Origin: Dissulfuribacter thermophilus
GTDB lineage: Bacteria > Desulfobacterota > Dissulfuribacteria > Dissulfuribacterales > Dissulfuribacteraceae
Length of the DNA stretch: 64,000 nt
Direction: 5' to 3'
NCBI RefSeq assembly: GCF_001687335.1
Contig: NZ_MAGO01000008.1
Coordinates: 62,001 to 126,000, forward strand
Shown: positions 1 through 64,000 of the stretch, one piece after another
Layout of the letters: every line of letters begins with the position of its first letter
Position numbering within the stretch: the stretch's first letter is position 1
Program-made: the position numbers and the translations under genes
The notes under the pieces: generated by a model
Told to the model about the DNA's origin: nothing
Databases searched by the model: none
Seen by the model: the letters and a program-made list of their open reading frames with translations, nothing else

Positions 1-86
1 ATCTCTTTTCTATCTCCTGCTTAACCCAGTTACTCTGAGTTAAAGCCAGCTTACTCTTTCTCGTTCCAAGGCGAAGTATCAATTCT

Positions 87-314
87 CTATCCTCCGCACG
101 AGCTACAACTAGAACTGGTGCAACCACTACAGCTACTTGATGCCTTCTTTCCAGTCCCTACAAACTGGGTACCAGATTTAAAAGCAAAACACGACATCTT
201 TTTTGTGCATTTTTTCGAAGAGCACTTGGGACATGCCACATCCTTTTTTGATCCAAGTACGAGCTCTTCAAACTCTTCACCGCACTCCTCGCAGACAAAT
301 TCATAAATTGGCAT
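87..314 (-). CDS. FmdB-family zinc ribbon protein
   Basis: A 75-residue protein starting MPIYEFVCEECGEEFEEL, the standard opening of the FmdB/CxxC zinc ribbon family. Two CxxC knuckles (CEEC near residue 8 and CPKC near residue 28) would bind one zinc. The C-terminal third is rich in Ser, Cys and Gly, with further Cys-Ser-Gly-Cys clusters, as in many family members. Its start has a strong AGGAGG ribosome site. FmdB was named as a putative regulator of formamidase/amidase genes, but for most members no function is established. No partner gene is adjacent, so its role here is unknown. Confidence 0.85.
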   Translation of the reverse strand: MPIYEFVCEECGEEFEELVLGSKKDVACPKCSSKKCTKKMSCFAFKSGTQFVGTGKKASSSCSGCTSSSCSSCGG

Positions 315-327
315 CTTGTCCTCCTAA

Positions 328-342
328 ATCGTTATAAACGAT
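328..342. promoter_or_regulatory. Small palindrome upstream of the FmdB-like gene
   Basis: ATCGTT-ATA-AACGAT is a perfect 6-bp inverted repeat lying 14 bases before the start of the FmdB-like gene and just outside its Shine-Dalgarno. It could be an operator or chance in AT-rich DNA. Seen in sequence only. Confidence 0.25.
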
Positions 343-459
343 AAATATTAAGCGTTAAGTATTATGAGAGATCTAATTTTCTCTACTGAGAGTGTCTATT
401 TTAGTCATATACGTGCAGCTAAAATAACACCTTTTCATTAGATAGGGAAGTGAAAATAC

Positions 460-1404
460 TTATAAGGTCACTAGTTCTTCCATGATCATTGCTGCAAGTA
501 GCGGGATCATAATCTCATGGTGTCCTGTAAAGTTAAATCCGCGGCCACCACAAAGAGTTGGGCGGTGGACTACATTGGTCATTGGTCTATAGTGACGAAT
601 AAAATCGAAATTGGCAGTGACAATCCTTTCCACCCTATGCCCTAGATTTCTAACAAGGGTCAAGGCCTTTAAAAACACCTCTGGTAGGAGGACCGCTGAA
701 CCAACATTTGCAAATACCCCACCTTCTAGCTGGGCTATGAGTGCTGCAAATCGCCTAAAATCCATGTGACTAGCTGCTCCGATGGCTGCGCCATCACAAG
801 ACGGATGTATATGAACAATGTCTGTTCCCATGGCAACATGGACAGTAAGCGGAATATTGAATTTATAGGCGTTATAGGCAATGCTAAGCTCTTTGTACGG
901 ATAATCCCCTTGGTAAAGGGCCTTTCCAACGGCTTCACCAAGGCCAAGTCCTGACTCATGCGCAAAACGTGCGCATTCATTCAAAAATTCTCCTGTCTCC
1001 CTGGCATTCCCAAAGTCTCCATGGCCAAGGGATGCTTGGACATCTTCAGAGGTCTTTCCCGCAGCTGCAAGTTCAAAATCGTGGACGAGACATGCCCCAT
1101 TTTGGGCGATTGCCGTAATAATGCCCTTTTCCATTAGGGAAATAATGATTGGATTTAGGCCAACTTTTATGACATGTGCCCCCATTGCAAGGATAAAATG
1201 CCTGCGCTCCTTTCTCGCCTGGGCTACAGCCTTGCTAAATTCCCTCAAATCCTTTGAAGCCAGCATGTTGGGAAGCGTTTCTAAAAACTCCTTGAAGCTC
1301 ATCCCCCCTTTAGGAGGCTTTGAGAAATCACCAATTTCCACCTTGCTTGGCCTATCATAGAGGGAAGTAGTCCTGAGTCTACTAAGGTCTATTGGTTTGA
1401 TCAC
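460..1404 (-). CDS. Deoxyhypusine synthase-like protein
   Basis: A 314-residue protein resembling the NAD-binding fold of deoxyhypusine synthases: residues about 70-125 carry MGAHVIKVGLNPIIISLMEKG, then AIAQNGACLVHDFELA and GKTSEDV, which parallel the G-A-x-x-I-K-x-G-L-x-P, NGA-x-x-HD-x-E and G-x-TSEDV blocks of the family. I do not see the C-terminal active-site lysine block (GSDEAVSWGK) of true deoxyhypusine synthase, and bacteria lack eIF5A, so a different reaction is likely. Its start overlaps the stop of the GmhA-like gene by one base, so the two are co-translated. The function is not known to me. Confidence 0.6.
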   Translation of the reverse strand: MIKPIDLSRLRTTSLYDRPSKVEIGDFSKPPKGGMSFKEFLETLPNMLASKDLREFSKAVAQARKERRHFILAMGAHVIKVGLNPIIISLMEKGIITAIAQNGACLVHDFELAAAGKTSEDVQASLGHGDFGNARETGEFLNECARFAHESGLGLGEAVGKALYQGDYPYKELSIAYNAYKFNIPLTVHVAMGTDIVHIHPSCDGAAIGAASHMDFRRFAALIAQLEGGVFANVGSAVLLPEVFLKALTLVRNLGHRVERIVTANFDFIRHYRPMTNVVHRPTLCGGRGFNFTGHHEIMIPLLAAMIMEELVTL

Positions 1405-1988
1405 TATTCCTCTCCAAACAGCATTTGCTCCACTATATCGCAGAAAAGGTGCTCTAGAAAAAGGTGGACCTCCTGAATCCTAGGGGTCTCTGTACTTGGA
1501 ACGGCTATTACAAGATCAAATTCATCTTCCATCGCCTTTCCACCTGCCCCAGCCAATAGGGCAGTATACGCCCCACGGGCCTTTGCTGCCTTAAGACCAT
1601 GGATCACATTGGGACTCTGGCCACTTGTACTGATTCCAAGGACTATATCATTTGAAGTTGTAAGCGCCTCTATCTGTTTTTTAAAAATATCATTGAAATC
1701 ATAATCATTTCCAATACTTGTAAGCACACTTGTATCAGTGGTTAGGGCAATTGCAGGAAGAGGAGATCTATCTAGCCTAAACCTATTAACAAACTCCGCT
1801 GCCAAATGCTGAGCATCTGCAGCACTTCCTCCATTTCCAAATGTAAGGAGCTTCCCTCCCCTTCTAAAAGAATTAACGTACGCCTTTCCCAGCTCAATAA
1901 CCTTCTGGGCCTCCCCATTAAATGTGCGGTTGATGATTTCTATCAATGCATCTCTGGAATTATTTAAGAGATCTCGTTTCCAACTCAT
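1404..1988 (-). CDS. gmhA: SIS-domain phosphoheptose isomerase (GmhA/DiaA family)
   Basis: A 194-residue single-domain SIS protein. Residues about 50-70 read GNGGSAADAQHLAAEFVNRF, the sugar-phosphate binding and zinc-ligand region of GmhA. A Ser/Thr-rich phosphate loop (GISTSGQSPNV) and the C-terminal QEVHLFLEHLFCDIVE helix follow. GmhA converts sedoheptulose 7-phosphate to glycero-manno-heptose 7-phosphate for the LPS core, consistent with the LPS genes elsewhere in the window. DiaA, a replication regulator, shares the fold and cannot be fully excluded. It overlaps the upstream flavoprotein gene by 4 bases and the downstream DHS-like gene by one, implying a three-gene transcript. Confidence 0.85.
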   Translation of the reverse strand: MSWKRDLLNNSRDALIEIINRTFNGEAQKVIELGKAYVNSFRRGGKLLTFGNGGSAADAQHLAAEFVNRFRLDRSPLPAIALTTDTSVLTSIGNDYDFNDIFKKQIEALTTSNDIVLGISTSGQSPNVIHGLKAAKARGAYTALLAGAGGKAMEDEFDLVIAVPSTETPRIQEVHLFLEHLFCDIVEQMLFGEE

Positions 1989-2587
1989 GGTGTTTCCACT
2001 CCAAGCTCTGATAAATCTTCATTTTTTGCCAAGCGCATACCAAGGACTCTTGCCTCTTCAAGGACTTCTTTACGTTGTCTTATTTCACCTTTTTTCTCTA
2101 TTTTCCTGTAAAGAAAGGCCCTTTCAAAGGGACAATCAATGGCATCAAAGAAGTATTTCATAACCATTAGTACTCCATCAAAGAGCTTTTTCCCCTTTGT
2201 TGCCCCAATAGAGACAAAGATCCCCCTCCTATGAGGATTGGCTAAACGTTTTTTCAAAACATATTTTCTAATCCAAAGGGCCTGAGACCTTTCAACCAAA
2301 GCCTGAGTCCTAGACGATACATTGTAAAAAAATACCGGAGAGGCCACAATTATAACATTTGCTTCATCGAGCTTCCTATAAATGTCTCTCATATCGTCAT
2401 TGAGGACACACACCCCTGTCAAATCACATCCCCCACATTCTATACATGGGGTTATGTCAATCCCATAGAGGTTTATCTTCTCTATTGAGGCGCCATTGGC
2501 CTCTGCAGCACTTAAAACCTCCTTGAGATAGATGTCCGTATTGCCTCCAAACCGTGGAGACCCCATAAATGCAAGGAGTCTTTTCAC
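1985..2587 (-). CDS. Iron-sulfur flavoprotein / NAD(P)H-dependent FMN reductase family
   Basis: A 200-residue flavodoxin-like protein. The N-terminus (MGSPRFGGNTD) is the FMN phosphate-binding loop. At about residues 49-61 it has C-x2-C-x2-C-x5-C (PCIECGGCDLTGVC), the compact cluster motif of archaeal and anaerobe iron-sulfur flavoproteins that bind one [4Fe-4S]. VIIVASPVFFYNVSSRTQA is the usual second flavin-contact block. Such proteins shuttle electrons from ferredoxin to small acceptors, including oxygen species. It is first of a leftward set with gmhA and the DHS-like gene (4-base overlap with gmhA), though no functional link to them is evident. Confidence 0.8.
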   Translation of the reverse strand: MKRLLAFMGSPRFGGNTDIYLKEVLSAAEANGASIEKINLYGIDITPCIECGGCDLTGVCVLNDDMRDIYRKLDEANVIIVASPVFFYNVSSRTQALVERSQALWIRKYVLKKRLANPHRRGIFVSIGATKGKKLFDGVLMVMKYFFDAIDCPFERAFLYRKIEKKGEIRQRKEVLEEARVLGMRLAKNEDLSELGVETP

Positions 2588-2731
2588 TATTCTTTTGGCC
2601 TCCCTTTACAAAAACAGTCCTAAATCCAAATCAGACTAAACGCCTCACATACCTAAAGCATATCATCAAATGTTTAAAGTCTAAAATCCCTTTTTTCGAT
2701 ATCAAAATTGGGGGTAAAATACTTTTGGAAA

Positions 2732-3316
2732 ATGAAAGACAAAAAGGATATTCCCACACACCATCTCATCTATGGCACCTTAAAGGATTTCATCACTGGA
2801 GATGAAATCCTAGACACAGACGACGAACGTTTTCGGCAGGCCATAGCACGATTGTTAGTAGAGAAAAAAGGCTGGTCACGGCATGACATAACTCCACGAA
2901 AAAAGATTGAAACACTCTTTGCCGGAAATTTCGTGGTCTCAACTATTGATTTTTTCGTCCAATATGAAGGCACCCCTTTTATGATCGTACGATATGGCCC
3001 AGGGTCAATCGTCACAAGAGAGAGACCGGCCATTGCGGCGGCAAGGGTGCTTTTACCAGACACCAGGATTCCATTGGCAGTTGTAACCAATGGGCAAGAT
3101 GCGGTCATCTTGGAAACACAAAGGGGCAAGAAGATAGGCGAAGGCCTTGAGGCCATCCCTGAAAAATCAGAGGCAAAGGAGCTCTTAAGCACCTATTGGC
3201 CTGAACCTTTTCCAGAGGAAAAAAGAGAAAGGGAACTTAGGATCTTAAATGCCTATGACGTAGAGGTCTGTTGCGCCGGGGCTCCATGTCCCCTGCCAGG
3301 AGCACCAGAGGGTTAA
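2732..3316 (+). CDS. Orphan type I restriction R-protein N-terminal domain (HSDR_N) protein
   Basis: About 194 residues, matching the stand-alone HSDR_N nuclease-like domain: after a helical N-terminus (FRQAIARLLVEKKGWSRHDI) come VSTIDFFVQYEGTPFMIVRYG and the PLAVVTNGQDAVIL block, the positions of the D...E/QxK nuclease core. The usual catalytic E-x-K after the Asp appears changed to MIVRYG, so activity is doubtful. There is no helicase domain and no hsdM or hsdS nearby; such orphans are common in Desulfobacterota with no known role. I prefer ATG 2732 to an in-frame TTG at 2708; neither has a strong ribosome site. Its stop codon touches the stop of the convergent radical SAM gene. Confidence 0.65.
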   Translation: MKDKKDIPTHHLIYGTLKDFITGDEILDTDDERFRQAIARLLVEKKGWSRHDITPRKKIETLFAGNFVVSTIDFFVQYEGTPFMIVRYGPGSIVTRERPAIAAARVLLPDTRIPLAVVTNGQDAVILETQRGKKIGEGLEAIPEKSEAKELLSTYWPEPFPEEKRERELRILNAYDVEVCCAGAPCPLPGAPEG

Positions 3317-4525
3317 CTAAAGAAAAGGTACCAAGATATACATGAATAACGGGATCTTGGAGACTGATTTTAAGTCAAGGACCGTTCTTTTTATCCTTCC
3401 AAAGCCCCAATTGCTCCCTACCATAGGCGAGACGAAAACATAGCCTTTTCCCATATAGTTGGCGGTTGATAGCCATTTTAAAAGGAATTTGAGGTGATTA
3501 GCGCCTGTGTGTTCACCGAGCAAGAAGTTGACGCCAATTTCAATTTTTTTTGTTTCACTGTGAATTTGATTAATTTTATTAAGTGCAGACTGTGCATCTG
3601 ACAATTTGAAGGGCCGTCCAATGATTTCCAATGTTTCCTCGTCTAGTGATTCAATACCAACATTTATGTGTATTCTATCAAAAGGGAGTCCATCCAACTG
3701 TCTGAATTCAGAAAGGCTCTTTTCCAAAATAGAGGTAGGACTTCCAAAGAGAAATAACCTCTTTTCCTTAAAAAAGCATCCATCTTTTCCAAATTCGCCA
3801 AAGGCAGTGGCTGCTGTATTGGCCAGTAGATCTATATGGACTGACAAGGCATCGTTTTGCCCCAAAAATATAGATGAAAAATTGACTGCCTCTGGCCCGA
3901 ACCAGGATTTGGTCTCTCTTATGGATTGGCGGACTTCGGTATATGAGCGTTGCCTAAATTCGCTGCCAGTCTTGACGCAGCAGAATTTACAGTTTGCCCT
4001 ACAGCCTTCCGAGACTATTACTGGCCACACCTCATAGTCTACGAATATTGTCTCTGGAGGAATGACCGGTATGGTAGCCTTTAATATATTTCTGAGCTCA
4101 AAGGCCATTTTGGAAAGTCCTCTCGTGTCTAACACACTCGTCCCATTTACAGTTGGTGAAGAGGACTTCGTCCAATTATCCCAATGGCGTAAGGCCTTAT
4201 TGAGCAAGGCCTTTTCATGGCTATATTCTGCAAGCTGTCCGAGATCCAGTGCTACAGGCACATAATGCCTTCCACACAGACTATATGCCTCTGAGTATAA
4301 TGATCCGTCGTAATACAGCCACTTTCCACCTATGGTCTGCCTGAATAGATAGCCGGCCTCAAAAATATTTGAAGCCGACTCAATGAAAATCCATTTTAGT
4401 CTACCAGCCAGATCTAAGATGTATCTAATACCATCTTCAACACATTCATGATAAATGCCCCGAAATACTACATGAGAATAGGAATCAAAGTCTGATCTAC
4501 CCTTACGGTTTGAAAATACCTTCAC
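3317..4525 (-). CDS. Radical SAM protein of unknown substrate
   Basis: A 402-residue protein with the radical SAM cluster motif C-x3-C-x2-C (GCRANCKFC) near residue 175, followed by a TIM-barrel-like section including NVGIESLDEETLEIIGRP, the family segment after strand 5. The N-terminal 150 residues carry no domain I recognise. There is no B12-binding or SPASM cysteine cluster. The C-terminus ends in a hydrophobic stretch (IPLFMYILVPFL) immediately at the stop. A cupin gene is 19 bases upstream on the same strand and may be co-transcribed. Substrate unknown. Confidence 0.75.
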   Translation of the reverse strand: MKVFSNRKGRSDFDSYSHVVFRGIYHECVEDGIRYILDLAGRLKWIFIESASNIFEAGYLFRQTIGGKWLYYDGSLYSEAYSLCGRHYVPVALDLGQLAEYSHEKALLNKALRHWDNWTKSSSPTVNGTSVLDTRGLSKMAFELRNILKATIPVIPPETIFVDYEVWPVIVSEGCRANCKFCCVKTGSEFRQRSYTEVRQSIRETKSWFGPEAVNFSSIFLGQNDALSVHIDLLANTAATAFGEFGKDGCFFKEKRLFLFGSPTSILEKSLSEFRQLDGLPFDRIHINVGIESLDEETLEIIGRPFKLSDAQSALNKINQIHSETKKIEIGVNFLLGEHTGANHLKFLLKWLSTANYMGKGYVFVSPMVGSNWGFGRIKRTVLDLKSVSKIPLFMYILVPFL

Positions 4526-4544
4526 TTAATAAGAGCTTGAGGCC

Positions 4545-4886
4545 CTAAAAAAGTGGTGGAACGTGGACTATAAATAGTTTTAACACCTGGTTTCCGGTAT
4601 TTTTCACTCCGTGTTCTTCACCTGATGGAACCAGTATATAGTCTCCTTCTGATATAGCCTGCCACTCGCCATTTACAAAGGCCTGGCCCTCTCCTGAAAG
4701 AACATAAATGGAGTCTGCTTGGGTTTCATGAATATGAATAGGTATCTCAATACCCGGCTCAATTTCGAGCATTGAAACACTAAGTCCCTGGTCCTGGGCT
4801 TTATCAATTAATGGCAGGAATCCCACTCCTTTAAAACGCGGATGAGGTTTAAATTCCATAGAATCCTTTTTAAAAAAATATGCCAT
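4545..4886 (-). CDS. Cupin-domain protein
   Basis: A 113-residue single cupin. Motif 1 is IPIHIHETQADSIYVLSGEG (two His, one Gln/Asp and the Gly) and motif 2 is YILVPSGEEHGVKNTG with the third His. These residues would bind one metal. Small stand-alone cupins act as sugar-binding, dioxygenase or isomerase proteins, and the sequence alone does not say which. It lies just upstream of the radical SAM gene on the same strand. Confidence 0.8.
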   Translation of the reverse strand: MAYFFKKDSMEFKPHPRFKGVGFLPLIDKAQDQGLSVSMLEIEPGIEIPIHIHETQADSIYVLSGEGQAFVNGEWQAISEGDYILVPSGEEHGVKNTGNQVLKLFIVHVPPLF

Positions 4887-5083
4887 GTCAAAGACCTCCT
4901 TAATGCGATTCTTAATGATTTAATGCGACCGATTAGAGTATAATATCTAGCATATTATTCAAAATAATGCACTTATAATCCAGAATAAAAGGATAATTAA
5001 AAAAATCACAATTTATCTTAACTATAATTTAAATTGATGTCTCACCCAAACAGTGAACAAGACTTTCGTGTTAAGGAAAAAGA

Positions 5084-8080
5084 CTACTTCTTGACTAGGT
5101 TAGTAAATTCCTCAGCAGGGATTGGTGGGCTAAAGAGATAGCCTTGAACCATATCGCAATTGAGTCTTTTTAAGAACTCAAGTTGTTCTTCAGTCTCCAC
5201 TCCCTCAGCCACTGTTTCCAGCCTTAGACTCTTTGCAAGGGAAATTATGGCCGTGGTGATGGCCTTGCTATCCTGCTTGTCAGGAATTCCCATTACAAAA
5301 GACCTATCGATCTTTAATTCGTCTATGGGAAATTGTTTCAAGTAATAGAGAGACGAATAGCCAGTGCCGAAATCATCCATGGACAATCTAATCCCAATCT
5401 CTTTAAATCGTCTTAACAGTGATATGGCATTCTCTTCGTCGTCCATAACCACACCTTCTGTTATCTCCAGAGCAATACAATCAGCAGGAATACCATTTGA
5501 GCTAACGACCCTGTGTATCTTTTTAACGAGTTCCTTATCCCTAAACTGCCGTGGTGAAAGGTTTATTGCCACATGTATGTCTATACCCTGTTGTCTCCAT
5601 AATCTTACCTGGCTACAGACCTTTTCGAGCACCCATTCACCAATTGATATTATGAGGCCTGTTTCCTCAGCAATTGAAATGAATTCACCAGGAGAAACAA
5701 GATCGCCCTGGTCATTTTGCCATCTAATGAGGGCTTCTGCCCCCTCAATCCTTCCAGATTTGATGTTGATCTTTGGCTGAAAAAATATTCGAAACTCCTC
5801 ATTTTCCAGTGCCTTATGGAGTTTTTCTTCGAGCTGAATCCGTCTTTTGATCTTTTCATTCATCTGTGGAGTAAATATATGGAGGGCATTTTTCCCATGC
5901 TCTTTTGATTTATACATGGCAATTTCGGCATTTTTTATTAGCTCTTCAGCTTCTCTCCCGTCATATGGAAAAAACGTTACCCCCATACTAATGGTCAATC
6001 GAATATTGTGATCTCCAATCCTAAAGGGGTTGGCCATAGCCTCTAATATTTTCTTTGATAGATTCAACACATCTTCGTTATTTGAAAGTGAATCCAAGAA
6101 TACGGCAAACTCATCTCCACCAAGGCGGGCTACAGTATCACTTCTTCCAATACATTTTGTGAGGCGCCTGGCCATTTCCTGGAGTATCTTGTCGCCTACA
6201 TTGTAACCTATGCCCTCATTTATGAGCCTAAAGTCGTCTATATCAAATAAAAGGATAGCCAGTTTTTCATTGTGACTCTGTGCATGCCTAACTGCCAAGT
6301 TCAACCTGTCTGTAAAAAGTTGCCTGTTCGCTAGACCAGTAAGAGCATCATAATTTATCTGAAAATCTAGGGACTCTCGCATCTCTTTTATCTCTGAAAT
6401 ATCGTGAAAGAGTGCAATGTAATTAGTGATCTCCCCGTTTGAATCCTTTATGGCTGTAATGGTCAGATGTTCTGGATAGGCTTGACCGTTTTTGCGCCTG
6501 TTCCATATTTCCCCACTCCACTGGCCTTTTTCTAGAATGTCATCCCACATCTTCTTATAAAATTCTGGGCTATGCCTGTCAGACTTGAGGATCCGAGGAT
6601 TCTTTCCAATCACTTCTTCTGGGCTATAACCAGTAATCCTGGAAAAGGCTGGATTCACCATTAAAATGGTTCCATGTTTATCTGTTATGGTGATACCTTC
6701 TATACTGTTTTCAAATATTTTCGTAGCAAGTTCTAACTGCTTTTCATTATGTCTAAGGGCTGTAACATCTTGAATAGTACCAGTTATATATTGGGATCCT
6801 CCTTCAATAGAAGGTGAAAAGACAAGTTCACAATGGATCTGTTTGACTTGAACGTGTCCAATTGGTTTTATCTTTAAATCCAGACTTAAAGGCTCTCTTT
6901 TTTCCCAAACTCTATGAATAGCTTCAAGAAAGGTCTTTCTATCTTTTTCGCAGATAATTTCTAAAAACTCATCTAGTTTTATCTCCGGATCTGTGGTCTC
7001 TTTACCAATGAGCCTCAATAGTCCTTCTGAACATATTATGCGCCCTGTATCTGGATTGAGTTCAAAACTCCCTAACCTTGCAAGTCGCTGTGCATTTACT
7101 AGATGAGTTTTGCTGCGCTTCAGGGCATCTTCCATATGTTTTCTATTAATTTCATAAGAAAGAATCTGTCCGAGCACCTTTGATAGAGTCTCGAGGAACT
7201 TCAGCTCTTCATCATTTTTTTTGTGACCGGCTTGAAAATAAAGGCAGAGTACACCTAGTAATTCACCTTTAAATTCAATGGGAACTACATAATGACCATG
7301 ATCAGGCATGGTTGAATGCCTGATATCGTGCTCTTTGGTGATGTGATCGCAAAAAATAATCTCCCGTTTTAAAGCGGCCTGTCCACAAATACACTTTCCG
7401 AGTTCAATTTCTTCACATATGTGCTGGAGCTTTTCTTCAAGGTCCTTGTGGACAAAGAGCTTTAATGATCTACTCTTGTGATCATATAAAAAGATGGCCC
7501 CTTTTGACTCAAAAGATAGCCACGGAATAGTAAATATCGTCTTCAAGATCCTTTTCATCCGCTCTTTAAGAGGCATGTTTTCCCAGGCCAGGGAAAGAAT
7601 GGCATTTATTACCTCTAAATGGCGACCTTGACTCTTAAGCGAATCTTGAGCTCTGATTAGTTCAGTAACATCTCGGCCAAATACCACCAGGCCTTTTCTA
7701 GAGCCATCTGGATTAAAGATTGGAATTTTGTAGACGTCGAATACCAGTGTTTCCCCATCTGGACAGGAAATGTATTCTTGACTTCGTGTAAGCTTACCCC
7801 TTTTCCAGGCTATTTCGTCAATCTTCTCAGAGGTCAAAAATGCATCTTTAAAATGTGGTGAATATTGGGCCAGTTCTGAATCCCGTTTTCCTCTAAAATC
7901 AATGTTTTCAAGCCTAAAAAGACTCAAATAGGCTGAATTGGCCTCAAGCCATCGTCCTTCACCATCCTTAAAGCATACTACATCTGGTGTCGCCTCGAAC
8001 AGTGTCCGCAGTCTCTCCTCGCTTTGTCTAAACTTACTTAATTCACGCAGGATAGTGTCGAGATCTTTGATATCAGCCAT
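5084..8080 (-). CDS. PAS-GAF-PAS-PAS-GGDEF-EAL cyclic-di-GMP protein
   Basis: A 998-residue cytoplasmic signalling protein. Order: PAS about 20-140, GAF about 165-310, second PAS about 330-445, third PAS about 450-565, GGDEF about 575-735, EAL about 745-995. The cyclase signature GGDEF (residues 654-658) is intact, and the phosphodiesterase has EALIRW (about 782) and DDFGTGYSS, so both activities are possible. The product-inhibition RxxD site is not canonical: upstream of GGDEF the sequence is GRSD, with Gly where the Arg should be. No membrane segments are seen, so the ligand is probably intracellular (redox, haem or small molecule). It stands alone, divergent from the ruvB region. Confidence 0.92.
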   Translation of the reverse strand: MADIKDLDTILRELSKFRQSEERLRTLFEATPDVVCFKDGEGRWLEANSAYLSLFRLENIDFRGKRDSELAQYSPHFKDAFLTSEKIDEIAWKRGKLTRSQEYISCPDGETLVFDVYKIPIFNPDGSRKGLVVFGRDVTELIRAQDSLKSQGRHLEVINAILSLAWENMPLKERMKRILKTIFTIPWLSFESKGAIFLYDHKSRSLKLFVHKDLEEKLQHICEEIELGKCICGQAALKREIIFCDHITKEHDIRHSTMPDHGHYVVPIEFKGELLGVLCLYFQAGHKKNDEELKFLETLSKVLGQILSYEINRKHMEDALKRSKTHLVNAQRLARLGSFELNPDTGRIICSEGLLRLIGKETTDPEIKLDEFLEIICEKDRKTFLEAIHRVWEKREPLSLDLKIKPIGHVQVKQIHCELVFSPSIEGGSQYITGTIQDVTALRHNEKQLELATKIFENSIEGITITDKHGTILMVNPAFSRITGYSPEEVIGKNPRILKSDRHSPEFYKKMWDDILEKGQWSGEIWNRRKNGQAYPEHLTITAIKDSNGEITNYIALFHDISEIKEMRESLDFQINYDALTGLANRQLFTDRLNLAVRHAQSHNEKLAILLFDIDDFRLINEGIGYNVGDKILQEMARRLTKCIGRSDTVARLGGDEFAVFLDSLSNNEDVLNLSKKILEAMANPFRIGDHNIRLTISMGVTFFPYDGREAEELIKNAEIAMYKSKEHGKNALHIFTPQMNEKIKRRIQLEEKLHKALENEEFRIFFQPKINIKSGRIEGAEALIRWQNDQGDLVSPGEFISIAEETGLIISIGEWVLEKVCSQVRLWRQQGIDIHVAINLSPRQFRDKELVKKIHRVVSSNGIPADCIALEITEGVVMDDEENAISLLRRFKEIGIRLSMDDFGTGYSSLYYLKQFPIDELKIDRSFVMGIPDKQDSKAITTAIISLAKSLRLETVAEGVETEEQLEFLKRLNCDMVQGYLFSPPIPAEEFTNLVKK

Positions 8081-8181
8081 TTCTTCCTCTTCACATTATA
8101 TTAATAAGAAAATAAGAACAGTTTTTTCTATTATCTTTTCGGTGGTAGTCTACTCGCACTTGAGTATTTTTTTCCAACCCC

Positions 8182-8210
8182 TTGCCTTTTTCATATTAGA
8201 CATCTATAGT
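8182..8210 (+). promoter_or_regulatory. Sigma-70-type promoter upstream of the ruvB leader
   Basis: TTGCCT at 8182-8187, a 17-base spacer, then TATAGT at 8205-8210. A start at about G8217 would begin the transcript exactly at the outer stem of the folded leader described next, which supports both calls. Confidence 0.6.
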
Positions 8211-8216
8211 TTTTTT

Positions 8217-8337
8217 GTAAGCACTCACAGGGAACCCCATCTGAATTGTCGCAGAGTGCTTGACAACGTATAAGGAATACGTTGTGGTGCTCTCAACCTC
8301 GCATGTTGACTAACCTGCGAGCGCTTACAGATAGGGG
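8217..8337 (+). ncRNA. Candidate structured RNA or 5' leader of ruvB
   Basis: About 120 non-coding bases right after a good promoter. GTAAGC (8217-8222) can close on GCTTAC (8323-8328). Inside are a long hairpin with ACAACGTAT-aagga-ATACGTTGT (about 8263-8285), extended outward by GAG..GC against GC..CTC, and a second hairpin CTCGCA..TGCGAG (8298-8321) with inner GTT/AAC pairs. CCCCATCTG (8235-8243) is complementary to CAGATaGGGG (8328-8337) with one bulged A; this crosses the outer stem, so it would be a pseudoknot or an alternative fold. It matches no RNA class I recognise (not SRP RNA, tmRNA or a GEMM consensus). It may be a free small RNA or a regulatory leader of ruvB. Confidence 0.45.
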
Positions 8338-8388
8338 ATTTGCAAGAATATGACATTGCTACATCCTGTGAGAGGAACACATTTTTAG

Positions 8389-9402
8389 ATGTTGGCTAAT
8401 CCAAAATTAAAAAAAGAAGAACTTTCCCCAAATCCCACTATCGAAGACTTTGACTTTGAACCTGGGGTGCGACCCAGGACCCTAAAGGATTTTGTTGGAC
8501 AAAAAGAGGTTAAAGAAAGCCTAGAGGTCTTTATCAAAGCTGCAAGGGCTAGAGGTGAGGCCCTTGACCACGTACTATTACATGGCTCTCCTGGGCTCGG
8601 TAAGACAACATTGGCCTTTATCATAGGTGCAGAGCTTGGAGTAAACGTAAGAAGTACCTCTGGCCCTGTAATAGAACGTGCTGGAGACCTTGCGGCGATA
8701 CTTACAAATCTTTCACCAGGCGACGTGCTATTCATAGATGAAATACACAGATTGAGCCCTGTAGTGGAAGAAATCCTCTACCCTGCCATGGAAGACTATC
8801 ATCTAGACCTTGTGATAGGGCAAGGTCCTAGCGCAAGGACCATAAAGATAGATCTTCCTCCATTTACCTTGGTAGGTGCCACAACACGAACCGGTCTTTT
8901 ATCGCCTCCACTTAGAGATCGATTTGGAGTAATCTTGAGGATAGATTTTTACGATGACTCCGCACTATTCAAGATCGTCAAGCGCTCTGCTTCTCTAATG
9001 AATATTCCCATTAGCGATGAAGGTGCCATGGAAATTGCCAGGCGCTCCAGGGGCACACCCAGAATAGCTAACCGACTTCTACGAAGGGTACGCGACTTTG
9101 CTGAGGTAAAGGCAGATGGCTTTATTTCAAAAGAAGTAGCGGACATGGCCTTGCGATTACTCAATGTGGACCAAGAAGGACTAGATCAAATGGATCGTAT
9201 GATACTAGTTACGATTATTGATAAATTTGGAGGGGGTCCAGTAGGTATCGACACTATTGCCACCACTATAGGAGAAGAGAGTTCGACGATTGAAGACGTT
9301 TATGAGCCATTCCTTATACAAAAGGGCTATCTACATAGAACTCCAAGGGGTAGGGTGGCTACTAGGCTTGCCTATGAACATCTTAACAGGACTTGGGACT
9401 AA
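8389..9402 (+). CDS. ruvB: Holliday junction branch-migration helicase RuvB
   Basis: A 337-residue AAA+ protein of full RuvB length. The opening [20 protein letters not shown], Walker A (GSPGLGKTT), Walker B (LFIDEIHRL), sensor 1 ([20 protein letters not shown]) and the arginine-finger region are present, with a C-terminal winged helix ([19 protein letters not shown]). RuvB hexamers drive branch migration with RuvA and RuvC, neither of which is in this window. A GAGAGG ribosome site precedes ATG 8389. It follows the structured leader and is 36 bases ahead of the Lon-like gene, which is probably co-transcribed. Confidence 0.97.
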
Positions 9403-9438
9403 TTAGTTCCCTTGTCCTCAACTTAGAGAGGATAGGAG

Positions 9439-11850
9439 ATGGATTCTAAAAGACTGACAATCAATGACCTTAAATTAAACCTTGAACCAGACGCACTGGG
9501 CTTTGAACGCCTGAGCGAAGTAGGCACTCCACAAGAAGTCAATGCCTTTGGCCAGGAAAGGGCCGTAGACGCCATGGAATTTGGACTCAGGGTAAAACAC
9601 CCTGACTTCAACGTTTACGTTGCAGGTTACAAGGAGACGGGCTTATTTGAACTCGCTGAACTTTTGGTAAAAAAAGCAGCTCTCAGCATTACCAAGGCCC
9701 CATCGGACTGGGTCTACTGCTTCAATTTCAAAAATCCAGATTGTCCTATTGCCATTGAACTTCCCAAGGGTAAAGGCAGTGAGTTCAAAGCCGATATGGC
9801 CACCTTGATAGACAACCTTAAACTACAGATCCCACAGATCTTTGAAAGTGAGACCTATGTTACCAGAAAAGAAGAGGTCATACGGGAATTCAACAAGGCT
9901 AGAAGTCAGGTGTTCGAGGAGTTGGATAAAAAGGCAAAGGATAACGGTTTTATCCTTCAGGCAGACCAGACTGGAATGATGGTAATACCTGCCAAAGAAG
10001 ACGGTTCTCCTTTTACTCCTGACGACATCTCTAAACTGCCAGAAGACAAACAAGAAGAATTTAAAAAGAAAAGTGAATACCTCCATAGGGAAATGGGGGT
10101 GGCCATGCGGCGTATTAACACTCTGGAACAAGAAGTACGCCAACGCCTCAAGGAACTTGATCAGACACTGGTATCCCAAACTGTAGAAACCTACATAAAG
10201 AAGGTCAGGGAAAAATATCACTATAACGAGCTAATCCTCGATTATTTAGAACAGGTCCACAAAGACATCGTAAAAAATCTGGAAAGCTTTAAACCAAGAC
10301 CCCAGGGCCAAACCCCTTTTCCATTCATGGGAATGGAGCCGACCTTTACCCAGTACGATGTAAACTTGTTTGTTGACAATTCCGAGACAGAAGGAATCCC
10401 AGTCATAATCGAGACCAATCCAAGCTATAACAACCTATTTGGGACTGTGGAAAGAAAAGCACAATTTGGTGCCCTTTTCACAGATTTTACCATGATAAAA
10501 GCCGGCTCAATACACAAGGCAAATGGTGGATTCCTTATAGTAAAGGCCCTTGACCTTCTCAAAAAACCATTTGCATACGAGGCCTTAAAAAGGGCCATAA
10601 AAGAGAGGAAGATTGAGATAGAGGACCTTGGAGAACAGTTCGGGCTATTTACCACCAAGGCACTAAAGCCAAAGGCCATTCCCCTAGACATAAAAATCGT
10701 GCTAGTAGGCGACCCAGGTCTATATCAGTTGCTCTACAATTTGGATGAGGACTTCAGGGAAATATTTAAAATCAAGGCCCACATGGACGTTCACGTGGAC
10801 AGAAAAGACGAAAAATTAAAGGAATTTTGTCAAGGTCTCTACGATATAGTGAAACGTCACGATCTTCTTGATTTACACAATAGCGCTGTAACAAGACTAA
10901 TAGAATACAGTGCACAGCTAGCAGGGTCAAAAGACAAGCTATCATTAAGGGTAAAGGACCTTGAAGACCTACTAATTGAAAGTAACTTCTGGGCCCAACA
11001 AGACGACAGCCAGATCATAGAGGAACGCCATGTAGAACAGGCAATCGAAAAGCGCAGGTACAGAAATAGCCTATTTGAAGACCACATAAAAGAATATCTT
11101 GAAAAGGAAAAGATCAAGGTTGCAACCACCGGTTATAAGGTTGGCCAGGTCAATGGATTGGCAGTATATGACCTTGGTGACTACATGTTTGGCAAACCCT
11201 CGAGGATCACTGCCACTATTGCCCTTGGTAAAGAAGGGGTAATTGACATAGAGCGTGAGTCCGACCTCAGCGGGAATATTCATACAAAAGGGGTAATGAT
11301 TCTATCTGGTTATCTTCGCTCAATATTTGCAATGGATCAACCTCTTACCCTTACAGCTACACTTTGTTTTGAGCAAAGTTATGGAATGGTAGACGGCGAC
11401 TCTGCCTCTGGTGCCGAACTCTTTGCACTTCTTTCAGCCCTCTCTGATGTACCAATTGACCAGGGTAAAGCGGTCACCGGCGCTGTAAGCCAAAAGGGAG
11501 AGATCCTTCCTGTAGGTGGCGTCACTCAAAAAGTGGAAGGTTTCTTCGATCTCTGTAAGGCAAAGGGACTAACTGGTTCTCAGGGAGTCATAATACCCAA
11601 GGCACACGTAGAAAATCTAATTTTGAAAAAGGAAGTTGTAGAGGCCGTGGAACAAGGCAAATTCCACATCTGGGCCATAGAAAGAGTGGAAGAAGGAATT
11701 GAGATCCTAACAGGCCTCCCAGCCGGAGAAAGGGATGCTACGGGCCAATTCCCCGAAAACACCGTGTTTTATAGAGTAGAACAGAGATTAAAGGAGTTGT
11801 CAGAAAAGGCGAAAAACTTTCTAAAAGATAAAAAAGAACAAGAAAATTAG
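9439..11850 (+). CDS. Lon-family peptidase with AAA-like N-terminal module (YcbZ/LonB-like)
   Basis: An 803-residue protein. The C-terminal third is a Lon peptidase domain: Ser655 in DGDSASGAELFALLSALS and Lys698 in GGVTQKVEGF form the dyad, 43 residues apart as in classical Lon. The N-terminal half is the AAA_32-type module (HKANGGFLIVKALDLLKKP, PFAYEALKRAIKERKIEIED), with a long helical insertion around residues 130-260. Where the Walker A P-loop is expected I read YVAGYKETGLFELAELL, which lacks GK[S/T]; the Walker B region reads GGFLIVKALDLL without an acidic pair. ATP hydrolysis is therefore uncertain. It would act on unfolded or specific cytoplasmic proteins. Confidence 0.88.
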   Translation: MDSKRLTINDLKLNLEPDALGFERLSEVGTPQEVNAFGQERAVDAMEFGLRVKHPDFNVYVAGYKETGLFELAELLVKKAALSITKAPSDWVYCFNFKNPDCPIAIELPKGKGSEFKADMATLIDNLKLQIPQIFESETYVTRKEEVIREFNKARSQVFEELDKKAKDNGFILQADQTGMMVIPAKEDGSPFTPDDISKLPEDKQEEFKKKSEYLHREMGVAMRRINTLEQEVRQRLKELDQTLVSQTVETYIKKVREKYHYNELILDYLEQVHKDIVKNLESFKPRPQGQTPFPFMGMEPTFTQYDVNLFVDNSETEGIPVIIETNPSYNNLFGTVERKAQFGALFTDFTMIKAGSIHKANGGFLIVKALDLLKKPFAYEALKRAIKERKIEIEDLGEQFGLFTTKALKPKAIPLDIKIVLVGDPGLYQLLYNLDEDFREIFKIKAHMDVHVDRKDEKLKEFCQGLYDIVKRHDLLDLHNSAVTRLIEYSAQLAGSKDKLSLRVKDLEDLLIESNFWAQQDDSQIIEERHVEQAIEKRRYRNSLFEDHIKEYLEKEKIKVATTGYKVGQVNGLAVYDLGDYMFGKPSRITATIALGKEGVIDIERESDLSGNIHTKGVMILSGYLRSIFAMDQPLTLTATLCFEQSYGMVDGDSASGAELFALLSALSDVPIDQGKAVTGAVSQKGEILPVGGVTQKVEGFFDLCKAKGLTGSQGVIIPKAHVENLILKKEVVEAVEQGKFHIWAIERVEEGIEILTGLPAGERDATGQFPENTVFYRVEQRLKELSEKAKNFLKDKKEQEN

Positions 11851-11885
11851 TAGCATAAATAGGCTAGCATGACGGCAATATGGGT

Positions 11886-13019
11886 TTATTGGATGAGCTC
11901 AAGGGCCATTTGAGCAGCACGCCTGCTTGCCCCCGGTCCGCCGAGTTTGTCCTTAACCCTTTTTAAATCGCGGATGACTGCTAGCCTTTTTTCTTTACTT
12001 GAGAGGAGTTCTTTCAAAGCGGAACTCAGTGTGGCTGGATTGGCATCTTCTTGAATAAACTCCTTTACTACCTCCTTCTCTGCTACGATATTCGTAAGAG
12101 AAATATGTGGTATTTTTACAAAAATCCTACCCAATGTATAGGTGATCGGAGATACCCTATACATAACAACATGCGGGACCTCAAGGATCGTAGCCTCAAG
12201 AGTCACTGTCCCAGAGGCCAAAAGGAGTGCGTCAGAGGCGTTCATTGCATCATAGGTCTTGCCTACTACTATTTTAATACCAGCCTCTTTAAGAAGAGTA
12301 TCCATGTCTTGAGAGATTATGGCTTTGTCAATTATTGGAAGTACAAATTGACAATCAAAATCCTTCTTCAAAAGATTCGCCGTTTCTACCATTATAGGGA
12401 GATGTCTCCTGAGTTCTCCCTTTCTGCTGCCAGGTAGTAGCCCTATAGTTGGCAATCCTGGATCAAGACCCAAACTTGACAAAAATTCTTCTCTATCGTG
12501 CTCCACATGGATTACATCTACCAACGGGTGGCCTACAAATCTGGCATTCACTCCCCTTTTCCTCAAAAAACCTTCTTCAAAGGGAAGGATCACAGCGCAG
12601 GCGTTGCAAAAGGATCGCAAGAGCTTTGTCCGATGCTCCTTCCAAGCCCATACCTGGGGGGTGATGTAGTACATCACAGGGATTCCAAGTCGAGAGGCAT
12701 AGCGTAGGACTTTCAAATTAAATCCAGGATAGTCTATAAGCACCAGGAGATCTGGCCGTTTATTTTTCAAGTATCTTTTTACTAGGCTGTATGCTGAGTA
12801 AATATGCCTGATTTCTCGCAAAATCTCGGTGAGGCCAACAACGGAAAGAAGCGATGCATCATAGAGCGTTCTCAGGCCCTGTTTCTTCATTAGCTCCCCG
12901 CCGATTCCTGAAAAGCCTATTTCAAAGGGAGCTAACTCTCGGATGGCCTTTATTAAGTTTGCTCCATGAAGATCTCCTGATGCCTCTCCTGCAATTAGAA
13001 AGATTTCTTTCCTATGCAC
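11886..13019 (-). CDS. lpxB: Lipid-A-disaccharide synthase
   Basis: A 377-residue glycosyltransferase, the usual LpxB length. It opens IFLIAGEASGDLHGANLI, the LpxB N-terminal signature, and has ITPQVWAWKEHRTKLLRSF and LLPGSRKGELRRHLPIM, the UDP-contact region, followed by ASGTVTLEATILEVPHVVMY. It joins UDP-2,3-diacylglucosamine to lipid X at the inner membrane. It is the last gene of the leftward envelope operon and overlaps the upstream oxidoreductase gene by 25 bases. Confidence 0.96.
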   Translation of the reverse strand: MHRKEIFLIAGEASGDLHGANLIKAIRELAPFEIGFSGIGGELMKKQGLRTLYDASLLSVVGLTEILREIRHIYSAYSLVKRYLKNKRPDLLVLIDYPGFNLKVLRYASRLGIPVMYYITPQVWAWKEHRTKLLRSFCNACAVILPFEEGFLRKRGVNARFVGHPLVDVIHVEHDREEFLSSLGLDPGLPTIGLLPGSRKGELRRHLPIMVETANLLKKDFDCQFVLPIIDKAIISQDMDTLLKEAGIKIVVGKTYDAMNASDALLLASGTVTLEATILEVPHVVMYRVSPITYTLGRIFVKIPHISLTNIVAEKEVVKEFIQEDANPATLSSALKELLSSKEKRLAVIRDLKRVKDKLGGPGASRRAAQMALELIQ

Positions 13020-13960
13020 TCTTCATAAACTCCGAGCCCTTCCTGAATTTTTGCCTTGATCTGTTGGGCTACCTCGAGGGCCTTGAGCCCGTCTTCTCCG
13101 GCAACCTTGGGCTTTACTCCATTTTTGATGCAATCAACAAAATGCATGAGTTCATCCATCAATATATCTGACCTTTCATGAGAGATTGGCCTGGGAACGA
13201 TTGCCTCTGTTGGAGGCCTTTCTAAATCTGCTGTCACCATGAGGTTACTTTGTTCAAGACAGTCTGCGGACAGATATAAGCCTGGCTGGAATATCCTGAT
13301 TCGCCTCATGGTCTGAAGGGATATACGGCTTGCAGTAAGGTTTGCATTGCAGCCATTTTCAAACATTATCCTTGCGTTGGCGATATCTATCTTAGGACTG
13401 AGCACAGGGACTCCAACGGCCCTGATCTCTTTAATCTCTGAATTCACAAATGCAAGGGTAAGATCAATATCGTGGATCATGAGATCGAGAATGACGTCCA
13501 CGTCCAATGCCCTTTCCTTAAATCCGCTGAGCCTATGGGCCTCGATAAAGAGTGGCTTCTCAACGTGATCTTCCAAAAATCTTATTGCTGGATTAAATCG
13601 CTCCAAATGGCCCACCTGAAGAATACACCCTTTTTCCTTAGCTATCTCGATGAGCGCTTCAGCCTCATAAAGATGTTCAGTAATTGGCTTTTCAACTAGA
13701 CAATGGACCCCGGCTTCAAGGAAATATTTTGCAATCTCAAAGTGTTGATTTGTAGGCACAACTATGCTGACGGCATCTACTTCTGAAGCTATCTCTCTAT
13801 AATCTTTTATAAAACGCGAACCAGTTTCTTTTGCTACTTCCTCTCCTCTCTTTTCTGAGATATCACACACATACAAAAGTTCAACATCTTGCATCGATGC
13901 ATATTTCTGGGCATGAAATCTGCCGAGATACCCTACTCCTATAACTCCTACCTTCATCAT
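12995..13960 (-). CDS. Gfo/Idh/MocA-family NAD(P)-dependent oxidoreductase
   Basis: A 321-residue dehydrogenase with an N-terminal Rossmann fold (VGVIGVGYLGRFHAQKYA) and the EKP catalytic-lysine motif (CLVEKPITEHLYEAE) near residue 92, then the C-terminal substrate domain. It lies between lpxI and lpxB and overlaps lpxB, a position seen in other Desulfobacterota LPS clusters. GnnA, a UDP-GlcNAc 3-dehydrogenase that with GnnB makes 3-amino lipid A sugars, is in this family, but no gnnB-like aminotransferase is in the window. The substrate is therefore unproven; a UDP-sugar is the reasonable guess. Confidence 0.85.
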   Translation of the reverse strand: MMKVGVIGVGYLGRFHAQKYASMQDVELLYVCDISEKRGEEVAKETGSRFIKDYREIASEVDAVSIVVPTNQHFEIAKYFLEAGVHCLVEKPITEHLYEAEALIEIAKEKGCILQVGHLERFNPAIRFLEDHVEKPLFIEAHRLSGFKERALDVDVILDLMIHDIDLTLAFVNSEIKEIRAVGVPVLSPKIDIANARIMFENGCNANLTASRISLQTMRRIRIFQPGLYLSADCLEQSNLMVTADLERPPTEAIVPRPISHERSDILMDELMHFVDCIKNGVKPKVAGEDGLKALEVAQQIKAKIQEGLGVYEECIGKKSF

Positions 13961-13984
13961 ATCTCACTCCATAATCTACGATTA

Positions 13985-14090
13985 GTGATTCACGGTGTAG
14001 GAGCACGGTTCACGGCGCCAGGTGCATAATCGGGGGTTTGGAGAGATAACGTACACCGTTTACCGTGTACCGTGGACCGTTTACCGCTCT
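13985..14090. repeat. Short-period ACCGT repeat, inverted across the gap
   Basis: The non-coding gap between lpxI and the oxidoreductase gene holds a degenerate tandem of ACCGT-type units at 14051-14086 (GTACACCGTTTACCGTGTAC and onward) and, at 13991-14016, the same units on the other strand (CACGGTGTAG, CACGGTTCACGG). It could form imperfect hairpins. A TGCATAATCGGGGG string at 14023-14036 resembles the tail of the dispersed element family described elsewhere. Confidence 0.5.
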
Positions 14091-14097
14091 GTGAAGT

Positions 14098-14931
14098 TTA
14101 CGTTGGATCAATTCCAACGATGGCTATTCCATGTTGATCAGCCAATTCTATGGCCTTTTCTCTGTCAAAAAAAAGGCTTTTTCCAGCCTCTAGGGCGAGC
14201 ACCCTTGCCTTTGCCTCAATCATTTGCCTTATGGTGCCAAGGCCGGCAGAGGGAACGTCAAATCTCAGATCCTGATCTGGTTTTGCAACCTTTACCACAA
14301 CTGCTCCCTGACCTGTGAGCCTACCACCTCTCGCAATTGTCTCATCTGTCCCTTCCATGGCCTCTACTGCCACAACTGTTCGATCTTTAACCACTATAGT
14401 CTGTCCGATGTCAAGGGCCCCTATCTTTTTTTGGATTGCGTAGCCAAACTTAATGTCTTCTTCTTCATCCTTAGTGGGCCTACGCTTTGTCAATATACCT
14501 TTAGGGGTATATAGGTCCTCTAGAAAATATGTGGAGGGAACGATTTCTATCCCCTCTTTTTCCAATTCCCCTGAAACGGCTCTTAGGATAGAATCATCAA
14601 GTCTTGAACCAATTTTTCGCCATAAATTTAAGGCCCTTATATCAGGCCTTACATCATAGAACATCCTCTTTTTGGTGATGGTTCCTGCAAACAGGGCCTT
14701 TTTGCATCCATTTTTTTTTAGGGTCTTGATAATCTTTCCAAGCTGCCCAAGATGTACCCATTTGGTCACATGGGCGTGTTTTTCTATCTCTTGAGATGTC
14801 TCGCCCTTGTGGGCAATGGCTATTACTAGCTTATTGGCCTCCCTTGCCGACTTTGCACAGAGGATGGGGAAATTACCTCCCCCTGCAACAATGCCAAAAG
14901 GTTCTTGGTTAGCGTCCATTCTCCTCTTCAC
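14098..14931 (-). CDS. lpxI: UDP-2,3-diacylglucosamine pyrophosphatase LpxI
   Basis: A 277-residue protein of the LpxI (DUF1009) family. It opens with GIVAGGGNFPILCAKSARE, and has the conserved RPTKDEEEDIKFGYAIQKK and TIVVKDRTVVAVEAMEGTDE blocks, and ends with the C-terminal KSLFFDREKAIELADQHGIAIVG segment. LpxI hydrolyses UDP-2,3-diacylglucosamine to lipid X and replaces LpxH in many bacteria; no lpxH is seen here. It overlaps the lpxA stop by 23 bases. A shorter start at MDANQEPFG (14919) is equally possible. Confidence 0.95.
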   Translation of the reverse strand: MKRRMDANQEPFGIVAGGGNFPILCAKSAREANKLVIAIAHKGETSQEIEKHAHVTKWVHLGQLGKIIKTLKKNGCKKALFAGTITKKRMFYDVRPDIRALNLWRKIGSRLDDSILRAVSGELEKEGIEIVPSTYFLEDLYTPKGILTKRRPTKDEEEDIKFGYAIQKKIGALDIGQTIVVKDRTVVAVEAMEGTDETIARGGRLTGQGAVVVKVAKPDQDLRFDVPSAGLGTIRQMIEAKARVLALEAGKSLFFDREKAIELADQHGIAIVGIDPT

Positions 14932-15718
14932 CTGCCCTAGGAATTCCCATCTTGGAGTCTTCTATAAACTTCAAAAAATTCAACACCTCTTGAAATTCCC
15001 CATATATTGTTCGGGCTTCCTCTATTGCATCTTTTAGATGACCCTCTCTTTGAAACACTATCCTATAGCTGTCTCTTAAGGCCTTTAGGACATCTCTTGA
15101 AAAACCGTGACGCTTGAGCCCTATGAGATTAAGTCCATAGACATTTCCTCTCTGGCCCCAATAGCGAAGATAGGGAGGTATATCCTTATTTACACCACTC
15201 ATTCCACCTAAAAAGGCATATTCTCCAATTTTACAAAATTGATGGACTGCACTAAGGCCTCCTATCACTACAAAGTCTCCTACCACTACATGGCCTGCAA
15301 GGGTTGCTCCATTGGCCATAATGACCCTATTGCCCACCTGACAGTCATGTGCAATATGGGAATATGCCATTATCATACAGCCCTTTCCTACCCTGGTGAC
15401 ACCGCCACCATCCTTGGTGCCCCTGTGTATGGTAACAAATTCCCTGACCTGAGTCCCCTCTTCAATAATCACCTTGGTGGGCTCACCAGCATATTTAACA
15501 TCCTGAGGCGCTGCACCAATTGAGGCAAACTGAAATATTTTGCACTGAGGTCCAATGGTAGTATTACCTTCTATTACTGCGTGAGGGCCTACATATACCC
15601 CATCCTGGAGCTCAACCTCTTTTCCTATTACTGCATAAGGGCCAATTGTCACATTATTACCGAGCCTAGCCCCGTCTTCCACCACTGCTGTTTTGTGTAT
15701 GTTAATATTGCTTCCCAA
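14909..15718 (-). CDS. lpxA: UDP-N-acetylglucosamine acyltransferase LpxA
   Basis: A 269-residue left-handed beta-helix protein with regular hexapeptide repeats (e.g. NVTIGPYAVIGKEVELQDGV). The catalytic His lies in MAYSHIAHDCQVGN, and the C-terminal helical cap (LKRHGFSRDVLKALRDSYR) is typical. It puts the first 3-hydroxyacyl chain on UDP-GlcNAc from acyl-ACP. It sits directly between fabZ and lpxI in the operon, the normal fabZ-lpxA order. Confidence 0.97.
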   Translation of the reverse strand: MGSNINIHKTAVVEDGARLGNNVTIGPYAVIGKEVELQDGVYVGPHAVIEGNTTIGPQCKIFQFASIGAAPQDVKYAGEPTKVIIEEGTQVREFVTIHRGTKDGGGVTRVGKGCMIMAYSHIAHDCQVGNRVIMANGATLAGHVVVGDFVVIGGLSAVHQFCKIGEYAFLGGMSGVNKDIPPYLRYWGQRGNVYGLNLIGLKRHGFSRDVLKALRDSYRIVFQREGHLKDAIEEARTIYGEFQEVLNFLKFIEDSKMGIPRAGEEENGR

Positions 15719-15769
15719 AGTTTTCCCCCATTATGACTTTTTATGTTCCTGCGGCCATCATCCCGTCAC

Positions 15770-16204
15770 CTATTCTTCCTTTTGAACAGCCGCCATCAAT
15801 TCGGCCTCAGCCACTATCTTTCCATCTACAAACGTCTCACCCTTCATCTTCCATATATTAGCCTTTTTCTTTAAAAGGGTAAGTTTCATTAAGAGCTGAT
15901 CCCCTGGTCGAACAGGACGTCTGAACTTGACCTTGTCCATACCTGCAAATACCAACAAACTGTCTTTTAGCGATGGCTCAGTCTTTTTTGCAAACAAAAT
16001 CCCGGCCTGAGCCATGGCCTCGAGTATTAGTACTCCGGGCATTATGGGTTCACCTGGAAAGTGCCCCTGAAAGAAGGGTTCATTTATTGTACAGTTCTTG
16101 ATGCAGGTTATTGACTCGTCAGCCACAAAATCTGATATCCTATCTACTAGCAAAAAGGGATATCTATGAGGTAAAAGCTCTAAAATCTCATTGTGATCCA
16201 TCAA
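15770..16204 (-). CDS. fabZ: 3-hydroxyacyl-ACP dehydratase FabZ
   Basis: A 144-residue hot-dog-fold dehydratase. LLPHRYPFLLVDRI and the active-site segment HFPGEPIMPGVLILEAMAQ (catalytic His plus downstream Glu) are intact. It converts 3-hydroxyacyl-ACP to enoyl-ACP and so competes with LpxA and LpxD for their donor, which explains its conserved position between lpxD and lpxA. Its start overlaps the lpxD stop by 17 bases. Confidence 0.97.
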   Translation of the reverse strand: MMDHNEILELLPHRYPFLLVDRISDFVADESITCIKNCTINEPFFQGHFPGEPIMPGVLILEAMAQAGILFAKKTEPSLKDSLLVFAGMDKVKFRRPVRPGDQLLMKLTLLKKKANIWKMKGETFVDGKIVAEAELMAAVQKEE

Positions 16205-17234
16205 TCCCCTCCTTCTTGAGTTCTCGTACGGCCTTCTTCAGAGACGACACCTCTTTGAAGAGCTCTGGAAGCCTTTTCACTAGAGAAGACACCTTTAACC
16301 ACACCCTATGCGGTACAGCAGGACTCCCTGAGACAATTGAGTCGTCTGGAATGCTTTGAGCAACACCACTCTGTGCCCCAATCTTCACTCTGTCGCCGAT
16401 CTTTATATGACCAACTACTCCAACCTGGCCTCCAAGCATACAATTTTTACCTATGCTAGTGCTCCCTGCTATGCCAACCTGGGAGACAATTATGGTATTT
16501 TCACCAATATTACAATTGTGGGCAATCTGTACAAGGTTATCTATCTTGGTCCCCTTTGAGATCCTCGTTTCACCAAAAGTGGCACGGTCAATGGTAGTAT
16601 TTGCTCCAATCTCGCAGTCATCCTCTATAACCACTCTGCCTACCTGAGGAATTTTTACAAAACTCAAGCCATCCTGGGCAAATCCGAATCCATCACTCCC
16701 AATGACAGCTCCTGCATGTATGATACATCTTCTGCCTATAACTGTTTTGCTATAGAGCGTAACATTGGCATATATGGTTGAATCATCCCCGATCTCACAA
16801 TCATCACCTATGAAAACCCCTGGATAGATAGTGACCCTTTTTCCTATTTTCACTCTATCGCCTATGTAGGCCCCAGGATAAATGGTGACTTCCTTTTCTA
16901 TTGACGCGTCTTGGCCAATTCGTGCCCCTTCCATGACCCCTTTAGCCAAAAAGGGTTTGCTAATAAAGAAATTGAGTACCTTTGCAAATGCCAGATACGG
17001 ATCCTTTACAAAGACTGAAGGCACAGGGCTTTCCATTGACCAGTTCTGTGGAAGAATTAGAGCTGAGGCCCTAGTCTCTAGCACTTTGTCCTTGAGACGT
17101 GTTCCTACGGCAAAGCTAATCTCACCGGGACCCGCCTGGTCAAGGGGTGCAATGGCCCTTATTTTAAGGTCCTCAGGGCCTGCTAACCTACCATCTACAA
17201 GCTCACTTATCTCTTTAAGAGTCAATTCCTTCAT
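16188..17234 (-). CDS. lpxD: UDP-3-O-acyl-glucosamine N-acyltransferase LpxD
   Basis: About 348 residues. The N-terminal uridine-binding domain (LAGPEDLKIRAIAPLDQAGP) is followed by a left-handed beta-helix of hexapeptide repeats, with the catalytic His in NLVQIAHNCNIG. It N-acylates the LpxA/LpxC product. I chose ATG 17234 (MKELTLKEISEL) because AAAGGA sits 8 bases upstream; the open frame extends 14 codons further, to 17276, without a better ribosome site. It follows bamA in the operon with no skp/ompH gene between them. Confidence 0.95.
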   Translation of the reverse strand: MKELTLKEISELVDGRLAGPEDLKIRAIAPLDQAGPGEISFAVGTRLKDKVLETRASALILPQNWSMESPVPSVFVKDPYLAFAKVLNFFISKPFLAKGVMEGARIGQDASIEKEVTIYPGAYIGDRVKIGKRVTIYPGVFIGDDCEIGDDSTIYANVTLYSKTVIGRRCIIHAGAVIGSDGFGFAQDGLSFVKIPQVGRVVIEDDCEIGANTTIDRATFGETRISKGTKIDNLVQIAHNCNIGENTIIVSQVGIAGSTSIGKNCMLGGQVGVVGHIKIGDRVKIGAQSGVAQSIPDDSIVSGSPAVPHRVWLKVSSLVKRLPELFKEVSSLKKAVRELKKEGIDGSQ

Positions 17235-17376
17235 ATCATTATCCTTTATATGAGTCATCATCCAATCTTTTGCCACAGGCTGGAAGACCTCACCACAGCC
17301 TGAAAATTTATATCTAAAATCGCAGTCCGTCTTTTACACTTTCCAGACGAACGCACTCAGGCGCTCTTGTAAAGTA

Positions 17377-20034
17377 TTAGAAACTTCCTCCCATCCTAAA
17401 TTCCCAATTACTCTTTTCTTCACCCACTTTGGTGTTGAGATTATAACCCCACTCGATTCTAAGGGGTCCCATTGGAGAAAGCCAACGGACTCCAAAGCCA
17501 ACAGAGTAACGAACATCTCCAAAACCAGCGTTGGAAAAATTCTCCCAGACGTTCCCAGTGTCAAAGAAGACCACACCGTGAAGGCCCATGTCCCTTATCA
17601 AGGGGAAGATACCTTCTGTCTGTGCATAGGCCATGAATTCACCACCTACCCTCTCACCTGTTGCTGGATCAATGGGGCTGACCCTGCCGTACTTATAACC
17701 TCTAATAGAGTCAATACCGCCCAGGAAGAATCTCTCATATACTGGAAGTTTTCCCCCGGTTCCTTGTGTAATATAGCCTGATCCAACGCGGATGTGTCCA
17801 ACAAGACTCTTCCACAATTGGTGATAATAACTCAATGTACCTTCAACCTTTATATAGGCGCTATCACCTCCGAGCACTCCACCTGCATACTCGGTATTTA
17901 TGCTATTATTCCATCCAATAGTGGGAAGATAATAATCATTTCTGGTATCATATCTAAGTCCAAGGCTTATTGCCCTTGTAGTGTGGATGTCTAAAGACTC
18001 TCTGATTATCTGTGAGGAAAATACAGAGAGGTCTGAAAGTGTGGTGTTATCGATCCTCAGCCCCCAATATATGTTTAGATTATCTGAAAGGGGATAGCCA
18101 AGCCTCACTGCTCCACCACTGCTATCCTTAGTATAGTCATCATATTGCCTATTCCAATTATATAAATCAAAACCAAATGAAAGACGGGTATCTCTCAGAT
18201 ATGGTTCCACAAAACTCAATGAATACCGGTTAGTGGTGGAACCAAGTAGGCCTTTAAAGCTCAATGTCTGGCCTTTTCCGAGGAAGTTTCGCTGGCTTAT
18301 CTCGCCCATCAAGATCAATTTATCGACTGAACTGTAACCAGCACCTATACTAAAGGTTCCGGTGGGGCGCTCCTTTACCTTTACTCTCAGACGCATTGTG
18401 TCATCACTAGAACCCCTTTCTGGTGTGAGATTTATATCCTCAAAGTATCCAAGACGTCCCAGTCGCTGTCTGCTTTTCCTAAGTCCAGACGCACTAAAGG
18501 GTTCAAGTTCGTTGACCCTCAATTCACGCCTGATCACCTTGTCTCTAGTTCTGGTATTCCCGACGATCTCTATACGTTCAAAATGGACCTTAGGGCCAGT
18601 TGCAACCCTGAATGTAATATCTACGATCTTCTTATCACGATGTTTTTTGATATCCGGTGTCGTATCTGCATAGGCAAAACCTTCATCTGCAAATATATCA
18701 TTCAACTTGATGATATCTTGCCTCAAAGTCTCCTGATTAAATTTTTCCCCTGGTTTGGTCTGAATTTTGCTTAAAAGAAGTGTCTTATCTTTAAAATAAT
18801 CTTGGGCTACATCAACCTTGCCTATCTTATAGACTTCTCCCTCTTCAACTGGAATGGTTATGTATATCCACTTACCCCTTCGTTCTACCTTAGGTTTCCC
18901 AACCCTTGCATCTATGTATCCTTGATTGTGATAATATGCGCTAATCCTACCCCTGTCTCTGTCCAATGCATCCCATTTAAGTACTGCCGCATCCCCCTTT
19001 AACAAGGACAACCAGTTTGAAATAGACGGTTTCCAAATAGGCTGCTTTTCCTTGGTTTCCATGAGGGCTTTGAGTTCATCATCTGAAAATGCCTTATTAC
19101 CCACGATCTTGATTTCTTTAATTAATACCTTTTCTCCTTCAAATATATCAAAGGTGACGTCTGCTGCCTCTTGAGACACCTGTACATAAGACGGTGTGAC
19201 CTTAGTACCAAGATAGCCCTTTTCAGCATACAATGCTTCGATCTTTTGGGCGTTCTCTACAAGTTTTTTGTCATTTATTATGTCATACCTCTTTAAATCT
19301 ATCGCCTCTTTTAGCTTATCATCCTTAATCACCTTATTTCCTTTAAAAATGATCTTTCGAATGGAAGGCTTCTCCCGTACTATATAGGTAATGATCTTTC
19401 CATCTGGACTATCTTCAACATCAACCCGAATATCATCGAAAAAGCCCATCTTAAATATCTGTTTTATTGAATCCCTAATCTTAACGGGATCATACATATC
19501 ATCCTCTTTGATGAGCGATTTCTGAAGAATTGCATCGGTGTCCGCACGTCTATTTCCAACAACCCGTAGCTTTGCAACTTTTAGCGGTTGAGTTAATTCA
19601 TCTGCCAAGATATCAACGAGATGCGTAACCAAAGGAGATTGATCGGCAATAGTACCTTCCTTTGACAATAGCTGTTTCTTTTTCTTTCCAGGCCCTAACC
19701 ACATTGCATCTAAATTGATGCTCATGGCCTTCCCCATGACGATCAAAGAGCCTGCAACCAAAAACTGGGCCCCTTGGTTCGCGCAGGCCTTGGCGACATC
19801 TGATTCATCAGACTTTGAAGAATCCTCAATGGGAATTGCCTCTATACCTTTTCCAGCAAGCTTTCGAATGATTGAGTCGCGGATATCCTTAGATAATCCC
19901 TTAAAATCTAAAGGACCTATATATTCTGGTTCAAGGATGCAGGCCTTAATGGGAGGAGAAATGACCTTGGCATCACAGATCTTAGACAGTGGGAAAATAA
20001 GATAAAGAATACATAAGAATAAAATCTTATTCAT
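17377..20034 (-). CDS. bamA: Outer-membrane protein assembly factor BamA
   Basis: About 885 residues. The start MNKILFLCILYLIFPLSKICDA is a signal peptide (cleavage near residue 20), preferred over an extension of 7 codons. About 150 residues of unassigned N-terminal sequence precede five POTRA repeats (e.g. LRVVGNRRADTDAILQKSLI, IRKIIFKGNKVIKDDKL, IKEIKIVGNKAFSDDELKAL, ERIEIVGNTRTRDKVIRREL). The C-terminal 16-strand barrel has the VRGF-type signature as IRGYKYGRVSP and ends in a terminal Phe (FRMGGSF), the barrel-insertion signal. It folds and inserts outer-membrane proteins. It overlaps lolD by 8 bases. Confidence 0.95.
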   Translation of the reverse strand: MNKILFLCILYLIFPLSKICDAKVISPPIKACILEPEYIGPLDFKGLSKDIRDSIIRKLAGKGIEAIPIEDSSKSDESDVAKACANQGAQFLVAGSLIVMGKAMSINLDAMWLGPGKKKKQLLSKEGTIADQSPLVTHLVDILADELTQPLKVAKLRVVGNRRADTDAILQKSLIKEDDMYDPVKIRDSIKQIFKMGFFDDIRVDVEDSPDGKIITYIVREKPSIRKIIFKGNKVIKDDKLKEAIDLKRYDIINDKKLVENAQKIEALYAEKGYLGTKVTPSYVQVSQEAADVTFDIFEGEKVLIKEIKIVGNKAFSDDELKALMETKEKQPIWKPSISNWLSLLKGDAAVLKWDALDRDRGRISAYYHNQGYIDARVGKPKVERRGKWIYITIPVEEGEVYKIGKVDVAQDYFKDKTLLLSKIQTKPGEKFNQETLRQDIIKLNDIFADEGFAYADTTPDIKKHRDKKIVDITFRVATGPKVHFERIEIVGNTRTRDKVIRRELRVNELEPFSASGLRKSRQRLGRLGYFEDINLTPERGSSDDTMRLRVKVKERPTGTFSIGAGYSSVDKLILMGEISQRNFLGKGQTLSFKGLLGSTTNRYSLSFVEPYLRDTRLSFGFDLYNWNRQYDDYTKDSSGGAVRLGYPLSDNLNIYWGLRIDNTTLSDLSVFSSQIIRESLDIHTTRAISLGLRYDTRNDYYLPTIGWNNSINTEYAGGVLGGDSAYIKVEGTLSYYHQLWKSLVGHIRVGSGYITQGTGGKLPVYERFFLGGIDSIRGYKYGRVSPIDPATGERVGGEFMAYAQTEGIFPLIRDMGLHGVVFFDTGNVWENFSNAGFGDVRYSVGFGVRWLSPMGPLRIEWGYNLNTKVGEEKSNWEFRMGGSF

Positions 20035-20713
20035 CTCTAAACTCCTCAAGCACACCTTTTGAAAGGAGGAATGTACGTGTAGCTATACGGGAAAGCCTTG
20101 GGTTGTGGGTTACAAACACGATAGTTGTGCCGAACTCTCTATTTATTAAGGAAAAAAGCTCTGCGACCTTATCAGTAGCAGCCTCATCGAGATTGCCCGT
20201 AGGTTCGTCTGCGAAGAGGATATCAGGCTGTTTTACCATAGCACGGATTATTGCCACCCGCTGTTGTTCTCCCCCTGAAAGTAATTTAACAGGACTGTTG
20301 ATCCTATCAGAAAGATCAAGGAGATCAAACAGTTTCTTAGCATGTTCCTTGACCTTCTTCAATGAGGCCCCTTGAATTAAAAAAGGCATACAGGCATTTT
20401 CAATAGCAGAAAACTCCGGAAGCAGGTGATGCATCTGAAATACGAACCCAAGCCTTTCATTTCTCAATCTTGCGAGTTCATTTGAGCCGAGCTGGGAGAC
20501 ATCGGTACCAAAGAGCAAGACTTTACCTCGTGTTGGCCGGTCAAGGGTGCTCAAAAGATGAATGAGAGTGGTCTTTCCCACTCCTGACGCCCCCATGATA
20601 CTAATAATCTCGCCTTGGAAAAAACTACAGCTAAGCCCCTTCAGGACCACTGCGTCATGGCCGTTGAATAAATATTGACGATAAATCGATTTAGCTTCTA
20701 TAATAGGCTGCAA
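20027..20713 (-). CDS. lolD: Lipoprotein-releasing ABC transporter ATPase LolD
   Basis: A 228-residue ABC ATPase with Walker A GASGVGKTTL, signature LLSGGEQQRVAIIRAM, Walker B ILFADEPTGNLDE and a switch His (VFVTHNPRLS). The sequence belongs to the LolD/MacB group, and its position ahead of bamA supports LolD, which powers lipoprotein release from the inner membrane. The partner permease LolC/E is not in this window, so it may lie elsewhere. It is the first gene of the leftward envelope operon, divergent from the torD-like gene. Confidence 0.88.
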   Translation of the reverse strand: MQPIIEAKSIYRQYLFNGHDAVVLKGLSCSFFQGEIISIMGASGVGKTTLIHLLSTLDRPTRGKVLLFGTDVSQLGSNELARLRNERLGFVFQMHHLLPEFSAIENACMPFLIQGASLKKVKEHAKKLFDLLDLSDRINSPVKLLSGGEQQRVAIIRAMVKQPDILFADEPTGNLDEAATDKVAELFSLINREFGTTIVFVTHNPRLSRIATRTFLLSKGVLEEFRDE

Positions 20714-20812
20714 TTTTTTTATCTAATATAAAAATTAAACACTCACAAATTCGATCATTAAAATTTTAAAAATAACTAAATAAAACAGGCACACTTAAAT
20801 TATGAAAATATC

Positions 20813-20841
20813 TTGCTATAAGCCTATTCATGGTTTATTAT
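20813..20841 (+). promoter_or_regulatory. Sigma-70-type promoter for the molybdoenzyme operon
   Basis: TTGCTA (20813-20818), 17-base spacer, TATTAT (20836-20841). The predicted start near 20848 is about 55 bases ahead of the torD-like gene. Confidence 0.5.
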
Positions 20842-20846
20842 ATCAA

Positions 20847-20881
20847 AATTTGAATATCGAATATATTTAAAATTTCAAATT
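20847..20881 (+). promoter_or_regulatory. Inverted repeat at the predicted transcription start
   Basis: AATTTGAA (20847-20854) and TTCAAATT (20874-20881) are a perfect 8-bp inverted repeat that flanks a GAATATCGAATAT string. It lies at the predicted start of the molybdoenzyme transcript, so it may be an operator or a leader hairpin. It does not match FNR or CRP consensus sites. Confidence 0.35.
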
Positions 20882-20903
20882 CACTCTTTATAGTAAGTTG
20901 GCA

Positions 20904-21560
20904 ATGATAGTTCAGGACTTTACTTCAGTCAATGAGGACAAAGTGACTCAACTAGAAAATTTTTTATTGATTAAATTTCCTAATCATGTTAACTCAGTGC
21001 CCATGTCAGAACTCGGGGATGCCTTCAGATTCCTTGCTCGAGGGTTTCAATACCCCACGGAATTGGAATTCATCCAAATCGGATGGGAAGTAATCGAAAA
21101 GTTATCTAATGACCTTTCCATTACAGTCCCACCAAATAGACCACCACAAGACCTCAAAGAACTCCAGGCAGAATATGTGAGGCTATTTATAAGTTCACCA
21201 TTAGGTGTAGCTGCCCCACCGTACGCATCTTATTACATGAACAAAAGTGGGCTTCTGCTTCAAGAAGGGGCACAGGAGGCCCTTAGGTTTTACCGGGAGA
21301 TAGGTGTTGAGCCTGAGAACAGTTCAGAGGCCCCAGACCACATTTCCCTTGAACTGGCCTTTATAGGCATGTTGCTTGACCAAAATAGAGTGCAACTACT
21401 CAATACTTTCATAGAAAAACACATGATGATTTGGTATCCCAATTTTTTAAAAGACCTTTTAAAGGCAAACCCCTCATATTGGTACCAGCAATTGGGGCTA
21501 GTAACTCAGGCATTGTTAGAGAAAATCACTAGAAAGGAGGAATTAGATGAAGCGACGTGA
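20904..21560 (+). CDS. TorD/DmsD-family molybdoenzyme chaperone
   Basis: About 218 residues, all-helical, of the TorD family: LRFLARGFQYPTELEF type N-terminus, then LQAEYVRLFISSPLGVAAPPYAS (the conserved E-Y-x-R-L-F...P-P-Y-x-S block) and PDHISLELAFIGMLLDQ near residue 150. These chaperones bind the Tat signal of a molybdoenzyme and hold it until cofactor loading is finished. It overlaps the catalytic subunit gene by 14 bases, which fits. ATG 20904 is preferred to the in-frame TTG at 20898. Confidence 0.88.
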   Translation: MIVQDFTSVNEDKVTQLENFLLIKFPNHVNSVPMSELGDAFRFLARGFQYPTELEFIQIGWEVIEKLSNDLSITVPPNRPPQDLKELQAEYVRLFISSPLGVAAPPYASYYMNKSGLLLQEGAQEALRFYREIGVEPENSSEAPDHISLELAFIGMLLDQNRVQLLNTFIEKHMMIWYPNFLKDLLKANPSYWYQQLGLVTQALLEKITRKEELDEAT

Positions 21561-23841
21561 TTTTTTAAAGCTCTCTGCCTCATCCACACTGGCTTTGGCA
21601 GCACTTGGGATGGATAAACAAGGAGGGTTTTTTAAGCCATCGAAATCCTTTGCCAAGAGCCAGGATCTTCCGGGAAGCCTTGGGGCAAAAGAAATTACTA
21701 GTGTTTGCGAAATGTGTTTTTGGCGGTGCCCTATTGTGGCAAAAGTAAAGGATGGAAAACTCGTCAAGATAGAAGGAAATCCCAAGAGTCCTGCAAATGG
21801 GCCAAGGGTCTGTGCAAGAGGTAATTCAGGAGTCCAGCTACTCTATGATCCAGACAGGCTAAAATACCCTTTGAAACGAGTTGGAGAAAGAGGTGAAGGA
21901 AAGTGGGCAAAGATCACCTGGGATGAAGCCCTGGATGAAATTGCCTACAATATGGATAAGGTCAGGAAAAAATATGGTCCCCATGCCCTGGCATACTTTG
22001 ACCACGGCGCAAGTGCCGAATTCATGAGGGAGATCTTTAAGGCCCTGGGAACTGAGAATTATTCCAGCGAACCCGCTTTCTTCCAGTGTGTTGGCCCAGT
22101 TGTCATGGCTTATATATACTCAATGGGATACGTAGTATCTGGCACAAGGCAGTGGGTTGACATGGCTAATGCCAAGGCCATGCTTCTCGTAGGTTCCCAT
22201 ATTGGAGAAAACGTCCACGTTTCCCATGTGAGGGAATTTGTCGAAGGCCTTAGCAAGGGAGCAAAGTTGATCGTAGTAGATCCCAGATTCTCTGCTGCGG
22301 CAAACAAGGCCGATATATATCTCCCAATTCGTCCAGGCACAGATACTGCACTCCTTCTCGCTTGGATAAACTATGTCATACAAAACAACCTCTATGACAA
22401 AAAATTCGTTGAGAAAAACTGCATTGGTTTTGAGAAAGTCAAGGCTTCAGTCAAAGATTATAGTCTTGAGTGGGCAGCACGTATCTGCGATCTCAAGGTA
22501 GAAGACATAAAGAGGGCCATAGAGATCCTTGCAGAAAACAGGCCTCATGTAGCCATTCACCCAGGACGCCACAGTACTTGGTATGGAAGGGGTGATGTTG
22601 GCCGCCATCAGGCACTTGCTATATTGTCGGCCCTCTTTGGCGCAGTAGGACAAAAGGGCGGACTGTATTTCCCCACTCCAATAAAAAAACCCCATGCACA
22701 TTGTACGGGATGCGAAGGTGAAAACGAAATCGAAGAACCTGAAACATCTCTCAGGGACAACTATCCGTTTATTGGACCACTGCCGGGTACACCAACAAAT
22801 GAGATTATAAAGGCCACAATTACAGGCAAACCTTATCCCATTAGGCTGTGGGGAATAAATGGAGTAAACGTAATACAGACCATACCAAATCCCTATGAGA
22901 CCATGAAGGCCATCAAGAGCCTCGACTTTATCTTCTGTGAAGAGATGCTCCCTGGAGAAACTGCCATTTGGTCAGATATCGTTCTTCCAGGGGCAACGTA
23001 TCTTGAACGCTACGATGCCGTCTACACATACGAGGGGCTCACCCCATATTTGACAGTGCGTCAACCAGTTACAAAGCCACTCTTTGAAGTGAAAACTCCA
23101 TACTGGATTGCTCAACAACTCGCAAAGAGATTGAATCTTGAATGCTTTACCTGTAAGGACGAAGTTGAATTCATTGAAGAAGAACTCAAAGAGGTCGGCC
23201 TCAGCCTGGAAAAACTCAATAAAGAGGGTGGAATTGTCACCTTTAAGGCAAATCCATACAGAAAACCAGATGAACTAAAGATGCCGACTGAATCTGGGAA
23301 GATCCTCCTCGCCGTGGAAGATTTTGAAGATGAGGACTTTGACCCAGTACCTCGATTTATTCCAACCCCAGCACCTCCAAAAGGCTATGCCAGACTAATA
23401 TATGGCCGCGTGCCAGTACATACCTTCTCAAGGACCATGAACAACCTATGGCTGAACCACGAGTGTCCTGAAAATCAGGCATGGATAAACGATGAAGTTG
23501 CAGCCAAAATAGGCGTCAAGGACGGCGATGAAATCATCCTTGAAAACCAAGACGGCTATAAGTCCAATCCTATAAAGGCAAAAGTGACTCCGGGTATTCG
23601 TCCTGATTGTATTTATATTGCACATGGATTTGGAAGCAAATCAAAACACCTTACAAAGACCTATGGTAAGGGCGCAAGCGATCAGTTCCTCATAACTAAC
23701 AATCAAAATGATCCTTTTATGGGAAGCACAAGCAAGAGAACCAATTTCGTTAAAATCATAAAGGGCAACAAATCCCTTGCTATTCCTGAGATTAGGCCTG
23801 TGCCTAATGAGATCCCGCGCTTCCAGGCAAAAAGGGCATAA
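21547..23841 (+). CDS. Tat-exported molybdopterin oxidoreductase (PsrA/PhsA-like) catalytic subunit
   Basis: A 764-residue DMSO-reductase-family protein. The twin-arginine signal is MKRRDFLKLSASSTLALAAL. Cys54, Cys57, Cys61 and Cys89 (CEMCFWRC, RVCARG) hold an N-terminal [4Fe-4S]. Cys181 in FFQCVGP is the likely molybdenum ligand, as in the polysulfide, thiosulfate and tetrathionate reductase group. Molybdopterin and C-terminal molydop-binding domains follow (KIGVKDGDEIILEN). It would act in the periplasm, probably on an inorganic sulfur compound; which one, and in which direction, cannot be told. The neighbours are its chaperone and an electron-transfer subunit. The ribosome site GAAAGGAGGAA is strong. 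Confidence 0.88.
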   Translation: MKRRDFLKLSASSTLALAALGMDKQGGFFKPSKSFAKSQDLPGSLGAKEITSVCEMCFWRCPIVAKVKDGKLVKIEGNPKSPANGPRVCARGNSGVQLLYDPDRLKYPLKRVGERGEGKWAKITWDEALDEIAYNMDKVRKKYGPHALAYFDHGASAEFMREIFKALGTENYSSEPAFFQCVGPVVMAYIYSMGYVVSGTRQWVDMANAKAMLLVGSHIGENVHVSHVREFVEGLSKGAKLIVVDPRFSAAANKADIYLPIRPGTDTALLLAWINYVIQNNLYDKKFVEKNCIGFEKVKASVKDYSLEWAARICDLKVEDIKRAIEILAENRPHVAIHPGRHSTWYGRGDVGRHQALAILSALFGAVGQKGGLYFPTPIKKPHAHCTGCEGENEIEEPETSLRDNYPFIGPLPGTPTNEIIKATITGKPYPIRLWGINGVNVIQTIPNPYETMKAIKSLDFIFCEEMLPGETAIWSDIVLPGATYLERYDAVYTYEGLTPYLTVRQPVTKPLFEVKTPYWIAQQLAKRLNLECFTCKDEVEFIEEELKEVGLSLEKLNKEGGIVTFKANPYRKPDELKMPTESGKILLAVEDFEDEDFDPVPRFIPTPAPPKGYARLIYGRVPVHTFSRTMNNLWLNHECPENQAWINDEVAAKIGVKDGDEIILENQDGYKSNPIKAKVTPGIRPDCIYIAHGFGSKSKHLTKTYGKGASDQFLITNNQNDPFMGSTSKRTNFVKIIKGNKSLAIPEIRPVPNEIPRFQAKRA

Positions 23842-23853
23842 TGGGAGGTGACT

Positions 23854-24612
23854 ATGAGCCAATATGCAATGGTAATCGATCTTGACAGATGTGTTGGATG
23901 TCATGCCTGCGCAGTGGCATGTCGTGCAGAGTGGAAGGTCCCTACAGAAGAGGGATATCGCAGAAATTGGGTTAAACGCATAGGACCTGAAAAGACCCCC
24001 TACGGGCTTTCATATACCTTCTATCCAGGATTGTGTAATCATTGTGACAATCCCGTGTGCGTAAGCGTTTGTCCGGCCGATCCGGAAGAGAGGGAATTCA
24101 AATCCTTCAAAGACGGTAAGACCAAAAAGATGACGATCAAGGCAACCTTTAAAGAGCCATTTACAGGGATTGTCCTTATAGACAAAGAGCGTTGCCTTGG
24201 TTGCGGCTCATGTGTAGATGCATGTCCATATGGGGCAAGATATCTGAATGAGACCCTAGATGATCCCAAGGCTGACAAGTGTACATTTTGCTTTGAACGT
24301 ATTGCCTTAGGGGAAAAGCCAGCGTGCGTAAAGACCTGTATAGCCGATGCCAGAATCTTTGGCGACCTTTCTGATCCAAACTCTGAGGTCTCAAAGCTGG
24401 TAAAAGCCGGTGCAAAAAGGCTTGAATCCAAGGTTGTAAAAATAGGGCCAAATGTCTATTGGAAAGGCAAGGAAAAAGACATTTACGCACTGTTGAAAAA
24501 CTACGCTCCCCAAACACGGACATGGGAAGAAGTGAAGAATGGTCCGGATTTCAAGAGGCGGACGATATTAAGGGCAGCAATAAAAAATCCGTTATTTAAC
24601 CCAAAGGGTTAG
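23854..24612 (+). CDS. Four-cluster ferredoxin subunit (PsrB/PhsB/DmsB-like)
   Basis: A 252-residue iron-sulfur protein with four Cys groups: CVGCHACAVAC, CNHCDNPVCVSVCP, CLGCGSCVDACPYGAR and CTFCFE...CVKTC, enough for four [4Fe-4S] clusters. It passes electrons to or from the molybdopterin subunit and would be exported with it. ATG 23854 has GGGAGG 6 bases upstream. The usual third subunit, a NrfD/PsrC quinol-binding membrane anchor, is missing: a strong terminator follows within 10 bases and the next gene is on the other strand. Confidence 0.92.
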   Translation: MSQYAMVIDLDRCVGCHACAVACRAEWKVPTEEGYRRNWVKRIGPEKTPYGLSYTFYPGLCNHCDNPVCVSVCPADPEEREFKSFKDGKTKKMTIKATFKEPFTGIVLIDKERCLGCGSCVDACPYGARYLNETLDDPKADKCTFCFERIALGEKPACVKTCIADARIFGDLSDPNSEVSKLVKAGAKRLESKVVKIGPNVYWKGKEKDIYALLKNYAPQTRTWEEVKNGPDFKRRTILRAAIKNPLFNPKG

Positions 24613-24620
24613 GAATTTCT

Positions 24621-24650
24621 GGGGGTCGCAAATTGCGGCCCCCTTTTTTT
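24621..24650 (+). terminator. Rho-independent terminator after the molybdoenzyme operon
   Basis: GGGGGTCGCAA and TTGCGGCCCCC form an 11-bp stem with one G-U pair and are followed by seven T residues (24644-24650). Confidence 0.9.
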
Positions 24651-24655
24651 GTCTA

Positions 24656-25669
24656 TCACCATAGGCTAGACATTAAATACCTTGCAGAATCAACTATTAC
24701 ATGCCACTTACCCGAAGCATTGATTGCAGTTACCCATGAGACAATCACTATAAATATCAGCATACTATATATCAAAAATTCCCGTCGCTTACTGAACCCC
24801 ACCAGCGATTCCGGATTGACACCGATTAGTCCACCCAATAATATCCCAACAAAAAAGCCAGTGAGATGCGCCATTCGGTCAGTGGTCTCATCACCCACTC
24901 CCAAAAAAGAAAGGAGCGCCACCCCAGCCCCCAAATAAATAAAAGGTCTTCGAAACGAGTATTTTTCTCTTATGGCCCTTATGAATAAGAAACCTGAGAT
25001 CGACCCCAATGCCCCAAAAACCGCGGTGGATGCCCCTACAGAACTCCCAACATTATGGTTCAAGATTATTGAAATGAAATTGCCAAGCACCCCAGAAGAA
25101 ACTACCAGGGTCCATGCCAGTGGTGGCCCCACCATATTGGCCAAAAGGATCAAAAAAATTGTACCCAAAGACATATTTGAAAGCAGATGTACTGGATCAA
25201 CGTGTAGGGTCAGGGCAGTGACTGGACGCCACCATTGGCCATGTAGGACTGCGTCCCTCTGATTTGCCCCTATGTTAAAAAGCGTTGGCCTCAATGCATC
25301 TGATACAAATAGGGAAAGTATTGAAGAAACGACAATACATACAAATACTATTCCCTCGACCCTCTTGAGTTCATACGTAGTTTTGGGCCTCTTTGGCCAT
25401 AGGTAATTTTCCCTTTCAAAGGCCTCTATCTCTAGGAGTGCCTCACGATAACGATCCTCTTCAACGACAATCTCAATATAGTCATTTTGGAACCGTATGG
25501 TATGTCCAATCCCTCTGGAATGAAGGACTAATGACCAAATACTTGCAGTCTCAGGATCTTGAGCCCTTATAACATTCATCAAAAGCTTCGTAAGCCATTT
25601 AAGGCCAAAGACATGGTATAAATTCTCGATAGAGCTCCTTGTAAGAGCTTGTAGGAACCATGGAAGCAA
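24656..25669 (-). CDS. Rhomboid-family intramembrane serine protease
   Basis: A 337-residue protein. An N-terminal soluble part of about 120 residues is followed by some seven hydrophobic segments. The catalytic Ser is in GSSVGASTAVFGALG and the catalytic His in RMAHLTGFFVGILLGG; the oxyanion-side NMSLGTIFL block (an H-N pair is often found here) is also present. It would cleave transmembrane segments of other proteins in the inner membrane; targets are unknown. It is convergent with the molybdoenzyme operon. Confidence 0.88.
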   Translation of the reverse strand: MLPWFLQALTRSSIENLYHVFGLKWLTKLLMNVIRAQDPETASIWSLVLHSRGIGHTIRFQNDYIEIVVEEDRYREALLEIEAFERENYLWPKRPKTTYELKRVEGIVFVCIVVSSILSLFVSDALRPTLFNIGANQRDAVLHGQWWRPVTALTLHVDPVHLLSNMSLGTIFLILLANMVGPPLAWTLVVSSGVLGNFISIILNHNVGSSVGASTAVFGALGSISGFLFIRAIREKYSFRRPFIYLGAGVALLSFLGVGDETTDRMAHLTGFFVGILLGGLIGVNPESLVGFSKRREFLIYSMLIFIVIVSWVTAINASGKWHVIVDSARYLMSSLW

Positions 25670-25742
25670 GGGACAAAGGGTGCTGAGAGGCCCATGCCTC
25701 CCGCACCCAATAACAAAGGGAAATGAGTGTCCTCGTAAACGC

Positions 25743-26174
25743 TTACAGAAATTCTATTTCATCCCCTACCCTAACAGTACCTCCTTTGAGGACCCGGGCA
25801 AATACGCCTTCTCTAGGCATAATACAGTCTCCGGCCATCTTATATATAGCACACTTTGTATGACACTTTTTGCCAATTTGGGTGATCTCCAAAAGGGCCT
25901 CTTTTCCTATCTTAAGCTTTGTTCCAACAGGAACTTTGGGCCAATCTATACCAACGGTTGCTATGTTTTCCGCATAGGCTCCAAACCCTACATCGAGCCC
26001 CTTTTCTTTTTGTGCCTCTATTCTTTCAGAGGCCAGGAAACTAACCTGCCTATGCCACGGTCCGCCATGGGCATCTCCCTCTACTCCAAAATCCTCGATT
26101 AGCCTGACTTCTTCAACTGGGAGCTTCTGTACCCCCTTTTCCTTACTTATGGCCAGGGATACGACCTTTTTCAT
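25743..26174 (-). CDS. MOSC-domain protein
   Basis: A 143-residue stand-alone MOSC domain: GVEGDAHGGPWHRQVSFLAS near residue 30 and IGKKCHTKCAIYKMAGDCIMPREGVFA near the C-terminus, including the conserved Cys. MOSC domains bind the molybdenum cofactor or carry sulfur on that Cys; small anaerobe versions sit with molybdenum genes. It could relate to the molybdoenzyme 1.5 kb away, but they are on opposite strands. A strong AGGAGG ribosome site (minus strand) precedes the start. Confidence 0.88.
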   Translation of the reverse strand: MKKVVSLAISKEKGVQKLPVEEVRLIEDFGVEGDAHGGPWHRQVSFLASERIEAQKEKGLDVGFGAYAENIATVGIDWPKVPVGTKLKIGKEALLEITQIGKKCHTKCAIYKMAGDCIMPREGVFARVLKGGTVRVGDEIEFL

Positions 26175-26406
26175 ATTTACCTCCTAAGTTGTTTATCCTA
26201 AATCCTGGCTGACATATACCAGAAAAAATTTCCTCTGCCCTCTTCTATATTTGACGAACTCAGCAATTACACGTTTAACATTTTTAAAAAATCATAAATT
26301 CGATTTTCAATATATCAATATACATTATAAATCCCCATTGTGTCTATAGTGAATCAAGATTGATTCTATTTCAACATGCCATCTTCACTGGGCTTTAAGA
26401 ATGTTA

Positions 26407-26435
26407 TTGACATAATGATGCTTGTTTGTTAGACA
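26407..26435 (+). promoter_or_regulatory. Promoter for the thiC transcript
   Basis: Consensus TTGACA (26407-26412), 17-base spacer, TAGACA (26430-26435). The predicted start falls a few bases before the riboswitch. Confidence 0.65.
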
Positions 26436-26447
26436 CTTAATAAATAG

Positions 26448-26549
26448 CTCGTTGGGGGAGCCCGGGGTAACGGGCTGAGAGGAAGGCTTATCAATCCCGC
26501 CTTCGACTCCTAACACCTGAACTGGGTAATACCAGCGTAGGGAAACGAG
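26448..26549 (+). promoter_or_regulatory. TPP riboswitch (THI element)
   Basis: The stem P1 is CTCGTT (26448-26453) with AACGAG (26544-26549). Between them are the hallmark THI-box strings CGGGCTGAGAGG (26471-26482), CACCTGAACTGGGTAATACC and AGCGTAGGGAAAC. Thiamin pyrophosphate binding would stabilise this fold and favour the terminator that follows, shutting off thiC and the downstream thi4. Confidence 0.97.
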
Positions 26550-26570
26550 TTTTACTAACTAGAAAAAGTA

Positions 26571-26600
26571 AAGCCGTCCTTATGCTGGACGGCTTTTTTA
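26571..26600 (+). terminator. Riboswitch-controlled terminator before thiC
   Basis: AAGCCGTCC (26571-26579) and GGACGGCTT (26587-26595) form a perfect 9-bp stem with a run of T after it. It lies between the TPP riboswitch and the thiC ribosome site, indicating control by transcription termination. Confidence 0.92.
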
Positions 26601-26615
26601 TTTGTTGGAGGCGTT

Positions 26616-27914
26616 ATGAACAAAACTTTATTACAAGAGCTTAGACAAGGAATAATTCCAGAATGGCTTAATCAACTAGCAGAAAAGGAAGAAATTTCCC
26701 TCAACAATCTGGTAGATAACATCCTCAAGGGGGAGGCAGTAGTCCTGGGCCACAGAACAAACCGTGGTCCTATGGTAGTTGGCAAGGGGGTCAAAACCAA
26801 AGTCAATGCGAACATTGGAGCAAGTACCCTAACATCCAATCTGGAAACAGAGCTCAGGAAACTCAAAGCAGCACTCAAGGCCAAGGCAGATGCAGTAATG
26901 GACTTGTCCCTTGCAGAAAACATCAAAGAAATCAGGAAAAAGATATTGGCCTCTTCTCCAGTTCCCGTGGGTACTGTACCAATTTATGAGGAAGCTACCC
27001 TAGCCCGGACCAAGCGCGGGGCCACTGTAAGGCTTGATGCCGACGAGTTCTTCACTGTAATCGAAGACCAGATGAAAGACGGAGTTGATTTTGTCACTGT
27101 TCACTGTGGAGTTACCAAAAGGCTTGTGGAAAAGCTCAGTGAAAAACCACGCTTAGCAGGCATTGTCTCAAGAGGTGGTGCCATTACCGCTGCCTATATC
27201 AAACATACTGGAAATGAAAACCCACTTTATGAATACTATGATAGACTCCTTGATATCGCAGAAAAATATGACTGTGTACTCAGCCTCGGCGATGGAATGA
27301 GACCAGGGGCCATAAATGATGCATCGGACTTTTTTGAAGTTGGTGAGCAAGAAATATTGGGCGAACTCCAAAAAAGGGCCTTTGAAAGAGGCGTGATGAC
27401 CATGATTGAAGGGCCTGGTCATGTACCACTTCATCTCGTAGCCGAGTCAGTAAAGAGGATAAAGGCCCTTACAAACAATGCACCTCTTTACCTCTTAGGA
27501 CCATTGGTAACAGATATTGCCCCTGGCTACGACCACATCACATCAGCAATTGGGGCAGCTGTAGCAGGGATGTCTGGAGCAGATTTCATATGTTATGTGA
27601 CCCCTTCCGAGCACCTTGGACTTCCGTCTGAACAAGATGTGTTCGACGGAGTCATTGCTTCAAGAATCGCTGCACATGCAGCAGATATAACCAAGGGCCT
27701 GGAATCTGCCATCAAGTGGGATGAAGAATTGTCTATTGCCAGGAGAGACCTGGATTGGGACAGGCAAATTGCACTTTCTATTGATCCTGAGAAGGCCAGG
27801 CGTATACGAAAAGAAAGGTCTGGTGAAGGTGCCTGCACAATGTGCGGGGAATACTGCGTATTTTTAGTGCTCAAGGACGTAGAAGAGATCAACGCAGATC
27901 TAGTCAAAAAATAA
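26616..27914 (+). CDS. thiC: Phosphomethylpyrimidine synthase ThiC (short form)
   Basis: A 432-residue radical SAM enzyme that rearranges 5-aminoimidazole ribotide into the HMP-phosphate part of thiamin. It has the family blocks MVVGKGVKTKVNANIGAST, VTVHCGVTKRLVEK, LSLGDGMRPGAINDASD, MIEGPGHVPLHL and GPLVTDIAPGYDHITSAIG. The C-terminal cluster site is compact, CTMCGEYC (C-x2-C-x3-C), as in short-form ThiC of anaerobes that lack the long N-terminal domain. It is directly controlled by the TPP riboswitch, with a TGGAGG ribosome site 6 bases before ATG. Confidence 0.97.
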   Translation: MNKTLLQELRQGIIPEWLNQLAEKEEISLNNLVDNILKGEAVVLGHRTNRGPMVVGKGVKTKVNANIGASTLTSNLETELRKLKAALKAKADAVMDLSLAENIKEIRKKILASSPVPVGTVPIYEEATLARTKRGATVRLDADEFFTVIEDQMKDGVDFVTVHCGVTKRLVEKLSEKPRLAGIVSRGGAITAAYIKHTGNENPLYEYYDRLLDIAEKYDCVLSLGDGMRPGAINDASDFFEVGEQEILGELQKRAFERGVMTMIEGPGHVPLHLVAESVKRIKALTNNAPLYLLGPLVTDIAPGYDHITSAIGAAVAGMSGADFICYVTPSEHLGLPSEQDVFDGVIASRIAAHAADITKGLESAIKWDEELSIARRDLDWDRQIALSIDPEKARRIRKERSGEGACTMCGEYCVFLVLKDVEEINADLVKK

Positions 27915-27936
27915 AACCAAGAGGAATTTAAACACC

Positions 27937-28710
27937 ATGAGAGAGATAGACATCACTAAGGCAATAATTGATAAGCATATAGAGGAATTGAATAAATGCC
28001 TGTGCAGTGATGTAGTGATTGTAGGAGCTGGACCATCCGGTCTTGTAGCTGGTAGTATTTTGGCCCAAAAGGGATACACAATTACAATATTCGAAAAGCG
28101 TCTTGCCCCAGGTGGTGGAATCTGGGGTGGTGGAATGGGCTTTAAGTATGTGATAATACAAAAAGAAGCCCTAGACATAGTAGAAGAATTCAATATACCC
28201 TATGAAAAGTACTCTGACGATTTATATGCCGTTGACGCAATAAACTTTGCCTCTGGTCTGATACTAGAGGCAGGAAAACGCGGTGTGCATATTTTCAATC
28301 TCATTGCAGTCGAAGATCTATTGGTGAGAGAAGGACGTGTACAGGGTGTAGTCATCAACAATACTTTTGCCAAGATGAATCAGTTCCCAATAGATCCACT
28401 TACAATAGAGGCAAAGGCCGTTGTAGATGCAACGGGTCACGAACACGAGGTAGTAAAGACCCTTAGCCAAAAAAACGACGTGACGCTAAATACTCCTACT
28501 GGAAAGCCCCTGGGAGAAAGAAGCCTTTTTGCAGAAACTGCTGAAAAGGCTGTTGTCACCAATACCAAGGAGGTATATCCTGGACTGTACGTATGCGGAA
28601 TGGCAACTGCCGCTGTATACGGTGGATATAGAATGGGCCCGATCTTCGGTGGAATGCTCATGTCAGGCAAAAAACTTGCCGGACTATTAGAAGAGGCCCT
28701 CAAGGCATAA
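27937..28710 (+). CDS. thi4: Thi4-type thiazole synthase (archaeal/sulfide-dependent form)
   Basis: A 257-residue FAD/NAD-fold protein: DVVIVGAGPSGLVAGSILAQ dinucleotide-binding loop, then LAPGGGIWGGGMGF and, at the C-terminus, VCGMATAAVYGGYRMGPIFGG. Thi4 makes the adenylated thiazole of thiamin from NAD, glycine and a sulfur source. Yeast Thi4 gives up its own Cys205; archaeal enzymes have His there and use sulfide. In the matching segment here (NQFPIDPLTIEAKAVVDATG) the residue before Ile-Asp-Pro is Pro, so protein-derived sulfur is unlikely. It follows thiC by 22 bases and shares its TPP control. It replaces thiG/thiH. Confidence 0.92.
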   Translation: MREIDITKAIIDKHIEELNKCLCSDVVIVGAGPSGLVAGSILAQKGYTITIFEKRLAPGGGIWGGGMGFKYVIIQKEALDIVEEFNIPYEKYSDDLYAVDAINFASGLILEAGKRGVHIFNLIAVEDLLVREGRVQGVVINNTFAKMNQFPIDPLTIEAKAVVDATGHEHEVVKTLSQKNDVTLNTPTGKPLGERSLFAETAEKAVVTNTKEVYPGLYVCGMATAAVYGGYRMGPIFGGMLMSGKKLAGLLEEALKA

Positions 28711-28811
28711 ACCCAGATTAGGCAGCTCGAAAGTTTGCCGAAGATGCAAGAAGGCACCCCTTTATAGAGGGGCACTTCCTGTGCTGCAGTGCCTAGGACT
28801 TGCAGCACAGG
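28711..28811 (-). repeat. Copy of the dispersed palindromic element (E4), after thi4
   Basis: Starts on the base after the thi4 stop codon. Read on the minus strand it ends CTTCGGCAAACTTTCGAGCT then GCCTAATCTGGGT, close to the right end of the copy at 57416-57528. It also holds a perfect 11-bp hairpin, CCTGTGCTGCA/TGCAGCACAGG (28778-28811), and a weaker one at 28751-28777 (CCCCT/AGGGG core). The expected left arm is not recognisable, so this copy is partial. The rest of the gap (28812-28956) shows no feature. Confidence 0.6.
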
Positions 28812-28956
28812 AGATAACGATCTCGCAGTACCTTTCGCCTTGCTTTAAAAAAAACTGTGAAGGCATATGAGAGGTGCTATCGCAGCTTTTGGCTATTAAT
28901 GGCCAGGCAACAGATTATAATAAAATGAAATACGAGGACTGAGTAAAAATAGGACT

Positions 28957-31317
28957 ATGACAGTACTAGACCTAATTGGGAATACCCCGCTCATTCCAAT
29001 CCGGAAGCTTAACCCTTATAAAAACGTCCAGATTCTCGCCAAACTTGAAGGATTCAATCCTGGCGGCTCAGTAAAGGACAGGGTCGCCCTTTCCATGATA
29101 GAAAGGGCCGAAAAAAGAGGGGAACTCACAAAAGACAAAATAGTCCTTGAGGCAAGTAGCGGCAATACTGGCATAGGCCTTGCCATGGTGTGTGCTGTTA
29201 AGGGCTACAGATGCCTTATTGCCATGAGCGAGGCAGCAAGTATTGAGCGTCGAAAGATCATGCAGGCATTTGGCGCAGAGATAATGCTCACACCTGCGAG
29301 GCTCAGCACTGATGGTGCCATAGAGGCCGTGTACGAACTCTATCGCAAAGAGCCAGAAAAATATTTCTGCACAGATCAATTCAACAATCCCGACAACTGG
29401 AAGGCCCATTACTACGGTACTGCAATGGAGATATGGGAGCAGACCCAGGGAAAAGTAGATTGCATATGTGCCACCATGGGGACAACTGGAACATTGATGG
29501 GCATAGCCAAAAGGATGCGAGAGCTAAATCCAAAGGTCAGGATCGTTGGTGGTGAACCCAATTATGGCCACCGCATCCAGGGCCTGAAGAATATGAAGGA
29601 ATCATATAAACCGGGAATTTATGACAAGAGCATCGCAGACCGCATAAGGACTGTAAATGATGACGAGGCCTTTGAACTCGCTCGCGAGCTCGCACGGGTT
29701 GAGGGAATATTTGTAGGCATGAGTTCCGGAGCCGCCCTCAGCCTGGCTCTCAAAGAGGCTTCCGAGATGAAAAGTGGCACAATTGTTGTCATATTCCCAG
29801 ATGGTGGAGAAAGGTATCTCAGTACCTCATTGTTCCAGGTTCCTGGAGAATTTGAGACGGAAAAGTCTGGGGTACTACGTTTTTACAATTCTCTAACACG
29901 CAAAAAAGAGCCATTTGAGCCAATCTCCAAGGGGAAAGTGGGTATTTATTCATGTGGCCCAACGGCCTATGAACACGCACATCTTGGACTTTGCAGGCGC
30001 ATGGTAGTGGCTGATCTGTTGAGAAGGGTCCTGGAGCATATTGGCTATAAGGTGACCCATGTAATGAATATTACTGATATAGACGATAAAACCGTTAATG
30101 GGGCCCTAAAGTCTGGACAAAACTTAAAAGATTTTACAGAAAAATACATCAAAAGCTTTCTTGAAGATGCCAAGACATTAAATATAAAAATCCCAACACA
30201 TTTGCCTAAAGCCAGCGAACACATAAATGAAATGATTGATATCTCTAAGCGTCTCATAGACTCTGGCATGGCCTATGAAAAACACAGTTCAGTATATTTT
30301 GATATATCCAAACTCCCTAGTTACGGTGCCCTTACCCATATAGACACAGACAAGGTAATTGTGGGCAGAACAGTTGACCTTGACGAATATGATAAGGACA
30401 GTCCTTTGGACTTTACACTTCTCAAGCGGATTAGCCTCCAGGAGCTAAAGGCGGGCATTGGCTTTGAAAGCCCGTGGGGGAAAATAAGACCTGGCTGGCA
30501 CATTGAGTGCGTGGCCATGAGCATGAAATATCTAGGGGAATTCTTCGACATCCACACAAGCGGTACAGATCTCATGTTCCCCCATCATGAAAATGAAATT
30601 GCCATCTCAAAGGCGCTAAATGGGACGTCTCTTGCGAAGACTTGGTTACACAGTGAACTCGTATTCGTCGATGGCAAAAAGATGTCGAGGTCTGCTGGAA
30701 ATGTCGTGACCCTAAAAGATCTCATAAAAAAGGGTTATACAGGAAGGCAGGTAAGGTTTTTCCTCTTACGTTCATACTATAAAAGCCCCATCCAGTTCTC
30801 ATTTTCATACCTTGAAGAGGCAATACGTGCATTGAAGAGACTGGATAACTTCACTGGAGACCTGATTTCCCTAACCATGGAAAGAAAACTCGAGGATAAT
30901 GAGCAGATTCCTGCATCAGAACAGGAAAATAATTTCATTGAAATAATCAAAAAATATGAGCATACCTTCTGGGAAGGCATAAACGACGATCTCAACACCC
31001 CAAAGGCCATTGGGTCCATTTTCCAACTTGCAAGATACTTTAATCCAATAATCTTAAAGGGTGAGATTTCTACACCATGCCTCGAACGGCTTTTATCAGT
31101 ACTAAAAGAATTCGATTCAGTCCTATCGATACTGAATCTGAAATTTCCAGACCACGACGATGTCATCAAGGTCCGAGAGCTCATCCAGATGAGAGAACAA
31201 GCTCGTTCAAAAAATGATTGGATCAAGGCAGATGCTATTCGAGATGAACTTGCTCAGATGGGCATAGAGATTCTAGATACCCCACATGGTGTAAGGTGGA
31301 GGATGGTCACAGACTAA
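28957..31317 (+). CDS. cysK-cysS: Fused cysteine synthase / cysteinyl-tRNA synthetase
   Basis: A 786-residue two-enzyme fusion in one frame. Residues 1 to about 300 are an O-acetylserine sulfhydrylase: PLP Lys40 in NPGGSVKDR, ASSGNTGIGLAMVCA, GTTGTLMGIAKRM and VVIFPDGGERYLST. From about residue 312 to the end is class Ia CysRS: SCGPTAYEHAHLG (zinc Cys and the HIGH-type motif), GWHIECVAMS and FPHHENEIAISKA (remaining zinc ligands), KKMSRSAGN (KMSKS-type) near 575, and the DALR/anticodon region (QARSKNDWIKADAIRDELAQ). The join is a short linker (about 300-312), and both halves look complete. Free cysteine made by one half could be used directly by the other. The next gene, murJ, overlaps its end. 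Confidence 0.95.
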   Translation: MTVLDLIGNTPLIPIRKLNPYKNVQILAKLEGFNPGGSVKDRVALSMIERAEKRGELTKDKIVLEASSGNTGIGLAMVCAVKGYRCLIAMSEAASIERRKIMQAFGAEIMLTPARLSTDGAIEAVYELYRKEPEKYFCTDQFNNPDNWKAHYYGTAMEIWEQTQGKVDCICATMGTTGTLMGIAKRMRELNPKVRIVGGEPNYGHRIQGLKNMKESYKPGIYDKSIADRIRTVNDDEAFELARELARVEGIFVGMSSGAALSLALKEASEMKSGTIVVIFPDGGERYLSTSLFQVPGEFETEKSGVLRFYNSLTRKKEPFEPISKGKVGIYSCGPTAYEHAHLGLCRRMVVADLLRRVLEHIGYKVTHVMNITDIDDKTVNGALKSGQNLKDFTEKYIKSFLEDAKTLNIKIPTHLPKASEHINEMIDISKRLIDSGMAYEKHSSVYFDISKLPSYGALTHIDTDKVIVGRTVDLDEYDKDSPLDFTLLKRISLQELKAGIGFESPWGKIRPGWHIECVAMSMKYLGEFFDIHTSGTDLMFPHHENEIAISKALNGTSLAKTWLHSELVFVDGKKMSRSAGNVVTLKDLIKKGYTGRQVRFFLLRSYYKSPIQFSFSYLEEAIRALKRLDNFTGDLISLTMERKLEDNEQIPASEQENNFIEIIKKYEHTFWEGINDDLNTPKAIGSIFQLARYFNPIILKGEISTPCLERLLSVLKEFDSVLSILNLKFPDHDDVIKVRELIQMREQARSKNDWIKADAIRDELAQMGIEILDTPHGVRWRMVTD

Positions 31318-32957
31318 AAGGAAACTGCTCCCTTGACCAAAAAGGAGAACGGGCGACTTGTAAGCGCCCACACGCAGAGGGAAAAAAGGAATCAAGCTTA
31401 GCCCGTTCTGCTAGTAAGGTAAGCTGCGCTGTTTTTTTCTCCCGCATCCTAGGACTCGTCAGAGAACAGGTCCTTGCCGGACTGTTTGGTGCTGGGACCC
31501 AGATGGATGCCTTTGTTGTGGCATTTCGAATACCCAATCTCTTGAGGGATCTCTTTGCAGAGGGAGCACTCAGCTCAGCATTTGTCACAGTCTTTACTGA
31601 ATTCGATGAAAAGAGGAGCAAGGCAGAAACCCTCCATCTCGTCACAAGTGTCCTCACTGTCCTCACAGTCATCGTGTCTACAATTGTACTTTTGGGCATA
31701 TTGTTCTCAAAAGAGCTCGTGCTCCTCATGGCACCTGAATTTCAGCAAATAGCTGGCAAGGTCGAACTTACCACTGTCATGACACAGATAATGTTCCCCT
31801 TTCTCTTGGCCATCTCTACTGCATCGGTCTTCATGGGGATATTAAACGCCAGGTCTTACTTTTTTCTCCCTGCCTTTGCCTCAGCCATGTTCAATCTGTC
31901 CTCCATACTAGTGGGAGGAGGCCTTGCTATTTATCTGCCCAGGCATGGAATAGACGGAATCATTGGAATGGCCATAGGCACACTCATAGGCGGAATTGCC
32001 CAGATGGCAATTCAGCTACCGCCTCTAGTGAAAATTTTTCGTCCATCTCTTAAAGACTCCTCAATCTCCATACTCAGGCCAGTACTTTTCCACCCTGGGG
32101 TAAAAAAGATTCTCAAGTTGATGATTCCAGCCATAATAGGACTGTCTGCAACCCAATTGAACATCTTCATAAACACAAACTTTGCATCACGATGCGCAGA
32201 GGGAAGCGTAGCCTGGCTCAACTACGCCTTCAGGCTTATTCTGTTTCCCATTGGTGTATTCGGCGTAGCCGTTTCCATTGCTGCCATGCCAAGGTTTGCA
32301 AAAGGGGCTGCCAGAACGGATCTAAAGGTCCTTGGTGACATACTTGTTTCATCACTCACACTTTCAATGGCCCTTACCATCCCTGCCTCTATTGGATTGT
32401 GGGTACTGGGGGAACCCATAGTCAGGCTCATATTTGAACGAGGACAGTTTCGCCCTTTTGACACATTAATGACTGTCCAGGCCCTGAGACTTTATGCAAT
32501 CGGCCTTTTTGCCTACTCCTCAGTAAAGATCGTAGTACCAGCCTTTTACGCACTAAATGATACAAAATGGCCTGTCACTGGGAGTTTCATGGCAGTCGTA
32601 TTAAATGTCATTATAATCCTTGCAACTTTGAGTTCCATGCAGCACAGGGCCATTGCCTTGTCCACCTCCATTACAATGATAGTGAACTTCGCTTTTCTCA
32701 CAGTAATACTCTATAGGAAAATTGGTGGTTTTCCCTTGAGAAACTTGTTTGTAGAGGGTTTTAAAATACTCTTTGCCTCCTTACTCATGGGATTTGCAGT
32801 AAGCAGGCTATCCTTTTTCATAGATCCAGACAATGGAACCCTAGTCTACGCACTTGAGATTCTGGCTGTTATAATTGTAGGAGCATTCATCTACTTCATA
32901 TCGGCATACCTATTGCGTATTCGCTCTATAAGAATGCTTACGGCACGACTCTTTTAG
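31296..32957 (+). CDS. murJ: Lipid II flippase MurJ
   Basis: A 553-residue polytopic membrane protein of the MurJ/MviN family with about 14 hydrophobic segments. Family blocks: FFSRILGLVREQVLAGLFGAG, DAFVVAFRIPNLLRDLFAEG with SSAFVTVF, and LIFERGQFRPFDTLMTVQAL. It flips the peptidoglycan precursor lipid II across the inner membrane. The frame opens with GTG 31296, which gives about 33 extra residues before the conserved start (SLARSASKVSCAVFF) and a 22-base overlap with the cysK-cysS stop; no better ATG is in frame, so translation is probably coupled to that gene. Confidence 0.93.
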   Translation: MEDGHRLKGNCSLDQKGERATCKRPHAEGKKESSLARSASKVSCAVFFSRILGLVREQVLAGLFGAGTQMDAFVVAFRIPNLLRDLFAEGALSSAFVTVFTEFDEKRSKAETLHLVTSVLTVLTVIVSTIVLLGILFSKELVLLMAPEFQQIAGKVELTTVMTQIMFPFLLAISTASVFMGILNARSYFFLPAFASAMFNLSSILVGGGLAIYLPRHGIDGIIGMAIGTLIGGIAQMAIQLPPLVKIFRPSLKDSSISILRPVLFHPGVKKILKLMIPAIIGLSATQLNIFINTNFASRCAEGSVAWLNYAFRLILFPIGVFGVAVSIAAMPRFAKGAARTDLKVLGDILVSSLTLSMALTIPASIGLWVLGEPIVRLIFERGQFRPFDTLMTVQALRLYAIGLFAYSSVKIVVPAFYALNDTKWPVTGSFMAVVLNVIIILATLSSMQHRAIALSTSITMIVNFAFLTVILYRKIGGFPLRNLFVEGFKILFASLLMGFAVSRLSFFIDPDNGTLVYALEILAVIIVGAFIYFISAYLLRIRSIRMLTARLF

Positions 32958-32959
32958 TA

Positions 32960-33118
32960 TAAAAGTGTTGAGCAGTTTTAAAAGTTTTGAGTGTTGAGTT
33001 TTGAGTGTTGAGTTGAAGGAAGAAAACTTTGAACCTCGAACTTTTTATAATAGCTTCAGCCTCTATCCTCTGGCTTTTGTACAGGCAAGGCTTGCTTCTA
33101 CCTTCTACCTATTAACTA
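32960..33118 (-). repeat. Dispersed repeat, inverted copy of the one near 41.0-41.2 kb
   Basis: The left part (32966-33014) is the TTTTGAGTGTTGAG short-period repeat. The right part (about 33055-33112) is the reverse complement of 41037-41095 with a few changes: both contain CCTGCCTGTACAAAAGCCAG or its near match. No coding sequence is seen in it. It follows the murJ stop. Confidence 0.7.
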
Positions 33119-33208
33119 ACCGGAAGAATTTTAGGGCTATAGGGTAAAATTTAACTTTTTAAGTCCATTCAAACCTGTTAGAATTTTTAACGCATCAGTC
33201 AACATTGT

Positions 33209-33320
33209 GGATTGCCAATTTTAGCAAATCCGCTGTGTTGCCAGGGGTGGAAGTGCTGTATAGTAAGTGCTCTACATTTCCCCCACAGCCTTGCAAATTT
33301 GGCAAAGTCCATAATCCGGG
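33209..33320 (+). repeat. Copy of the dispersed palindromic element (E3), before bioD
   Basis: Left arm TTGCCAATTTTAGCAA (33212-33227) pairs imperfectly with TTGCAAATTTGGCAA (33291-33305); the loop holds GGAAGTGCTGTATAGTAAGT; the tail is CCATAATCCGGG (33309-33320). This is a single half-element: I see no mirrored tail on the left. It ends about 40 bases ahead of the bioD start. Confidence 0.6.
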
Positions 33321-33361
33321 GATTCAGATTTAAAGAACAGACAAAGGAGAAAGGTATTGGC

Positions 33362-34042
33362 ATGATCATATTTGTCTCTGGAACGGACACTGATTGCGGA
33401 AAGACCTTTGTTGCCTCTCATCTCTGTCTTGCATTTAAAAGGCTTGGAGTAAAAGTAGGCTACCAGAAATGGGTGAGCACTGGGAACAAAGATTTCTCAG
33501 ATGACGCCCGCATGGTTTACAGGCTACTTGGAAGAGAGGACTTTCCATTACCAGGAAGCCTTGAAACCCCCTACTGTTTTTCCATTCCGGCCTCCCCTCA
33601 CCTGGCAGCGGAAAAAGATCAAGCCATTATAGAGTTAGACACACTAAAAAAGGCCACATTAGACCTCAAAAAGCAACTAGAAGTCCTAATCATTGAGGGG
33701 GCTGGTGGTTTATTGGTCCCAATTACCAGAGATGTATTGTTGGCACAGTTTGTAAAGGAAATGGATATCCCTGTCCTACTGGTAGCCAGGGCAGGAGTTG
33801 GTACCATCAACCACACACTGCTGTCACTAAACTACATAAAACAAGAAGGTTTAAAATTCAAAGGGCTCATAATGAATGAACAAGAACCAACTGACCCAAA
33901 AATTTTTATGGACAATTTAAAAATTATTGAACAATTTTCTGGAATTAGCCCTCTTTGTAAAATACATTTTAGTTCATCCATTGACAATTCTCCACTTGAT
34001 GAAGTAATAGTGGCGGCCAGAAAACTATTAAATGAAAGTTGA
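33362..34042 (+). CDS. bioD: Dethiobiotin synthetase
   Basis: 226 residues from ATG 33362 (the open frame extends upstream but AAAGGAGAAAGG favours this start). The P-loop is VSGTDTDCGKTFVA, then KWVSTG, and EGAGGLLVPI, the standard BioD nucleotide and Mg-binding segments. It closes the ureido ring of dethiobiotin using ATP and CO2. First gene of bioD-bioA-bioB; the bioA start follows within 3 bases. Confidence 0.96.
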   Translation: MIIFVSGTDTDCGKTFVASHLCLAFKRLGVKVGYQKWVSTGNKDFSDDARMVYRLLGREDFPLPGSLETPYCFSIPASPHLAAEKDQAIIELDTLKKATLDLKKQLEVLIIEGAGGLLVPITRDVLLAQFVKEMDIPVLLVARAGVGTINHTLLSLNYIKQEGLKFKGLIMNEQEPTDPKIFMDNLKIIEQFSGISPLCKIHFSSSIDNSPLDEVIVAARKLLNES

Positions 34043-34044
34043 CT

Positions 34045-35412
34045 ATGAACACACACTTAGCGAAAAAATTCATAAGCATAGATAGGGATTTCATCTGGCA
34101 TCCCTATACCCAGATGAAGGATTTTGAGCATAAGGACCCCCTCTTCGTTGAAAGGGGTGAAGGTGTATTTCTCTACGACGTCTATGGTAAGGCATACTAC
34201 GATACCATCTCTTCATGGTGGTGCATTGTCCATGGGCATAATCACCCCCATATAAAAGAGGCCATAACAAGACAGATCAATATCCTAGATCAGGTCCATT
34301 TTGCAGGCACCACACATGAACCAGCCATAAGGGTTGCTGAACTCCTAAGAGAGTTCGTTCCTAAAAGACTTTCTCGCATCTTCTTTTCAGATAATGGCTC
34401 CACAGCAGTGGAAGTTGCGCTAAAAATGGCTGTTCAATACTGGCACCACGCAGGATTTAGCGAGAAAAACACCTTTGTTTCCTTGGAATATGGCTATCAT
34501 GGAGATACCATAGGGGCCATGAGTCTGGGAGGCGTCCCGCAATTCAAGGGGCCCTTTGATGCCCTCACCTTTGATTCTATTAGATTACCTGCCCCCTATT
34601 GTTACAGATGTCCCATGGGCCAGGAAAAGGGAGAATGCGATATAGATTGCCTAAATCCCCTTGAAGACATCCTAAAAGAAAAAAGGGACCAAATTGCTGG
34701 AATCATTCTTGAACCTCTATTAATGGGCGCAGGGGGTATGCTTGTTTACCCCGAAACCTATTTGAAGAGACTCGAGGCCCTCATTAAAGACAAAGAGATA
34801 TTCCTTATCTTTGATGAGGTGGCTACAGGGTTTGCGAGGACCGGTGAGATGTTCGCCTTTATGAAGGCTGGCGTAATCCCGGACTTTTTATGCATCTCAA
34901 AAGGCCTTACAGGCGGCATTCTACCCCTAGGAGCCACTTTGACCACTGAAGATGTCTTTAATTCATTTTATGCTGAATATATAGAGGGGAAGACCTTTTA
35001 TCACGGCCACACATTCACAGCCAATCCGCTATCTACTGCTGCTGCCCGTGCCTCCTTGGAACTTTTTAAGCTCAATCCCATAGTTGAATCTGTGAAAGCA
35101 AAAGAGCTTATATTACAAAATTCCGTAAAGGCATTCATGGATTTCCCATTTGTAGGTGATATTAGAGGGATAGGAATGGTTTGGGCCTTTGAGTTAGTAA
35201 AAGATAAAGAGACAAAGACCCCTTTTCCAACTGAGTTCCGGGCTGGCTGGAAGGTGTATCAGGAAGGCCTTAAACATGGACTGATTTTAAGGCCCTTAGG
35301 GGATGTAACATACCTATTCTTGCCACAGTGTATTACAAAAAGGCAAATTGAAGATTGTCTCCAGAGACTATGGACAACATTCGAGGCATGCAAGAAGACT
35401 TTTTCGAGTTAA
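34045..35412 (+). CDS. bioA: Adenosylmethionine-8-amino-7-oxononanoate aminotransferase
   Basis: About 455 residues, class III aminotransferase. FIWHPYTQMKDF and SSWWCIVHGHNHPHI are BioA-specific; IFDEVATGFARTGEMFAF holds the PLP Asp, and the PLP Lys is in ISKGLTGGILPLGATL. It transfers an amino group from S-adenosylmethionine to the BioF product. ATG 34045 is preferred to TTG 34039. The end overlaps bioB by 25-43 bases, depending on the bioB start. Confidence 0.96.
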   Translation: MNTHLAKKFISIDRDFIWHPYTQMKDFEHKDPLFVERGEGVFLYDVYGKAYYDTISSWWCIVHGHNHPHIKEAITRQINILDQVHFAGTTHEPAIRVAELLREFVPKRLSRIFFSDNGSTAVEVALKMAVQYWHHAGFSEKNTFVSLEYGYHGDTIGAMSLGGVPQFKGPFDALTFDSIRLPAPYCYRCPMGQEKGECDIDCLNPLEDILKEKRDQIAGIILEPLLMGAGGMLVYPETYLKRLEALIKDKEIFLIFDEVATGFARTGEMFAFMKAGVIPDFLCISKGLTGGILPLGATLTTEDVFNSFYAEYIEGKTFYHGHTFTANPLSTAAARASLELFKLNPIVESVKAKELILQNSVKAFMDFPFVGDIRGIGMVWAFELVKDKETKTPFPTEFRAGWKVYQEGLKHGLILRPLGDVTYLFLPQCITKRQIEDCLQRLWTTFEACKKTFSS

Positions 35413-36302
35413 TAAAACAGGCCCTCTTAGTAAAGATTTCCCATAGAGGCCTAAAATTTGGCATGTGTTCTATAATGAACGTCAAAAGCGGCAAATGTAG
35501 CGAGGACTGTGCCTTTTGTGCCCAGTCAGCAAGGCATACGACTAATGCTCCAGTATTCGGACTGAAGTCAAAAGAAGAAATCTTGCGCCACGCCCAAAGG
35601 GCAAAAGAATTAGGAGCTACACATTTTAGTCTAGTTGCAAGTGGTCGTGGTCCCACCCAAAGTGAACTCGCTGAGGTTATAGAGGCGATAAAATATCTAA
35701 AAGATAGGGTAGACATCAAAATCTGTGCCTCACTTGGAATCATAGACGAAGATGGACTCAGGGCCTTAAAGGAAGCAGGCCTCAGCAGGTATCATCACAA
35801 CATTGAGACATCCAGGGAATATTTTCCAACGATCTGCTCTACCCATACCTTTGAAGAAAGAATTAACACCATTAAGAGTATCAAAAATGTGGGACTGGAG
35901 TGTTGCTCTGGGTGTATTTTGGGCATTGGAGAGACTAAAAAAGATAGAATATCAATTGCTGAGACACTTAAAGAGATTGGAGTCGACTCTGTCCCCATCA
36001 ATATCCTAGTGCCAATTGAGGGTACAAGACTTGGGGGGAAACCATCCAGCATCACCCCACTTGAGGTTATTGAAACCATTGCCCTGTTTAGGCATACTTT
36101 AAAGACGCCAGCGATTAGATTGGCTGGAGGGAGAGAAGAAGGACTAGGCGACTTCCAGGCCTTGGCATTCATGGCTGGCGCAGACGCATTGATGATTGGA
36201 GGATATCTTACGACTCCAGGTCGTGATCCAGAATTGGATTTAAGATTAAAAAGAGATGCAATAGAATTTTGGAAAAGGTTTAGAGATAATGCTGAAAAAT
36301 AG
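35370..36302 (+). CDS. bioB: Biotin synthase
   Basis: About 310 residues, radical SAM enzyme. The motif is KCSEDCAFCAQSARH (C-x3-C-x2-C). YHHNIETSREYFPTIC and ECCSGCILGIGE carry the conserved residues near the [2Fe-2S] sulfur donor, and AIRLAGGREE its Arg ligand. It inserts sulfur into dethiobiotin. Start candidates are ATG 35370 and ATG 35388, both inside the end of bioA. The end overlaps pstC by 14 bases, so biotin and phosphate genes share a transcript. Confidence 0.96.
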   Translation: MDNIRGMQEDFFELIKQALLVKISHRGLKFGMCSIMNVKSGKCSEDCAFCAQSARHTTNAPVFGLKSKEEILRHAQRAKELGATHFSLVASGRGPTQSELAEVIEAIKYLKDRVDIKICASLGIIDEDGLRALKEAGLSRYHHNIETSREYFPTICSTHTFEERINTIKSIKNVGLECCSGCILGIGETKKDRISIAETLKEIGVDSVPINILVPIEGTRLGGKPSSITPLEVIETIALFRHTLKTPAIRLAGGREEGLGDFQALAFMAGADALMIGGYLTTPGRDPELDLRLKRDAIEFWKRFRDNAEK

Positions 36303-37215
36303 AGGCAGAACACCAGAGCTCTTATTTCAGTTCCTTACACGCTTTTCCGGAAGCTTTATCCTGATACTCCTTTGCGCAATGCTAATTTCCCTTACGTGGG
36401 AGGCATGGCCATCCATACAAAAATTTGGGATTGGCTTCCTCTTTTCCACGGAATGGGACCCTGTAAGGGGCAATTTCGGGGCACTTACCACAATAGTTGG
36501 CACTGTTTTATCCACTGCCATTGCAATGATCATAGCCGTACCTCTAGCCATTGGGGTTGCCATCTTTCTGACGGAACTTGCTCCTTTTTCCTTGAGACCC
36601 ATCTTTGGTACGGCAATTGAGCTACTGGCAGCAATTCCCAGTATAATTTACGGTATGTGGGGGCTCTTTTCCCTTGCTCCCATACTTGCTGACCACGTGC
36701 AGCCATGGATCACAGAACACTTCGGTTTCATACCTCTATTTGACGGCCCACCTATGGGTGTTGGAATGTTTACAGCAGGTCTTGTCCTCTCCATCATGAT
36801 CCTTCCATTTATGGCCTCAGTCATCAGAGACTGTTTTTTAATGGCGCCACAGGTGCTCAAAGAATCCGCCTATGGTCTTGGTGCCACCACATGGGAAGTA
36901 GTCAAGGATGTGGTCATTCCCTATAGCAAACGGGGAGTCATCGGTGGATTGTTTCTTGGACTGGGGAGGGCTCTTGGAGAAACAATGGCAGTCACATTTG
37001 TGATTGGAAACGCCCATGAACTCAGCATTTCCCTTTTTGATCCAGCCAATACAATTGCCTCAACACTTGCAAATGAATTTACCGAGGCATCGGATCCACT
37101 CTATTTGTCTGCACTGATAGAGCTTGGTCTTGTCCTCTTTATGATCACCTTCATCATACTTGGTTTGGCAGAATGGTGGCTCAATAAGAGTAGCCCTGGA
37201 GGAAAATCTAGATGA
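36289..37215 (+). CDS. pstC: Phosphate ABC transporter permease PstC
   Basis: A 308-residue inner-membrane permease with about six hydrophobic segments. GRALGETMAVTFVIGN is the ABC-coupling (EAA) loop of PstC; FLFSTEWDPVRGNFGAL is the usual early PstC block. With PstA it forms the channel for phosphate uptake. It follows bioB with a 14-base overlap and overlaps pstA by 4 (ATGA). Confidence 0.95.
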   Translation: MLKNRGRTPELLFQFLTRFSGSFILILLCAMLISLTWEAWPSIQKFGIGFLFSTEWDPVRGNFGALTTIVGTVLSTAIAMIIAVPLAIGVAIFLTELAPFSLRPIFGTAIELLAAIPSIIYGMWGLFSLAPILADHVQPWITEHFGFIPLFDGPPMGVGMFTAGLVLSIMILPFMASVIRDCFLMAPQVLKESAYGLGATTWEVVKDVVIPYSKRGVIGGLFLGLGRALGETMAVTFVIGNAHELSISLFDPANTIASTLANEFTEASDPLYLSALIELGLVLFMITFIILGLAEWWLNKSSPGGKSR

Positions 37216-38057
37216 CATTAAGGTCAAGATCACTGCGAAAATTTGTAAATCTCGTGGCACTCATTTGCGCGAGCGTGTCTGCCTTAATTGGTATCTTTTT
37301 CCTCGTTTGGATCCTTTGGGAAATAACGGGAAAGGGGATATCATCTGTAAATTGGGAATTTTTTTCTGAGCTTCCAACACCACCTGGCGAACCAGGAGGC
37401 GGTCTTGCCAATGCCATAGTCGGCAGCATAATAATCACTCTTTTGGCAATGGTCCTAGGAGTGCCAATAGGGATACTTGCAGGTACCTATTTGTCAGAAT
37501 TCGGACACGGTCGTTTTGCTGATCTAATACGTTTCATTACAAATACCTTTGTTAGCGCACCTTCCATCGTAGTTGGCGTCTTTGTGTACTCCATTATGGT
37601 GGTCCCAATGAAGAGCTTTTCAGGACTTGCTGGTGGGGTATCCCTTGGGATCATAATGTTGCCTGTAATAACCAGGACTACAGAGGAAATACTAAGGCTA
37701 GTCCCAGTAGGACTCCGAGAAGCTGCCCTGGCCCTAGGTACCCCATATTGGAAAATGGTAGTGAGTATAGTATACAGGGCGGCAAAGACTGGCATGATTA
37801 CAGGAGTGATACTTGCCGTTGCGCGCGTTTCAGGAGAAACTGCTCCGCTTCTATTTACCGCACTCAATAGTCCGTATTGGCCCAGCGGCCTCACTGAACC
37901 CATGGCGAATCTAACAGTTACCATTTTTAATTATGCAATGAGTCCTTATGAAGATTGGCAGGCAAAGGCATGGGGTGGTGCTTTTTTAATAACTGCTGCA
38001 ATTCTCGCTATTAACATACTCTCGAGATTGTTTGCACAGAGAGGTAGCAAAAAATAG
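37212..38057 (+). CDS. pstA: Phosphate ABC transporter permease PstA
   Basis: A 281-residue permease with six hydrophobic segments. AVARVSGETAPLLFTALNSPYW is the PstA coupling loop, and PSIVVGVFVYSIMV and GIMLPVITRTTEEILRLVP are typical. It pairs with PstC. It is followed by a 130-base gap and then pstB with its own strong ribosome site. Confidence 0.95.
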   Translation: MTLRSRSLRKFVNLVALICASVSALIGIFFLVWILWEITGKGISSVNWEFFSELPTPPGEPGGGLANAIVGSIIITLLAMVLGVPIGILAGTYLSEFGHGRFADLIRFITNTFVSAPSIVVGVFVYSIMVVPMKSFSGLAGGVSLGIIMLPVITRTTEEILRLVPVGLREAALALGTPYWKMVVSIVYRAAKTGMITGVILAVARVSGETAPLLFTALNSPYWPSGLTEPMANLTVTIFNYAMSPYEDWQAKAWGGAFLITAAILAINILSRLFAQRGSKK

Positions 38058-38187
38058 ATGCAGTTGACTCATTCAGCCTGCCCCTACAATTTTATAGCCA
38101 CTCATTTGGTAATTAAAATTACCACTATGTACATAGATTTATCATGATGGATTAACTAGTTAAAAAAGTGATAAAACTCTGGAGGTC

Positions 38188-38964
38188 ATGATGCTACTTC
38201 CCAGTAATGTTCCCGTAAAGATAAAGGTTAGGAACTTAAACTTTTTTTATGGTTCTTTTCAGGCGCTATTCGATAATAACCTCGACATTGCTGAAAGAAA
38301 GGTGACTGCATTCATAGGGCCTTCAGGGTGCGGCAAATCCACCCACATCCGCACGTATAATCGAATGTTTTCTCTTTATCCAGACCAACGTGCCAGTGGA
38401 GAGATCATCATTGAGGGCCAAAATATTTTGGCTGAAGATGTTGACTTGATTGAGTTGAGAACAAGAGTTGGGATGGTGTTTCAAAAGCCAACCCCTTTTC
38501 CAATGAGTATCTTTGACAACGTAGCCTATGGACTGAGATTGAAGGCTAAAATGCCCAAGTCTGAATTGGAAGGAAGAGTAGAAGAGGCACTCCGTGGTGC
38601 TGCGTTGTGGGACGAAGTAAAAGACAATTTAAATGCCATGGGAACAGACCTTTCTGGTGGTCAGCAACAAAGGCTATGTATAGCTAGAGCCATTGCAGTT
38701 GAACCAGAGGTCATATTGATGGATGAACCCTGTTCTGCCCTCGATCCTGTGGCCACATATAAGATTGAAGAACTAATTGATAAACTCAAAGAGAAATTTA
38801 CAATAGTCATTGTCACCCACAACATGCAACAAGCAGCAAGGGTGTCTGACTACACTGCCTTCTTCTACCTTGGAAGATGTGTAGAATTTGGACCCACCGA
38901 AAGTATCTTCACAGCCCCGTCTAAGAAAGAAACAGAGGATTACATTACTGGGCGTTTCGGTTAA
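38188..38964 (+). CDS. pstB: Phosphate ABC transporter ATPase PstB
   Basis: A 258-residue ATPase with PstB hallmarks: [19 protein letters not shown], Walker [19 protein letters not shown]-loop [19 protein letters not shown], signature [15 protein letters not shown], Walker [14 protein letters not shown]. The Walker-A downstream Thr-His replaces the usual Leu-Leu or Thr-Phe. It powers PstCA. No pstS, phoU or phoB/R is next to it. GGAGG lies 6 bases before ATG. Confidence 0.96.
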
Positions 38965-39347
38965 TCTATGCCATTAGTTATGTAGCACATAGCAAGTTTT
39001 TCCAAATTGATTACAGTTCATATGGATTAATATTGAAAGTTTATCCCCATTTCCAATGGGACAAAGAGTAAAAATGTTTTCTGTTTAAAACATAGCAATA
39101 GATATTCAATATTTTGAATATATACACTCTTGAAGATAAATAAAAATATATTTTTTGTGTGTATCTATGTTCATCTAATGAGTGTAGAAGGAGTTAAGGC
39201 TTACTATAAAATGTGACAAAAAATACATTCAATTTATTTGCTAACATGTGAATTTAATCTGTAAACTTGACTATATAATGAGCTAATATTAATGATAGCT
39301 GAACACTGCTTCACTTTCAGTGAGGCAGGATTTTCTAGGAGGGGAAT
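38965..39347. other. AT-rich intergenic region between pstB and cmk
   Basis: No gene or RNA seen. It holds a perfect 8-bp inverted repeat, ATATTCAA-TATT-TTGAATAT (39102-39121), which could be an operator, and a consensus -10 box TATAAT (39274-39279) with a separate TTGACT (39267-39272) that may start the cmk transcript. CTAGGAGGGG just before the cmk GTG is its ribosome site. Confidence 0.4.
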
Positions 39348-39995
39348 GTGACTGTTATCGCTATCGATGGACCAGCAGGCTCTGGAAAGAGCACCATTGC
39401 CAGACTCCTTGCTGAGAGACTCGATTTTCAATACCTGGATACAGGTGCAATGTATAGGGCTGTGGCACTGGCGGTTCATCGAAAAAATTTGGATCCAAAC
39501 GACGAAGAGTCAGTAAGAAAATTGCTTCCAACACTCAGTATTGACCTTAGAGGAGATAGGACCTTTTTAAATGCAGAAGACGTCTCTCATCTCATTAGAA
39601 CGCCAGAAATTGACCTCCTTGCATCAACGGTATCCAAACTTCCTTGTGTAAGGGAATTTTTAACAAAACTACAGAGAGACTTTGCAGAAGGCCGTGATAT
39701 TGTTGCAGAAGGTCGCGATATGGGAACAGTAGTCTTCCCAGAAGCGCCCTATAAATTCTTTCTAACAGCATCACCAGAAGAACGGGCCAGGAGACGAAAA
39801 AAACAGCTTGAAACCCAAGGTGAAAAGGTGTTATATGAAACTATATTGTATCAAATAAAAAGCAGAGATAAACAAGACAGCGGTCGTTCAATCGCCCCAT
39901 TAAAGGTCGCCAAAAATGCCGTAGTGGTTGATACCACTGGTAAAACTATAGAAGAGGTATTAACTGAAATAATAAGGAGTATGGATCGTGGCTAG
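39348..39995 (+). CDS. cmk: Cytidylate kinase
   Basis: A 215-residue kinase: P-loop IDGPAGSGKSTIARLLAE, LDTGAMYRAVAL, and AEGRDMGTVVFPEAPYKFFL with the CMP-binding Arg/Asp. It phosphorylates CMP and dCMP. The start is GTG 39348 after a strong GGAGGGG. Its end overlaps the MarR gene by 8 bases. Confidence 0.97.
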   Translation: MTVIAIDGPAGSGKSTIARLLAERLDFQYLDTGAMYRAVALAVHRKNLDPNDEESVRKLLPTLSIDLRGDRTFLNAEDVSHLIRTPEIDLLASTVSKLPCVREFLTKLQRDFAEGRDIVAEGRDMGTVVFPEAPYKFFLTASPEERARRRKKQLETQGEKVLYETILYQIKSRDKQDSGRSIAPLKVAKNAVVVDTTGKTIEEVLTEIIRSMDRG

Positions 39996-40461
39996 GAAAA
40001 AGAATTCAAAAATATGCGAAGAGCAAAATCGTTTTAGCATAGACGAATGTCTTGGTTTTATTGCCAACAGATTGGTAAGGGTATTTCAAAAGGCATTTGA
40101 CAAAAAACTCGAAGCCCATGGTCTCACAAGTGCCCAGTTCTGTGTCCTTGCCAAACTCTTGGAAGAAGAGGGTATTACTCAAACTGAGCTTGCCCATAGG
40201 CTCTATATTGAAAGCCCTACCCTCGTAAGGACACTTGATAGGATGGAAGAGGCCAATATTATTGAAAGAAGACGTGATCCAAGCGATAGAAGAGCCTATC
40301 ATATTCACCTTAAACCCAAAGGTAAGAAGATGAGGGACTTCGTGGATGAAATCGGATTTGCAGTACATCAAGAGGCCACAAAGGGGCTCACAAAGGATCA
40401 AATAGAGAATCTTCGCAGTACGCTCTTCAGAATCTGGCAAAACTTAGAAAATCTACAATAA
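39988..40461 (+). CDS. MarR-family transcription regulator
   Basis: A 157-residue winged-helix protein: dimer helices (FIANRLVRVFQKAFDKKLE), recognition helix and wing (LAHRLYIESPTLVRTLDRM, RRDPSDRRAYHIHL with the conserved wing D-x-R). Its start is GTG 39988, overlapping cmk by 8 bases. A palindrome of the MarR/SlyA half-site type lies just downstream, ahead of a lipoprotein gene, and is its best visible target. The effector is unknown. Confidence 0.92.
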   Translation: MARKKNSKICEEQNRFSIDECLGFIANRLVRVFQKAFDKKLEAHGLTSAQFCVLAKLLEEEGITQTELAHRLYIESPTLVRTLDRMEEANIIERRRDPSDRRAYHIHLKPKGKKMRDFVDEIGFAVHQEATKGLTKDQIENLRSTLFRIWQNLENLQ

Positions 40462-40483
40462 AAAATCATAAAAATTTTACTTG

Positions 40484-40509
40484 CATGCCTTTCGAGGCAT
40501 GTTTATTTT
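40484..40509 (+). terminator. Rho-independent terminator after the marR gene
   Basis: CATGCCT-TTCG-AGGCATG followed by TTTATTTT: a 7-bp stem closed by a stable tetraloop, ending the cmk-marR transcript. Confidence 0.85.
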
Positions 40510-40513
40510 GTAG

Positions 40514-40537
40514 TTAAAATTAGCATACTAATTTTAA
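40514..40537 (+). promoter_or_regulatory. Palindromic MarR/SlyA-type operator candidate
   Basis: TTAAAATTAG-CATA-CTAATTTTAA is a perfect 10-bp inverted repeat. Its core TTAGCATACTAA resembles the SlyA/MarR consensus TTAGCAAGCTAA. It touches the AGGAGG ribosome site of the lipoprotein gene and lies 53 bases after the marR stop, so binding could block that gene. Alternatively it is an mRNA hairpin near the ribosome site. Confidence 0.6.
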
Positions 40538-40554
40538 GGAGGCTGAAAAGTATT

Positions 40555-40962
40555 ATGACTATAAAAAAAGATTTCAGCAAAAAGATTATATTCAGCAAGG
40601 TAAGTATCCTTGGCCTCCTACTGTCGATTCCATTTTTATTCATTTCATGTGCTCCAAAGGGGGTGATATGCAGTAAAGGCACCCCTGAAGAAAGGGCCGG
40701 ATACCAAGGCTATATCTACCTAGGTACTCAAAAGCACTCCAAGGTAAGAGATAGTCTGTGCGCAGGCGATATCGACAAGATCTTGATGGTGGCAACCAAT
40801 CTAACGCCCTTTCAAAAAATAGAACTCCGAGACCTTACATGTGGAGACAATGCCTCTGTTGAAGGATTCAATAAATTTTTCAATAGCCTTGACGATGCCA
40901 CAAAGGCAGATCTAATTCGCGCCTTTGCAACCTACGGCTACTATATTCACGGCTATGGGTGA
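40555..40962 (+). CDS. Small lipoprotein of unknown function
   Basis: A 135-residue protein with a charged N-terminus, hydrophobic stretch VSILGLLLSIPFLFISC and lipobox Cys near residue 32, so it should be lipidated and anchored in a membrane facing the periplasm. The mature part of about 104 residues has three further Cys (VICSKG, SLCAGD, LTCGDN), perhaps disulfide-linked or metal-binding. I recognise no domain. It has an AGGAGG ribosome site behind a palindromic operator candidate next to a MarR gene, so it may be induced by that regulator's ligand. Confidence 0.75.
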   Translation: MTIKKDFSKKIIFSKVSILGLLLSIPFLFISCAPKGVICSKGTPEERAGYQGYIYLGTQKHSKVRDSLCAGDIDKILMVATNLTPFQKIELRDLTCGDNASVEGFNKFFNSLDDATKADLIRAFATYGYYIHGYG

Positions 40963-40973
40963 TAGCCTAAAGT

Positions 40974-40997
40974 AAATGGCAGTTGCCATTTGATTTA
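40974..40997 (+). terminator. Weak terminator-like hairpin after the lipoprotein gene
   Basis: AAATGGC-AGTT-GCCATTT is a 7-bp stem followed by GATTT only. Short T stretch, so low confidence. Confidence 0.4.
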
Positions 40998-41003
40998 AAA
41001 GGC

Positions 41004-41190
41004 TTCTACCTTCTTCCTAGACTAGTAAACAGGTAGAAGGCAGAAGGGAGAAGGTAGAAGCAAGCCCTGCCTGTACAAAAGCCAGAGGCTGGAGGGCAAG
41101 GTTCAAAATTTTCTTCCTTCAACTCAAAACTCAAAACATCCAAAGCTCTTTTCCTTCAACTCAAAACTCAAAACTTTTATACGGTGGTGA
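41004..41190 (+). repeat. Dispersed repeat with hairpin and AACTCAAAACTC tract
   Basis: Begins with a 13-bp inverted repeat, GCTTCTACCTTCT / AGAAGGTAGAAGC (about 41006-41061). Then comes the segment shared in reverse complement with 33055-33112 (AAGCAAGCCCTGCCTGTACA), then AACTCAAAACTC-type units (about 41119-41177). No coding sequence. Confidence 0.65.
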
Positions 41191-41206
41191 CGAATTCGTT
41201 CGTCAC
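41187..41206 (+). repeat. Perfect short hairpin upstream of modA
   Basis: GTGACGAA-TTCG-TTCGTCAC, an 8-bp stem with a four-base loop. There is no T run after it, so it is not a normal terminator. Its role is unknown; it sits about 100 bases ahead of the modA promoter. Confidence 0.4.
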
Positions 41207-41281
41207 GAAAGTTTGGGTTGAAGTATCTCGTTAGGAAAACATCGTCTCAATCCTAATAAATTCCACAGGAGTTAAAATGCC

Positions 41282-41309
41282 TTGATCGTTATTCCCAAAT
41301 GGGTATAAT
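41282..41309 (+). promoter_or_regulatory. Promoter for modABC
   Basis: TTGATC (41282-41287), 16-base spacer, consensus TATAAT (41304-41309). No ModE-type palindrome is evident. Confidence 0.6.
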
Positions 41310-41362
41310 GCTTTTGGTACAAATTTTGCCCCTATAGAAAATATTAAGAAAAAAAAGGAGGT

Positions 41363-42118
41363 ATGATCATGAGGCGATTTGGGACACTCTGGTTCGTAAT
41401 TCTCGTATTATTGGGTATTAGTTCAGTTTCAGCAGCAGATAGCACAAGTCTAAATGTCGCAGTTGCTGCCAATTTTGAAAGGCCTATGGAGGAACTTGCC
41501 TACATTTTTGAAAAGAAGACTACAATATTGTTAAGGCCTACATATTCTGCCACAGGAAAATTCTATGCACAGATAAAAAACGGTGCGCCTTTCGATGTTT
41601 TTCTTGCGGCGGACTGCCGCAGGCCAGATCTGCTTTACAAAGAAGGATTAGCAGAAAAGCCAGTTATATATGCCCGTGGACAGGCAGTGCTGTGGACACG
41701 AATAAAGGCTCTTTGTAGTGAACAATCTTGGCAGGATGTCATAAAGAAAAACAGTCTAAAAAAAATTAGTATCTCAGACCCGATAACAGCTCCATATGGT
41801 GAGGCTGCTGCCAATGCCCTGAAAAAAACAGGTATCTGGGAACAGATTTACCCAAAATTGATATTTGGCCACTCAGTAAGCCAGGCATTTCAATACGCAG
41901 AGATGGGAAGCACAGACGTTGGTTTTACAGCACTTTCCTATGCCCTTTCAAAAGAAGGCAAGAGAGGGTGTTACTGGCCCATTCCTGAGGCGCCACCAGT
42001 AGTGCAAAAGGCATGCATACTCAAGAGGACTGAGAACAGACATGCTGCAGAACTGTTTATCAAGTTTCTAAGATCTGATGAGATAAAACCCATCTTAATG
42101 AAATACGGCTATAGGTAA
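41363..42118 (+). CDS. modA: Molybdate ABC transporter substrate-binding protein
   Basis: A 251-residue protein with a signal peptide (to about SVSAAD, residue 26). The mature start LNVAVAANFERPMEELAYIFE, the oxyanion site ATYSATGK-like PTYSATGKFYAQIKNGAPFDVFLAAD, and the C-terminal ELFIKFLRSDEIKPILMKYGY are ModA hallmarks. It captures molybdate (or tungstate) in the periplasm. A strong AGGAGG ribosome site precedes ATG. First gene of modABC. Confidence 0.95.
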   Translation: MIMRRFGTLWFVILVLLGISSVSAADSTSLNVAVAANFERPMEELAYIFEKKTTILLRPTYSATGKFYAQIKNGAPFDVFLAADCRRPDLLYKEGLAEKPVIYARGQAVLWTRIKALCSEQSWQDVIKKNSLKKISISDPITAPYGEAAANALKKTGIWEQIYPKLIFGHSVSQAFQYAEMGSTDVGFTALSYALSKEGKRGCYWPIPEAPPVVQKACILKRTENRHAAELFIKFLRSDEIKPILMKYGYR

Positions 42119-42124
42119 TCAGAC

Positions 42125-42790
42125 ATGGATTTGACTCCTCTGTATCTCACTGCAAAACTTGCCCTTGTCACCACAGCCATACTTTTGGTTATTGCTGCGC
42201 CAATAGCCTACTGTTTTGCCTATGTGAGATTACCGGCCAAACCCTATTTGGAGGCACTGGTCAGTATGCCTCTGGTACTTCCACCCACTGTCCTTGGCTT
42301 TTACTTATTAATCATAATGGGGCCCAACGGAGTGCTTGGCCACTTCTGGGAAAGGGTTACTGGCGAAAGGCTCTGTTTTACCTTTACGGGTATCGTCATC
42401 GCATCCCTAGTATATAGTTTTCCATTCGCTGTACAACCACTTAAGGCTGCATTTGAAAAGATCGATCGCCGGATGCTGGAGTCAGCCTATGTACTTGGCT
42501 GTTCCCGGATTCAGACCTTTTACAAGGTTATCCTTCCCAACAGTCTGAACGGCATCTTGGTTGCGGCCATCCTCACCTTTGCCCATACCATGGGGGAATT
42601 TGGAGTGGTCTTGATGGTCGGAGGTAGCATTCCTGGCAAGACAAAGGTGGCCTCTATAGCCATTTATGAATACGTGGAGTCACTGAGATACAGTGATGCC
42701 AATATGCTTTCACTTGCCCTAGCAGTAACAAGCTACCTGGTCTTAGTGGCCGTAAATTCATTGAACCGGAGGAATAGCCATGGAACTTAA
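42125..42790 (+). CDS. modB: Molybdate ABC transporter permease
   Basis: A 221-residue permease with five or six hydrophobic segments: SMPLVLPPTVLGFYLLI and the coupling loop AHTMGEFGVVLMVGGSIPGKT are typical of ModB. It forms the molybdate channel with ModA and ModC. It overlaps modC by 11 bases. Confidence 0.95.
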   Translation: MDLTPLYLTAKLALVTTAILLVIAAPIAYCFAYVRLPAKPYLEALVSMPLVLPPTVLGFYLLIIMGPNGVLGHFWERVTGERLCFTFTGIVIASLVYSFPFAVQPLKAAFEKIDRRMLESAYVLGCSRIQTFYKVILPNSLNGILVAAILTFAHTMGEFGVVLMVGGSIPGKTKVASIAIYEYVESLRYSDANMLSLALAVTSYLVLVAVNSLNRRNSHGT

Positions 42791-43553
42791 AGTAAAAATA
42801 TACAAAAAACTCTCAGGGTTCGACATTGATATCTCATTCTCGTGTCCTAATGGCAGCCTTCTGGCACTAATAGGCCCCTCTGGTGCTGGTAAGACCACTA
42901 TAGTGCGCTCAATTGCTGGGCTTGAACGCCCAGATAGTGGTTTTATTGCCTGTAACGGGATTGTTTGGTCCGATACAAAGAAAGGCATCTGGGTGCCCCC
43001 TCAAAAGAGGAGACTGGGGTACGTCTTTCAGGAATATAGTCTCTTTCCCCACCTGACTGTGGAGAAAAACATAGCCTTTGCCGCTGATGACCTAAAGGAG
43101 GTGGAAGAACTGATTGAGCTGCTGGGGATAGGGCATCTAAGAAGACGAAAACCGCATCAGATCTCAGGTGGAGAACGCCAGAGAGTGGCCCTGGCTCAGG
43201 CACTGGCCAGAAAACCCAGCGTCCTTTTACTCGATGAACCCTTCTCAGCACTCGACATAGCTACACGACAAAAGTTAAGAGAGGAACTAAAATCCCTCAA
43301 AGGCCGTCTCTCCATACCGATTGTCATGGTAACCCACGACCTCAATGAGGCCCAATTTCTGGCTGATGAGATGTTGCCCATCGAACAGGGAAAGATGGCC
43401 CCAGAATGGCTCTCCCGATTCCTATCTACCTGTTGGCACGGAGACTCACCTTCAAGTGCACCATCTCCTGATGCCCCTAAGGGCGAAACCACTCTGTCTT
43501 ATCCTGGGATTCAGGCTGAACACCACTACAATGAGTTGGTCCGAATCATCTAG
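42780..43553 (+). CDS. modC: Molybdate-type ABC transporter ATPase, short form
   Basis: A 257-residue ATPase: Walker A GPSGAGKTTIVRSIAG, Q-loop VFQEYSLFPHLTV, signature ISGGERQRVALAQAL, Walker B LLLDEPFSALDI and switch His (VTHDLNEAQ). Classical ModC is about 350 residues with a C-terminal molybdate-binding TOBE/Mop domain; that domain is absent, and the last 50 residues (SPSSAPSPDAPKGETTLSYP) look unstructured. It completes the modABC operon. Confidence 0.92.
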   Translation: MELKVKIYKKLSGFDIDISFSCPNGSLLALIGPSGAGKTTIVRSIAGLERPDSGFIACNGIVWSDTKKGIWVPPQKRRLGYVFQEYSLFPHLTVEKNIAFAADDLKEVEELIELLGIGHLRRRKPHQISGGERQRVALAQALARKPSVLLLDEPFSALDIATRQKLREELKSLKGRLSIPIVMVTHDLNEAQFLADEMLPIEQGKMAPEWLSRFLSTCWHGDSPSSAPSPDAPKGETTLSYPGIQAEHHYNELVRII

Positions 43554-43581
43554 GCTCTTGGCATAAGTGCCACGAGGCGCT

Positions 43582-43608
43582 GAGAGCTGCCAATTTAGGC
43601 AGCTTCTC
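43582..43608. terminator. Hairpin between convergent modC and kinase genes
   Basis: GAGAGCTGCC-AATTTA-GGCAGCTTCTC forms an about 10-bp stem with one bulge. No T run follows on either strand, so it may not terminate alone. Confidence 0.35.
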
Positions 43609-43704
43609 ATAGCCATAGAAATTTATGATCCATCCATCCATGTCGATCGAGCTGAGGATAGAGCCATAGACGCCTAAAGTGTACTGAAAATGGAGAATAC
43701 CTTT

Positions 43705-45831
43705 TTAAAAGAGACGCTTTAGAATAGCCTGGAGGTCTTTGGATTTAAAGGGTTTACTCAATAACCCATCAATACCCTTATCCTTCAAATCTTTTTCTTC
43801 GTATTCAGCTCCCCACCCAGTAATAAGCACCACCTTGACCTTCGGATCCTTTTTCTTGACCATGGAAGCCACATCGAATCCACTCATCCCAGGCATTCCC
43901 AGGTCCGTTAATACCAGATCAAACTCTTCTTGCTCAATGACTCTTTTTACTTCTCCAGGATCAGTAATTCCCTTGGCAAAATGTCCCATTTTCTCTAAGA
44001 GCATTGTCAATAACTCTACAATGATAAACTCATCGTCTACCACCAATACCCTGAGCCGTGGCACGTTGACTTCTGACTCTGAATCAGAATTTTTGCAATT
44101 GGCTTCACACTTCTTGGATTGAAAAATTGGCAATTCAATTACAAACCTGGCGCCTTTTCCAACTTCAGATTCAAACCAAACCCTGCCTCCTATCTGTTTT
44201 AACAGTCCTTGTATAACAAAGAGCCCAAGGCCAGAGGATTTCACTCCCTTTGTGGTATAAAATGGGTCGAAAATTTTATCTCTTTCTTCCTCTGGTATTC
44301 CTATACCTGTATCTTCCACCTCGATTATTGCTTGGCCAGATTCCCTTCTAGCAGAAATGGTTATTATCCCGCCCTTTGGCATGGCATCGATGGCATTAAA
44401 GATCAAATTGGCCAATATCTCTTTAAGGTCTTCAGGTGAGATGAGAATTTGCCCTACATCTTCTATATTTTTTCTAATTTCAATTGGTATTCCAATTCTC
44501 TCTACACACTCTTTTATTCGGGGACTGACAAACTCAATGACCTGTTCTACAAGCTGTCTTAAATCATCAACCTTGGTCTCAGGTTGTGGGTACTTCTTAC
44601 CAACGTAGGCATTTAGTCTTTTTACAATGTGTGAGCCATCTGAAACGGCAGTCTTGATCCGTTCCAACCTTTTCAAGTGATCGGAATTGTCTATCTCCTC
44701 CATGAGGATTTCAACATTTCCCATGATCATTGCCAAAATGTTGTTAAAATCGTGAGCAACGCCTTGAGCCATTAAACCAAGGGCCTTCATCTTCTCTATT
44801 TGAACCATCTCTTCAAGGCGCTTTTTTTGCCCTCTCAGATCATGGAAGATGATCATTCCGACAATGCAGTGATCCTCAAGATGAAAAGGATGATAGAAGA
44901 TATCTACAGGTATAAGCTCTCCGTCAAAGGCCCTTAGAATACCAGCGTTAATTTCTGTCATCCTGCCATCTTTAATGGCTGCTCTTATGGCCTGAACATC
45001 ACATTGCCTGTGCAAAAGACGCTCGAATGGCTGATCAATTAGGCCCTTTGCAGTGCTATTGGTCAGTATGATCAGGGCTTCGTTAACAGAATAAATTCTT
45101 CCAGCAGGATTGAGCAGTGCCAAACCTTGGGGCACACCTCGGATAATTCCATCTAGTATTTTGAGTGCGTCCTGTAATTCTTTTTTACTGTTGGAAATTT
45201 CTTTCGTCTTTGTCTCGATGAGCTTTTGAACGTGAAGGTGTGATAATATGGGCTTTCCCTTCAAGTCAATCGATTCGAGGAAATTGGCAATTACCTGCGT
45301 GATTATGACAAGGTCCTGCCGTTCACGAACATTAAAGCTTCTGGGCACAGAATTACTAAGATTCAAGACCCCTAGTTCACCAATTGGAAGACATGCCAAG
45401 GAACGAATATTGACAGCATTAATCCCATCCAATAAGGGCACGTGTGTGTCATTAGTATCTTCAATAAAAATGGGTTCCTTTGAATCAAAGACCTTCCAGG
45501 CAATACCTTCATCGCGCTTAAATTTGAGATCTCTGTTATATTCTATTGAAGATCCAACATCGAAATGATCCAAAAGCCCCTTTGCAGCCAAAAGCTTCAG
45601 GGAATCATCTGAAGAGTCATAACGTAGGATAGATGTGTTTTCAAAACCGAGTTCAAGGGAAAGGCAATCAACGATCTTTTGGGCACCCTGTACCAGATCT
45701 CTAGTGTCTTTAGCAATATGGATGAGATTTAAGATTATGCCAAGACTTCTGCTATGAATGTCATATGAATCCTTAAAATAGGTTAAGACCCGAGAAATGG
45801 CCTCTTTTTTTTTGGAGTCGGGAGAGTTCAT
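43705..45831 (-). CDS. GAF/PAS hybrid sensor histidine kinase with receiver domain
   Basis: About 708 residues. Order: GAF about 45-190, coiled coil, PAS about 225-335, HisKA with phospho-His in MAQGVAHDFNNILAM (about 359), HATPase with the N, G1 and G2 boxes (NLIFNAIDAMPKGG, VEDTGIGIP, SSGLGLFVI), and a C-terminal receiver with phospho-Asp in DLVLTDLGMPGMSG (about 642) and KPF Lys. No membrane segments, so it senses cytoplasmic signals. ATG 45831 has AGGTGG 6 bases upstream; an in-frame GTG at 45840 is less likely. It follows the HDOD gene directly. Its output partner is not visible. Confidence 0.92.
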   Translation of the reverse strand: MNSPDSKKKEAISRVLTYFKDSYDIHSRSLGIILNLIHIAKDTRDLVQGAQKIVDCLSLELGFENTSILRYDSSDDSLKLLAAKGLLDHFDVGSSIEYNRDLKFKRDEGIAWKVFDSKEPIFIEDTNDTHVPLLDGINAVNIRSLACLPIGELGVLNLSNSVPRSFNVRERQDLVIITQVIANFLESIDLKGKPILSHLHVQKLIETKTKEISNSKKELQDALKILDGIIRGVPQGLALLNPAGRIYSVNEALIILTNSTAKGLIDQPFERLLHRQCDVQAIRAAIKDGRMTEINAGILRAFDGELIPVDIFYHPFHLEDHCIVGMIIFHDLRGQKKRLEEMVQIEKMKALGLMAQGVAHDFNNILAMIMGNVEILMEEIDNSDHLKRLERIKTAVSDGSHIVKRLNAYVGKKYPQPETKVDDLRQLVEQVIEFVSPRIKECVERIGIPIEIRKNIEDVGQILISPEDLKEILANLIFNAIDAMPKGGIITISARRESGQAIIEVEDTGIGIPEEERDKIFDPFYTTKGVKSSGLGLFVIQGLLKQIGGRVWFESEVGKGARFVIELPIFQSKKCEANCKNSDSESEVNVPRLRVLVVDDEFIIVELLTMLLEKMGHFAKGITDPGEVKRVIEQEEFDLVLTDLGMPGMSGFDVASMVKKKDPKVKVVLITGWGAEYEEKDLKDKGIDGLLSKPFKSKDLQAILKRLF

Positions 45832-45832
45832 T

Positions 45833-46702
45833 TTAACCACCTGAAATCATCTTTAGCACATCCTCTGCCTTACCCAACAACATATCGACATTATCGATTG
45901 TATTGTTTAGAATTTTTTTTGTCCAAGGATATTGATTCCTGATAGCCTCCAATTCCTCCTCAAGACTGTCAGAATCCTCTCGGCCAAGGGCAGTTTTGGA
46001 TACTAAGTTTGCAATCCCTGTAAATACGCCTTTAAATGACAGGGGGCCTGATCCAGAGGGGACGAAATGGTGTTCAGCAACTGCTTTCTCTAGATCTTTG
46101 GGTAACTGCCATTTTCTTACAAGCCACTTACCCACTTCTGTATGTAGAAGACCCACTCTACTTTCTGCCTCAATTGCTGAAAGCCCTTCACGTTTGATTA
46201 GACTTTGAATTTGTTCGTACTCATCCATATAGTATGAGGCCATTATGAGCCTGCCGATATCATGTAGGAGCCCAAAACTCATGGCATCGTGAAAAGGCTC
46301 TGAAGCATCGCCAATTCCCCTTGCCATGTAATCTTCTATAATCCCAGTAAAAAAAGAATGTAGCCAAAACTGTTCCAAGTTGAACGAGGGGGAGAATGAG
46401 ATCTTGGAAAACTGCTGTTGCAAGGCCACACCTAGGGCAATATTCCACACCTCTTTAGGTCCAAGTAAAAGTATTGCCTTTGACACTGTGGAGATACGGC
46501 CAGAAAAACCAAAATAGGCACTGTTGGCAATTCTTAGGACCTGAGCAGTGATACCAGGGTCTACAGAGATGGTCTTTTCTAATTCATCAATATCTCCCTC
46601 ATACTCTGGAAATATTTCAATCAATTTTGCAATGACCTGAGGTGGGGAAGGCAGACTTTCGACATTAAGTATCCTTAGACTTAACTCTAACTTTTTATCC
46701 AT
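45833..46702 (-). CDS. HDOD-domain protein
   Basis: A 289-residue protein with the HDOD fold (degenerate HD): LPSPPQVIAKLIEIFPEYEG, VDPGITAQVLRIANSAYFG, and SFGLLHDIGRLIMASYYMDE with an H-D pair, then EVGKWLVRKWQLPKDLEKAV with HH later. HDOD proteins sit in chemotaxis and two-component pathways without a known catalytic activity. It lies between the Crp-like regulator (16 bases upstream) and the hybrid kinase, suggesting a three-gene signalling unit. Confidence 0.9.
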   Translation of the reverse strand: MDKKLELSLRILNVESLPSPPQVIAKLIEIFPEYEGDIDELEKTISVDPGITAQVLRIANSAYFGFSGRISTVSKAILLLGPKEVWNIALGVALQQQFSKISFSPSFNLEQFWLHSFFTGIIEDYMARGIGDASEPFHDAMSFGLLHDIGRLIMASYYMDEYEQIQSLIKREGLSAIEAESRVGLLHTEVGKWLVRKWQLPKDLEKAVAEHHFVPSGSGPLSFKGVFTGIANLVSKTALGREDSDSLEEELEAIRNQYPWTKKILNNTIDNVDMLLGKAEDVLKMISGG

Positions 46703-46717
46703 GCTAGATACCCGTCT

Positions 46718-47416
46718 TTACGTCAATTTATCGAGCCCTTCAGCGAGGTCGGAAAGAAGCTCAAAATTTTTTATTTGGATGACGTCATTGTGTCTCTCTA
46801 AGAGCCCATTTTCCTCCATCTTTTTAAAGGCCCTGGACAATGTTTCAGGAGAGGTACCAAGTATAGTGGATAGAAGATTTTTTGAGACGTTCAACCTGAT
46901 TTCCTTGGCCTCTTTACCGTCTCCCAGGCCAGATAGAGCTAAAAGGTAGGCTGCCAGTCTTTGGTGCACTTCTTTAAGGGCCAGATCTTCGATCATCCTT
47001 GTAAAAGACCTCAATCGCATGGAAAGGACACCTAGCATGGAGAGCGCAATGGAGGGGTGTTCTTTTATCATTGCGATAAATGAATCTTTTGGGAAAAATA
47101 AGGTCTCGCACTTTTCCATGGCCGCTGCAAAGGCCGGATATTCTATACCCACGAAAACAGCTACTTCTCCAAAAGGCTCCCCAGGACCTAATATATGAAG
47201 GGTCTGTTCACGACCTTGATTTGACACCTTAAATATGCGAACAAAACCATTAAGGACCACATAAAATCCAGTTGCAGCATCACCTTCAGAAAATATCATC
47301 TCGCCCTTTTTAAAGACCTTTTTTGCGGCAATTTTTAGAAAGAGCTGGAGATTTTCTTCACTAAGACCAGAAAATAGCACTGTCTTTTTTAAAAAAGCCT
47401 TTAAAACACTATCCAT
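46718..47416 (-). CDS. Crp/Fnr-family transcription regulator
   Basis: A 232-residue protein with a cyclic-nucleotide-binding-type domain (KGEMIFSEGDAATGFYVVLNG, GPGEPFGEVAVFVG) and a helix-turn-helix (NLLSTILGTSPETLSRAFKK) near the C-terminus. The Fnr N-terminal Cys cluster is absent, so it is not an Fnr-type oxygen sensor. The effector is unknown. First gene of a leftward trio with the HDOD and kinase genes, divergent from the liv genes. Confidence 0.92.
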   Translation of the reverse strand: MDSVLKAFLKKTVLFSGLSEENLQLFLKIAAKKVFKKGEMIFSEGDAATGFYVVLNGFVRIFKVSNQGREQTLHILGPGEPFGEVAVFVGIEYPAFAAAMEKCETLFFPKDSFIAMIKEHPSIALSMLGVLSMRLRSFTRMIEDLALKEVHQRLAAYLLALSGLGDGKEAKEIRLNVSKNLLSTILGTSPETLSRAFKKMEENGLLERHNDVIQIKNFELLSDLAEGLDKLT

Positions 47417-47957
47417 AAATGATACCAGGCTCCTTTAAGAATTAATTAATCATAAACCTTACAATCTCTAAATACAATAAACCTATTCTAAGTCAAATCT
47501 TTATATAAAGATTTTGCCTTCTTAGCCCAAGATCTCCCAATTTCCACAAAAGGCTAAAACGATCGGTCCTTCTTCTTCTAGTGTCCTGATGTTTTTCGGC
47601 CTCGTTGAAAAAATCATTAGAAAAAAATGATCCCTGGCCTAAGATTAGATGAAGGCCTGTCAAGCACATTTTTTGTGTTCCGACCCTCAATAAGCCTCAA
47701 TTTCACGTTAAATTTCAGCAAAAAACTCATTTCTTGACAGCACGACTAATATTACTTAGGATGCAACAAATCTAAATTCTGCAGTTCTATGCAAGCCAAA
47801 ATACATTTTGAGCTTGCTCAATTTACACTAACAGCTGTGGTATTGAGTCAAGGACACCACATTTTTTAAAATGAAGGGAATATGAGGTCCATACAAGGCC
47901 AATCCCCACAGCTGATTGCAGGATTTAATAGAATCATTTTAAGGAGGCTTAAGAGGG
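47417..47957. other. Divergent intergenic region between crp-like and liv genes
   Basis: 541 bases without a credible gene; a 65-codon frame on the minus strand (47493-47690) has no ribosome site or recognisable protein. 47772-47928 holds an E8 copy of the dispersed palindromic element. TTGAGT (47843-47848) with TTAAAA (47866-47871) at 17 bases is a weak promoter candidate within the element. AAGGAGG at 47941-47947 serves the substrate-binding-protein gene. Confidence 0.4.
47772..47928 (+). repeat. Copy of the dispersed palindromic element (E8), before the liv operon
   Basis: Outer inverted ends are CTAAATTCTGCAGTT (47772-47786) and ATTGCAGGATTTAA (47915-47928). The left half holds GCAAGC..GCTTGC (47791-47817). 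The right half holds CAGCTGTGG (47832-47840) paired with CCACAGCTG (47906-47914), directly followed by the tail, as in the other copies. Confidence 0.5.
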
Positions 47958-49112
47958 ATGATGAAAGTTTCTAAGCTTTTCCGTGGTCTTCTGTTATTTT
48001 TTCTTTTGGGGCTATTTGTCCTTCCATCTGGGGCTTTTGCCAATAGACCCATAAAAATCGGTTCTTTTCTAGCACTCACTGGCCCAGCTTCTTTTCTTGG
48101 TGATCCAGAGCTAAAGACCCTCAAGATGTACATTGAGGAAGTAAACGCCAAGGGCGGTATCGACGGCCATAAGGTTGAACTAATCTACTATGATACCGGA
48201 GGAAAGGCAAAGGAGGCCAAGGATGTAGTAAAGCGCCTAATCAAAAAGGATAGAGTAGACGTCATAATTGGCGGAAGTACCTCCGGCACCACTCTGGCAG
48301 TTATAGACATTATAGAAAGGGCAAGGATTCCATTTATTTCTCTTGCAGGCTCAATCAAGATTATTCAGCCAGTCAAAAAATGGGTATTCAAAACCCCGCA
48401 TACAGACAGAATGGCTGCTGCAAAGATTTTTGAAGACATGAAAAAACGTGGGATAACCAAAGTCGCACTCATTACCGGAGACGGTGGTTTTGATAAATCT
48501 GGCCGCGCACAGTGCCTCGATCTCGCACCCAAGTATGGAATCCAAATCGTAGCTGACGAAAAATACTCCAACTCCGACACAGATATGACTACACAGCTTA
48601 CAAAAATACGTTCCACAGATGCACAGGCCATCTTGAACTTCGGTTTTGGAAAGGCCCCGGCCATCGTCACCAAGAACGTGAGACAACTTGGTATTAAACT
48701 CCCTCTTTATCAGTCTCACGGCGTAGCCTCAAGGAAGTTCATCGAACTTGCCGGCAAGGCAGCTGATGGTGTGAGGTTCCCTGCTGCTGCCCTCCTTGTG
48801 GCTGAAAAGCTCCCAGATAACGATCCACAAAAGAAGGTCCTTATGGATTACAAGACCAAATACGAGGCCAAATACGGCCCAGTCTCAACATTTGGTGGCC
48901 ACGCCTATGACGGACTCTTTATTGTCTTAGAGGCCATAGACAGGGCCAATTCCCTTGACAAGGCAAAGATAAGAGACGAAATCGAAAGGACCAAAAATTT
49001 CATTGGAACCGGTGGTATCTTCAACATGAGTCCAACAGACCATCTGGGTCTCGATCTCAGTGCATTCAAAATGCTCGAGGTGAAAAACGGAGACTGGATA
49101 CTTGTAGACTAA
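47958..49112 (+). CDS. livJ: Branched-chain amino acid-type ABC substrate-binding protein
   Basis: A 384-residue periplasmic binding protein of the Leu/Ile/Val (peripla_BP_6) family. The signal peptide is MMKVSKLFRGLLLFFLLGLF and ends near PSGAFA. The mature part opens IKIGSFLALTGPASFLGDPE and has VDVIIGGSTSGTTLAV. The gene name reflects family and context only; other amides and aromatic compounds are also bound by this family. A strong hairpin separates it from the permease genes, consistent with extra expression of the binding protein. Confidence 0.9.
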   Translation: MMKVSKLFRGLLLFFLLGLFVLPSGAFANRPIKIGSFLALTGPASFLGDPELKTLKMYIEEVNAKGGIDGHKVELIYYDTGGKAKEAKDVVKRLIKKDRVDVIIGGSTSGTTLAVIDIIERARIPFISLAGSIKIIQPVKKWVFKTPHTDRMAAAKIFEDMKKRGITKVALITGDGGFDKSGRAQCLDLAPKYGIQIVADEKYSNSDTDMTTQLTKIRSTDAQAILNFGFGKAPAIVTKNVRQLGIKLPLYQSHGVASRKFIELAGKAADGVRFPAAALLVAEKLPDNDPQKKVLMDYKTKYEAKYGPVSTFGGHAYDGLFIVLEAIDRANSLDKAKIRDEIERTKNFIGTGGIFNMSPTDHLGLDLSAFKMLEVKNGDWILVD

Positions 49113-49122
49113 AAAGAAATAG

Positions 49123-49156
49123 AAGGACTGAGGACGCTATTTTGTCCTCAGTCCTT
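49123..49156 (+). terminator. Strong hairpin after the substrate-binding gene
   Basis: AAGGACTGAGGAC and GTCCTCAGTCCTT form a perfect 13-bp stem with an 8-base loop, 10 bases after the stop codon. Only AACCCC follows, so it probably halts or protects mRNA rather than being a full terminator. Confidence 0.6.
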
Positions 49157-49242
49157 AACCCCTAATCCTGCAAATCCATTACAATGGAAAATAAATTTGC
49201 TAAACAGCGACGATAAACTTGCCAATTGCAGGATTTAGGTTA
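49155..49242 (+). repeat. Copy of the dispersed palindromic element (E7), before livH
   Basis: Outer inverted ends TTAACCCCTAATCCTGCAA (from 49155) and TTGCAGGATTTAGGTTA (to 49242) match at about 16 of 19 positions. Inside is a small CCAT-taca-ATGG hairpin. The shortest copy found (88 bp). Confidence 0.55.
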
Positions 49243-49329
49243 CTTTCCTACCCTCGATATTGAAAATCACTGATTACTCTCTAACTCGGTAAAAACGACG
49301 AATGGAGAGTTTTGTGAATAGGTAACGAG

Positions 49330-50205
49330 ATGTTTGACCAATTTATTCAGTTCCTCATTACAGGCATAACCGTCGGCTCGATATATGCACTAGTGGGCCT
49401 CGGATTCGCTCTAATTTACAATGCATCGGACGTAGTAAACTTCGCACAGGGCGAATTCGTAATGATAGGGGCCATGAGCGCCATTTTTCTACACATGAGC
49501 GGTGTCCCATATTTTCTTGCTATCATAATCGCAGTTTTGATTAGCATGTTGGTTGGAATGGCCCTTGAGAAACTTGCAATAGAACAGGCAAGAAATGCCA
49601 CTGTGGTAACAACCATTATCATCACTATTGGGGCATCCATTTTTTTACGAGGAGCTGCACTCCTGATCTGGGGGAAAGATATCTATGGATTTCCACCCAT
49701 TTCAGGTGATGACCCCATAAAGATCGGAAATGTCACAGTACTGCCTCAGAGCCTTTGGATTATCGCCGGAACCTGTGTGTTCGTTATAGGACTTCGCTAC
49801 TTCTTTCAAAATACCCTGATCGGAAAGGCCATTTTAGCCTGCTCATATAACAAAAAGGCCGCTTACTTGATGGGAATAGAAGTGAAAAAGATGCTACTCA
49901 TAGCATATGGAATCTCTGCCCTACTTGGCGGCATAGCCGGAGTTCTCATAGCACCCATTACCTATATGACCTACGGCGCCGGAGTCATGCTAGGGCTCAA
50001 AGGATTTTGCGCCTCTATCTTAGGGGGTATGGGAAACTCCATGGGAGCGGTAATTGGAGGCCTGATTCTCGGGATAGTAGAGTCCCTGGGAGCAGGTTTT
50101 ATCTCCTCAGGGTATAAGGATGCAATAAGTTTCTTTATCATACTACTAGTCCTCTTTTTCAAGCCCACTGGACTATTTGGAAAATCTGGGATGGAGCGAG
50201 TCTGA
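49330..50205 (+). CDS. livH: Branched-chain amino acid-type ABC permease LivH
   Basis: A 291-residue permease with about eight hydrophobic segments: GITVGSIYALVGLGFALIYNA and DVVNFAQGEFVMIGA are LivH hallmarks, and GFCASILGGMGNSMGAVIGG is the coupling region. It forms the channel with LivM. Its stop overlaps the livM start by one base. Confidence 0.94.
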   Translation: MFDQFIQFLITGITVGSIYALVGLGFALIYNASDVVNFAQGEFVMIGAMSAIFLHMSGVPYFLAIIIAVLISMLVGMALEKLAIEQARNATVVTTIIITIGASIFLRGAALLIWGKDIYGFPPISGDDPIKIGNVTVLPQSLWIIAGTCVFVIGLRYFFQNTLIGKAILACSYNKKAAYLMGIEVKKMLLIAYGISALLGGIAGVLIAPITYMTYGAGVMLGLKGFCASILGGMGNSMGAVIGGLILGIVESLGAGFISSGYKDAISFFIILLVLFFKPTGLFGKSGMERV

Positions 50206-51167
50206 TGCGACTATTGGGGCTTTATGTTTTCCTTGTCATTTCTATAGGTCTCGGGCTATTGTTCCCAGAAAATTATTACGTGAGCGTTGTTGGCACAACC
50301 GCCTTCTTCAACATTATACTTGCAGTGTCTCTTAATCTCTTTATGGGTTACGCTGGACAGATATCGCTGGGGCACGCTGCCTTTTTTGGAATTGGCGCAT
50401 ACACCTCCGCCGTACTCACTACCAGCTATGGCCTACATCCTTTAATAGCCCTTTGCATAGGTGCCATCATAACAGGGATTCTGTCATTTCTTCTCTCAAA
50501 ACCCATACTTAAACTAAAGGGCCATTATCTTGCCATGGCTACCCTTGGACTAGGGATAATTATTCATATAATTTTGGTCCAGGAAGAGTGGTTAACTGGC
50601 GGACCAGACGGCCTATCAGGCATACCAGTACTACAAATACTTGGCTATGACTTTGACTCAGACATAGAATGGTATTTCTTGTTGGCCATAATAGCCTCAG
50701 CCACCATATGGATATCCCTAAACCTTGGAGAGTCAAGGATGGGAAGGGCGTTGAGGGCCATACATGGAAGCGAAATCGCCTCGCAAACCCTGGGGATTGA
50801 TACCTCTTCTGCCAAGGCCCAGGTTTTTATCCTCTCAGCAGTGATCACATCTATTGCAGGAAGCCTGTTTGTCCATCAACAGGCCTTTATTAGTCCAGAT
50901 TCCTGCAGTTTTGCCTTCTCTGTCGAACTGGTAACCATGGTGGTATTGGGAGGACTTGGTTCCACCTTTGGCGCAGTATTTGGCGCACTGATACTCACGA
51001 TATTGCCTGAAATATTGGTCCATTTTGAGGAATTGGAAGTGCTAATCTACGGTGCCATTTTGATGGTGATAATGATATTCCTTCCAAAAGGAGTCTTTGT
51101 ATCATTTTCGGAATTGCTGGAACACTTAATAAAGGGAAGATCTCATGCAAGAAGGACAACTGCTTGA
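50205..51167 (+). CDS. livM: Branched-chain amino acid-type ABC permease LivM
   Basis: A 320-residue permease: GYAGQISLGHAAFFGIGAYT, LKLKGHYLAMATLGLG, LTGGPDGLSGIP and VVLGGLGSTFGAVFGA are typical LivM blocks. It pairs with LivH and overlaps livG by 23 bases. Confidence 0.94.
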   Translation: MRLLGLYVFLVISIGLGLLFPENYYVSVVGTTAFFNIILAVSLNLFMGYAGQISLGHAAFFGIGAYTSAVLTTSYGLHPLIALCIGAIITGILSFLLSKPILKLKGHYLAMATLGLGIIIHIILVQEEWLTGGPDGLSGIPVLQILGYDFDSDIEWYFLLAIIASATIWISLNLGESRMGRALRAIHGSEIASQTLGIDTSSAKAQVFILSAVITSIAGSLFVHQQAFISPDSCSFAFSVELVTMVVLGGLGSTFGAVFGALILTILPEILVHFEELEVLIYGAILMVIMIFLPKGVFVSFSELLEHLIKGRSHARRTTA

Positions 51168-51918
51168 GGTACGCAGCATCTCCAAGGCCTTTGGCGGAGT
51201 CCAAGCCTTAAGGGATATCTCTTTTACAGTAAATAGAGGAGAAATTTTTTCTGTCATTGGCCCAAATGGGGCGGGGAAAACCACTCTTTTCAATCTGCTC
51301 ACTGGTGTATTTACAGCAGATACCGGCGCCATCCTCTTTGAAGGAATAGACATAACCACCAAAAAACCCTTTGAGATTGCAAGACTCTGCATCCAGCGTA
51401 CATTTCAAAACCTGCAGATCTTTATGAACATGACCGTATTGGAAAATGTAATGGTGGGGTGTCACACCAGGACTACATCTGGCATGTTGAGTGCCTGTCT
51501 GAGGCTCCCCAAAATCTTAAGGGAAGAAAAGGCCATACGCAAATGGGCCTACGAGGCCCTGGAATTCGTAGGATTGAAAGATGTAGCTGAACAACCGGCC
51601 AATATTTTGCCATATGGATATTTGAAAAGGCTTGAAATAGCAAGGTCCCTTGCTGCAAATCCAAAGCTCATCCTATTGGATGAACCTGCTGCCGGTTTAA
51701 ACGACACGGAAACCCTGGAAATGCGTTCTCTTATTGAAGAAATATCAAAACAGGGTATCACTGTATTATTGGTTGAACATAATATGTCTCTTGTTATGGA
51801 GTGTTCCCATAGAATTCTGGTTTTAGTATATGGAGAGTGTCTTACTGTGGGCACTCCAACGGAGATTCAGAAAGATCCGCGGGTAATAGCTGCATACTTA
51901 GGGGATGAGACGCAATAG
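51145..51918 (+). CDS. livG: Branched-chain amino acid-type ABC ATPase LivG
   Basis: A 257-residue ATPase: Walker A GPNGAGKTTLFNLLTG, LCIQRTFQNLQIFMNMTVLE, signature LPYGYLKRLEIARSL, Walker B LILLDEPAAGLND and switch VEHNMSLVM, all LivG-type. Liv systems usually have a second ATPase, LivF, immediately after livG; here the next gene, 9 bases on, is an unrelated protein. LivG may act as a homodimer or LivF may be encoded elsewhere. Confidence 0.93.
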   Translation: MQEGQLLEVRSISKAFGGVQALRDISFTVNRGEIFSVIGPNGAGKTTLFNLLTGVFTADTGAILFEGIDITTKKPFEIARLCIQRTFQNLQIFMNMTVLENVMVGCHTRTTSGMLSACLRLPKILREEKAIRKWAYEALEFVGLKDVAEQPANILPYGYLKRLEIARSLAANPKLILLDEPAAGLNDTETLEMRSLIEEISKQGITVLLVEHNMSLVMECSHRILVLVYGECLTVGTPTEIQKDPRVIAAYLGDETQ

Positions 51919-51927
51919 ACTGCACTC

Positions 51928-53544
51928 ATGAATCTTTCAATTAGGCTCGTTCCAGGACTCTTTAGGATACTGCCCTATCCTGATGCAAGCGAATTTTGGT
52001 CCTTTGTAAAATCTTGGATTGTTCAGCCTAAGACACAGTTAGATGCCAATTCCTTTACTACCAAGTTTTCATCTGCCCAAGAACTCCTAGTATCTTTGGA
52101 GGGCTTGAGCACCGCCCTTAGGAAGACACAATTTGTACCAACAGCGGTCCCAGTGATTCCACTTCAAATGGTGGCCCATGAGGGTGCCGAACCAGAAAAG
52201 AGTTGCTGGCAGATTGCACCGCCAGGTTATCTACTGGTCAAGGCCAATGATAGTTTCCCTAAAAAAGAGCCTTGGTTATACAACTATTGCGTTGTAAATG
52301 CGGCTCATCAGTTCCCCATCAACAACCTTTATTTTCCATATCGTCTAATATACCTGGTAGGCCCATATAAAAATGAATGTTTTTTCTGTGGAAGTAGATA
52401 TCATAAGACCCAAAATTGTAGCGCCTTTTTCAATGGTCTAGGAAATGGCCAAATAATACTTGAAAAATTCTGTAAATACTCACCCACTATTTGGAAAAAT
52501 ATAATAAAAGGAGAAAATAAAAACCTCTCCTTCCTAGAAGGTCTTTACTCGATTCTTGAAGACTTGAGATACCCTTTTAGGCCGGCATTCGCCATTAAAG
52601 TCTTTGGCTCCCAAAGACCAGATACCCTTTCCAATAATCAATTGGCCATTGAAGAGCTATCAGGCCATATAAAAAAACTTTTTGATGCTATAGCCTCAGG
52701 AGACCTGGAGACATTACATTTGCTATTGGATGAAAAGGCGCCGGATCAGCCTGAAATCTTAGTAGACATTTTAAAGGGACTTACAAGACTATATGAAGGA
52801 GAGGTCGAGGAGGCATTCGAGGCATTTCAGAGGGCAGAAGCCATCTCAAAAGTCCCTAATCAAAGGGCCTATAGCGCCCTACTTCAAAGTAGGCTTCAAT
52901 TGATACTTGGGGCCCTGGATAGGGCCAGATCCTCCATAAACAGGGCCAAGGCCACTTTACCCAAAGACAAATTGATTCAATACTGGGACGCCATAATTTT
53001 CAGCATAGAAAGAAATCATAGAGGGGCAAAAAATGCCATATTCTCTCTTGCTCAAGATAACCACTGGCTTGTAAATCTTATTTGTGAACCACTAATCATT
53101 GGAAATGCATCCCAAGTAGAAGACAAATTTCGGCAGAAACTAAATGACCTTGAGACCCAAGTTGACCAGGATGTGATTTCATTGGAAACATTGATTTCGC
53201 AGACAAAGAGGGCATTTCCAAAGGCAAATTTCAATCATATCTTGGTAAAATTTAGAGACATTAACGGACGCATACCAGAAATGGGCATTGTGGGCCTTCA
53301 ACAGGCCCATAATGAACTAATGGCACTGTGGAACCAGCTGTATGATGAAGTAAACAAGAATTATAAAATCCTCTACAACAGACTGGTCAAGGCACGAAAA
53401 CGAATGATATTCTGCCTCAAAAAGATACCATCGACTCCCAAACTCAATCCTTTGAGAAATAAGTGCCTGAACGAGCTAGAAGACCTGACTAAAAAGATAA
53501 AAGAGCTGCGCAATATAAAAAAATGCAAGAGATGGAAGACCTAG
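51928..53544 (+). CDS. Unrecognised protein with CCHC zinc knuckle and helical repeats
   Basis: A 538-residue protein I do not recognise. Residues 151-164 read CFFCGSRYHKTQNC, exactly C-x2-C-x4-H-x4-C, the zinc-knuckle spacing that binds RNA or protein in other systems. Residues about 245-375 look like TPR-type helical pairs (ILKGLTRLYEGEVEEAFEAF, LQLILGALDRARSSINRAK, with the usual small and aromatic positions). Residues about 400-530 are Lys/Glu-rich, predicted coiled coil. No signal peptide or membrane segment. It starts 9 bases after livG and is followed, with overlap, by a small membrane protein, so all may be one transcript. Function unknown. Confidence 0.75.
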   Translation: MNLSIRLVPGLFRILPYPDASEFWSFVKSWIVQPKTQLDANSFTTKFSSAQELLVSLEGLSTALRKTQFVPTAVPVIPLQMVAHEGAEPEKSCWQIAPPGYLLVKANDSFPKKEPWLYNYCVVNAAHQFPINNLYFPYRLIYLVGPYKNECFFCGSRYHKTQNCSAFFNGLGNGQIILEKFCKYSPTIWKNIIKGENKNLSFLEGLYSILEDLRYPFRPAFAIKVFGSQRPDTLSNNQLAIEELSGHIKKLFDAIASGDLETLHLLLDEKAPDQPEILVDILKGLTRLYEGEVEEAFEAFQRAEAISKVPNQRAYSALLQSRLQLILGALDRARSSINRAKATLPKDKLIQYWDAIIFSIERNHRGAKNAIFSLAQDNHWLVNLICEPLIIGNASQVEDKFRQKLNDLETQVDQDVISLETLISQTKRAFPKANFNHILVKFRDINGRIPEMGIVGLQQAHNELMALWNQLYDEVNKNYKILYNRLVKARKRMIFCLKKIPSTPKLNPLRNKCLNELEDLTKKIKELRNIKKCKRWKT

Positions 53545-53726
53545 AGTCGCTGGTCTCTAACTGGGAAAATAAAATCGATAACCTGATCAGCGAGGTAGAC
53601 AATCTCCTGTTAAAGGAATTCCAATCGGCATTAATTAAAAAATATTGTGGTATTGGGATTGCCATCACAGTATCTACATGGATTTTATTCTATATATTTC
53701 ATATCGTTAGGGACTTTTTACAATAG
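53523..53726 (+). CDS. Small membrane protein, partner candidate of the zinc-knuckle protein
   Basis: A 67-residue protein: a charged N-terminal helix (MQEMEDLESLVSNWENKIDN) likely to form a coiled coil, then one membrane segment (IGIAITVSTWILFYIFHIV, about residues 44-62). It overlaps the end of the zinc-knuckle gene by 22 bases, implying coupled translation, and overlaps the convergent bioC end by 20 bases. It could anchor its coiled-coil neighbour to the membrane. Small, and without recognisable homology. Confidence 0.5.
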   Translation: MQEMEDLESLVSNWENKIDNLISEVDNLLLKEFQSALIKKYCGIGIAITVSTWILFYIFHIVRDFLQ

Positions 53727-54519
53727 AGTTCGAGATTTGTGTCCCTATAAAGACTACCACTTCGAATGACACCACTATTCCTGCAAATCGCCTCAAAAAA
53801 CAGTCTTCGAGTCTTTTCAAATCTTCTTTTAAAAAGAATGAATCCTTTTTTCGGCAAGAAGGATTTACCCCTGAGCGTTTGAGATTTCTAAGCAGTTCTA
53901 AAATATTCTTATAGGCCCTGATAAACGTAATCTTCTCACAGACCAAAGGCCTAAACACGCCTGTCAAAAGGGCTTCCACTTCCTGAAAGCTCCTAAATTT
54001 GGATGCGACTGTGCTCTCCCCCCTTGTAAGCTCAAGACATTGATTTAATTGCCTTAAAGATCCATTGGTAAAAATGGTACATGCAAACACCCCATCTTGT
54101 GTCAACAACCCCTTAATGCCTTGAAGAGTGGACTCGATATCTTCAAGCCAATGGAGAACACTATTGGAAAATATGAGATCAAATCGCTCTTTTCCAAGTA
54201 CGCTTGGAACATGCTCGATATCCATCCTAAGAAATCTGACCTGCTGTACCTTTTTTTCTATTTGAGCCCTTGCCTGTAAGAGCATTTCATGAGAAAGGTC
54301 AACACAGGTAACCTCAGCCATATCAAAGGCGTCTACTAAAAGACTTGTCAATTGCCCGCTACCGCATCCAAGATCGAGAAGCCGCTTTTTCCCTTCTCGT
54401 CTTTCCATAACGGGGAAAAGGTCTGAAATAAGTCTTAGCCCAACCTCTGTCTGTACATATGAGGAGGAAGAATACGTCTTAGAGGCCCTGGAAAATGACC
54501 TTTCAATCGCCTTTTTCAA
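53707..54519 (-). CDS. bioC: Malonyl-ACP O-methyltransferase BioC
   Basis: A 270-residue SAM methyltransferase: LLDLGCGSGQLTSLLVDAF (SAM-binding), and FDLIFSNSVLHWLEDIESTL, the FSN.VLHW string typical of BioC. The N-terminus KKAIERSFSRASKTYSSSSYVQ matches the BioC opening (F-x-x-A-x-x-Y). It methylates malonyl-ACP to start pimelate synthesis. The start codon is TTG 54519 with AAAGGAG upstream, adjacent to the end of a repeat element. Last gene of the leftward biotin cluster. Confidence 0.92.
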   Translation of the reverse strand: MKKAIERSFSRASKTYSSSSYVQTEVGLRLISDLFPVMERREGKKRLLDLGCGSGQLTSLLVDAFDMAEVTCVDLSHEMLLQARAQIEKKVQQVRFLRMDIEHVPSVLGKERFDLIFSNSVLHWLEDIESTLQGIKGLLTQDGVFACTIFTNGSLRQLNQCLELTRGESTVASKFRSFQEVEALLTGVFRPLVCEKITFIRAYKNILELLRNLKRSGVNPSCRKKDSFFLKEDLKRLEDCFLRRFAGIVVSFEVVVFIGTQISNSIVKSP

Positions 54520-54533
54520 ACTGCTCCAACTCC

Positions 54534-54826
54534 TTTAAACCCAAATTATGCACTGCGAAAGAGGGCAAAAATGAATTTTGTTTTTATATCAAGCAGTTGT
54601 TCTATTGATAGCACTTGCTTTACATTCACCTTTTTGGTGAAACAATTTTCAGTTTTTTTGCCCTCTTTCGTAGCCCTATACACTGTCTGTACAGGGCAGG
54701 CCCTGCGGGATTGGCGATTTTGCCCAATCTGCTTTGTTGCTCAGGGCTCGAAGTACCTAAGTACGTCTTCACCCTTCGCGCCTCGCATCTTGGGCAAACT
54801 CGCCAATTGCATAATTTGGGTTAAAA
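54534..54826. repeat. Full two-half dispersed palindromic element (E5+E2)
   Basis: 293 bp bounded by a 19-bp terminal inverted repeat with one mismatch: TTTAAACCCAAATTATGCA (54534-54552) and TGCATAATTTGGGTTAAAA (54808-54826). The left half has a 19-bp stem, CTGCGAAAGAGGGCAAAAA (54553-54571) with TTTTTGCCCTCTTTCGTAG (54655-54673), and an inner TTCACC/GGTGAA hairpin. The right half has an 18-bp stem, ATTGGCGATTTTGCCCAA (54710-54727) with TTGGGCAAACTCGCCAAT (54790-54807), and an inner AAGTACctaaGTAC hairpin. It overlaps the end of the BioH-like gene and touches the bioC ribosome site. No protein is encoded on its own. Confidence 0.8.
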
Positions 54827-55607
54827 CATCTTTACACAAAAAAGGTAAATGCCCACATCCTTCAACAAACATGTATTTCACCCTAGATGTGACCTTGGGT
54901 ATATCCTCAATGGGTGCAATTCTATCTAGTGTTCCGTGGACCAGTGTAGTCCTTAGGCCCTCAGGGACCGAGATCTCTTCAACGGGATTATTCTCTAGGA
55001 AATCAAGGCCCTCCAAAAGCTCTTTCTTTGTAAAAGATTCTATATAATTCCTCTCAAGCCCATCTTTGAATCTCCTATATAGGGATTCTTGCCCCTTAAA
55101 GCAATCCCTATAAAAAAGCCTCAGCCCAAGCCTTTTATCCCTCTCTACCGCTGCCTTCATATTCCCAATTTCCTTTGAGGGGAAACCCCTTCTAAGGGAG
55201 ATCAACCACAGGCTTTCCAATGAGCACGGTGTCAAAGATGGTGCATGGCCATGAGACCTTAAACCCTGTTGGGCCAGGTGAGCGATCTTCAGTGCCAAAA
55301 TGGCCCCAAGAGACCAACCCATAAGATGAATCTTTTTGCCAGACCTTCTGAGTCCTAAGAGCGTTTCAACATATGCTTCAATGGAAATCTCCCAAGCGCA
55401 CCCCTTTGGATATAGTATTGGTAAGCCCTTTGAACCCAATCCTTGTTGCTCTCCATCATGTAAAACCTCACAATTGTCACCAGATGAAAGAAAAATGGGG
55501 CGAAGGAGATGTGGAGTGCCACAATCACTTGGGGCAAGTTCAAAAATAGAGCCCTTGAATCCCCACCCTGGTATAAAAAAAATGACTGATTTAAAGCACC
55601 TGTTCAC
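54741..55607 (-). CDS. Alpha/beta hydrolase, BioH-like pimeloyl-ACP esterase
   Basis: A 288-residue alpha/beta hydrolase: oxyanion region FFIPGWGFKGS, nucleophile elbow HLMGWSLGAILALKIAHL (Ser about 102), Asp in LVHGTLDRIAPI and His in VEGCGHLPFLCKD. Its place between bioF and bioC argues for the BioH role, releasing pimeloyl-ACP methyl ester; sequence alone cannot exclude another esterase. About 27 C-terminal residues after the catalytic His (from LTQIMQLASLPKM to YFEP) are encoded by the right half of a repeat element, so the original C-terminus was replaced. Confidence 0.8.
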   Translation of the reverse strand: MNRCFKSVIFFIPGWGFKGSIFELAPSDCGTPHLLRPIFLSSGDNCEVLHDGEQQGLGSKGLPILYPKGCAWEISIEAYVETLLGLRRSGKKIHLMGWSLGAILALKIAHLAQQGLRSHGHAPSLTPCSLESLWLISLRRGFPSKEIGNMKAAVERDKRLGLRLFYRDCFKGQESLYRRFKDGLERNYIESFTKKELLEGLDFLENNPVEEISVPEGLRTTLVHGTLDRIAPIEDIPKVTSRVKYMFVEGCGHLPFLCKDVLTQIMQLASLPKMRGAKGEDVLRYFEP

Positions 55608-55629
55608 GGGGCTAAATTTCCTAAAAATT

Positions 55630-55810
55630 TTTCTTCCTTTAACTCAAAACTCAACACTCAAAACTCAACACTTCCAAAGCTCTTTTCCTTCAACTCAAAA
55701 CTCAAAACTCAACACTCAAAACTTTTAAAACTGCTCAACACTCAAAACTCAACACTTTTAAAAAAGGTTTCTTCCTTTAACTCAAAACTCAACACTCAAA
55801 ACTCAACACT
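55630..55810 (+). repeat. AACTCAAAACTCAACACTC short-period repeat array
   Basis: About 180 bases made of 10-11-base units (AACTCAAA, AACTCAACACTC) broken by CCTTCAACTC and TTTTAAAACTGC strings. It fills the gap between bioF and the BioH-like gene and runs into the last codons of bioF. The same units occur at 41119-41177 and, on the other strand, at 32966-33014. Confidence 0.75.
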
Positions 55811-56944
55811 TCTCAAGGCGTCCTTCAGTCTGGAAAGTGTCTCCTTTGAATGAACAGACGACAGCGAGATCCGTAACCTCGAAGTACCTTTTGGCACTGT
55901 TGGCGGCCTAATTGCCCTCAGATAGATTCCATGATCTCTGAGAGCATTCTGTGCCCTTAATGTAGTTTCATTTTCTCCAACTATTACAGGTACGATCTGG
56001 GCCTGGCCAGGTGTCGTAAACCCAAGGTCATTTTTCACGAATTCTCTAAGATCCTCTGAAAGCTCACTGAGCCTTTTCCGCCTGTCATCCAGGCCTTTCA
56101 TAAACCTTAAGGCCTCGAGATTCCATGCAACTACTGGGATAGGAAGAGCTGTAGAAAAAATAAAGCTCCTTGCCTTGTTGACTAATAATTCCCTAATCAC
56201 CTTGGATGTAAGGCAAAATGCCCCGTATCCTCCTAGGGCCTTTCCAAAGGTCCCGACAATTATGTCCACAGCCTCTCTAGTCCTATCCTCTATGGCTCCC
56301 CTTCCCTCTTTTCCCAATACCCCTATTGCATGGGCCTCGTCCACGACGAGGATAAAATCATACCTTTTTTTGAGCTCGATTATATCCTCTATTGGGGCCA
56401 GATCCCCATCCATGCTATAGAGGCTTTCTATTACAACCACGTTCCTCTTACCTGTTTGGGACTTTTCCCTTAGTAATCTTTCCAGGTGGTCAGGATCATT
56501 ATGCCTGAACCTAAAAAAATGAGAGCCACTCAAAAGCACTCCATCTATGATGCTGGCATGGCACAGTCTATCCATGAAAAAAATGGTTTTCTTCTTCTGT
56601 GAGAGGGCCGTCATGACCCCTAGATTGGCGAGATAGCCGGTTCCAAATACGAGGGAGGCCTCTTTACCAATAGATTCACTTAGTTCATATTCAAGCTGTT
56701 CAAAAAGGGAATTTGCCCCTCCAAGGAGCCTACTGCCACCGCTACCCATTCCAACAGTCTCAAAGACAGAGCCTATCTTCTGCTTTAGAAATGGGTCCTG
56801 GCTTAGTCCCAGATAGTCATTTGATGAAAAATCGAGAAAGCGACGCCCATTTATTAGAATTTCCGGTCCCTTACGATACTCAAAGGGTTCTACCTTCCTT
56901 AGCCCCTGGTACGCCGCTATTTTATTTAATTCATCTTCAAACAC
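55796..56944 (-). CDS. bioF: 8-amino-7-oxononanoate synthase
   Basis: A 382-residue alpha-oxoamine synthase: FSSNDYLGLSQDP, GSGGSRLLGGANSLFEQLE, VVDEAHAIGVLGKEGRG and the PLP Lys in VGTFGKALGGYGAFCLT. It condenses pimeloyl-ACP with alanine. It overlaps orf90 by 8 bases at its start. Its last codons lie at the edge of a short-period repeat array. Confidence 0.96.
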   Translation of the reverse strand: MFEDELNKIAAYQGLRKVEPFEYRKGPEILINGRRFLDFSSNDYLGLSQDPFLKQKIGSVFETVGMGSGGSRLLGGANSLFEQLEYELSESIGKEASLVFGTGYLANLGVMTALSQKKKTIFFMDRLCHASIIDGVLLSGSHFFRFRHNDPDHLERLLREKSQTGKRNVVVIESLYSMDGDLAPIEDIIELKKRYDFILVVDEAHAIGVLGKEGRGAIEDRTREAVDIIVGTFGKALGGYGAFCLTSKVIRELLVNKARSFIFSTALPIPVVAWNLEALRFMKGLDDRRKRLSELSEDLREFVKNDLGFTTPGQAQIVPVIVGENETTLRAQNALRDHGIYLRAIRPPTVPKGTSRLRISLSSVHSKETLSRLKDALRSVEF

Positions 56945-57209
56945 CTTTAGTCTGTCTTGTCGCTGGTCTGTCTTTTATATTCGCAACTAGCTGGGATACC
57001 TGAAGTCCCAGTGAAACACACTCTTTTCCATACATGCAGTCCTGGGCCTCTTGATCCTCCAGGTAAGTATCAAGTTTTTTCCCATCTTTTTCAAGATGAA
57101 CTACCCAGGCCTTTTTCTCCCTGTTATATTCGACATCTACGTTGATCTCACACTCACCGATCTCAGGATAAATTTCCTGAATCTTTTTACAAAGTTGCTG
57201 GTGATCCAT
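56937..57209 (-). CDS. Small conserved-type protein upstream of bioF
   Basis: A 90-residue acidic soluble protein: N-terminal helix (HQQLCKKIQEIYPEIGECEI), beta strands (NVDVEYNREKKAWVVHLEKD), then a helix with LEDQEAQDCMYGKECVSLGL. It has four Cys without a metal-motif spacing. A GGAGG ribosome site and an 8-base overlap with bioF make it the first gene of the biotin operon. No domain recognised; whether it is related to biotin is not known. Confidence 0.75.
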   Translation of the reverse strand: MDHQQLCKKIQEIYPEIGECEINVDVEYNREKKAWVVHLEKDGKKLDTYLEDQEAQDCMYGKECVSLGLQVSQLVANIKDRPATRQTKGV

Positions 57210-57271
57210 AAAAATGCCTCCCTTTTTCTTTTCATGCTATATGAAAAAGGGAGGGAATGTCAAACTATTAT

Positions 57272-57528
57272 CCCAGATTATGCACTTCAAATGCCTGAGA
57301 AAAAGATTTTTTCTGAATAATTCAATAGTTATCTGCATCTTTTTTTAGTTGGTGCCTTCACCTAAAGGGTGAAGCTTTATCAGTCAGTTAAATCTCAGGC
57401 ATTTGAAGCCGCAAGGAGCTCGCAATTTTACCGAGGTCTCTTTTTTGTCAGGCACTTGAAGTACCAAAGTACTCTCTGCGTGCCCTCCGCCTTGTATCTT
57501 CGGCAAACTTGCGAGCTCCATAATCTGG
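57272..57528. repeat. Full two-half dispersed palindromic element (E6+E1)
   Basis: 257 bp with outer ends CCAGATTATGC (57273-57283) and CCATAATCTGG (57518-57528), inverted. The left half has a perfect 15-bp stem, CTTCAAATGCCTGAG (57285-57299) with CTCAGGCATTTGAAG (57394-57408), and an inner CTTCACC/GGTGAAG hairpin. The right half has GAGCTCGCAATTTTACCGAG (57416-57435) pairing with CTCGGCAAACTTGCGAGCTC-like bases at 57498-57518, and an inner GAAGTACcaaAGTAC hairpin. It ends 2 bases from the gltB stop codon. Confidence 0.75.
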
Positions 57529-57530
57529 TA

Positions 57531-60500
57531 TTATCCAGCACTATGAGGTCTCATGGCCTTTGGAACTATCATTACGAATCTCGACATGGCGTCATCGAGG
57601 AGTTCCTGTACCTTTTCAGCCTCATCTTCCTGGAAGTTCTTTTTCAGTTCCTCTATATAAATTCCCAAGAGCTCCTCAATGTCTTTGAGGCCTTCCTCAG
57701 TCAATTTATTGATGAAGACATTGGCGCCCTTTGCCAGCCTTCTTTCAATTGACTTCTTGGTAAAGTTGTATTCAGGATACAGGCACTGATAAATCACTCC
57801 GCCTGTCATACCAGCACACATCCATGGGCCAGGGTCTCCGAGCACAACTGCACGTCCACCTGTCATATATTCAAAGGCAAAGCCCTTTAGATGGGCATGG
57901 GTTGCAATATTGCCCTTCGTATCGTCTACAGGCCTCGTAATCCTTCCACCGAATATTACATCAGCCCCAGACATCCTCACACATGCCCTGGAGTCTGAAT
58001 AGTTCTGCACAATCAATGTGCCTTTAATGGCACCATAGGCAAAACTCTTTCCAGTGGAACCATCTACCCTTTGCCCAAGGATATTTCTCCCTTTTAATAC
58101 GCAAAGAAGTCCTCCGAAGCTACCCTTGGAGGCCCCATCCTGAGCACCACCATTGATTACGGCTTTTATGTTCTCAATATTAAAGGCACAAAGACCGTTT
58201 CCTGGAACAGATGTATTCAGCCTCAAGAAGGCGTGTTTGTCAGATTCAAGGCCGTATTCTCGCACAATAGCGCCTGCCAGATAGGTCCCAACTGCCCTAT
58301 CAGTACTGCAGACCCCTTCATCAGAGTAAAACACCTGTTTTTCACCTGCCTTAAAGCGTTCCATGGCAATATCTGAAATGAGGCGAGTGAGGTAGTTTAA
58401 TGGTCTCCTTACGAGCTTTGTTCCCTCTGGGTCTTCCTTCAGACCTTCAAAGGCAGGTTTTTTCAGTACTCCTGAGGCATCCACATATGATTCGAACCTG
58501 TATTGTTCAAGGAGTTCTGTATGGCCAACGATGTCACGGATGGACCTTACGCCCATATCTGCCAGGATGGATTTGACTCCTTCCCCAATGGCAGTCAACA
58601 GGCGGGCAAGGTTTTCTGCCTCATCCTCCACCTTTCTCGGTGCAAATCCCTTTACACCTCTTTGCTCAGCATCCTCTTTAGATCTCAACTGAGTGGAGAT
58701 ACCCCTTGGGCAGCGGTCCAGGTGACACCTGTGGCAACTTATACATCCAACGCCCATCAGAGCCACAGTACCCATGGAGACCCTATCTGCCCCCATTATG
58801 ATCATCTTCACCACATCCATGGGGCTTCTCAGACCGCCATCTACCCAGATCTCCACTGCGTCTCTTAGGCCGGCCTCTACAAGGGACCTGTGGGCCTCAT
58901 TTACCCCGACCTCAATGGGCATTCCCACATATTTTTTGGCGTGTTCCCTTGCAGCACCAGTACCACCTTCAAAACCAGACAGATCCACAATATCTGCCCC
59001 GGCCTTTGCAATACCAACTGCAATGGTACCCACGCCTGTTGTTACTGGGATCTTTACAGAGACCTTTGCATTGGGATTTGCTGTCTTGAGCTCAGTAATG
59101 ATCTGTGCAAGGTCTTCAATGGAGTAAATATCATGCTGATTTGACGGCGAAATAAGCGTAATCCCAGGTTTACAGTGTCTGGCCTTTGCCACCATTGGCG
59201 ACACCTTTGTCCCAGGGAGGTGTCCGCCTTCCCCTGGCTTTGCTCCCTGACCAATCTTGATCTCCAGGTAATCAGTGGAGTTGAGTAACCCCATATATAC
59301 GCCAAAACGTCCAGAGGCGATCTGCTGACAGCGGTTTTTCCTGTATTTACCCAGCATATCTGGGATTTCGCCGCCTTCTCCGTTTATACATATGATATTG
59401 GCCCTAAGAGCTGCCTCGGCATATGACCTGAAGGAATTCTCACCCTGAGAACCAAAACTCATTGCAGCTATAACGAGAGGCATTGAATGATCGCCAATAG
59501 AGATATCCACATCTTTTAGGCTGAGTCGTTTTTCTTCTGGAGCAAGGCGCGGCCTGAGAACATGCCTTATACCCACAGGATGCTCTTCTTCTATCTTGCC
59601 GAGTTCTTCCAAAAGGTCTTTGAATCCCCTCTTTCCAACTGCGACATTCCTCAGAATTCGTCCGACCTTTGAATTCCTGTTGGGCTCTTTATAGAGTGGT
59701 TGTTCTTCTTCCTGATGGAAACGCTCATAACGCTTCGCTGCAATCTCTTTTAGGGTATCGAATCCAACGCCACTTTTTTCAGATTCGCAGAAGTTTGGCA
59801 CCTGGAAAATCTCTCGAAGCTCCTTCTTAAGGCCAATGGAACCAAAGATTCGGCCATAGCCGCAGAGTTCATGGATACCCATGGTGCTCATGACCTTTTC
59901 GATACCCTTTTGGAACACATCCATGGTGTTCCTTATTGTGGTTTCAGAATCAGTTTGGTCATTGGCAAGGCCAGCCACTACCCTCCACAACATGTATGGG
60001 TTCAGGGCATCTGCACCCAACCCCAGCAAGAACATGATGTCATGGAGATTCCGGATGGCGCCTGAGCGTACGACAATACTCGTGTTTCGCTTGAGTTCTG
60101 ATTCTTCAAACCTCTTAATGAGTCCTGCCACCATAAGGCCAGGATCAATATAAGAACGGTTGTCTTTGAATGCGTTTTTATCATCCACTATAAGGAGTAC
60201 TGCGCCTTGGCGTACCTTGTCTTCTGCCTCGTCTAAGCGTGCGTTCAAAGTTGACGCAAGGTCATCGTCAAGGTCAAATGTCGCATCTATCACGTGGACC
60301 CTTGATGAATCCAGCTCTCCACCAGTGAAAAACTCCACCACATCTTCAAAAAGGGCGGTTCCAAACTCTTCTGCAATCTTTCTCTGAGAGGCTATGTCGC
60401 AATTTATGCGGTCATCTCCACCGAGAAGAAGCGGATTCTTCAGTTCAAGGCCAATGGCAGGAGGAGTGGCAGTACCGTTTTTGTCTGGCCTGCTTCCAAG

Positions 60501-62087
60501 TATGCACCTTGTGGTAAAGTGCTCTGCCTCTCTTTCCCTGTCGATGGCAGGGTTGGTAACCACTGCCACATTTTCCTTGAAGTACTCTGAACAATTGGGC
60601 AGGGACTCTGGCACAAGTACTGGGTATGTCTCCTGATGCCCCATGGAGCCGATTATGTCCCTTCCCTCTAGGGCGACCCTCTTTCTAAGGTCCATGTCAA
60701 AGTGGTGCCATCCAAAGGCGGCAAGCTCATTGTTCCGTGGCAGAGATTGGTCGGCAGTACCAGAAGAGCTTGTGTCTGCAGAGGTCTCTTTAGCGCTGCT
60801 TGCGCTCTTCGGGCTCCCAGAGTGGAAAAATTTAATGACTTCTCTAAGCCCTTGTTTGCTCTTAAAGAGTTTGAGGAGTCGTTCTTGGATCGCAGGATAA
60901 TCCAACACCTCGGCCCTCTGCCCTGGAGTGGACAAGATGGCAATCTTTTCACCAGGGGCTAGTGGCCTGGGGTCATTCAAGGTATGACTAATATTTACAA
61001 CTCCCTTCTCAGAAGAGAGGACATAGTCATAATCACTCTCTATGAACCAGAGGGGTCTTAAGCCAAGGGCATCAACGCTGCCCATGCAAACATTTCCAAA
61101 TCTAGCGACAACTGCGGCAGGTCCCTGAGCCGAACATGGGAAAAACCACCTGAGGAACTTATAGACATCCTGGAGATCTTCTGGATATTGCTCAACTTCT
61201 GAGTGAATCGCCGGAAAGACCATTTCCAGGGCCTCGAGTGGGTCAAAATCATACATATTGATCAAGCCCTCTATGATCCTGTTCAAGTCTTGGGAATCAC
61301 TTCCGCCGGGCACTGGCTCAATGCCCATGGTCTTTCCTGTACTGCGGAGACGCTCAATAGTGTTGATTTCTCCGTTATGTCCAAGCACAGAAAATGGCTG
61401 GGCACGTTCCACAGTAGGAAGTGTATTGGTGGAATAACGGCTGTGGCCCAATGCGATCATGGACTTGTTGTCTTCGTCTAAGATTTCCGGATAAACACGA
61501 GGAAGGAGCTGTGGCATGCCCCTTAACTTATACACAACAGAATCCGTGCTCAGGGAAGCAATGTGTAAGTCAGGAAGCTCTCTTTCAATTGCCATGTGCA
61601 ACTTGAAGAGGCTTTTCTGACATGCCCTGTGATCCAACTCATTGGGCAACAGGCCTGCAACCTGGAAGAAGATCGGGGCCTCTTCCCTTGCCCTCGGCCC
61701 AAGTTCTTCAAGCTTTTGCTCACCTATTCTGGCAATTAAGACCTCAGCGCCACTTTCCTTTATAACGGATTCGATCTTTGACCTTATGGTCTCCTCATCC
61801 TTCTTCATTCCATGGGTTATCAAAAAGTGGCCAACGAAAAAGTTGGGACTATAGGCAACGTGAGAGCTAATGCCCTTTTCTTCCAGACGCTTAGCCCAGA
61901 TGACTCTTGGGATGTCTGTCAATATACCGCAACCATCCCCTTCGCCATTGATGTCTCCGGACCTGTGTCCCATCTTTTTCAATGCATCGATAGTCTTGAC
62001 AATGTTGGCATGGGTGGACCTACCTCTTTTGTCCACAATAGCCACTATAGCGCATGCATCCCGTTCCCTTTGGAATCTTCTATCCAT
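57531..62087 (-). CDS. gltB: Glutamate synthase large chain
   Basis: A 1518-residue enzyme, normal GltB length. It opens DACAIVAIVDKRGR, where Cys12 becomes the N-terminal nucleophile of the glutaminase domain after loss of 11 residues. The glutaminase spans to about 430 and is followed by a low-complexity Ser/Ala/Thr linker, central domain, FMN synthase domain (about 800-1180: GQGAKPGEGGHLPGTKV, GGLRSPMDVVKMIIMGAD) and the C-terminal GxGxG helix (GGRAVVLGDPGPWMCAGMTGG). The [3Fe-4S] Cys group is GCISCHRCHLDRCPRG. No GltD NAD(P)H subunit is nearby, so the electron donor may be ferredoxin. The gene stands alone. Confidence 0.93.
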   Translation of the reverse strand: MDRRFQRERDACAIVAIVDKRGRSTHANIVKTIDALKKMGHRSGDINGEGDGCGILTDIPRVIWAKRLEEKGISSHVAYSPNFFVGHFLITHGMKKDEETIRSKIESVIKESGAEVLIARIGEQKLEELGPRAREEAPIFFQVAGLLPNELDHRACQKSLFKLHMAIERELPDLHIASLSTDSVVYKLRGMPQLLPRVYPEILDEDNKSMIALGHSRYSTNTLPTVERAQPFSVLGHNGEINTIERLRSTGKTMGIEPVPGGSDSQDLNRIIEGLINMYDFDPLEALEMVFPAIHSEVEQYPEDLQDVYKFLRWFFPCSAQGPAAVVARFGNVCMGSVDALGLRPLWFIESDYDYVLSSEKGVVNISHTLNDPRPLAPGEKIAILSTPGQRAEVLDYPAIQERLLKLFKSKQGLREVIKFFHSGSPKSASSAKETSADTSSSGTADQSLPRNNELAAFGWHHFDMDLRKRVALEGRDIIGSMGHQETYPVLVPESLPNCSEYFKENVAVVTNPAIDREREAEHFTTRCILGSRPDKNGTATPPAIGLELKNPLLLGGDDRINCDIASQRKIAEEFGTALFEDVVEFFTGGELDSSRVHVIDATFDLDDDLASTLNARLDEAEDKVRQGAVLLIVDDKNAFKDNRSYIDPGLMVAGLIKRFEESELKRNTSIVVRSGAIRNLHDIMFLLGLGADALNPYMLWRVVAGLANDQTDSETTIRNTMDVFQKGIEKVMSTMGIHELCGYGRIFGSIGLKKELREIFQVPNFCESEKSGVGFDTLKEIAAKRYERFHQEEEQPLYKEPNRNSKVGRILRNVAVGKRGFKDLLEELGKIEEEHPVGIRHVLRPRLAPEEKRLSLKDVDISIGDHSMPLVIAAMSFGSQGENSFRSYAEAALRANIICINGEGGEIPDMLGKYRKNRCQQIASGRFGVYMGLLNSTDYLEIKIGQGAKPGEGGHLPGTKVSPMVAKARHCKPGITLISPSNQHDIYSIEDLAQIITELKTANPNAKVSVKIPVTTGVGTIAVGIAKAGADIVDLSGFEGGTGAAREHAKKYVGMPIEVGVNEAHRSLVEAGLRDAVEIWVDGGLRSPMDVVKMIIMGADRVSMGTVALMGVGCISCHRCHLDRCPRGISTQLRSKEDAEQRGVKGFAPRKVEDEAENLARLLTAIGEGVKSILADMGVRSIRDIVGHTELLEQYRFESYVDASGVLKKPAFEGLKEDPEGTKLVRRPLNYLTRLISDIAMERFKAGEKQVFYSDEGVCSTDRAVGTYLAGAIVREYGLESDKHAFLRLNTSVPGNGLCAFNIENIKAVINGGAQDGASKGSFGGLLCVLKGRNILGQRVDGSTGKSFAYGAIKGTLIVQNYSDSRACVRMSGADVIFGGRITRPVDDTKGNIATHAHLKGFAFEYMTGGRAVVLGDPGPWMCAGMTGGVIYQCLYPEYNFTKKSIERRLAKGANVFINKLTEEGLKDIEELLGIYIEELKKNFQEDEAEKVQELLDDAMSRFVMIVPKAMRPHSAG

Positions 62088-62246
62088 TTTAAAAGACCCC
62101 TCATCTCAGTTTTTTTTATAGGTAGCCGTGCAAGATAAACTCAAAGAGGCTTTATGCCAAGAGCTATTTTGTACAACAAATTGCGTACAAAACAAGTCAA
62201 GAAAGCGAATTGCCTCTATGCAAGACCTGTAGTAAATTCAAAAATT

Positions 62247-62465
62247 ATGAAATTTCAAGTCGTACTAGGAGACATCACTGAGCTCAAAGTATATGCCATA
62301 GTTAACGCCGCAAACCAGACCCTCCTTGGAGGAGGCGGAGTGGACGGCGCAATACATAGGGCAGCAGGCCCTGAGCTACTTAAAGAGTGTAGACGCATTT
62401 ATTTCAATTCTTCCCAGGCCGAAACTCGTTTGCTTGCCTGCATTCACCTCTTGAACATAGCGTAA
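62247..62465 (+). pseudogene. Truncated macro-domain gene
   Basis: From ATG 62247, [20 protein letters not shown] then [28 protein letters not shown] matches the first 50 or so residues of an Appr-1-p (ADP-ribose) macro domain, including the [17 protein letters not shown] ligand loop. The rest of the domain (about 120 residues) is missing: after ECRRIYFN the frame runs antisense through the end of cas6 and stops. The open frame also extends upstream to 62154 with unrelated sequence. It looks like a remnant cut by a rearrangement at about 62400. Confidence 0.8.
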
Positions 62466-63332
62466 GATTGGTAAAAACTCGGCTATTTCTCCCTCATAAA
62501 CCACACTACCCACAGGCCCGCCTATGGTCATCCAGCGTCTCTGCCTGTAGCTAAATCTGGGTAGATCCTGCCACTTAAGTTCTTCCTTAACTGTCCTTAC
62601 GTGCTGTGCCCTTTCAACAAGGCCCTTGTAATCGAGTTTCGGTTCTTGCCCGTAATAAGCCGCTTCAAGAGAGGATATCCTCCTCAATGCACTCCTAATC
62701 AATATATGAAACGGGACATTCCTAGTGTATTTGCCATTTGCCTTTACCCGGAAAGGGGTCATGAATCTCACCTCGATTTGCATCTTATCCGCTCCAACCT
62801 CGTGAGTATCAGAAAGGCAAAGTTGCTTGATATTGGAAGCCCTCTTTAGTTCTCCATCACGCCAATCAAACAACGCCTCCCCATCGCTGGTGCAAATGGT
62901 CTCGAGCCTAAACCTTCCCAGACCACTCTTTAATCCCTTGCCTATTCCAAACTCTCCAGCCTTTATCAGGCTATAGGCAACGTGGGGGAGATATTCGTCT
63001 GCCTTGCCTATTAAGGTAATAGAAAAAACAAAGCTATCGTCTTTCCTTGTATTTTTAGGTGGTGGAAAAGGAGGTTCAAATACAAAAGGATGGGGCCTGG
63101 CATTTACAGGCCCTCTTCCAGGCAGTTCCTTTATTATGTCAGACTCAAAAATATATCCATAGGCGCATCCATTAAAAATAGGGCAATTGGGGCAAGACTT
63201 TGTCCTCAGTACGCAAGAGACACGCCTTAATTCCCTGCCGAGGGCACCTCTAAGAACAGAACCCCAAAAAAATGGAATTTCTGCCTCTGTTTGCCATCTG
63301 CAATTGAATGTGTATTTATTAAAAAGAAGCAT
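62376..63332 (-). CDS. cas6: CRISPR pre-crRNA processing endoribonuclease Cas6
   Basis: A 318-residue RAMP-fold protein of the Cas6 type annotated as pre-crRNA processing endoribonuclease. The opening ([15 protein letters not shown]) and a Cys cluster ([19 protein letters not shown]), then [13 protein letters not shown] and [16 protein letters not shown] (Gly-rich loop), and the C-terminal [13 protein letters not shown], are family blocks. It would cut CRISPR repeat RNA. No other cas gene or array is in the window: to its left is a macro-domain remnant and to its right 590 bases without repeats. It may serve an array elsewhere or be left over from a lost locus. Confidence 0.85.
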
Positions 63333-63922
63333 AAACCGCCCACCTCCAATCGACGGTGAACCATATTTATGGCGCTTTTATATTTGTGTCAATGCCCTAA
63401 AACAATGCTGAAACATTTCTAGAAGTCTGCCAGATCAAATCGACAAAAATGTAAATTTGTAAATAAGAATAATTGTTTAAAGCACAAAAAGGGCAGGAGA
63501 AAAATTATCTGTGTATAGGCATTGACCAAGAGGCAAGTTGGGTGTAGTAAAACCCACTAATTATAAAGCTGGTGAACGGGCTCAAAGCTTAAAAAAACAA
63601 TATGTGAATATTTTGTCAAACCCTAAAAGATTTTGGCAGTTAATGTAAAGATAAAGCCTTACAGGCAATTATAGGATTTTAGTGCAATATAATAATGGGA
63701 TATTTGAGTTGTTGAAAGAAATAATTTTTAAAATATATAAAGGACTAAAAAACATTTGAGTACTGTATTTACAACAATAATGAATATCTCTATCAATATA
63801 TTTTATAATTGAAGCACAAATATAAAAAAATGGCAAAATATCATCTGTTAAAAGAACAACTATTTTGCATACAACTAAGCAATCATACACTATAAAACAG
63901 ATAACGGAGAGGATGTGATACT
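63333..63922. other. AT-rich gap right of cas6
   Basis: 590 bases, very AT-rich. No CRISPR repeat, tRNA or credible gene is seen; a 73-codon minus-strand frame (63669-63890) has an odd composition and no ribosome site. GGAGAGG at 63906-63912 serves the gene at the right edge. Confidence 0.5.
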
Positions 63923-64000
63923 ATGTTAGCCACAATAAATTTTTGGATGTCAAAATTTTATACTCTTGACCTGGTAGGACTGATTCTCTATTTCTCAGGA
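63923..64000 (+). CDS. Start of a membrane protein, cut by the window edge
   Basis: 26 codons from ATG 63923 after a GGAGAGG ribosome site. The visible part (LATINFWMSKFYTLDLVGLI and on) is hydrophobic and probably begins a membrane segment. Too short to identify. Confidence 0.5.
   Translation, partial: MLATINFWMSKFYTLDLVGLILYFSG

Follow-up and report, generated by a model that had tools for sequence, protein, structure and literature searches.

We identified a likely single gene, broken by a one-base deletion, in a 64,000-nucleotide stretch of Dissulfuribacter thermophilus DNA (hereafter the window), at a place where two overlapping open reading frames (ORFs) can be read. In the reading that we favor, with moderate confidence, the intact product is a cytoplasmic signaling scaffold of cyclase descent that is anchored by its tail in the inner membrane. 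The gene extends over positions 51928–53726 of the forward strand and, read across the break, would encode about 600 amino acids that are arranged, from the N to the C terminus, as a degenerate class III cyclase-like domain, a CCHC zinc knuckle, TPRs, a coiled coil, and a C-terminal tail anchor. Five elements of this reading are directly supported: the single ORF, the knuckle, the TPRs, the C-terminal hydrophobic helix, and the kinship with cyclase-bearing proteins. Such a protein would derive from a cyclase signaling protein and act like a tail-anchored signaling scaffold.

The first of the two frames, ORF1 (51928–53544, forward strand), encodes 538 amino acids, and the second, ORF2 (53523–53726, same strand), encodes 67; the two overlap by 22 nucleotides. 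A first-pass annotation had correctly placed both frames here and noted that they overlap, and had taken them for two separate proteins. Comparison with relatives does not bear out that division. Nine further genomes of this order contain homologues, that in G038 being truncated by a contig end. In all eight full-length orthologues (G001, G002, G004, G005, G008, G012, G040, and G042) the gene is a single ORF of 597–623 amino acids. ORF1 aligns with residues 1–537 of the G001 orthologue at 43% identity and ORF2 with residues 533–598 at 42% identity (E 1e-19). Because relatives carry both parts in one ORF, and because the two frames align contiguously, ORF1 and ORF2 are, as judged from these alignments, one gene and not two. 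ORF2 then corresponds to the 3' end, comprising the end of the coiled coil and the tail anchor, and approximately the last seven codons of ORF1 (CKRWKT and the stop) are out of frame relative to the relatives. A spurious two-component system can thus be struck from the record.

The break falls at a run of seven A residues (53517–53523, forward strand), where one base that is present in the two nearest orthologues is missing. Roche 454 was the sole platform used for the published genome of strain S69T, which consists of 27 contigs and 2,524,218 bp (PMC5276818); the assembly analyzed here has 27 contigs and 2,524,199 bp. In a study of the GS 20, an early 454 instrument, homopolymer-associated errors accounted for more than 97% of errors, and A/T runs made up more than 95% of the error-associated homopolymer runs (PMC1564139). 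Because the genome is 454-only and 454 errors are mostly associated with homopolymers, in particular A/T runs, the likeliest explanation of the break is a 454 undercall at the A7 run.

Somewhat unlikely is a genuine and recent frameshift mutation in this strain, which would have left either a young pseudogene or a two-piece gene whose product is a soluble scaffold lacking its anchor. This is what the assembly sequence says as given, and the other A/T runs of at least seven bases within genes of the window all lie in open frames. In addition, frame junctions are not enriched at long A/T runs in a 464-kb scan of this genome (8 of 242, or 3.3%, versus 3.0–3.7% at other runs), and a high homopolymer error rate is therefore not seen. 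These junctions were counted with an open-frame scan, a first codon-bias frameshift scan having been too strict to be useful; when the candidate junction sites were read by eye, the flanking frames resembled ordinary gene ends or non-coding frames. Against a true mutation, however, stand the exclusive use of 454 reads and the lack of any sign of decay before or after the break.

The A7 run is also a potential A_AAA_AAA slippery heptamer, and a real split might regulate anchoring if programmed -1 frameshifting or RNA polymerase slippage yielded a soluble product of 538 amino acids alongside a full-length one anchored in the membrane. The register of the heptamer is correct, the ORF1 stop lies six codons downstream, the ORF2 frame opens eight codons earlier, and conservation is equal in both halves of the gene. 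However, the register follows automatically from conserved Lys-Lys codons plus the lost base and is not independent evidence. The split is found in 0 of 8 full-length relatives, and RNA 3' of the heptamer folds no better than shuffled sequences (z -0.69). We regard regulated slippage as quite unlikely.

Returning to the single-gene reading, a model of the full orthologue (pLDDT 88, pTM 0.79) consists of TPR helices, long coiled-coil helices, and a C-terminal hydrophobic helix that follows a KK pair. Transferred through alignment to this orthologue, the TPR helices correspond to positions 52663–53046 (approximately residues 246–373) and the long helices or coiled coil to positions 53089–53511 (approximately residues 388–528), both on the forward strand. 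The putative transmembrane segment, IGIAITVSTWILFYIFHIV (53652–53708, forward strand), has KK just before it and a hydropathy of 2.03, and a counterpart is present in all of the orthologues read. Foldseek comparison of the orthologue model with designed TPRs yields a probability of 1.0 and TMt values of 0.7–0.8 (0.72–0.79). A stretch of the window protein resembles TIGR02917 with an E-value of 3.4e-4, which is below that model's cut-off, and a PDB sequence search with the window protein gave weak helical-repeat matches only. We take a TPR fold to be present in the window protein on the strength of the modeled orthologue. TPRs, a coiled coil, and one C-terminal membrane segment had all been proposed in the first-pass annotation, and all three are supported. 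Its membrane-tethered TPR scaffold likewise holds up, but as a single polypeptide that carries its own anchor at the C terminus rather than as a pair of proteins. Together, the modeled helices and the KK pair point to a predicted topology in which the body of the protein is cytoplasmic and the tail serves as the anchor. The intact product, of about 600 amino acids, would be a cytoplasmic protein with a single transmembrane helix at its C terminus to fix it in the inner membrane, and its TPRs and coiled coil may hold partner proteins there.

Relatives of the protein occur throughout the phylum, in contrast to the initial impression that it had no recognizable homologue. A profile of the order-level members, applied to 395 Desulfobacterota genomes, gave matches at E ≤ 1e-8 in 37 of them. 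A scan of genome contigs with the single sequence found nothing, whereas an alignment-based scan found eight. Pfam, NCBIfam, and PADLOC contain no family for the window protein, a literature search found nothing on a knuckle-TPR family, and a search of plasmids found no relative. Members carry the knuckle followed by TPRs, a coiled coil, and a C-terminal transmembrane segment in one ORF, as does the window protein when the one-base break is allowed for. Weak profile matches at L041–L049 lack the knuckle and were rejected as members; L041, the one scanned, is a pure TPR protein.

Three architectures can be distinguished within the family: short proteins like that of the window, proteins of approximately 630–670 amino acids, and proteins of approximately 840–920 amino acids. 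The longest forms carry an N-terminal class III nucleotidyl cyclase domain (PF00211, E 1.7e-10 to 3.9e-23 in the three scanned). Behind it lies another cyclase-like domain, a degenerate one; comparison of its profile with that of class III cyclase gives a probability of 95% (E 5e-8), and a PDB search with it gave no match. Two hydrophobic segments are present at the C terminus in most of the distant members checked, against one in short forms. The family is thus phylum-wide and without a Pfam or NCBIfam model, and it combines class III cyclase domains, intact or degenerate, with a CCHC knuckle, TPRs, and a membrane tail.

The N-terminal domain of the window protein (residues 1–125; 51928–52302, forward strand) was assigned from an AF2 model, Foldseek, and its place in the family alignment. 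AF2 modeling of residues 1–172 gave a pLDDT of about 90 over most of residues 1–120, with the strand and helix order of a class III cyclase. The domain was modeled alone because Foldseek results for the whole model are dominated by the TPRs. Adenylyl or guanylyl cyclases account for its two best PDB matches and for many of the others, although these matches are weak (E 0.02 at best, TM of about 0.4). Both the strand and helix order and the top PDB matches suggest a link between the domain and class III nucleotidyl cyclases (PF00211) such as Ma1120, Rv1900c, and Rv1264, as does the presence in longer family members of a PF00211 domain together with a degenerate copy. Unlike those enzymes, neither the window protein nor its orthologue matches PF00211, and the alignment of the N-terminal domain contains no conserved metal-binding Asp. 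The domain is probably a class III cyclase fold, the lack of a conserved Asp suggesting that it is non-catalytic, and it may serve in docking or dimerization.

In the family alignment, the N-terminal domain of short forms falls at the position of the second domain of long forms. A comparison of these two domains with hhalign is weak (probability 16%, E 0.0017), and one with the true cyclase domain is not significant. The window domain is probably related to the second, degenerate cyclase-like domain of the long members. If short forms are pseudo-cyclases, they provide a test case for what becomes of cyclase folds after the loss of catalysis. The cyclase domain of long relatives also weakly matches Pycsar cyclases (PycC; E 1.8e-10 at best), to which the window protein has no match. 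A CHASE2-cyclase-TPR protein in the same genome combines a cyclase fold, TPRs, and membrane association in one polypeptide, as the window protein probably does. However, it has CHASE2 and a cyclase that is recognized as a true PF00211 domain, whereas the window protein has the knuckle and the C-terminal tail anchor. That protein holds the sole PF00211 match in the genome (G000:C6:21225-21746; L134 2971-4992).

The CCHC zinc-knuckle motif, CFFCGSRYHKTQNC, is located at 52378–52419 on the forward strand (residues 151–164). The exact C-x2-C-x4-H-x4-C spacing noted at the outset is indeed present there and is invariant in the family, both in the order-level members and in the 26 distant ORFs read (26 of 26, L050–L075), mostly as CFYCG-x3-H-x4-C-P. 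Because of this invariance, the motif is not a chance occurrence. Of the 409 stop-to-stop ORFs with 150 or more amino acids in 464 kb of this genome, no other contains the exact motif. The knuckle could be a structural or a binding zinc site.

A more specific proposal is that the protein binds RNA or single-stranded DNA as retroviral, AIR2, or Lin28 knuckles do, and tethers nucleic acid to the membrane. The family has in common with the CCHC zinc knuckles (PF00098; AIR2 and Lin28 knuckles) the exact spacing as well as two further positions: the first Cys is followed by an aromatic residue in most members, and the second by Gly in nearly all. In addition, the knuckles of some relatives weakly match the zf-CCHC, AIR2, and Lin28 models. 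However, every score is below the curated cut-off, the best relative reaching 15.0 of the 20.8 bits required for zf-CCHC (PF00098), and the knuckle of the window protein itself has no match. No further RNA-binding domain was found in the protein. Nucleic-acid binding seems rather improbable.

A liv-type operon lies upstream on the same strand (47958–51918) and is considered here as context rather than as a defining part of the gene. It consists of genes for a substrate-binding protein (47958–49112), livH (49330–50205), livM (50205–51167), and livG (51145–51918), the last of which ends nine nucleotides before ORF1. The gene was originally described as standing in place of livF. With regard to gene order this is accurate, as it occupies the slot directly after livG, but LivF is not missing: another contig carries a gene for a LivF-like ATPase (G000:C12:46042-46752). 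No ABC ATPase domain (PF00005) was matched in the window protein.

A dedicated accessory role in the liv transporter, whether as a gate or as a substitute for LivF, is very improbable for this protein. The gene follows livG on the same strand in the window genome (G000), G001, G002, and G004, even though the proteins are only 22–43% identical to the G001 copy, with spacings of 9 nucleotides in G000, 12 in G002, and 55 in G001 and a 4-nucleotide overlap in G004. However, these are the only genomes read in which it does so, and each has a LivF-like gene elsewhere. Moreover, G008 has a complete run of substrate-binding protein, livH, livM, livG, livF, and paaK with the knuckle/TPR gene located elsewhere, and no liv genes adjoin the gene in G005, G012, or the distant members read. 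The copies in G040, G042, and G038 are on short contigs. Adjacency to liv genes is thus local to one lineage of four genomes, which breaks a general link to the transporter and argues against the suggested gating role or replacement of a transporter part. The place of the gene behind livHMG is best read as lineage-local co-transcription, and the protein not as a transporter subunit.

The LivF-like gene adjoins a PaaK-like gene in G000, G001, and G004, and in G002 that side is off the contig. This pair of livF and a PaaK-like AMP-binding ligase gene is found apart from livHMG in several genomes and within the complete liv operon in G008 (L028 4748-6750; L129 1982-3985; L131 4435-6598; L133 5201-7251; L132 5639-11574). 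The window (43705–47416) and G002 (L077 284-4014) share a group of genes that lies divergent to the liv operon and encodes a histidine kinase, an HDOD-like protein, and a Crp/Fnr-type regulator (cNMP_binding and HTH_Crp_2).

Taken as a whole, a composite account of this Desulfobacterota family receives hardly any credence from us: loss of the catalytic half of a class III cyclase protein, conversion of the remainder into a pseudo-cyclase scaffold anchored by its tail, binding of nucleic acid or protein by the CCHC knuckle, and, in this strain, switching of the anchoring by -1 slippage on the A7 run.

No neighborhood of the gene is universal among the genomes read. In seven genomes of three families (L105–L111) it follows ileS-lspA, with groES-groEL next in four of them, and in two others it precedes genes for a prepilin peptidase, a sensor kinase, and a response regulator (pilD-HK-RR). 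The conserved order of ileS, lspA, and this gene, often followed by groES-groEL, is a place to look for function.

Elsewhere in the window, a 786-amino-acid ORF (28957–31317) fuses a PLP-dependent cysteine-synthase-like domain (PF00291) to a cysteinyl-tRNA synthetase (PF01406, DALR_2, and CysS_C). In addition, there are two biotin-synthesis-like groups, at 33212–36302 and 53707–56944 (bioD, bioA, and bioB; bioC, bioH/G, and bioF), named by eye from their translations.

Follow-up and report, generated by a model that had tools for sequence, protein, structure and literature searches.

A family of mobile non-coding elements of about 255 bp with a conserved four-part fold in Dissulfuribacter thermophilus

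The two-half palindrome near position 54,534 of the window (the whole stretch of 64,000 nucleotides of Dissulfuribacter thermophilus DNA that was analysed) raises the question of why a non-coding repeat should remain self-complementary while its sequence changes, ie whether it is a fold under selection, a transposon, or both. An earlier note on this DNA had listed six copies of one family in the window. Two of these sites proved to be full-length copies, and the family also accounts for one half element, one end fragment and one deletion derivative (Table 1). The sixth site, 47772-47928, could not be confirmed as a copy: neither blast nor the covariance model showed any similarity to the family, and its 5-bp flanks do not match.

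Table 1. Positions of family members, their parts and one unassigned candidate within the 64-kb window (TIR, terminal inverted repeat).
Feature	Position	Strand	Remarks
Left target-site duplication TTAAA	54535-54539		Flank of the 54540-54820 copy
Full-length subfamily A element	54540-54820	+	281 bp (254 bp without the 27-bp insert)
Left TIR CCCAAATTATGCA	54540-54552	+	Subfamily A copy
Hairpin I	54553-54673	+	Subfamily A copy; stem CTGCGAAAGAGGGCAAAAA / TTTTTGCCCTCTTTCGTAG
27-bp palindromic insert	54674-54700	+	Subfamily A copy; known from two copies only, at differing positions
Mini-hairpin CCCTGCGGG	54701-54709	+	CCC..GGG or CC..GG in the majority of copies
Hairpin II	54710-54807	+	Subfamily A copy; helices split by conserved internal loops
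Right TIR TGCATAATTTGGG	54808-54820	+	Subfamily A copy
Right target-site duplication TTAAA	54821-54825		Flank of the 54540-54820 copy
Left target-site duplication ATTAT	57267-57271		Flank of the 57272-57529 copy
Full-length subfamily B element	57272-57529	+	TIRs 57272-57284 and 57517-57529
Hairpins of the subfamily B copy	Hairpin I 57285-57408, hairpin II 57417-57516	+	
Right target-site duplication ATTAT	57530-57534		Includes the glutamate synthase stop codon
Half element, hairpin II and right TIR-like end only	33210-33320	+	Covariance-model match E = 3e-5; left half absent
Subfamily B end fragment (hairpin II end with TIR)	28712-28757	-	blast E = 9e-11; immediately past a gene stop codon
80-bp deletion derivative, both C-type ends	49160-49239	+	Inside a branched-chain amino acid transport operon, between two genes
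Candidate with TIR-like ends	47772-47928		Family membership not established

The genes on either side of the 54534 copy encode a methyltransferase and, on the minus strand, an alpha/beta-hydrolase. The final 28 or so codons of the alpha/beta-hydrolase frame (window 54741-55607, strand -) are supplied by the inserted element, and the Pfam match of this frame stops at residue 257 of 288. A glutamate synthase gene (57531-62087, minus strand) has its stop codon where the 57272 copy is inserted. The palindrome CCCTRTACASTGTCTGTACAGGGCAGG, which forms the insert in the first of these copies, is also present at G000:C12:23029-23055 (L253), again within a subfamily A copy; no further site in the genome matched it when up to 3 mismatches were allowed. 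Two other features of the window were observed. TIR-like ends (CCATAATCTACGAT and GCATAATCGGGGGT) lie at 13969-14037, near a short-repeat region (ACCGTGTACCGTGGACCG), and are not tied to the family. A TPP riboswitch (Rfam RF00059, 74 bits) occupies 26444-26560 on the + strand, upstream of a 432-aa frame at 26616-27914.

The size of the family was determined over the genome. The 54534 copy, which is the best copy, gave 48 blast matches genome-wide, and a covariance-model search, the check suggested by the earlier note, brought to light further copies, with 78 matches in this genome and a best E of 1.6e-27. The catalogue of copies covers 1.22 Mb out of a genome of 2.52 Mb. This portion contained 65 TIR pairs, and perfect 5-bp flanking repeats were present in 39 of the 61 pairs with no more than one end mismatch. 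It also contained 42 full-length copies with a modal length of 255 bp and no protein-coding capacity. Most full-length copies have 13-bp TIRs plus a 5-bp target duplication, so the MITE-like architecture noticed earlier was borne out. The full-length copies form three subfamilies, A (n = 7), B (n = 17) and C (n = 18); A and B terminate in CCCRRATTATGCA, C terminates in CCTAAATCCTGCA, and the arms of hairpin II are common to A and C. The C-type end has 63 exact occurrences in the whole genome and its reversed control has 0, and a loose TIR pattern occurred 282 + 265 times, compared to 117 + 141 times in its reversed control.

Short derivatives of 61-147 bp are present as well, several with perfect duplications. 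Those of 61-99 bp which have lost both hairpins, several of them again with perfect 5-bp duplications (for example G000:C1:46440-46513, C3:89735-89808 and C1:251935-252019), may have moved in that form or have shrunk once inserted. One full-length copy, G000:C3:52776-53028 (L115:12776-13028), has one mixed end, one C-type end and no target duplication, which is the expectation if mixed ends come from recombination and not from transposition. A plasmid search with the A-type half gave no match. In Rfam 15 no match reached the gathering score within the elements, and the matches outside them were at chance level (E up to 5). The absence of a curated covariance-model match in the elements rules out a known Rfam RNA, and agrees with the earlier failure to recognise the family.

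Movement of the family is evident at the level of its insertion sites. Copies in relatives carry the same 5-bp target duplications as the copies of this genome, and one relative (G019) has near-identical 256-bp copies (median identity 0.99) at separate sites, with site-specific duplications that include TTTAA, TTCAA, TTTAT, TTAAA, ATGAT and ATTAT. Because 5-bp duplications flank tens of sites, and because near-identical copies occupy different sites of a single relative, the family is almost certainly a non-autonomous transposon (MITE) of about 255 bp. An empty insertion site was sought in the relatives and no matching locus was found; a G019 copy lies near frames which by eye resemble AbiEii and Cas1, with no clean interrupted gene. 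Of the A/B insertions, 49 of 50 have the target NTNAN; of the C insertions, which mostly fit TNNNA, 2 of 21 do (Fisher p = 5e-14). We infer with good support that the A/B and C types of TIR answer to two transposases with differing target preferences. As A and C share the arms of hairpin II, yet their targets follow the type of end, related bodies have apparently been moved by two transposases.

Candidates for the helper were found in the relatives. IS1380-family transposase genes are present in 8 of 31 genomes (30 relatives plus this genome), and this genome itself gave no match to the IS1380 transposase (PF13701). At seven loci (L062, L064, L066, L067, L068, L069 and L072) exact CCCRRATTATGCA-type ends lie beside the transposase gene. 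At L067 such ends are found on both sides, 1672 bp apart, enclosing a broken transposase gene. The protein of L062 scores 195.9 bits with the curated IS1380 model NF033539, above the cut-off of 180. IS1247, a member of the IS1380 family, has a length of 1672 bp, IR of 16/13 and DR of 5 (PMC3281130), and ISEcp1, of the same family, gives 5-bp target duplications (PMC2887853). Since identical ends are found on IS1380 loci in the order, and published members of the family make 5-bp duplications, a transposase of IS1380 type probably serves as the trans-acting helper for the A/B type, by way of TIR recognition. The IS1380 element in G400 ends in CCTGAATTTTGCA, a sequence also seen at one of the two ends of MITE copies from G147. 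Distant carriers of the MITE mostly lack an IS1380 transposase (none in five of these genomes), and a search for a transposase with C-type ends found none.

In the consensus fold of the subfamilies, a TIR stem bears hairpins I and II and, between these two, a CCC..GGG mini-hairpin that is shorter in B; the consensus folding energy is about -108 to -121 kcal/mol on both strands using RNA parameters. Folded as single-stranded DNA, the 54540 copy was 11.3 and the 57272 copy 8.9 standard deviations below shuffles. Whole arms differ among the subfamilies with complementarity kept. The earlier note had described this for the stem arms of the window, and it extends far beyond this genome; changes on both sides were observed in 31 of 62 predicted pairs for the copies within this genome, and in 42 of 59 pairs in A3, an alignment of 45 diverse copies used for the pairing and covariation statistics. 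Pairing held in 93.1% of the cells of A3, and in 77.3% when the alignment was shuffled. For covariation, the score was 0.434 compared to 0.156 in shuffles, with 0 of 500 shuffles reaching the observed value, a margin which is still large for controls that somewhat favour the structure, it having been derived from the same sequences as were tested, and for related copies that are not independent of one another. Sliding the partner columns lowered the score to 0.055-0.106. Part of the covariation is contributed by the TIR stem, and any inverted-repeat transposon would show that; covariation of the hairpin helices would not be expected on those grounds. With covariation this strong, base pairing outlasts sequence in the family. 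The internal loops of hairpin II match its helices in conservation, with invariant letters at, for example, A3 columns 215, 240, 241 and 255. The interior of hairpin I is weakly conserved (mean majority fraction 0.57) and the total length still remains near 255.

The distribution of the element was followed with R1, a covariance model of hairpin II. Within the order, 31 of 46 genomes had matches, one of them as many as 82, and copy number among related genomes ranges from 0 to more than 70. In the phylum, 24 of 395 sampled genomes had matches, and 15 of these 24 lie outside the class. Copies from distant families measure 255-266 bp and retain the four-part fold with different end and arm letters, and most have matching or near-matching 5-bp flanks; loci in parts of G147, G175, G365, G126 and G113, where a simple end search gave no clean element, were left out. 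The four-part body, in its helices and total length, is conserved across the phylum while the letters change. A search for a description of such an element in this phylum found none in the collection of papers that was searched.

Single copies behave differently from the lineage. In subfamily B there are 19 private stem mutations, of which 0 are compensated. In subfamily C, 39 private stem changes lack a compensated partner and 13 have one; these 13 probably come from divergent copies. Because the fold is kept between lineages while single copies mostly lose pairing uncompensated, selection most plausibly falls on the mobile copies, and the fold is probably selected in the mobile element lineage and not in each host copy. 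The earlier view, of a selected fold and not a decaying transposon, was therefore half right: pairing outlives sequence, but the element transposes and its single copies decay.

The explanation which we favour overall, at a probability of about 0.6, is a MITE family with a helper of IS1380 type and a fold that is selected while the lineage is mobile. Transposases of this type would act in trans on the copies by recognising the TIRs. A single-stranded or extruded copy would fold, with both ends pairing into one stem, and on this stem would stand a compact junction of constant size, an arrangement that would favour mobilisation. Once inserted, most copies would be dead and would decay. Because the length stays near 255 despite the poorly conserved interior of hairpin I, a constraint on length at the DNA level is suggested, and a role of the DNA in mobilisation is offered tentatively, at slightly under even odds, as the main reason for the fold. 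A bolder version, which we consider doubtful, is that of a phylum-wide, transposase-free lineage whose identity would lie in a conserved fold and fixed length and not in its sequence, which would swap TIRs, and thus helper and target, and whose fold would be recognised by a factor of the cell or the transposase.

The fold might instead act in RNA. The element would then fold closed within transcripts reading through an operon and protect or separate the neighbouring genes, so that insertions with an intact fold would be less harmful and would spread. The positions of the copies suit such a role, as they are almost exclusively intergenic, often lie in co-directional gene runs, and in 13 of 41 full-length cases have the stop codon of a gene at the duplication. 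With simple open reading frames as gene calls, copies between co-directional genes follow the gene direction by 26:8 (p = 0.003) here and by 15:6 in relatives; an earlier count of full-length copies only was 18:8 (p = 0.08). No replication-strand bias is evident, and the orientation along genes hints at an effect in transcripts. The equal conservation of internal loops and helices in hairpin II points the same way, and published MITEs are transcribed and able to alter mRNA stability (PMC3733652). However, among private mismatches the G-T and A-C types occur in similar numbers (102 compared to 113, p = 0.50). This shows no bias of the kind that a strand-specific RNA fold would leave and suits a role of the DNA, but the balance mostly reflects decaying copies and says little on active ones. 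Copies also mostly go unrepaired after insertion, and a function in RNA has no need of a near-constant length combined with a free hairpin I interior. The two full copies examined had no intrinsic terminator-like site, and their promoter-like sites were no more frequent than the shuffle level, which speaks against an intrinsic terminator or promoter function. A role in RNA is possible, but on this evidence we think it unlikely.

Pairing could also be kept by mutation, if template switching between hairpin arms (palindrome correction) changed the two arms together. Such a process would account for whole arms that differ among subfamilies yet remain complementary, and for the symmetry of mismatch types. 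It should erase mismatches too, whereas hairpin II keeps fixed internal loops with invariant letters and none of the private stem mutations of subfamily B has been corrected, which makes it improbable as the source of the pairing. Domestication, with every copy serving its host as a regulatory RNA or DNA site and being maintained individually, is very improbable; the intergenic positions, high fold stability and orientation bias would fit, but the stems of subfamily B are decayed by private mutations, related genomes differ in copy number from none to dozens, and deletion derivatives minus both hairpins are common. The last alternative, unrelated chance hairpins, has nothing in its favour beyond the weak candidate at 47772-47928 and next to no probability. 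It is ruled out by the blast and covariance-model matches, the presence of the family in two-thirds of the genomes of the order, and the target duplications.

The MITE family with an IS1380-type helper was compared with known systems. Like IS1380 insertion sequences (IS1247, ISEcp1), it makes 5-bp duplications, and IS1380-type elements of the order carry the identical 13-bp end. Those elements encode a transposase, which the MITE does not, and so far as tested its body did not arise from an IS1380 by deletion, the blast matches being short and at the level of the ends only. ERIC, NEMIS/Correia, RUP, Nezha and YPAL mostly fold as a single long hairpin and have a more restricted host range, whereas the element here has two hairpins on a TIR stem, a near-constant length and a phylum-wide range. 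They are likewise small non-coding MITEs with stable folds that adjoin genes (PMC3733652). REP/REPIN sequences with RAYT transposases resemble it as dispersed palindromic repeats mobilised in trans. REPs are described as 20-40 bp long and tagged with GTAG or CGTC (PMC3733652), a description that does not fit the element here, whose body measures 255 bp and which has TIRs of 13 bp and a 5-bp duplication. Judged by the part of its published description used here, the closest published element is Chunjie, a 235-bp non-coding MITE of Geobacter uraniireducens which likewise has TIRs, direct repeats and dozens of mostly intergenic copies, one of them in an operon (PMC10969869). In that part of the description, to which the comparison is confined, neither a conserved multi-helix covarying fold nor two TIR types are mentioned (PMC10969869).

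MITEs are usually seen as the debris of insertion sequences, retained through their ends alone. In this family, the fold of several helices and the near-constant length of a non-coding body persist phylum-wide through the turnover of its letters, and related bodies carry two types of end that differ in target preference. The family is also a caution that covariation in repeated intergenic sequence does not prove a host RNA. It allows a direct test of whether nucleic-acid folding is a selected trait of mobile elements, and of whether helpers can be swapped.
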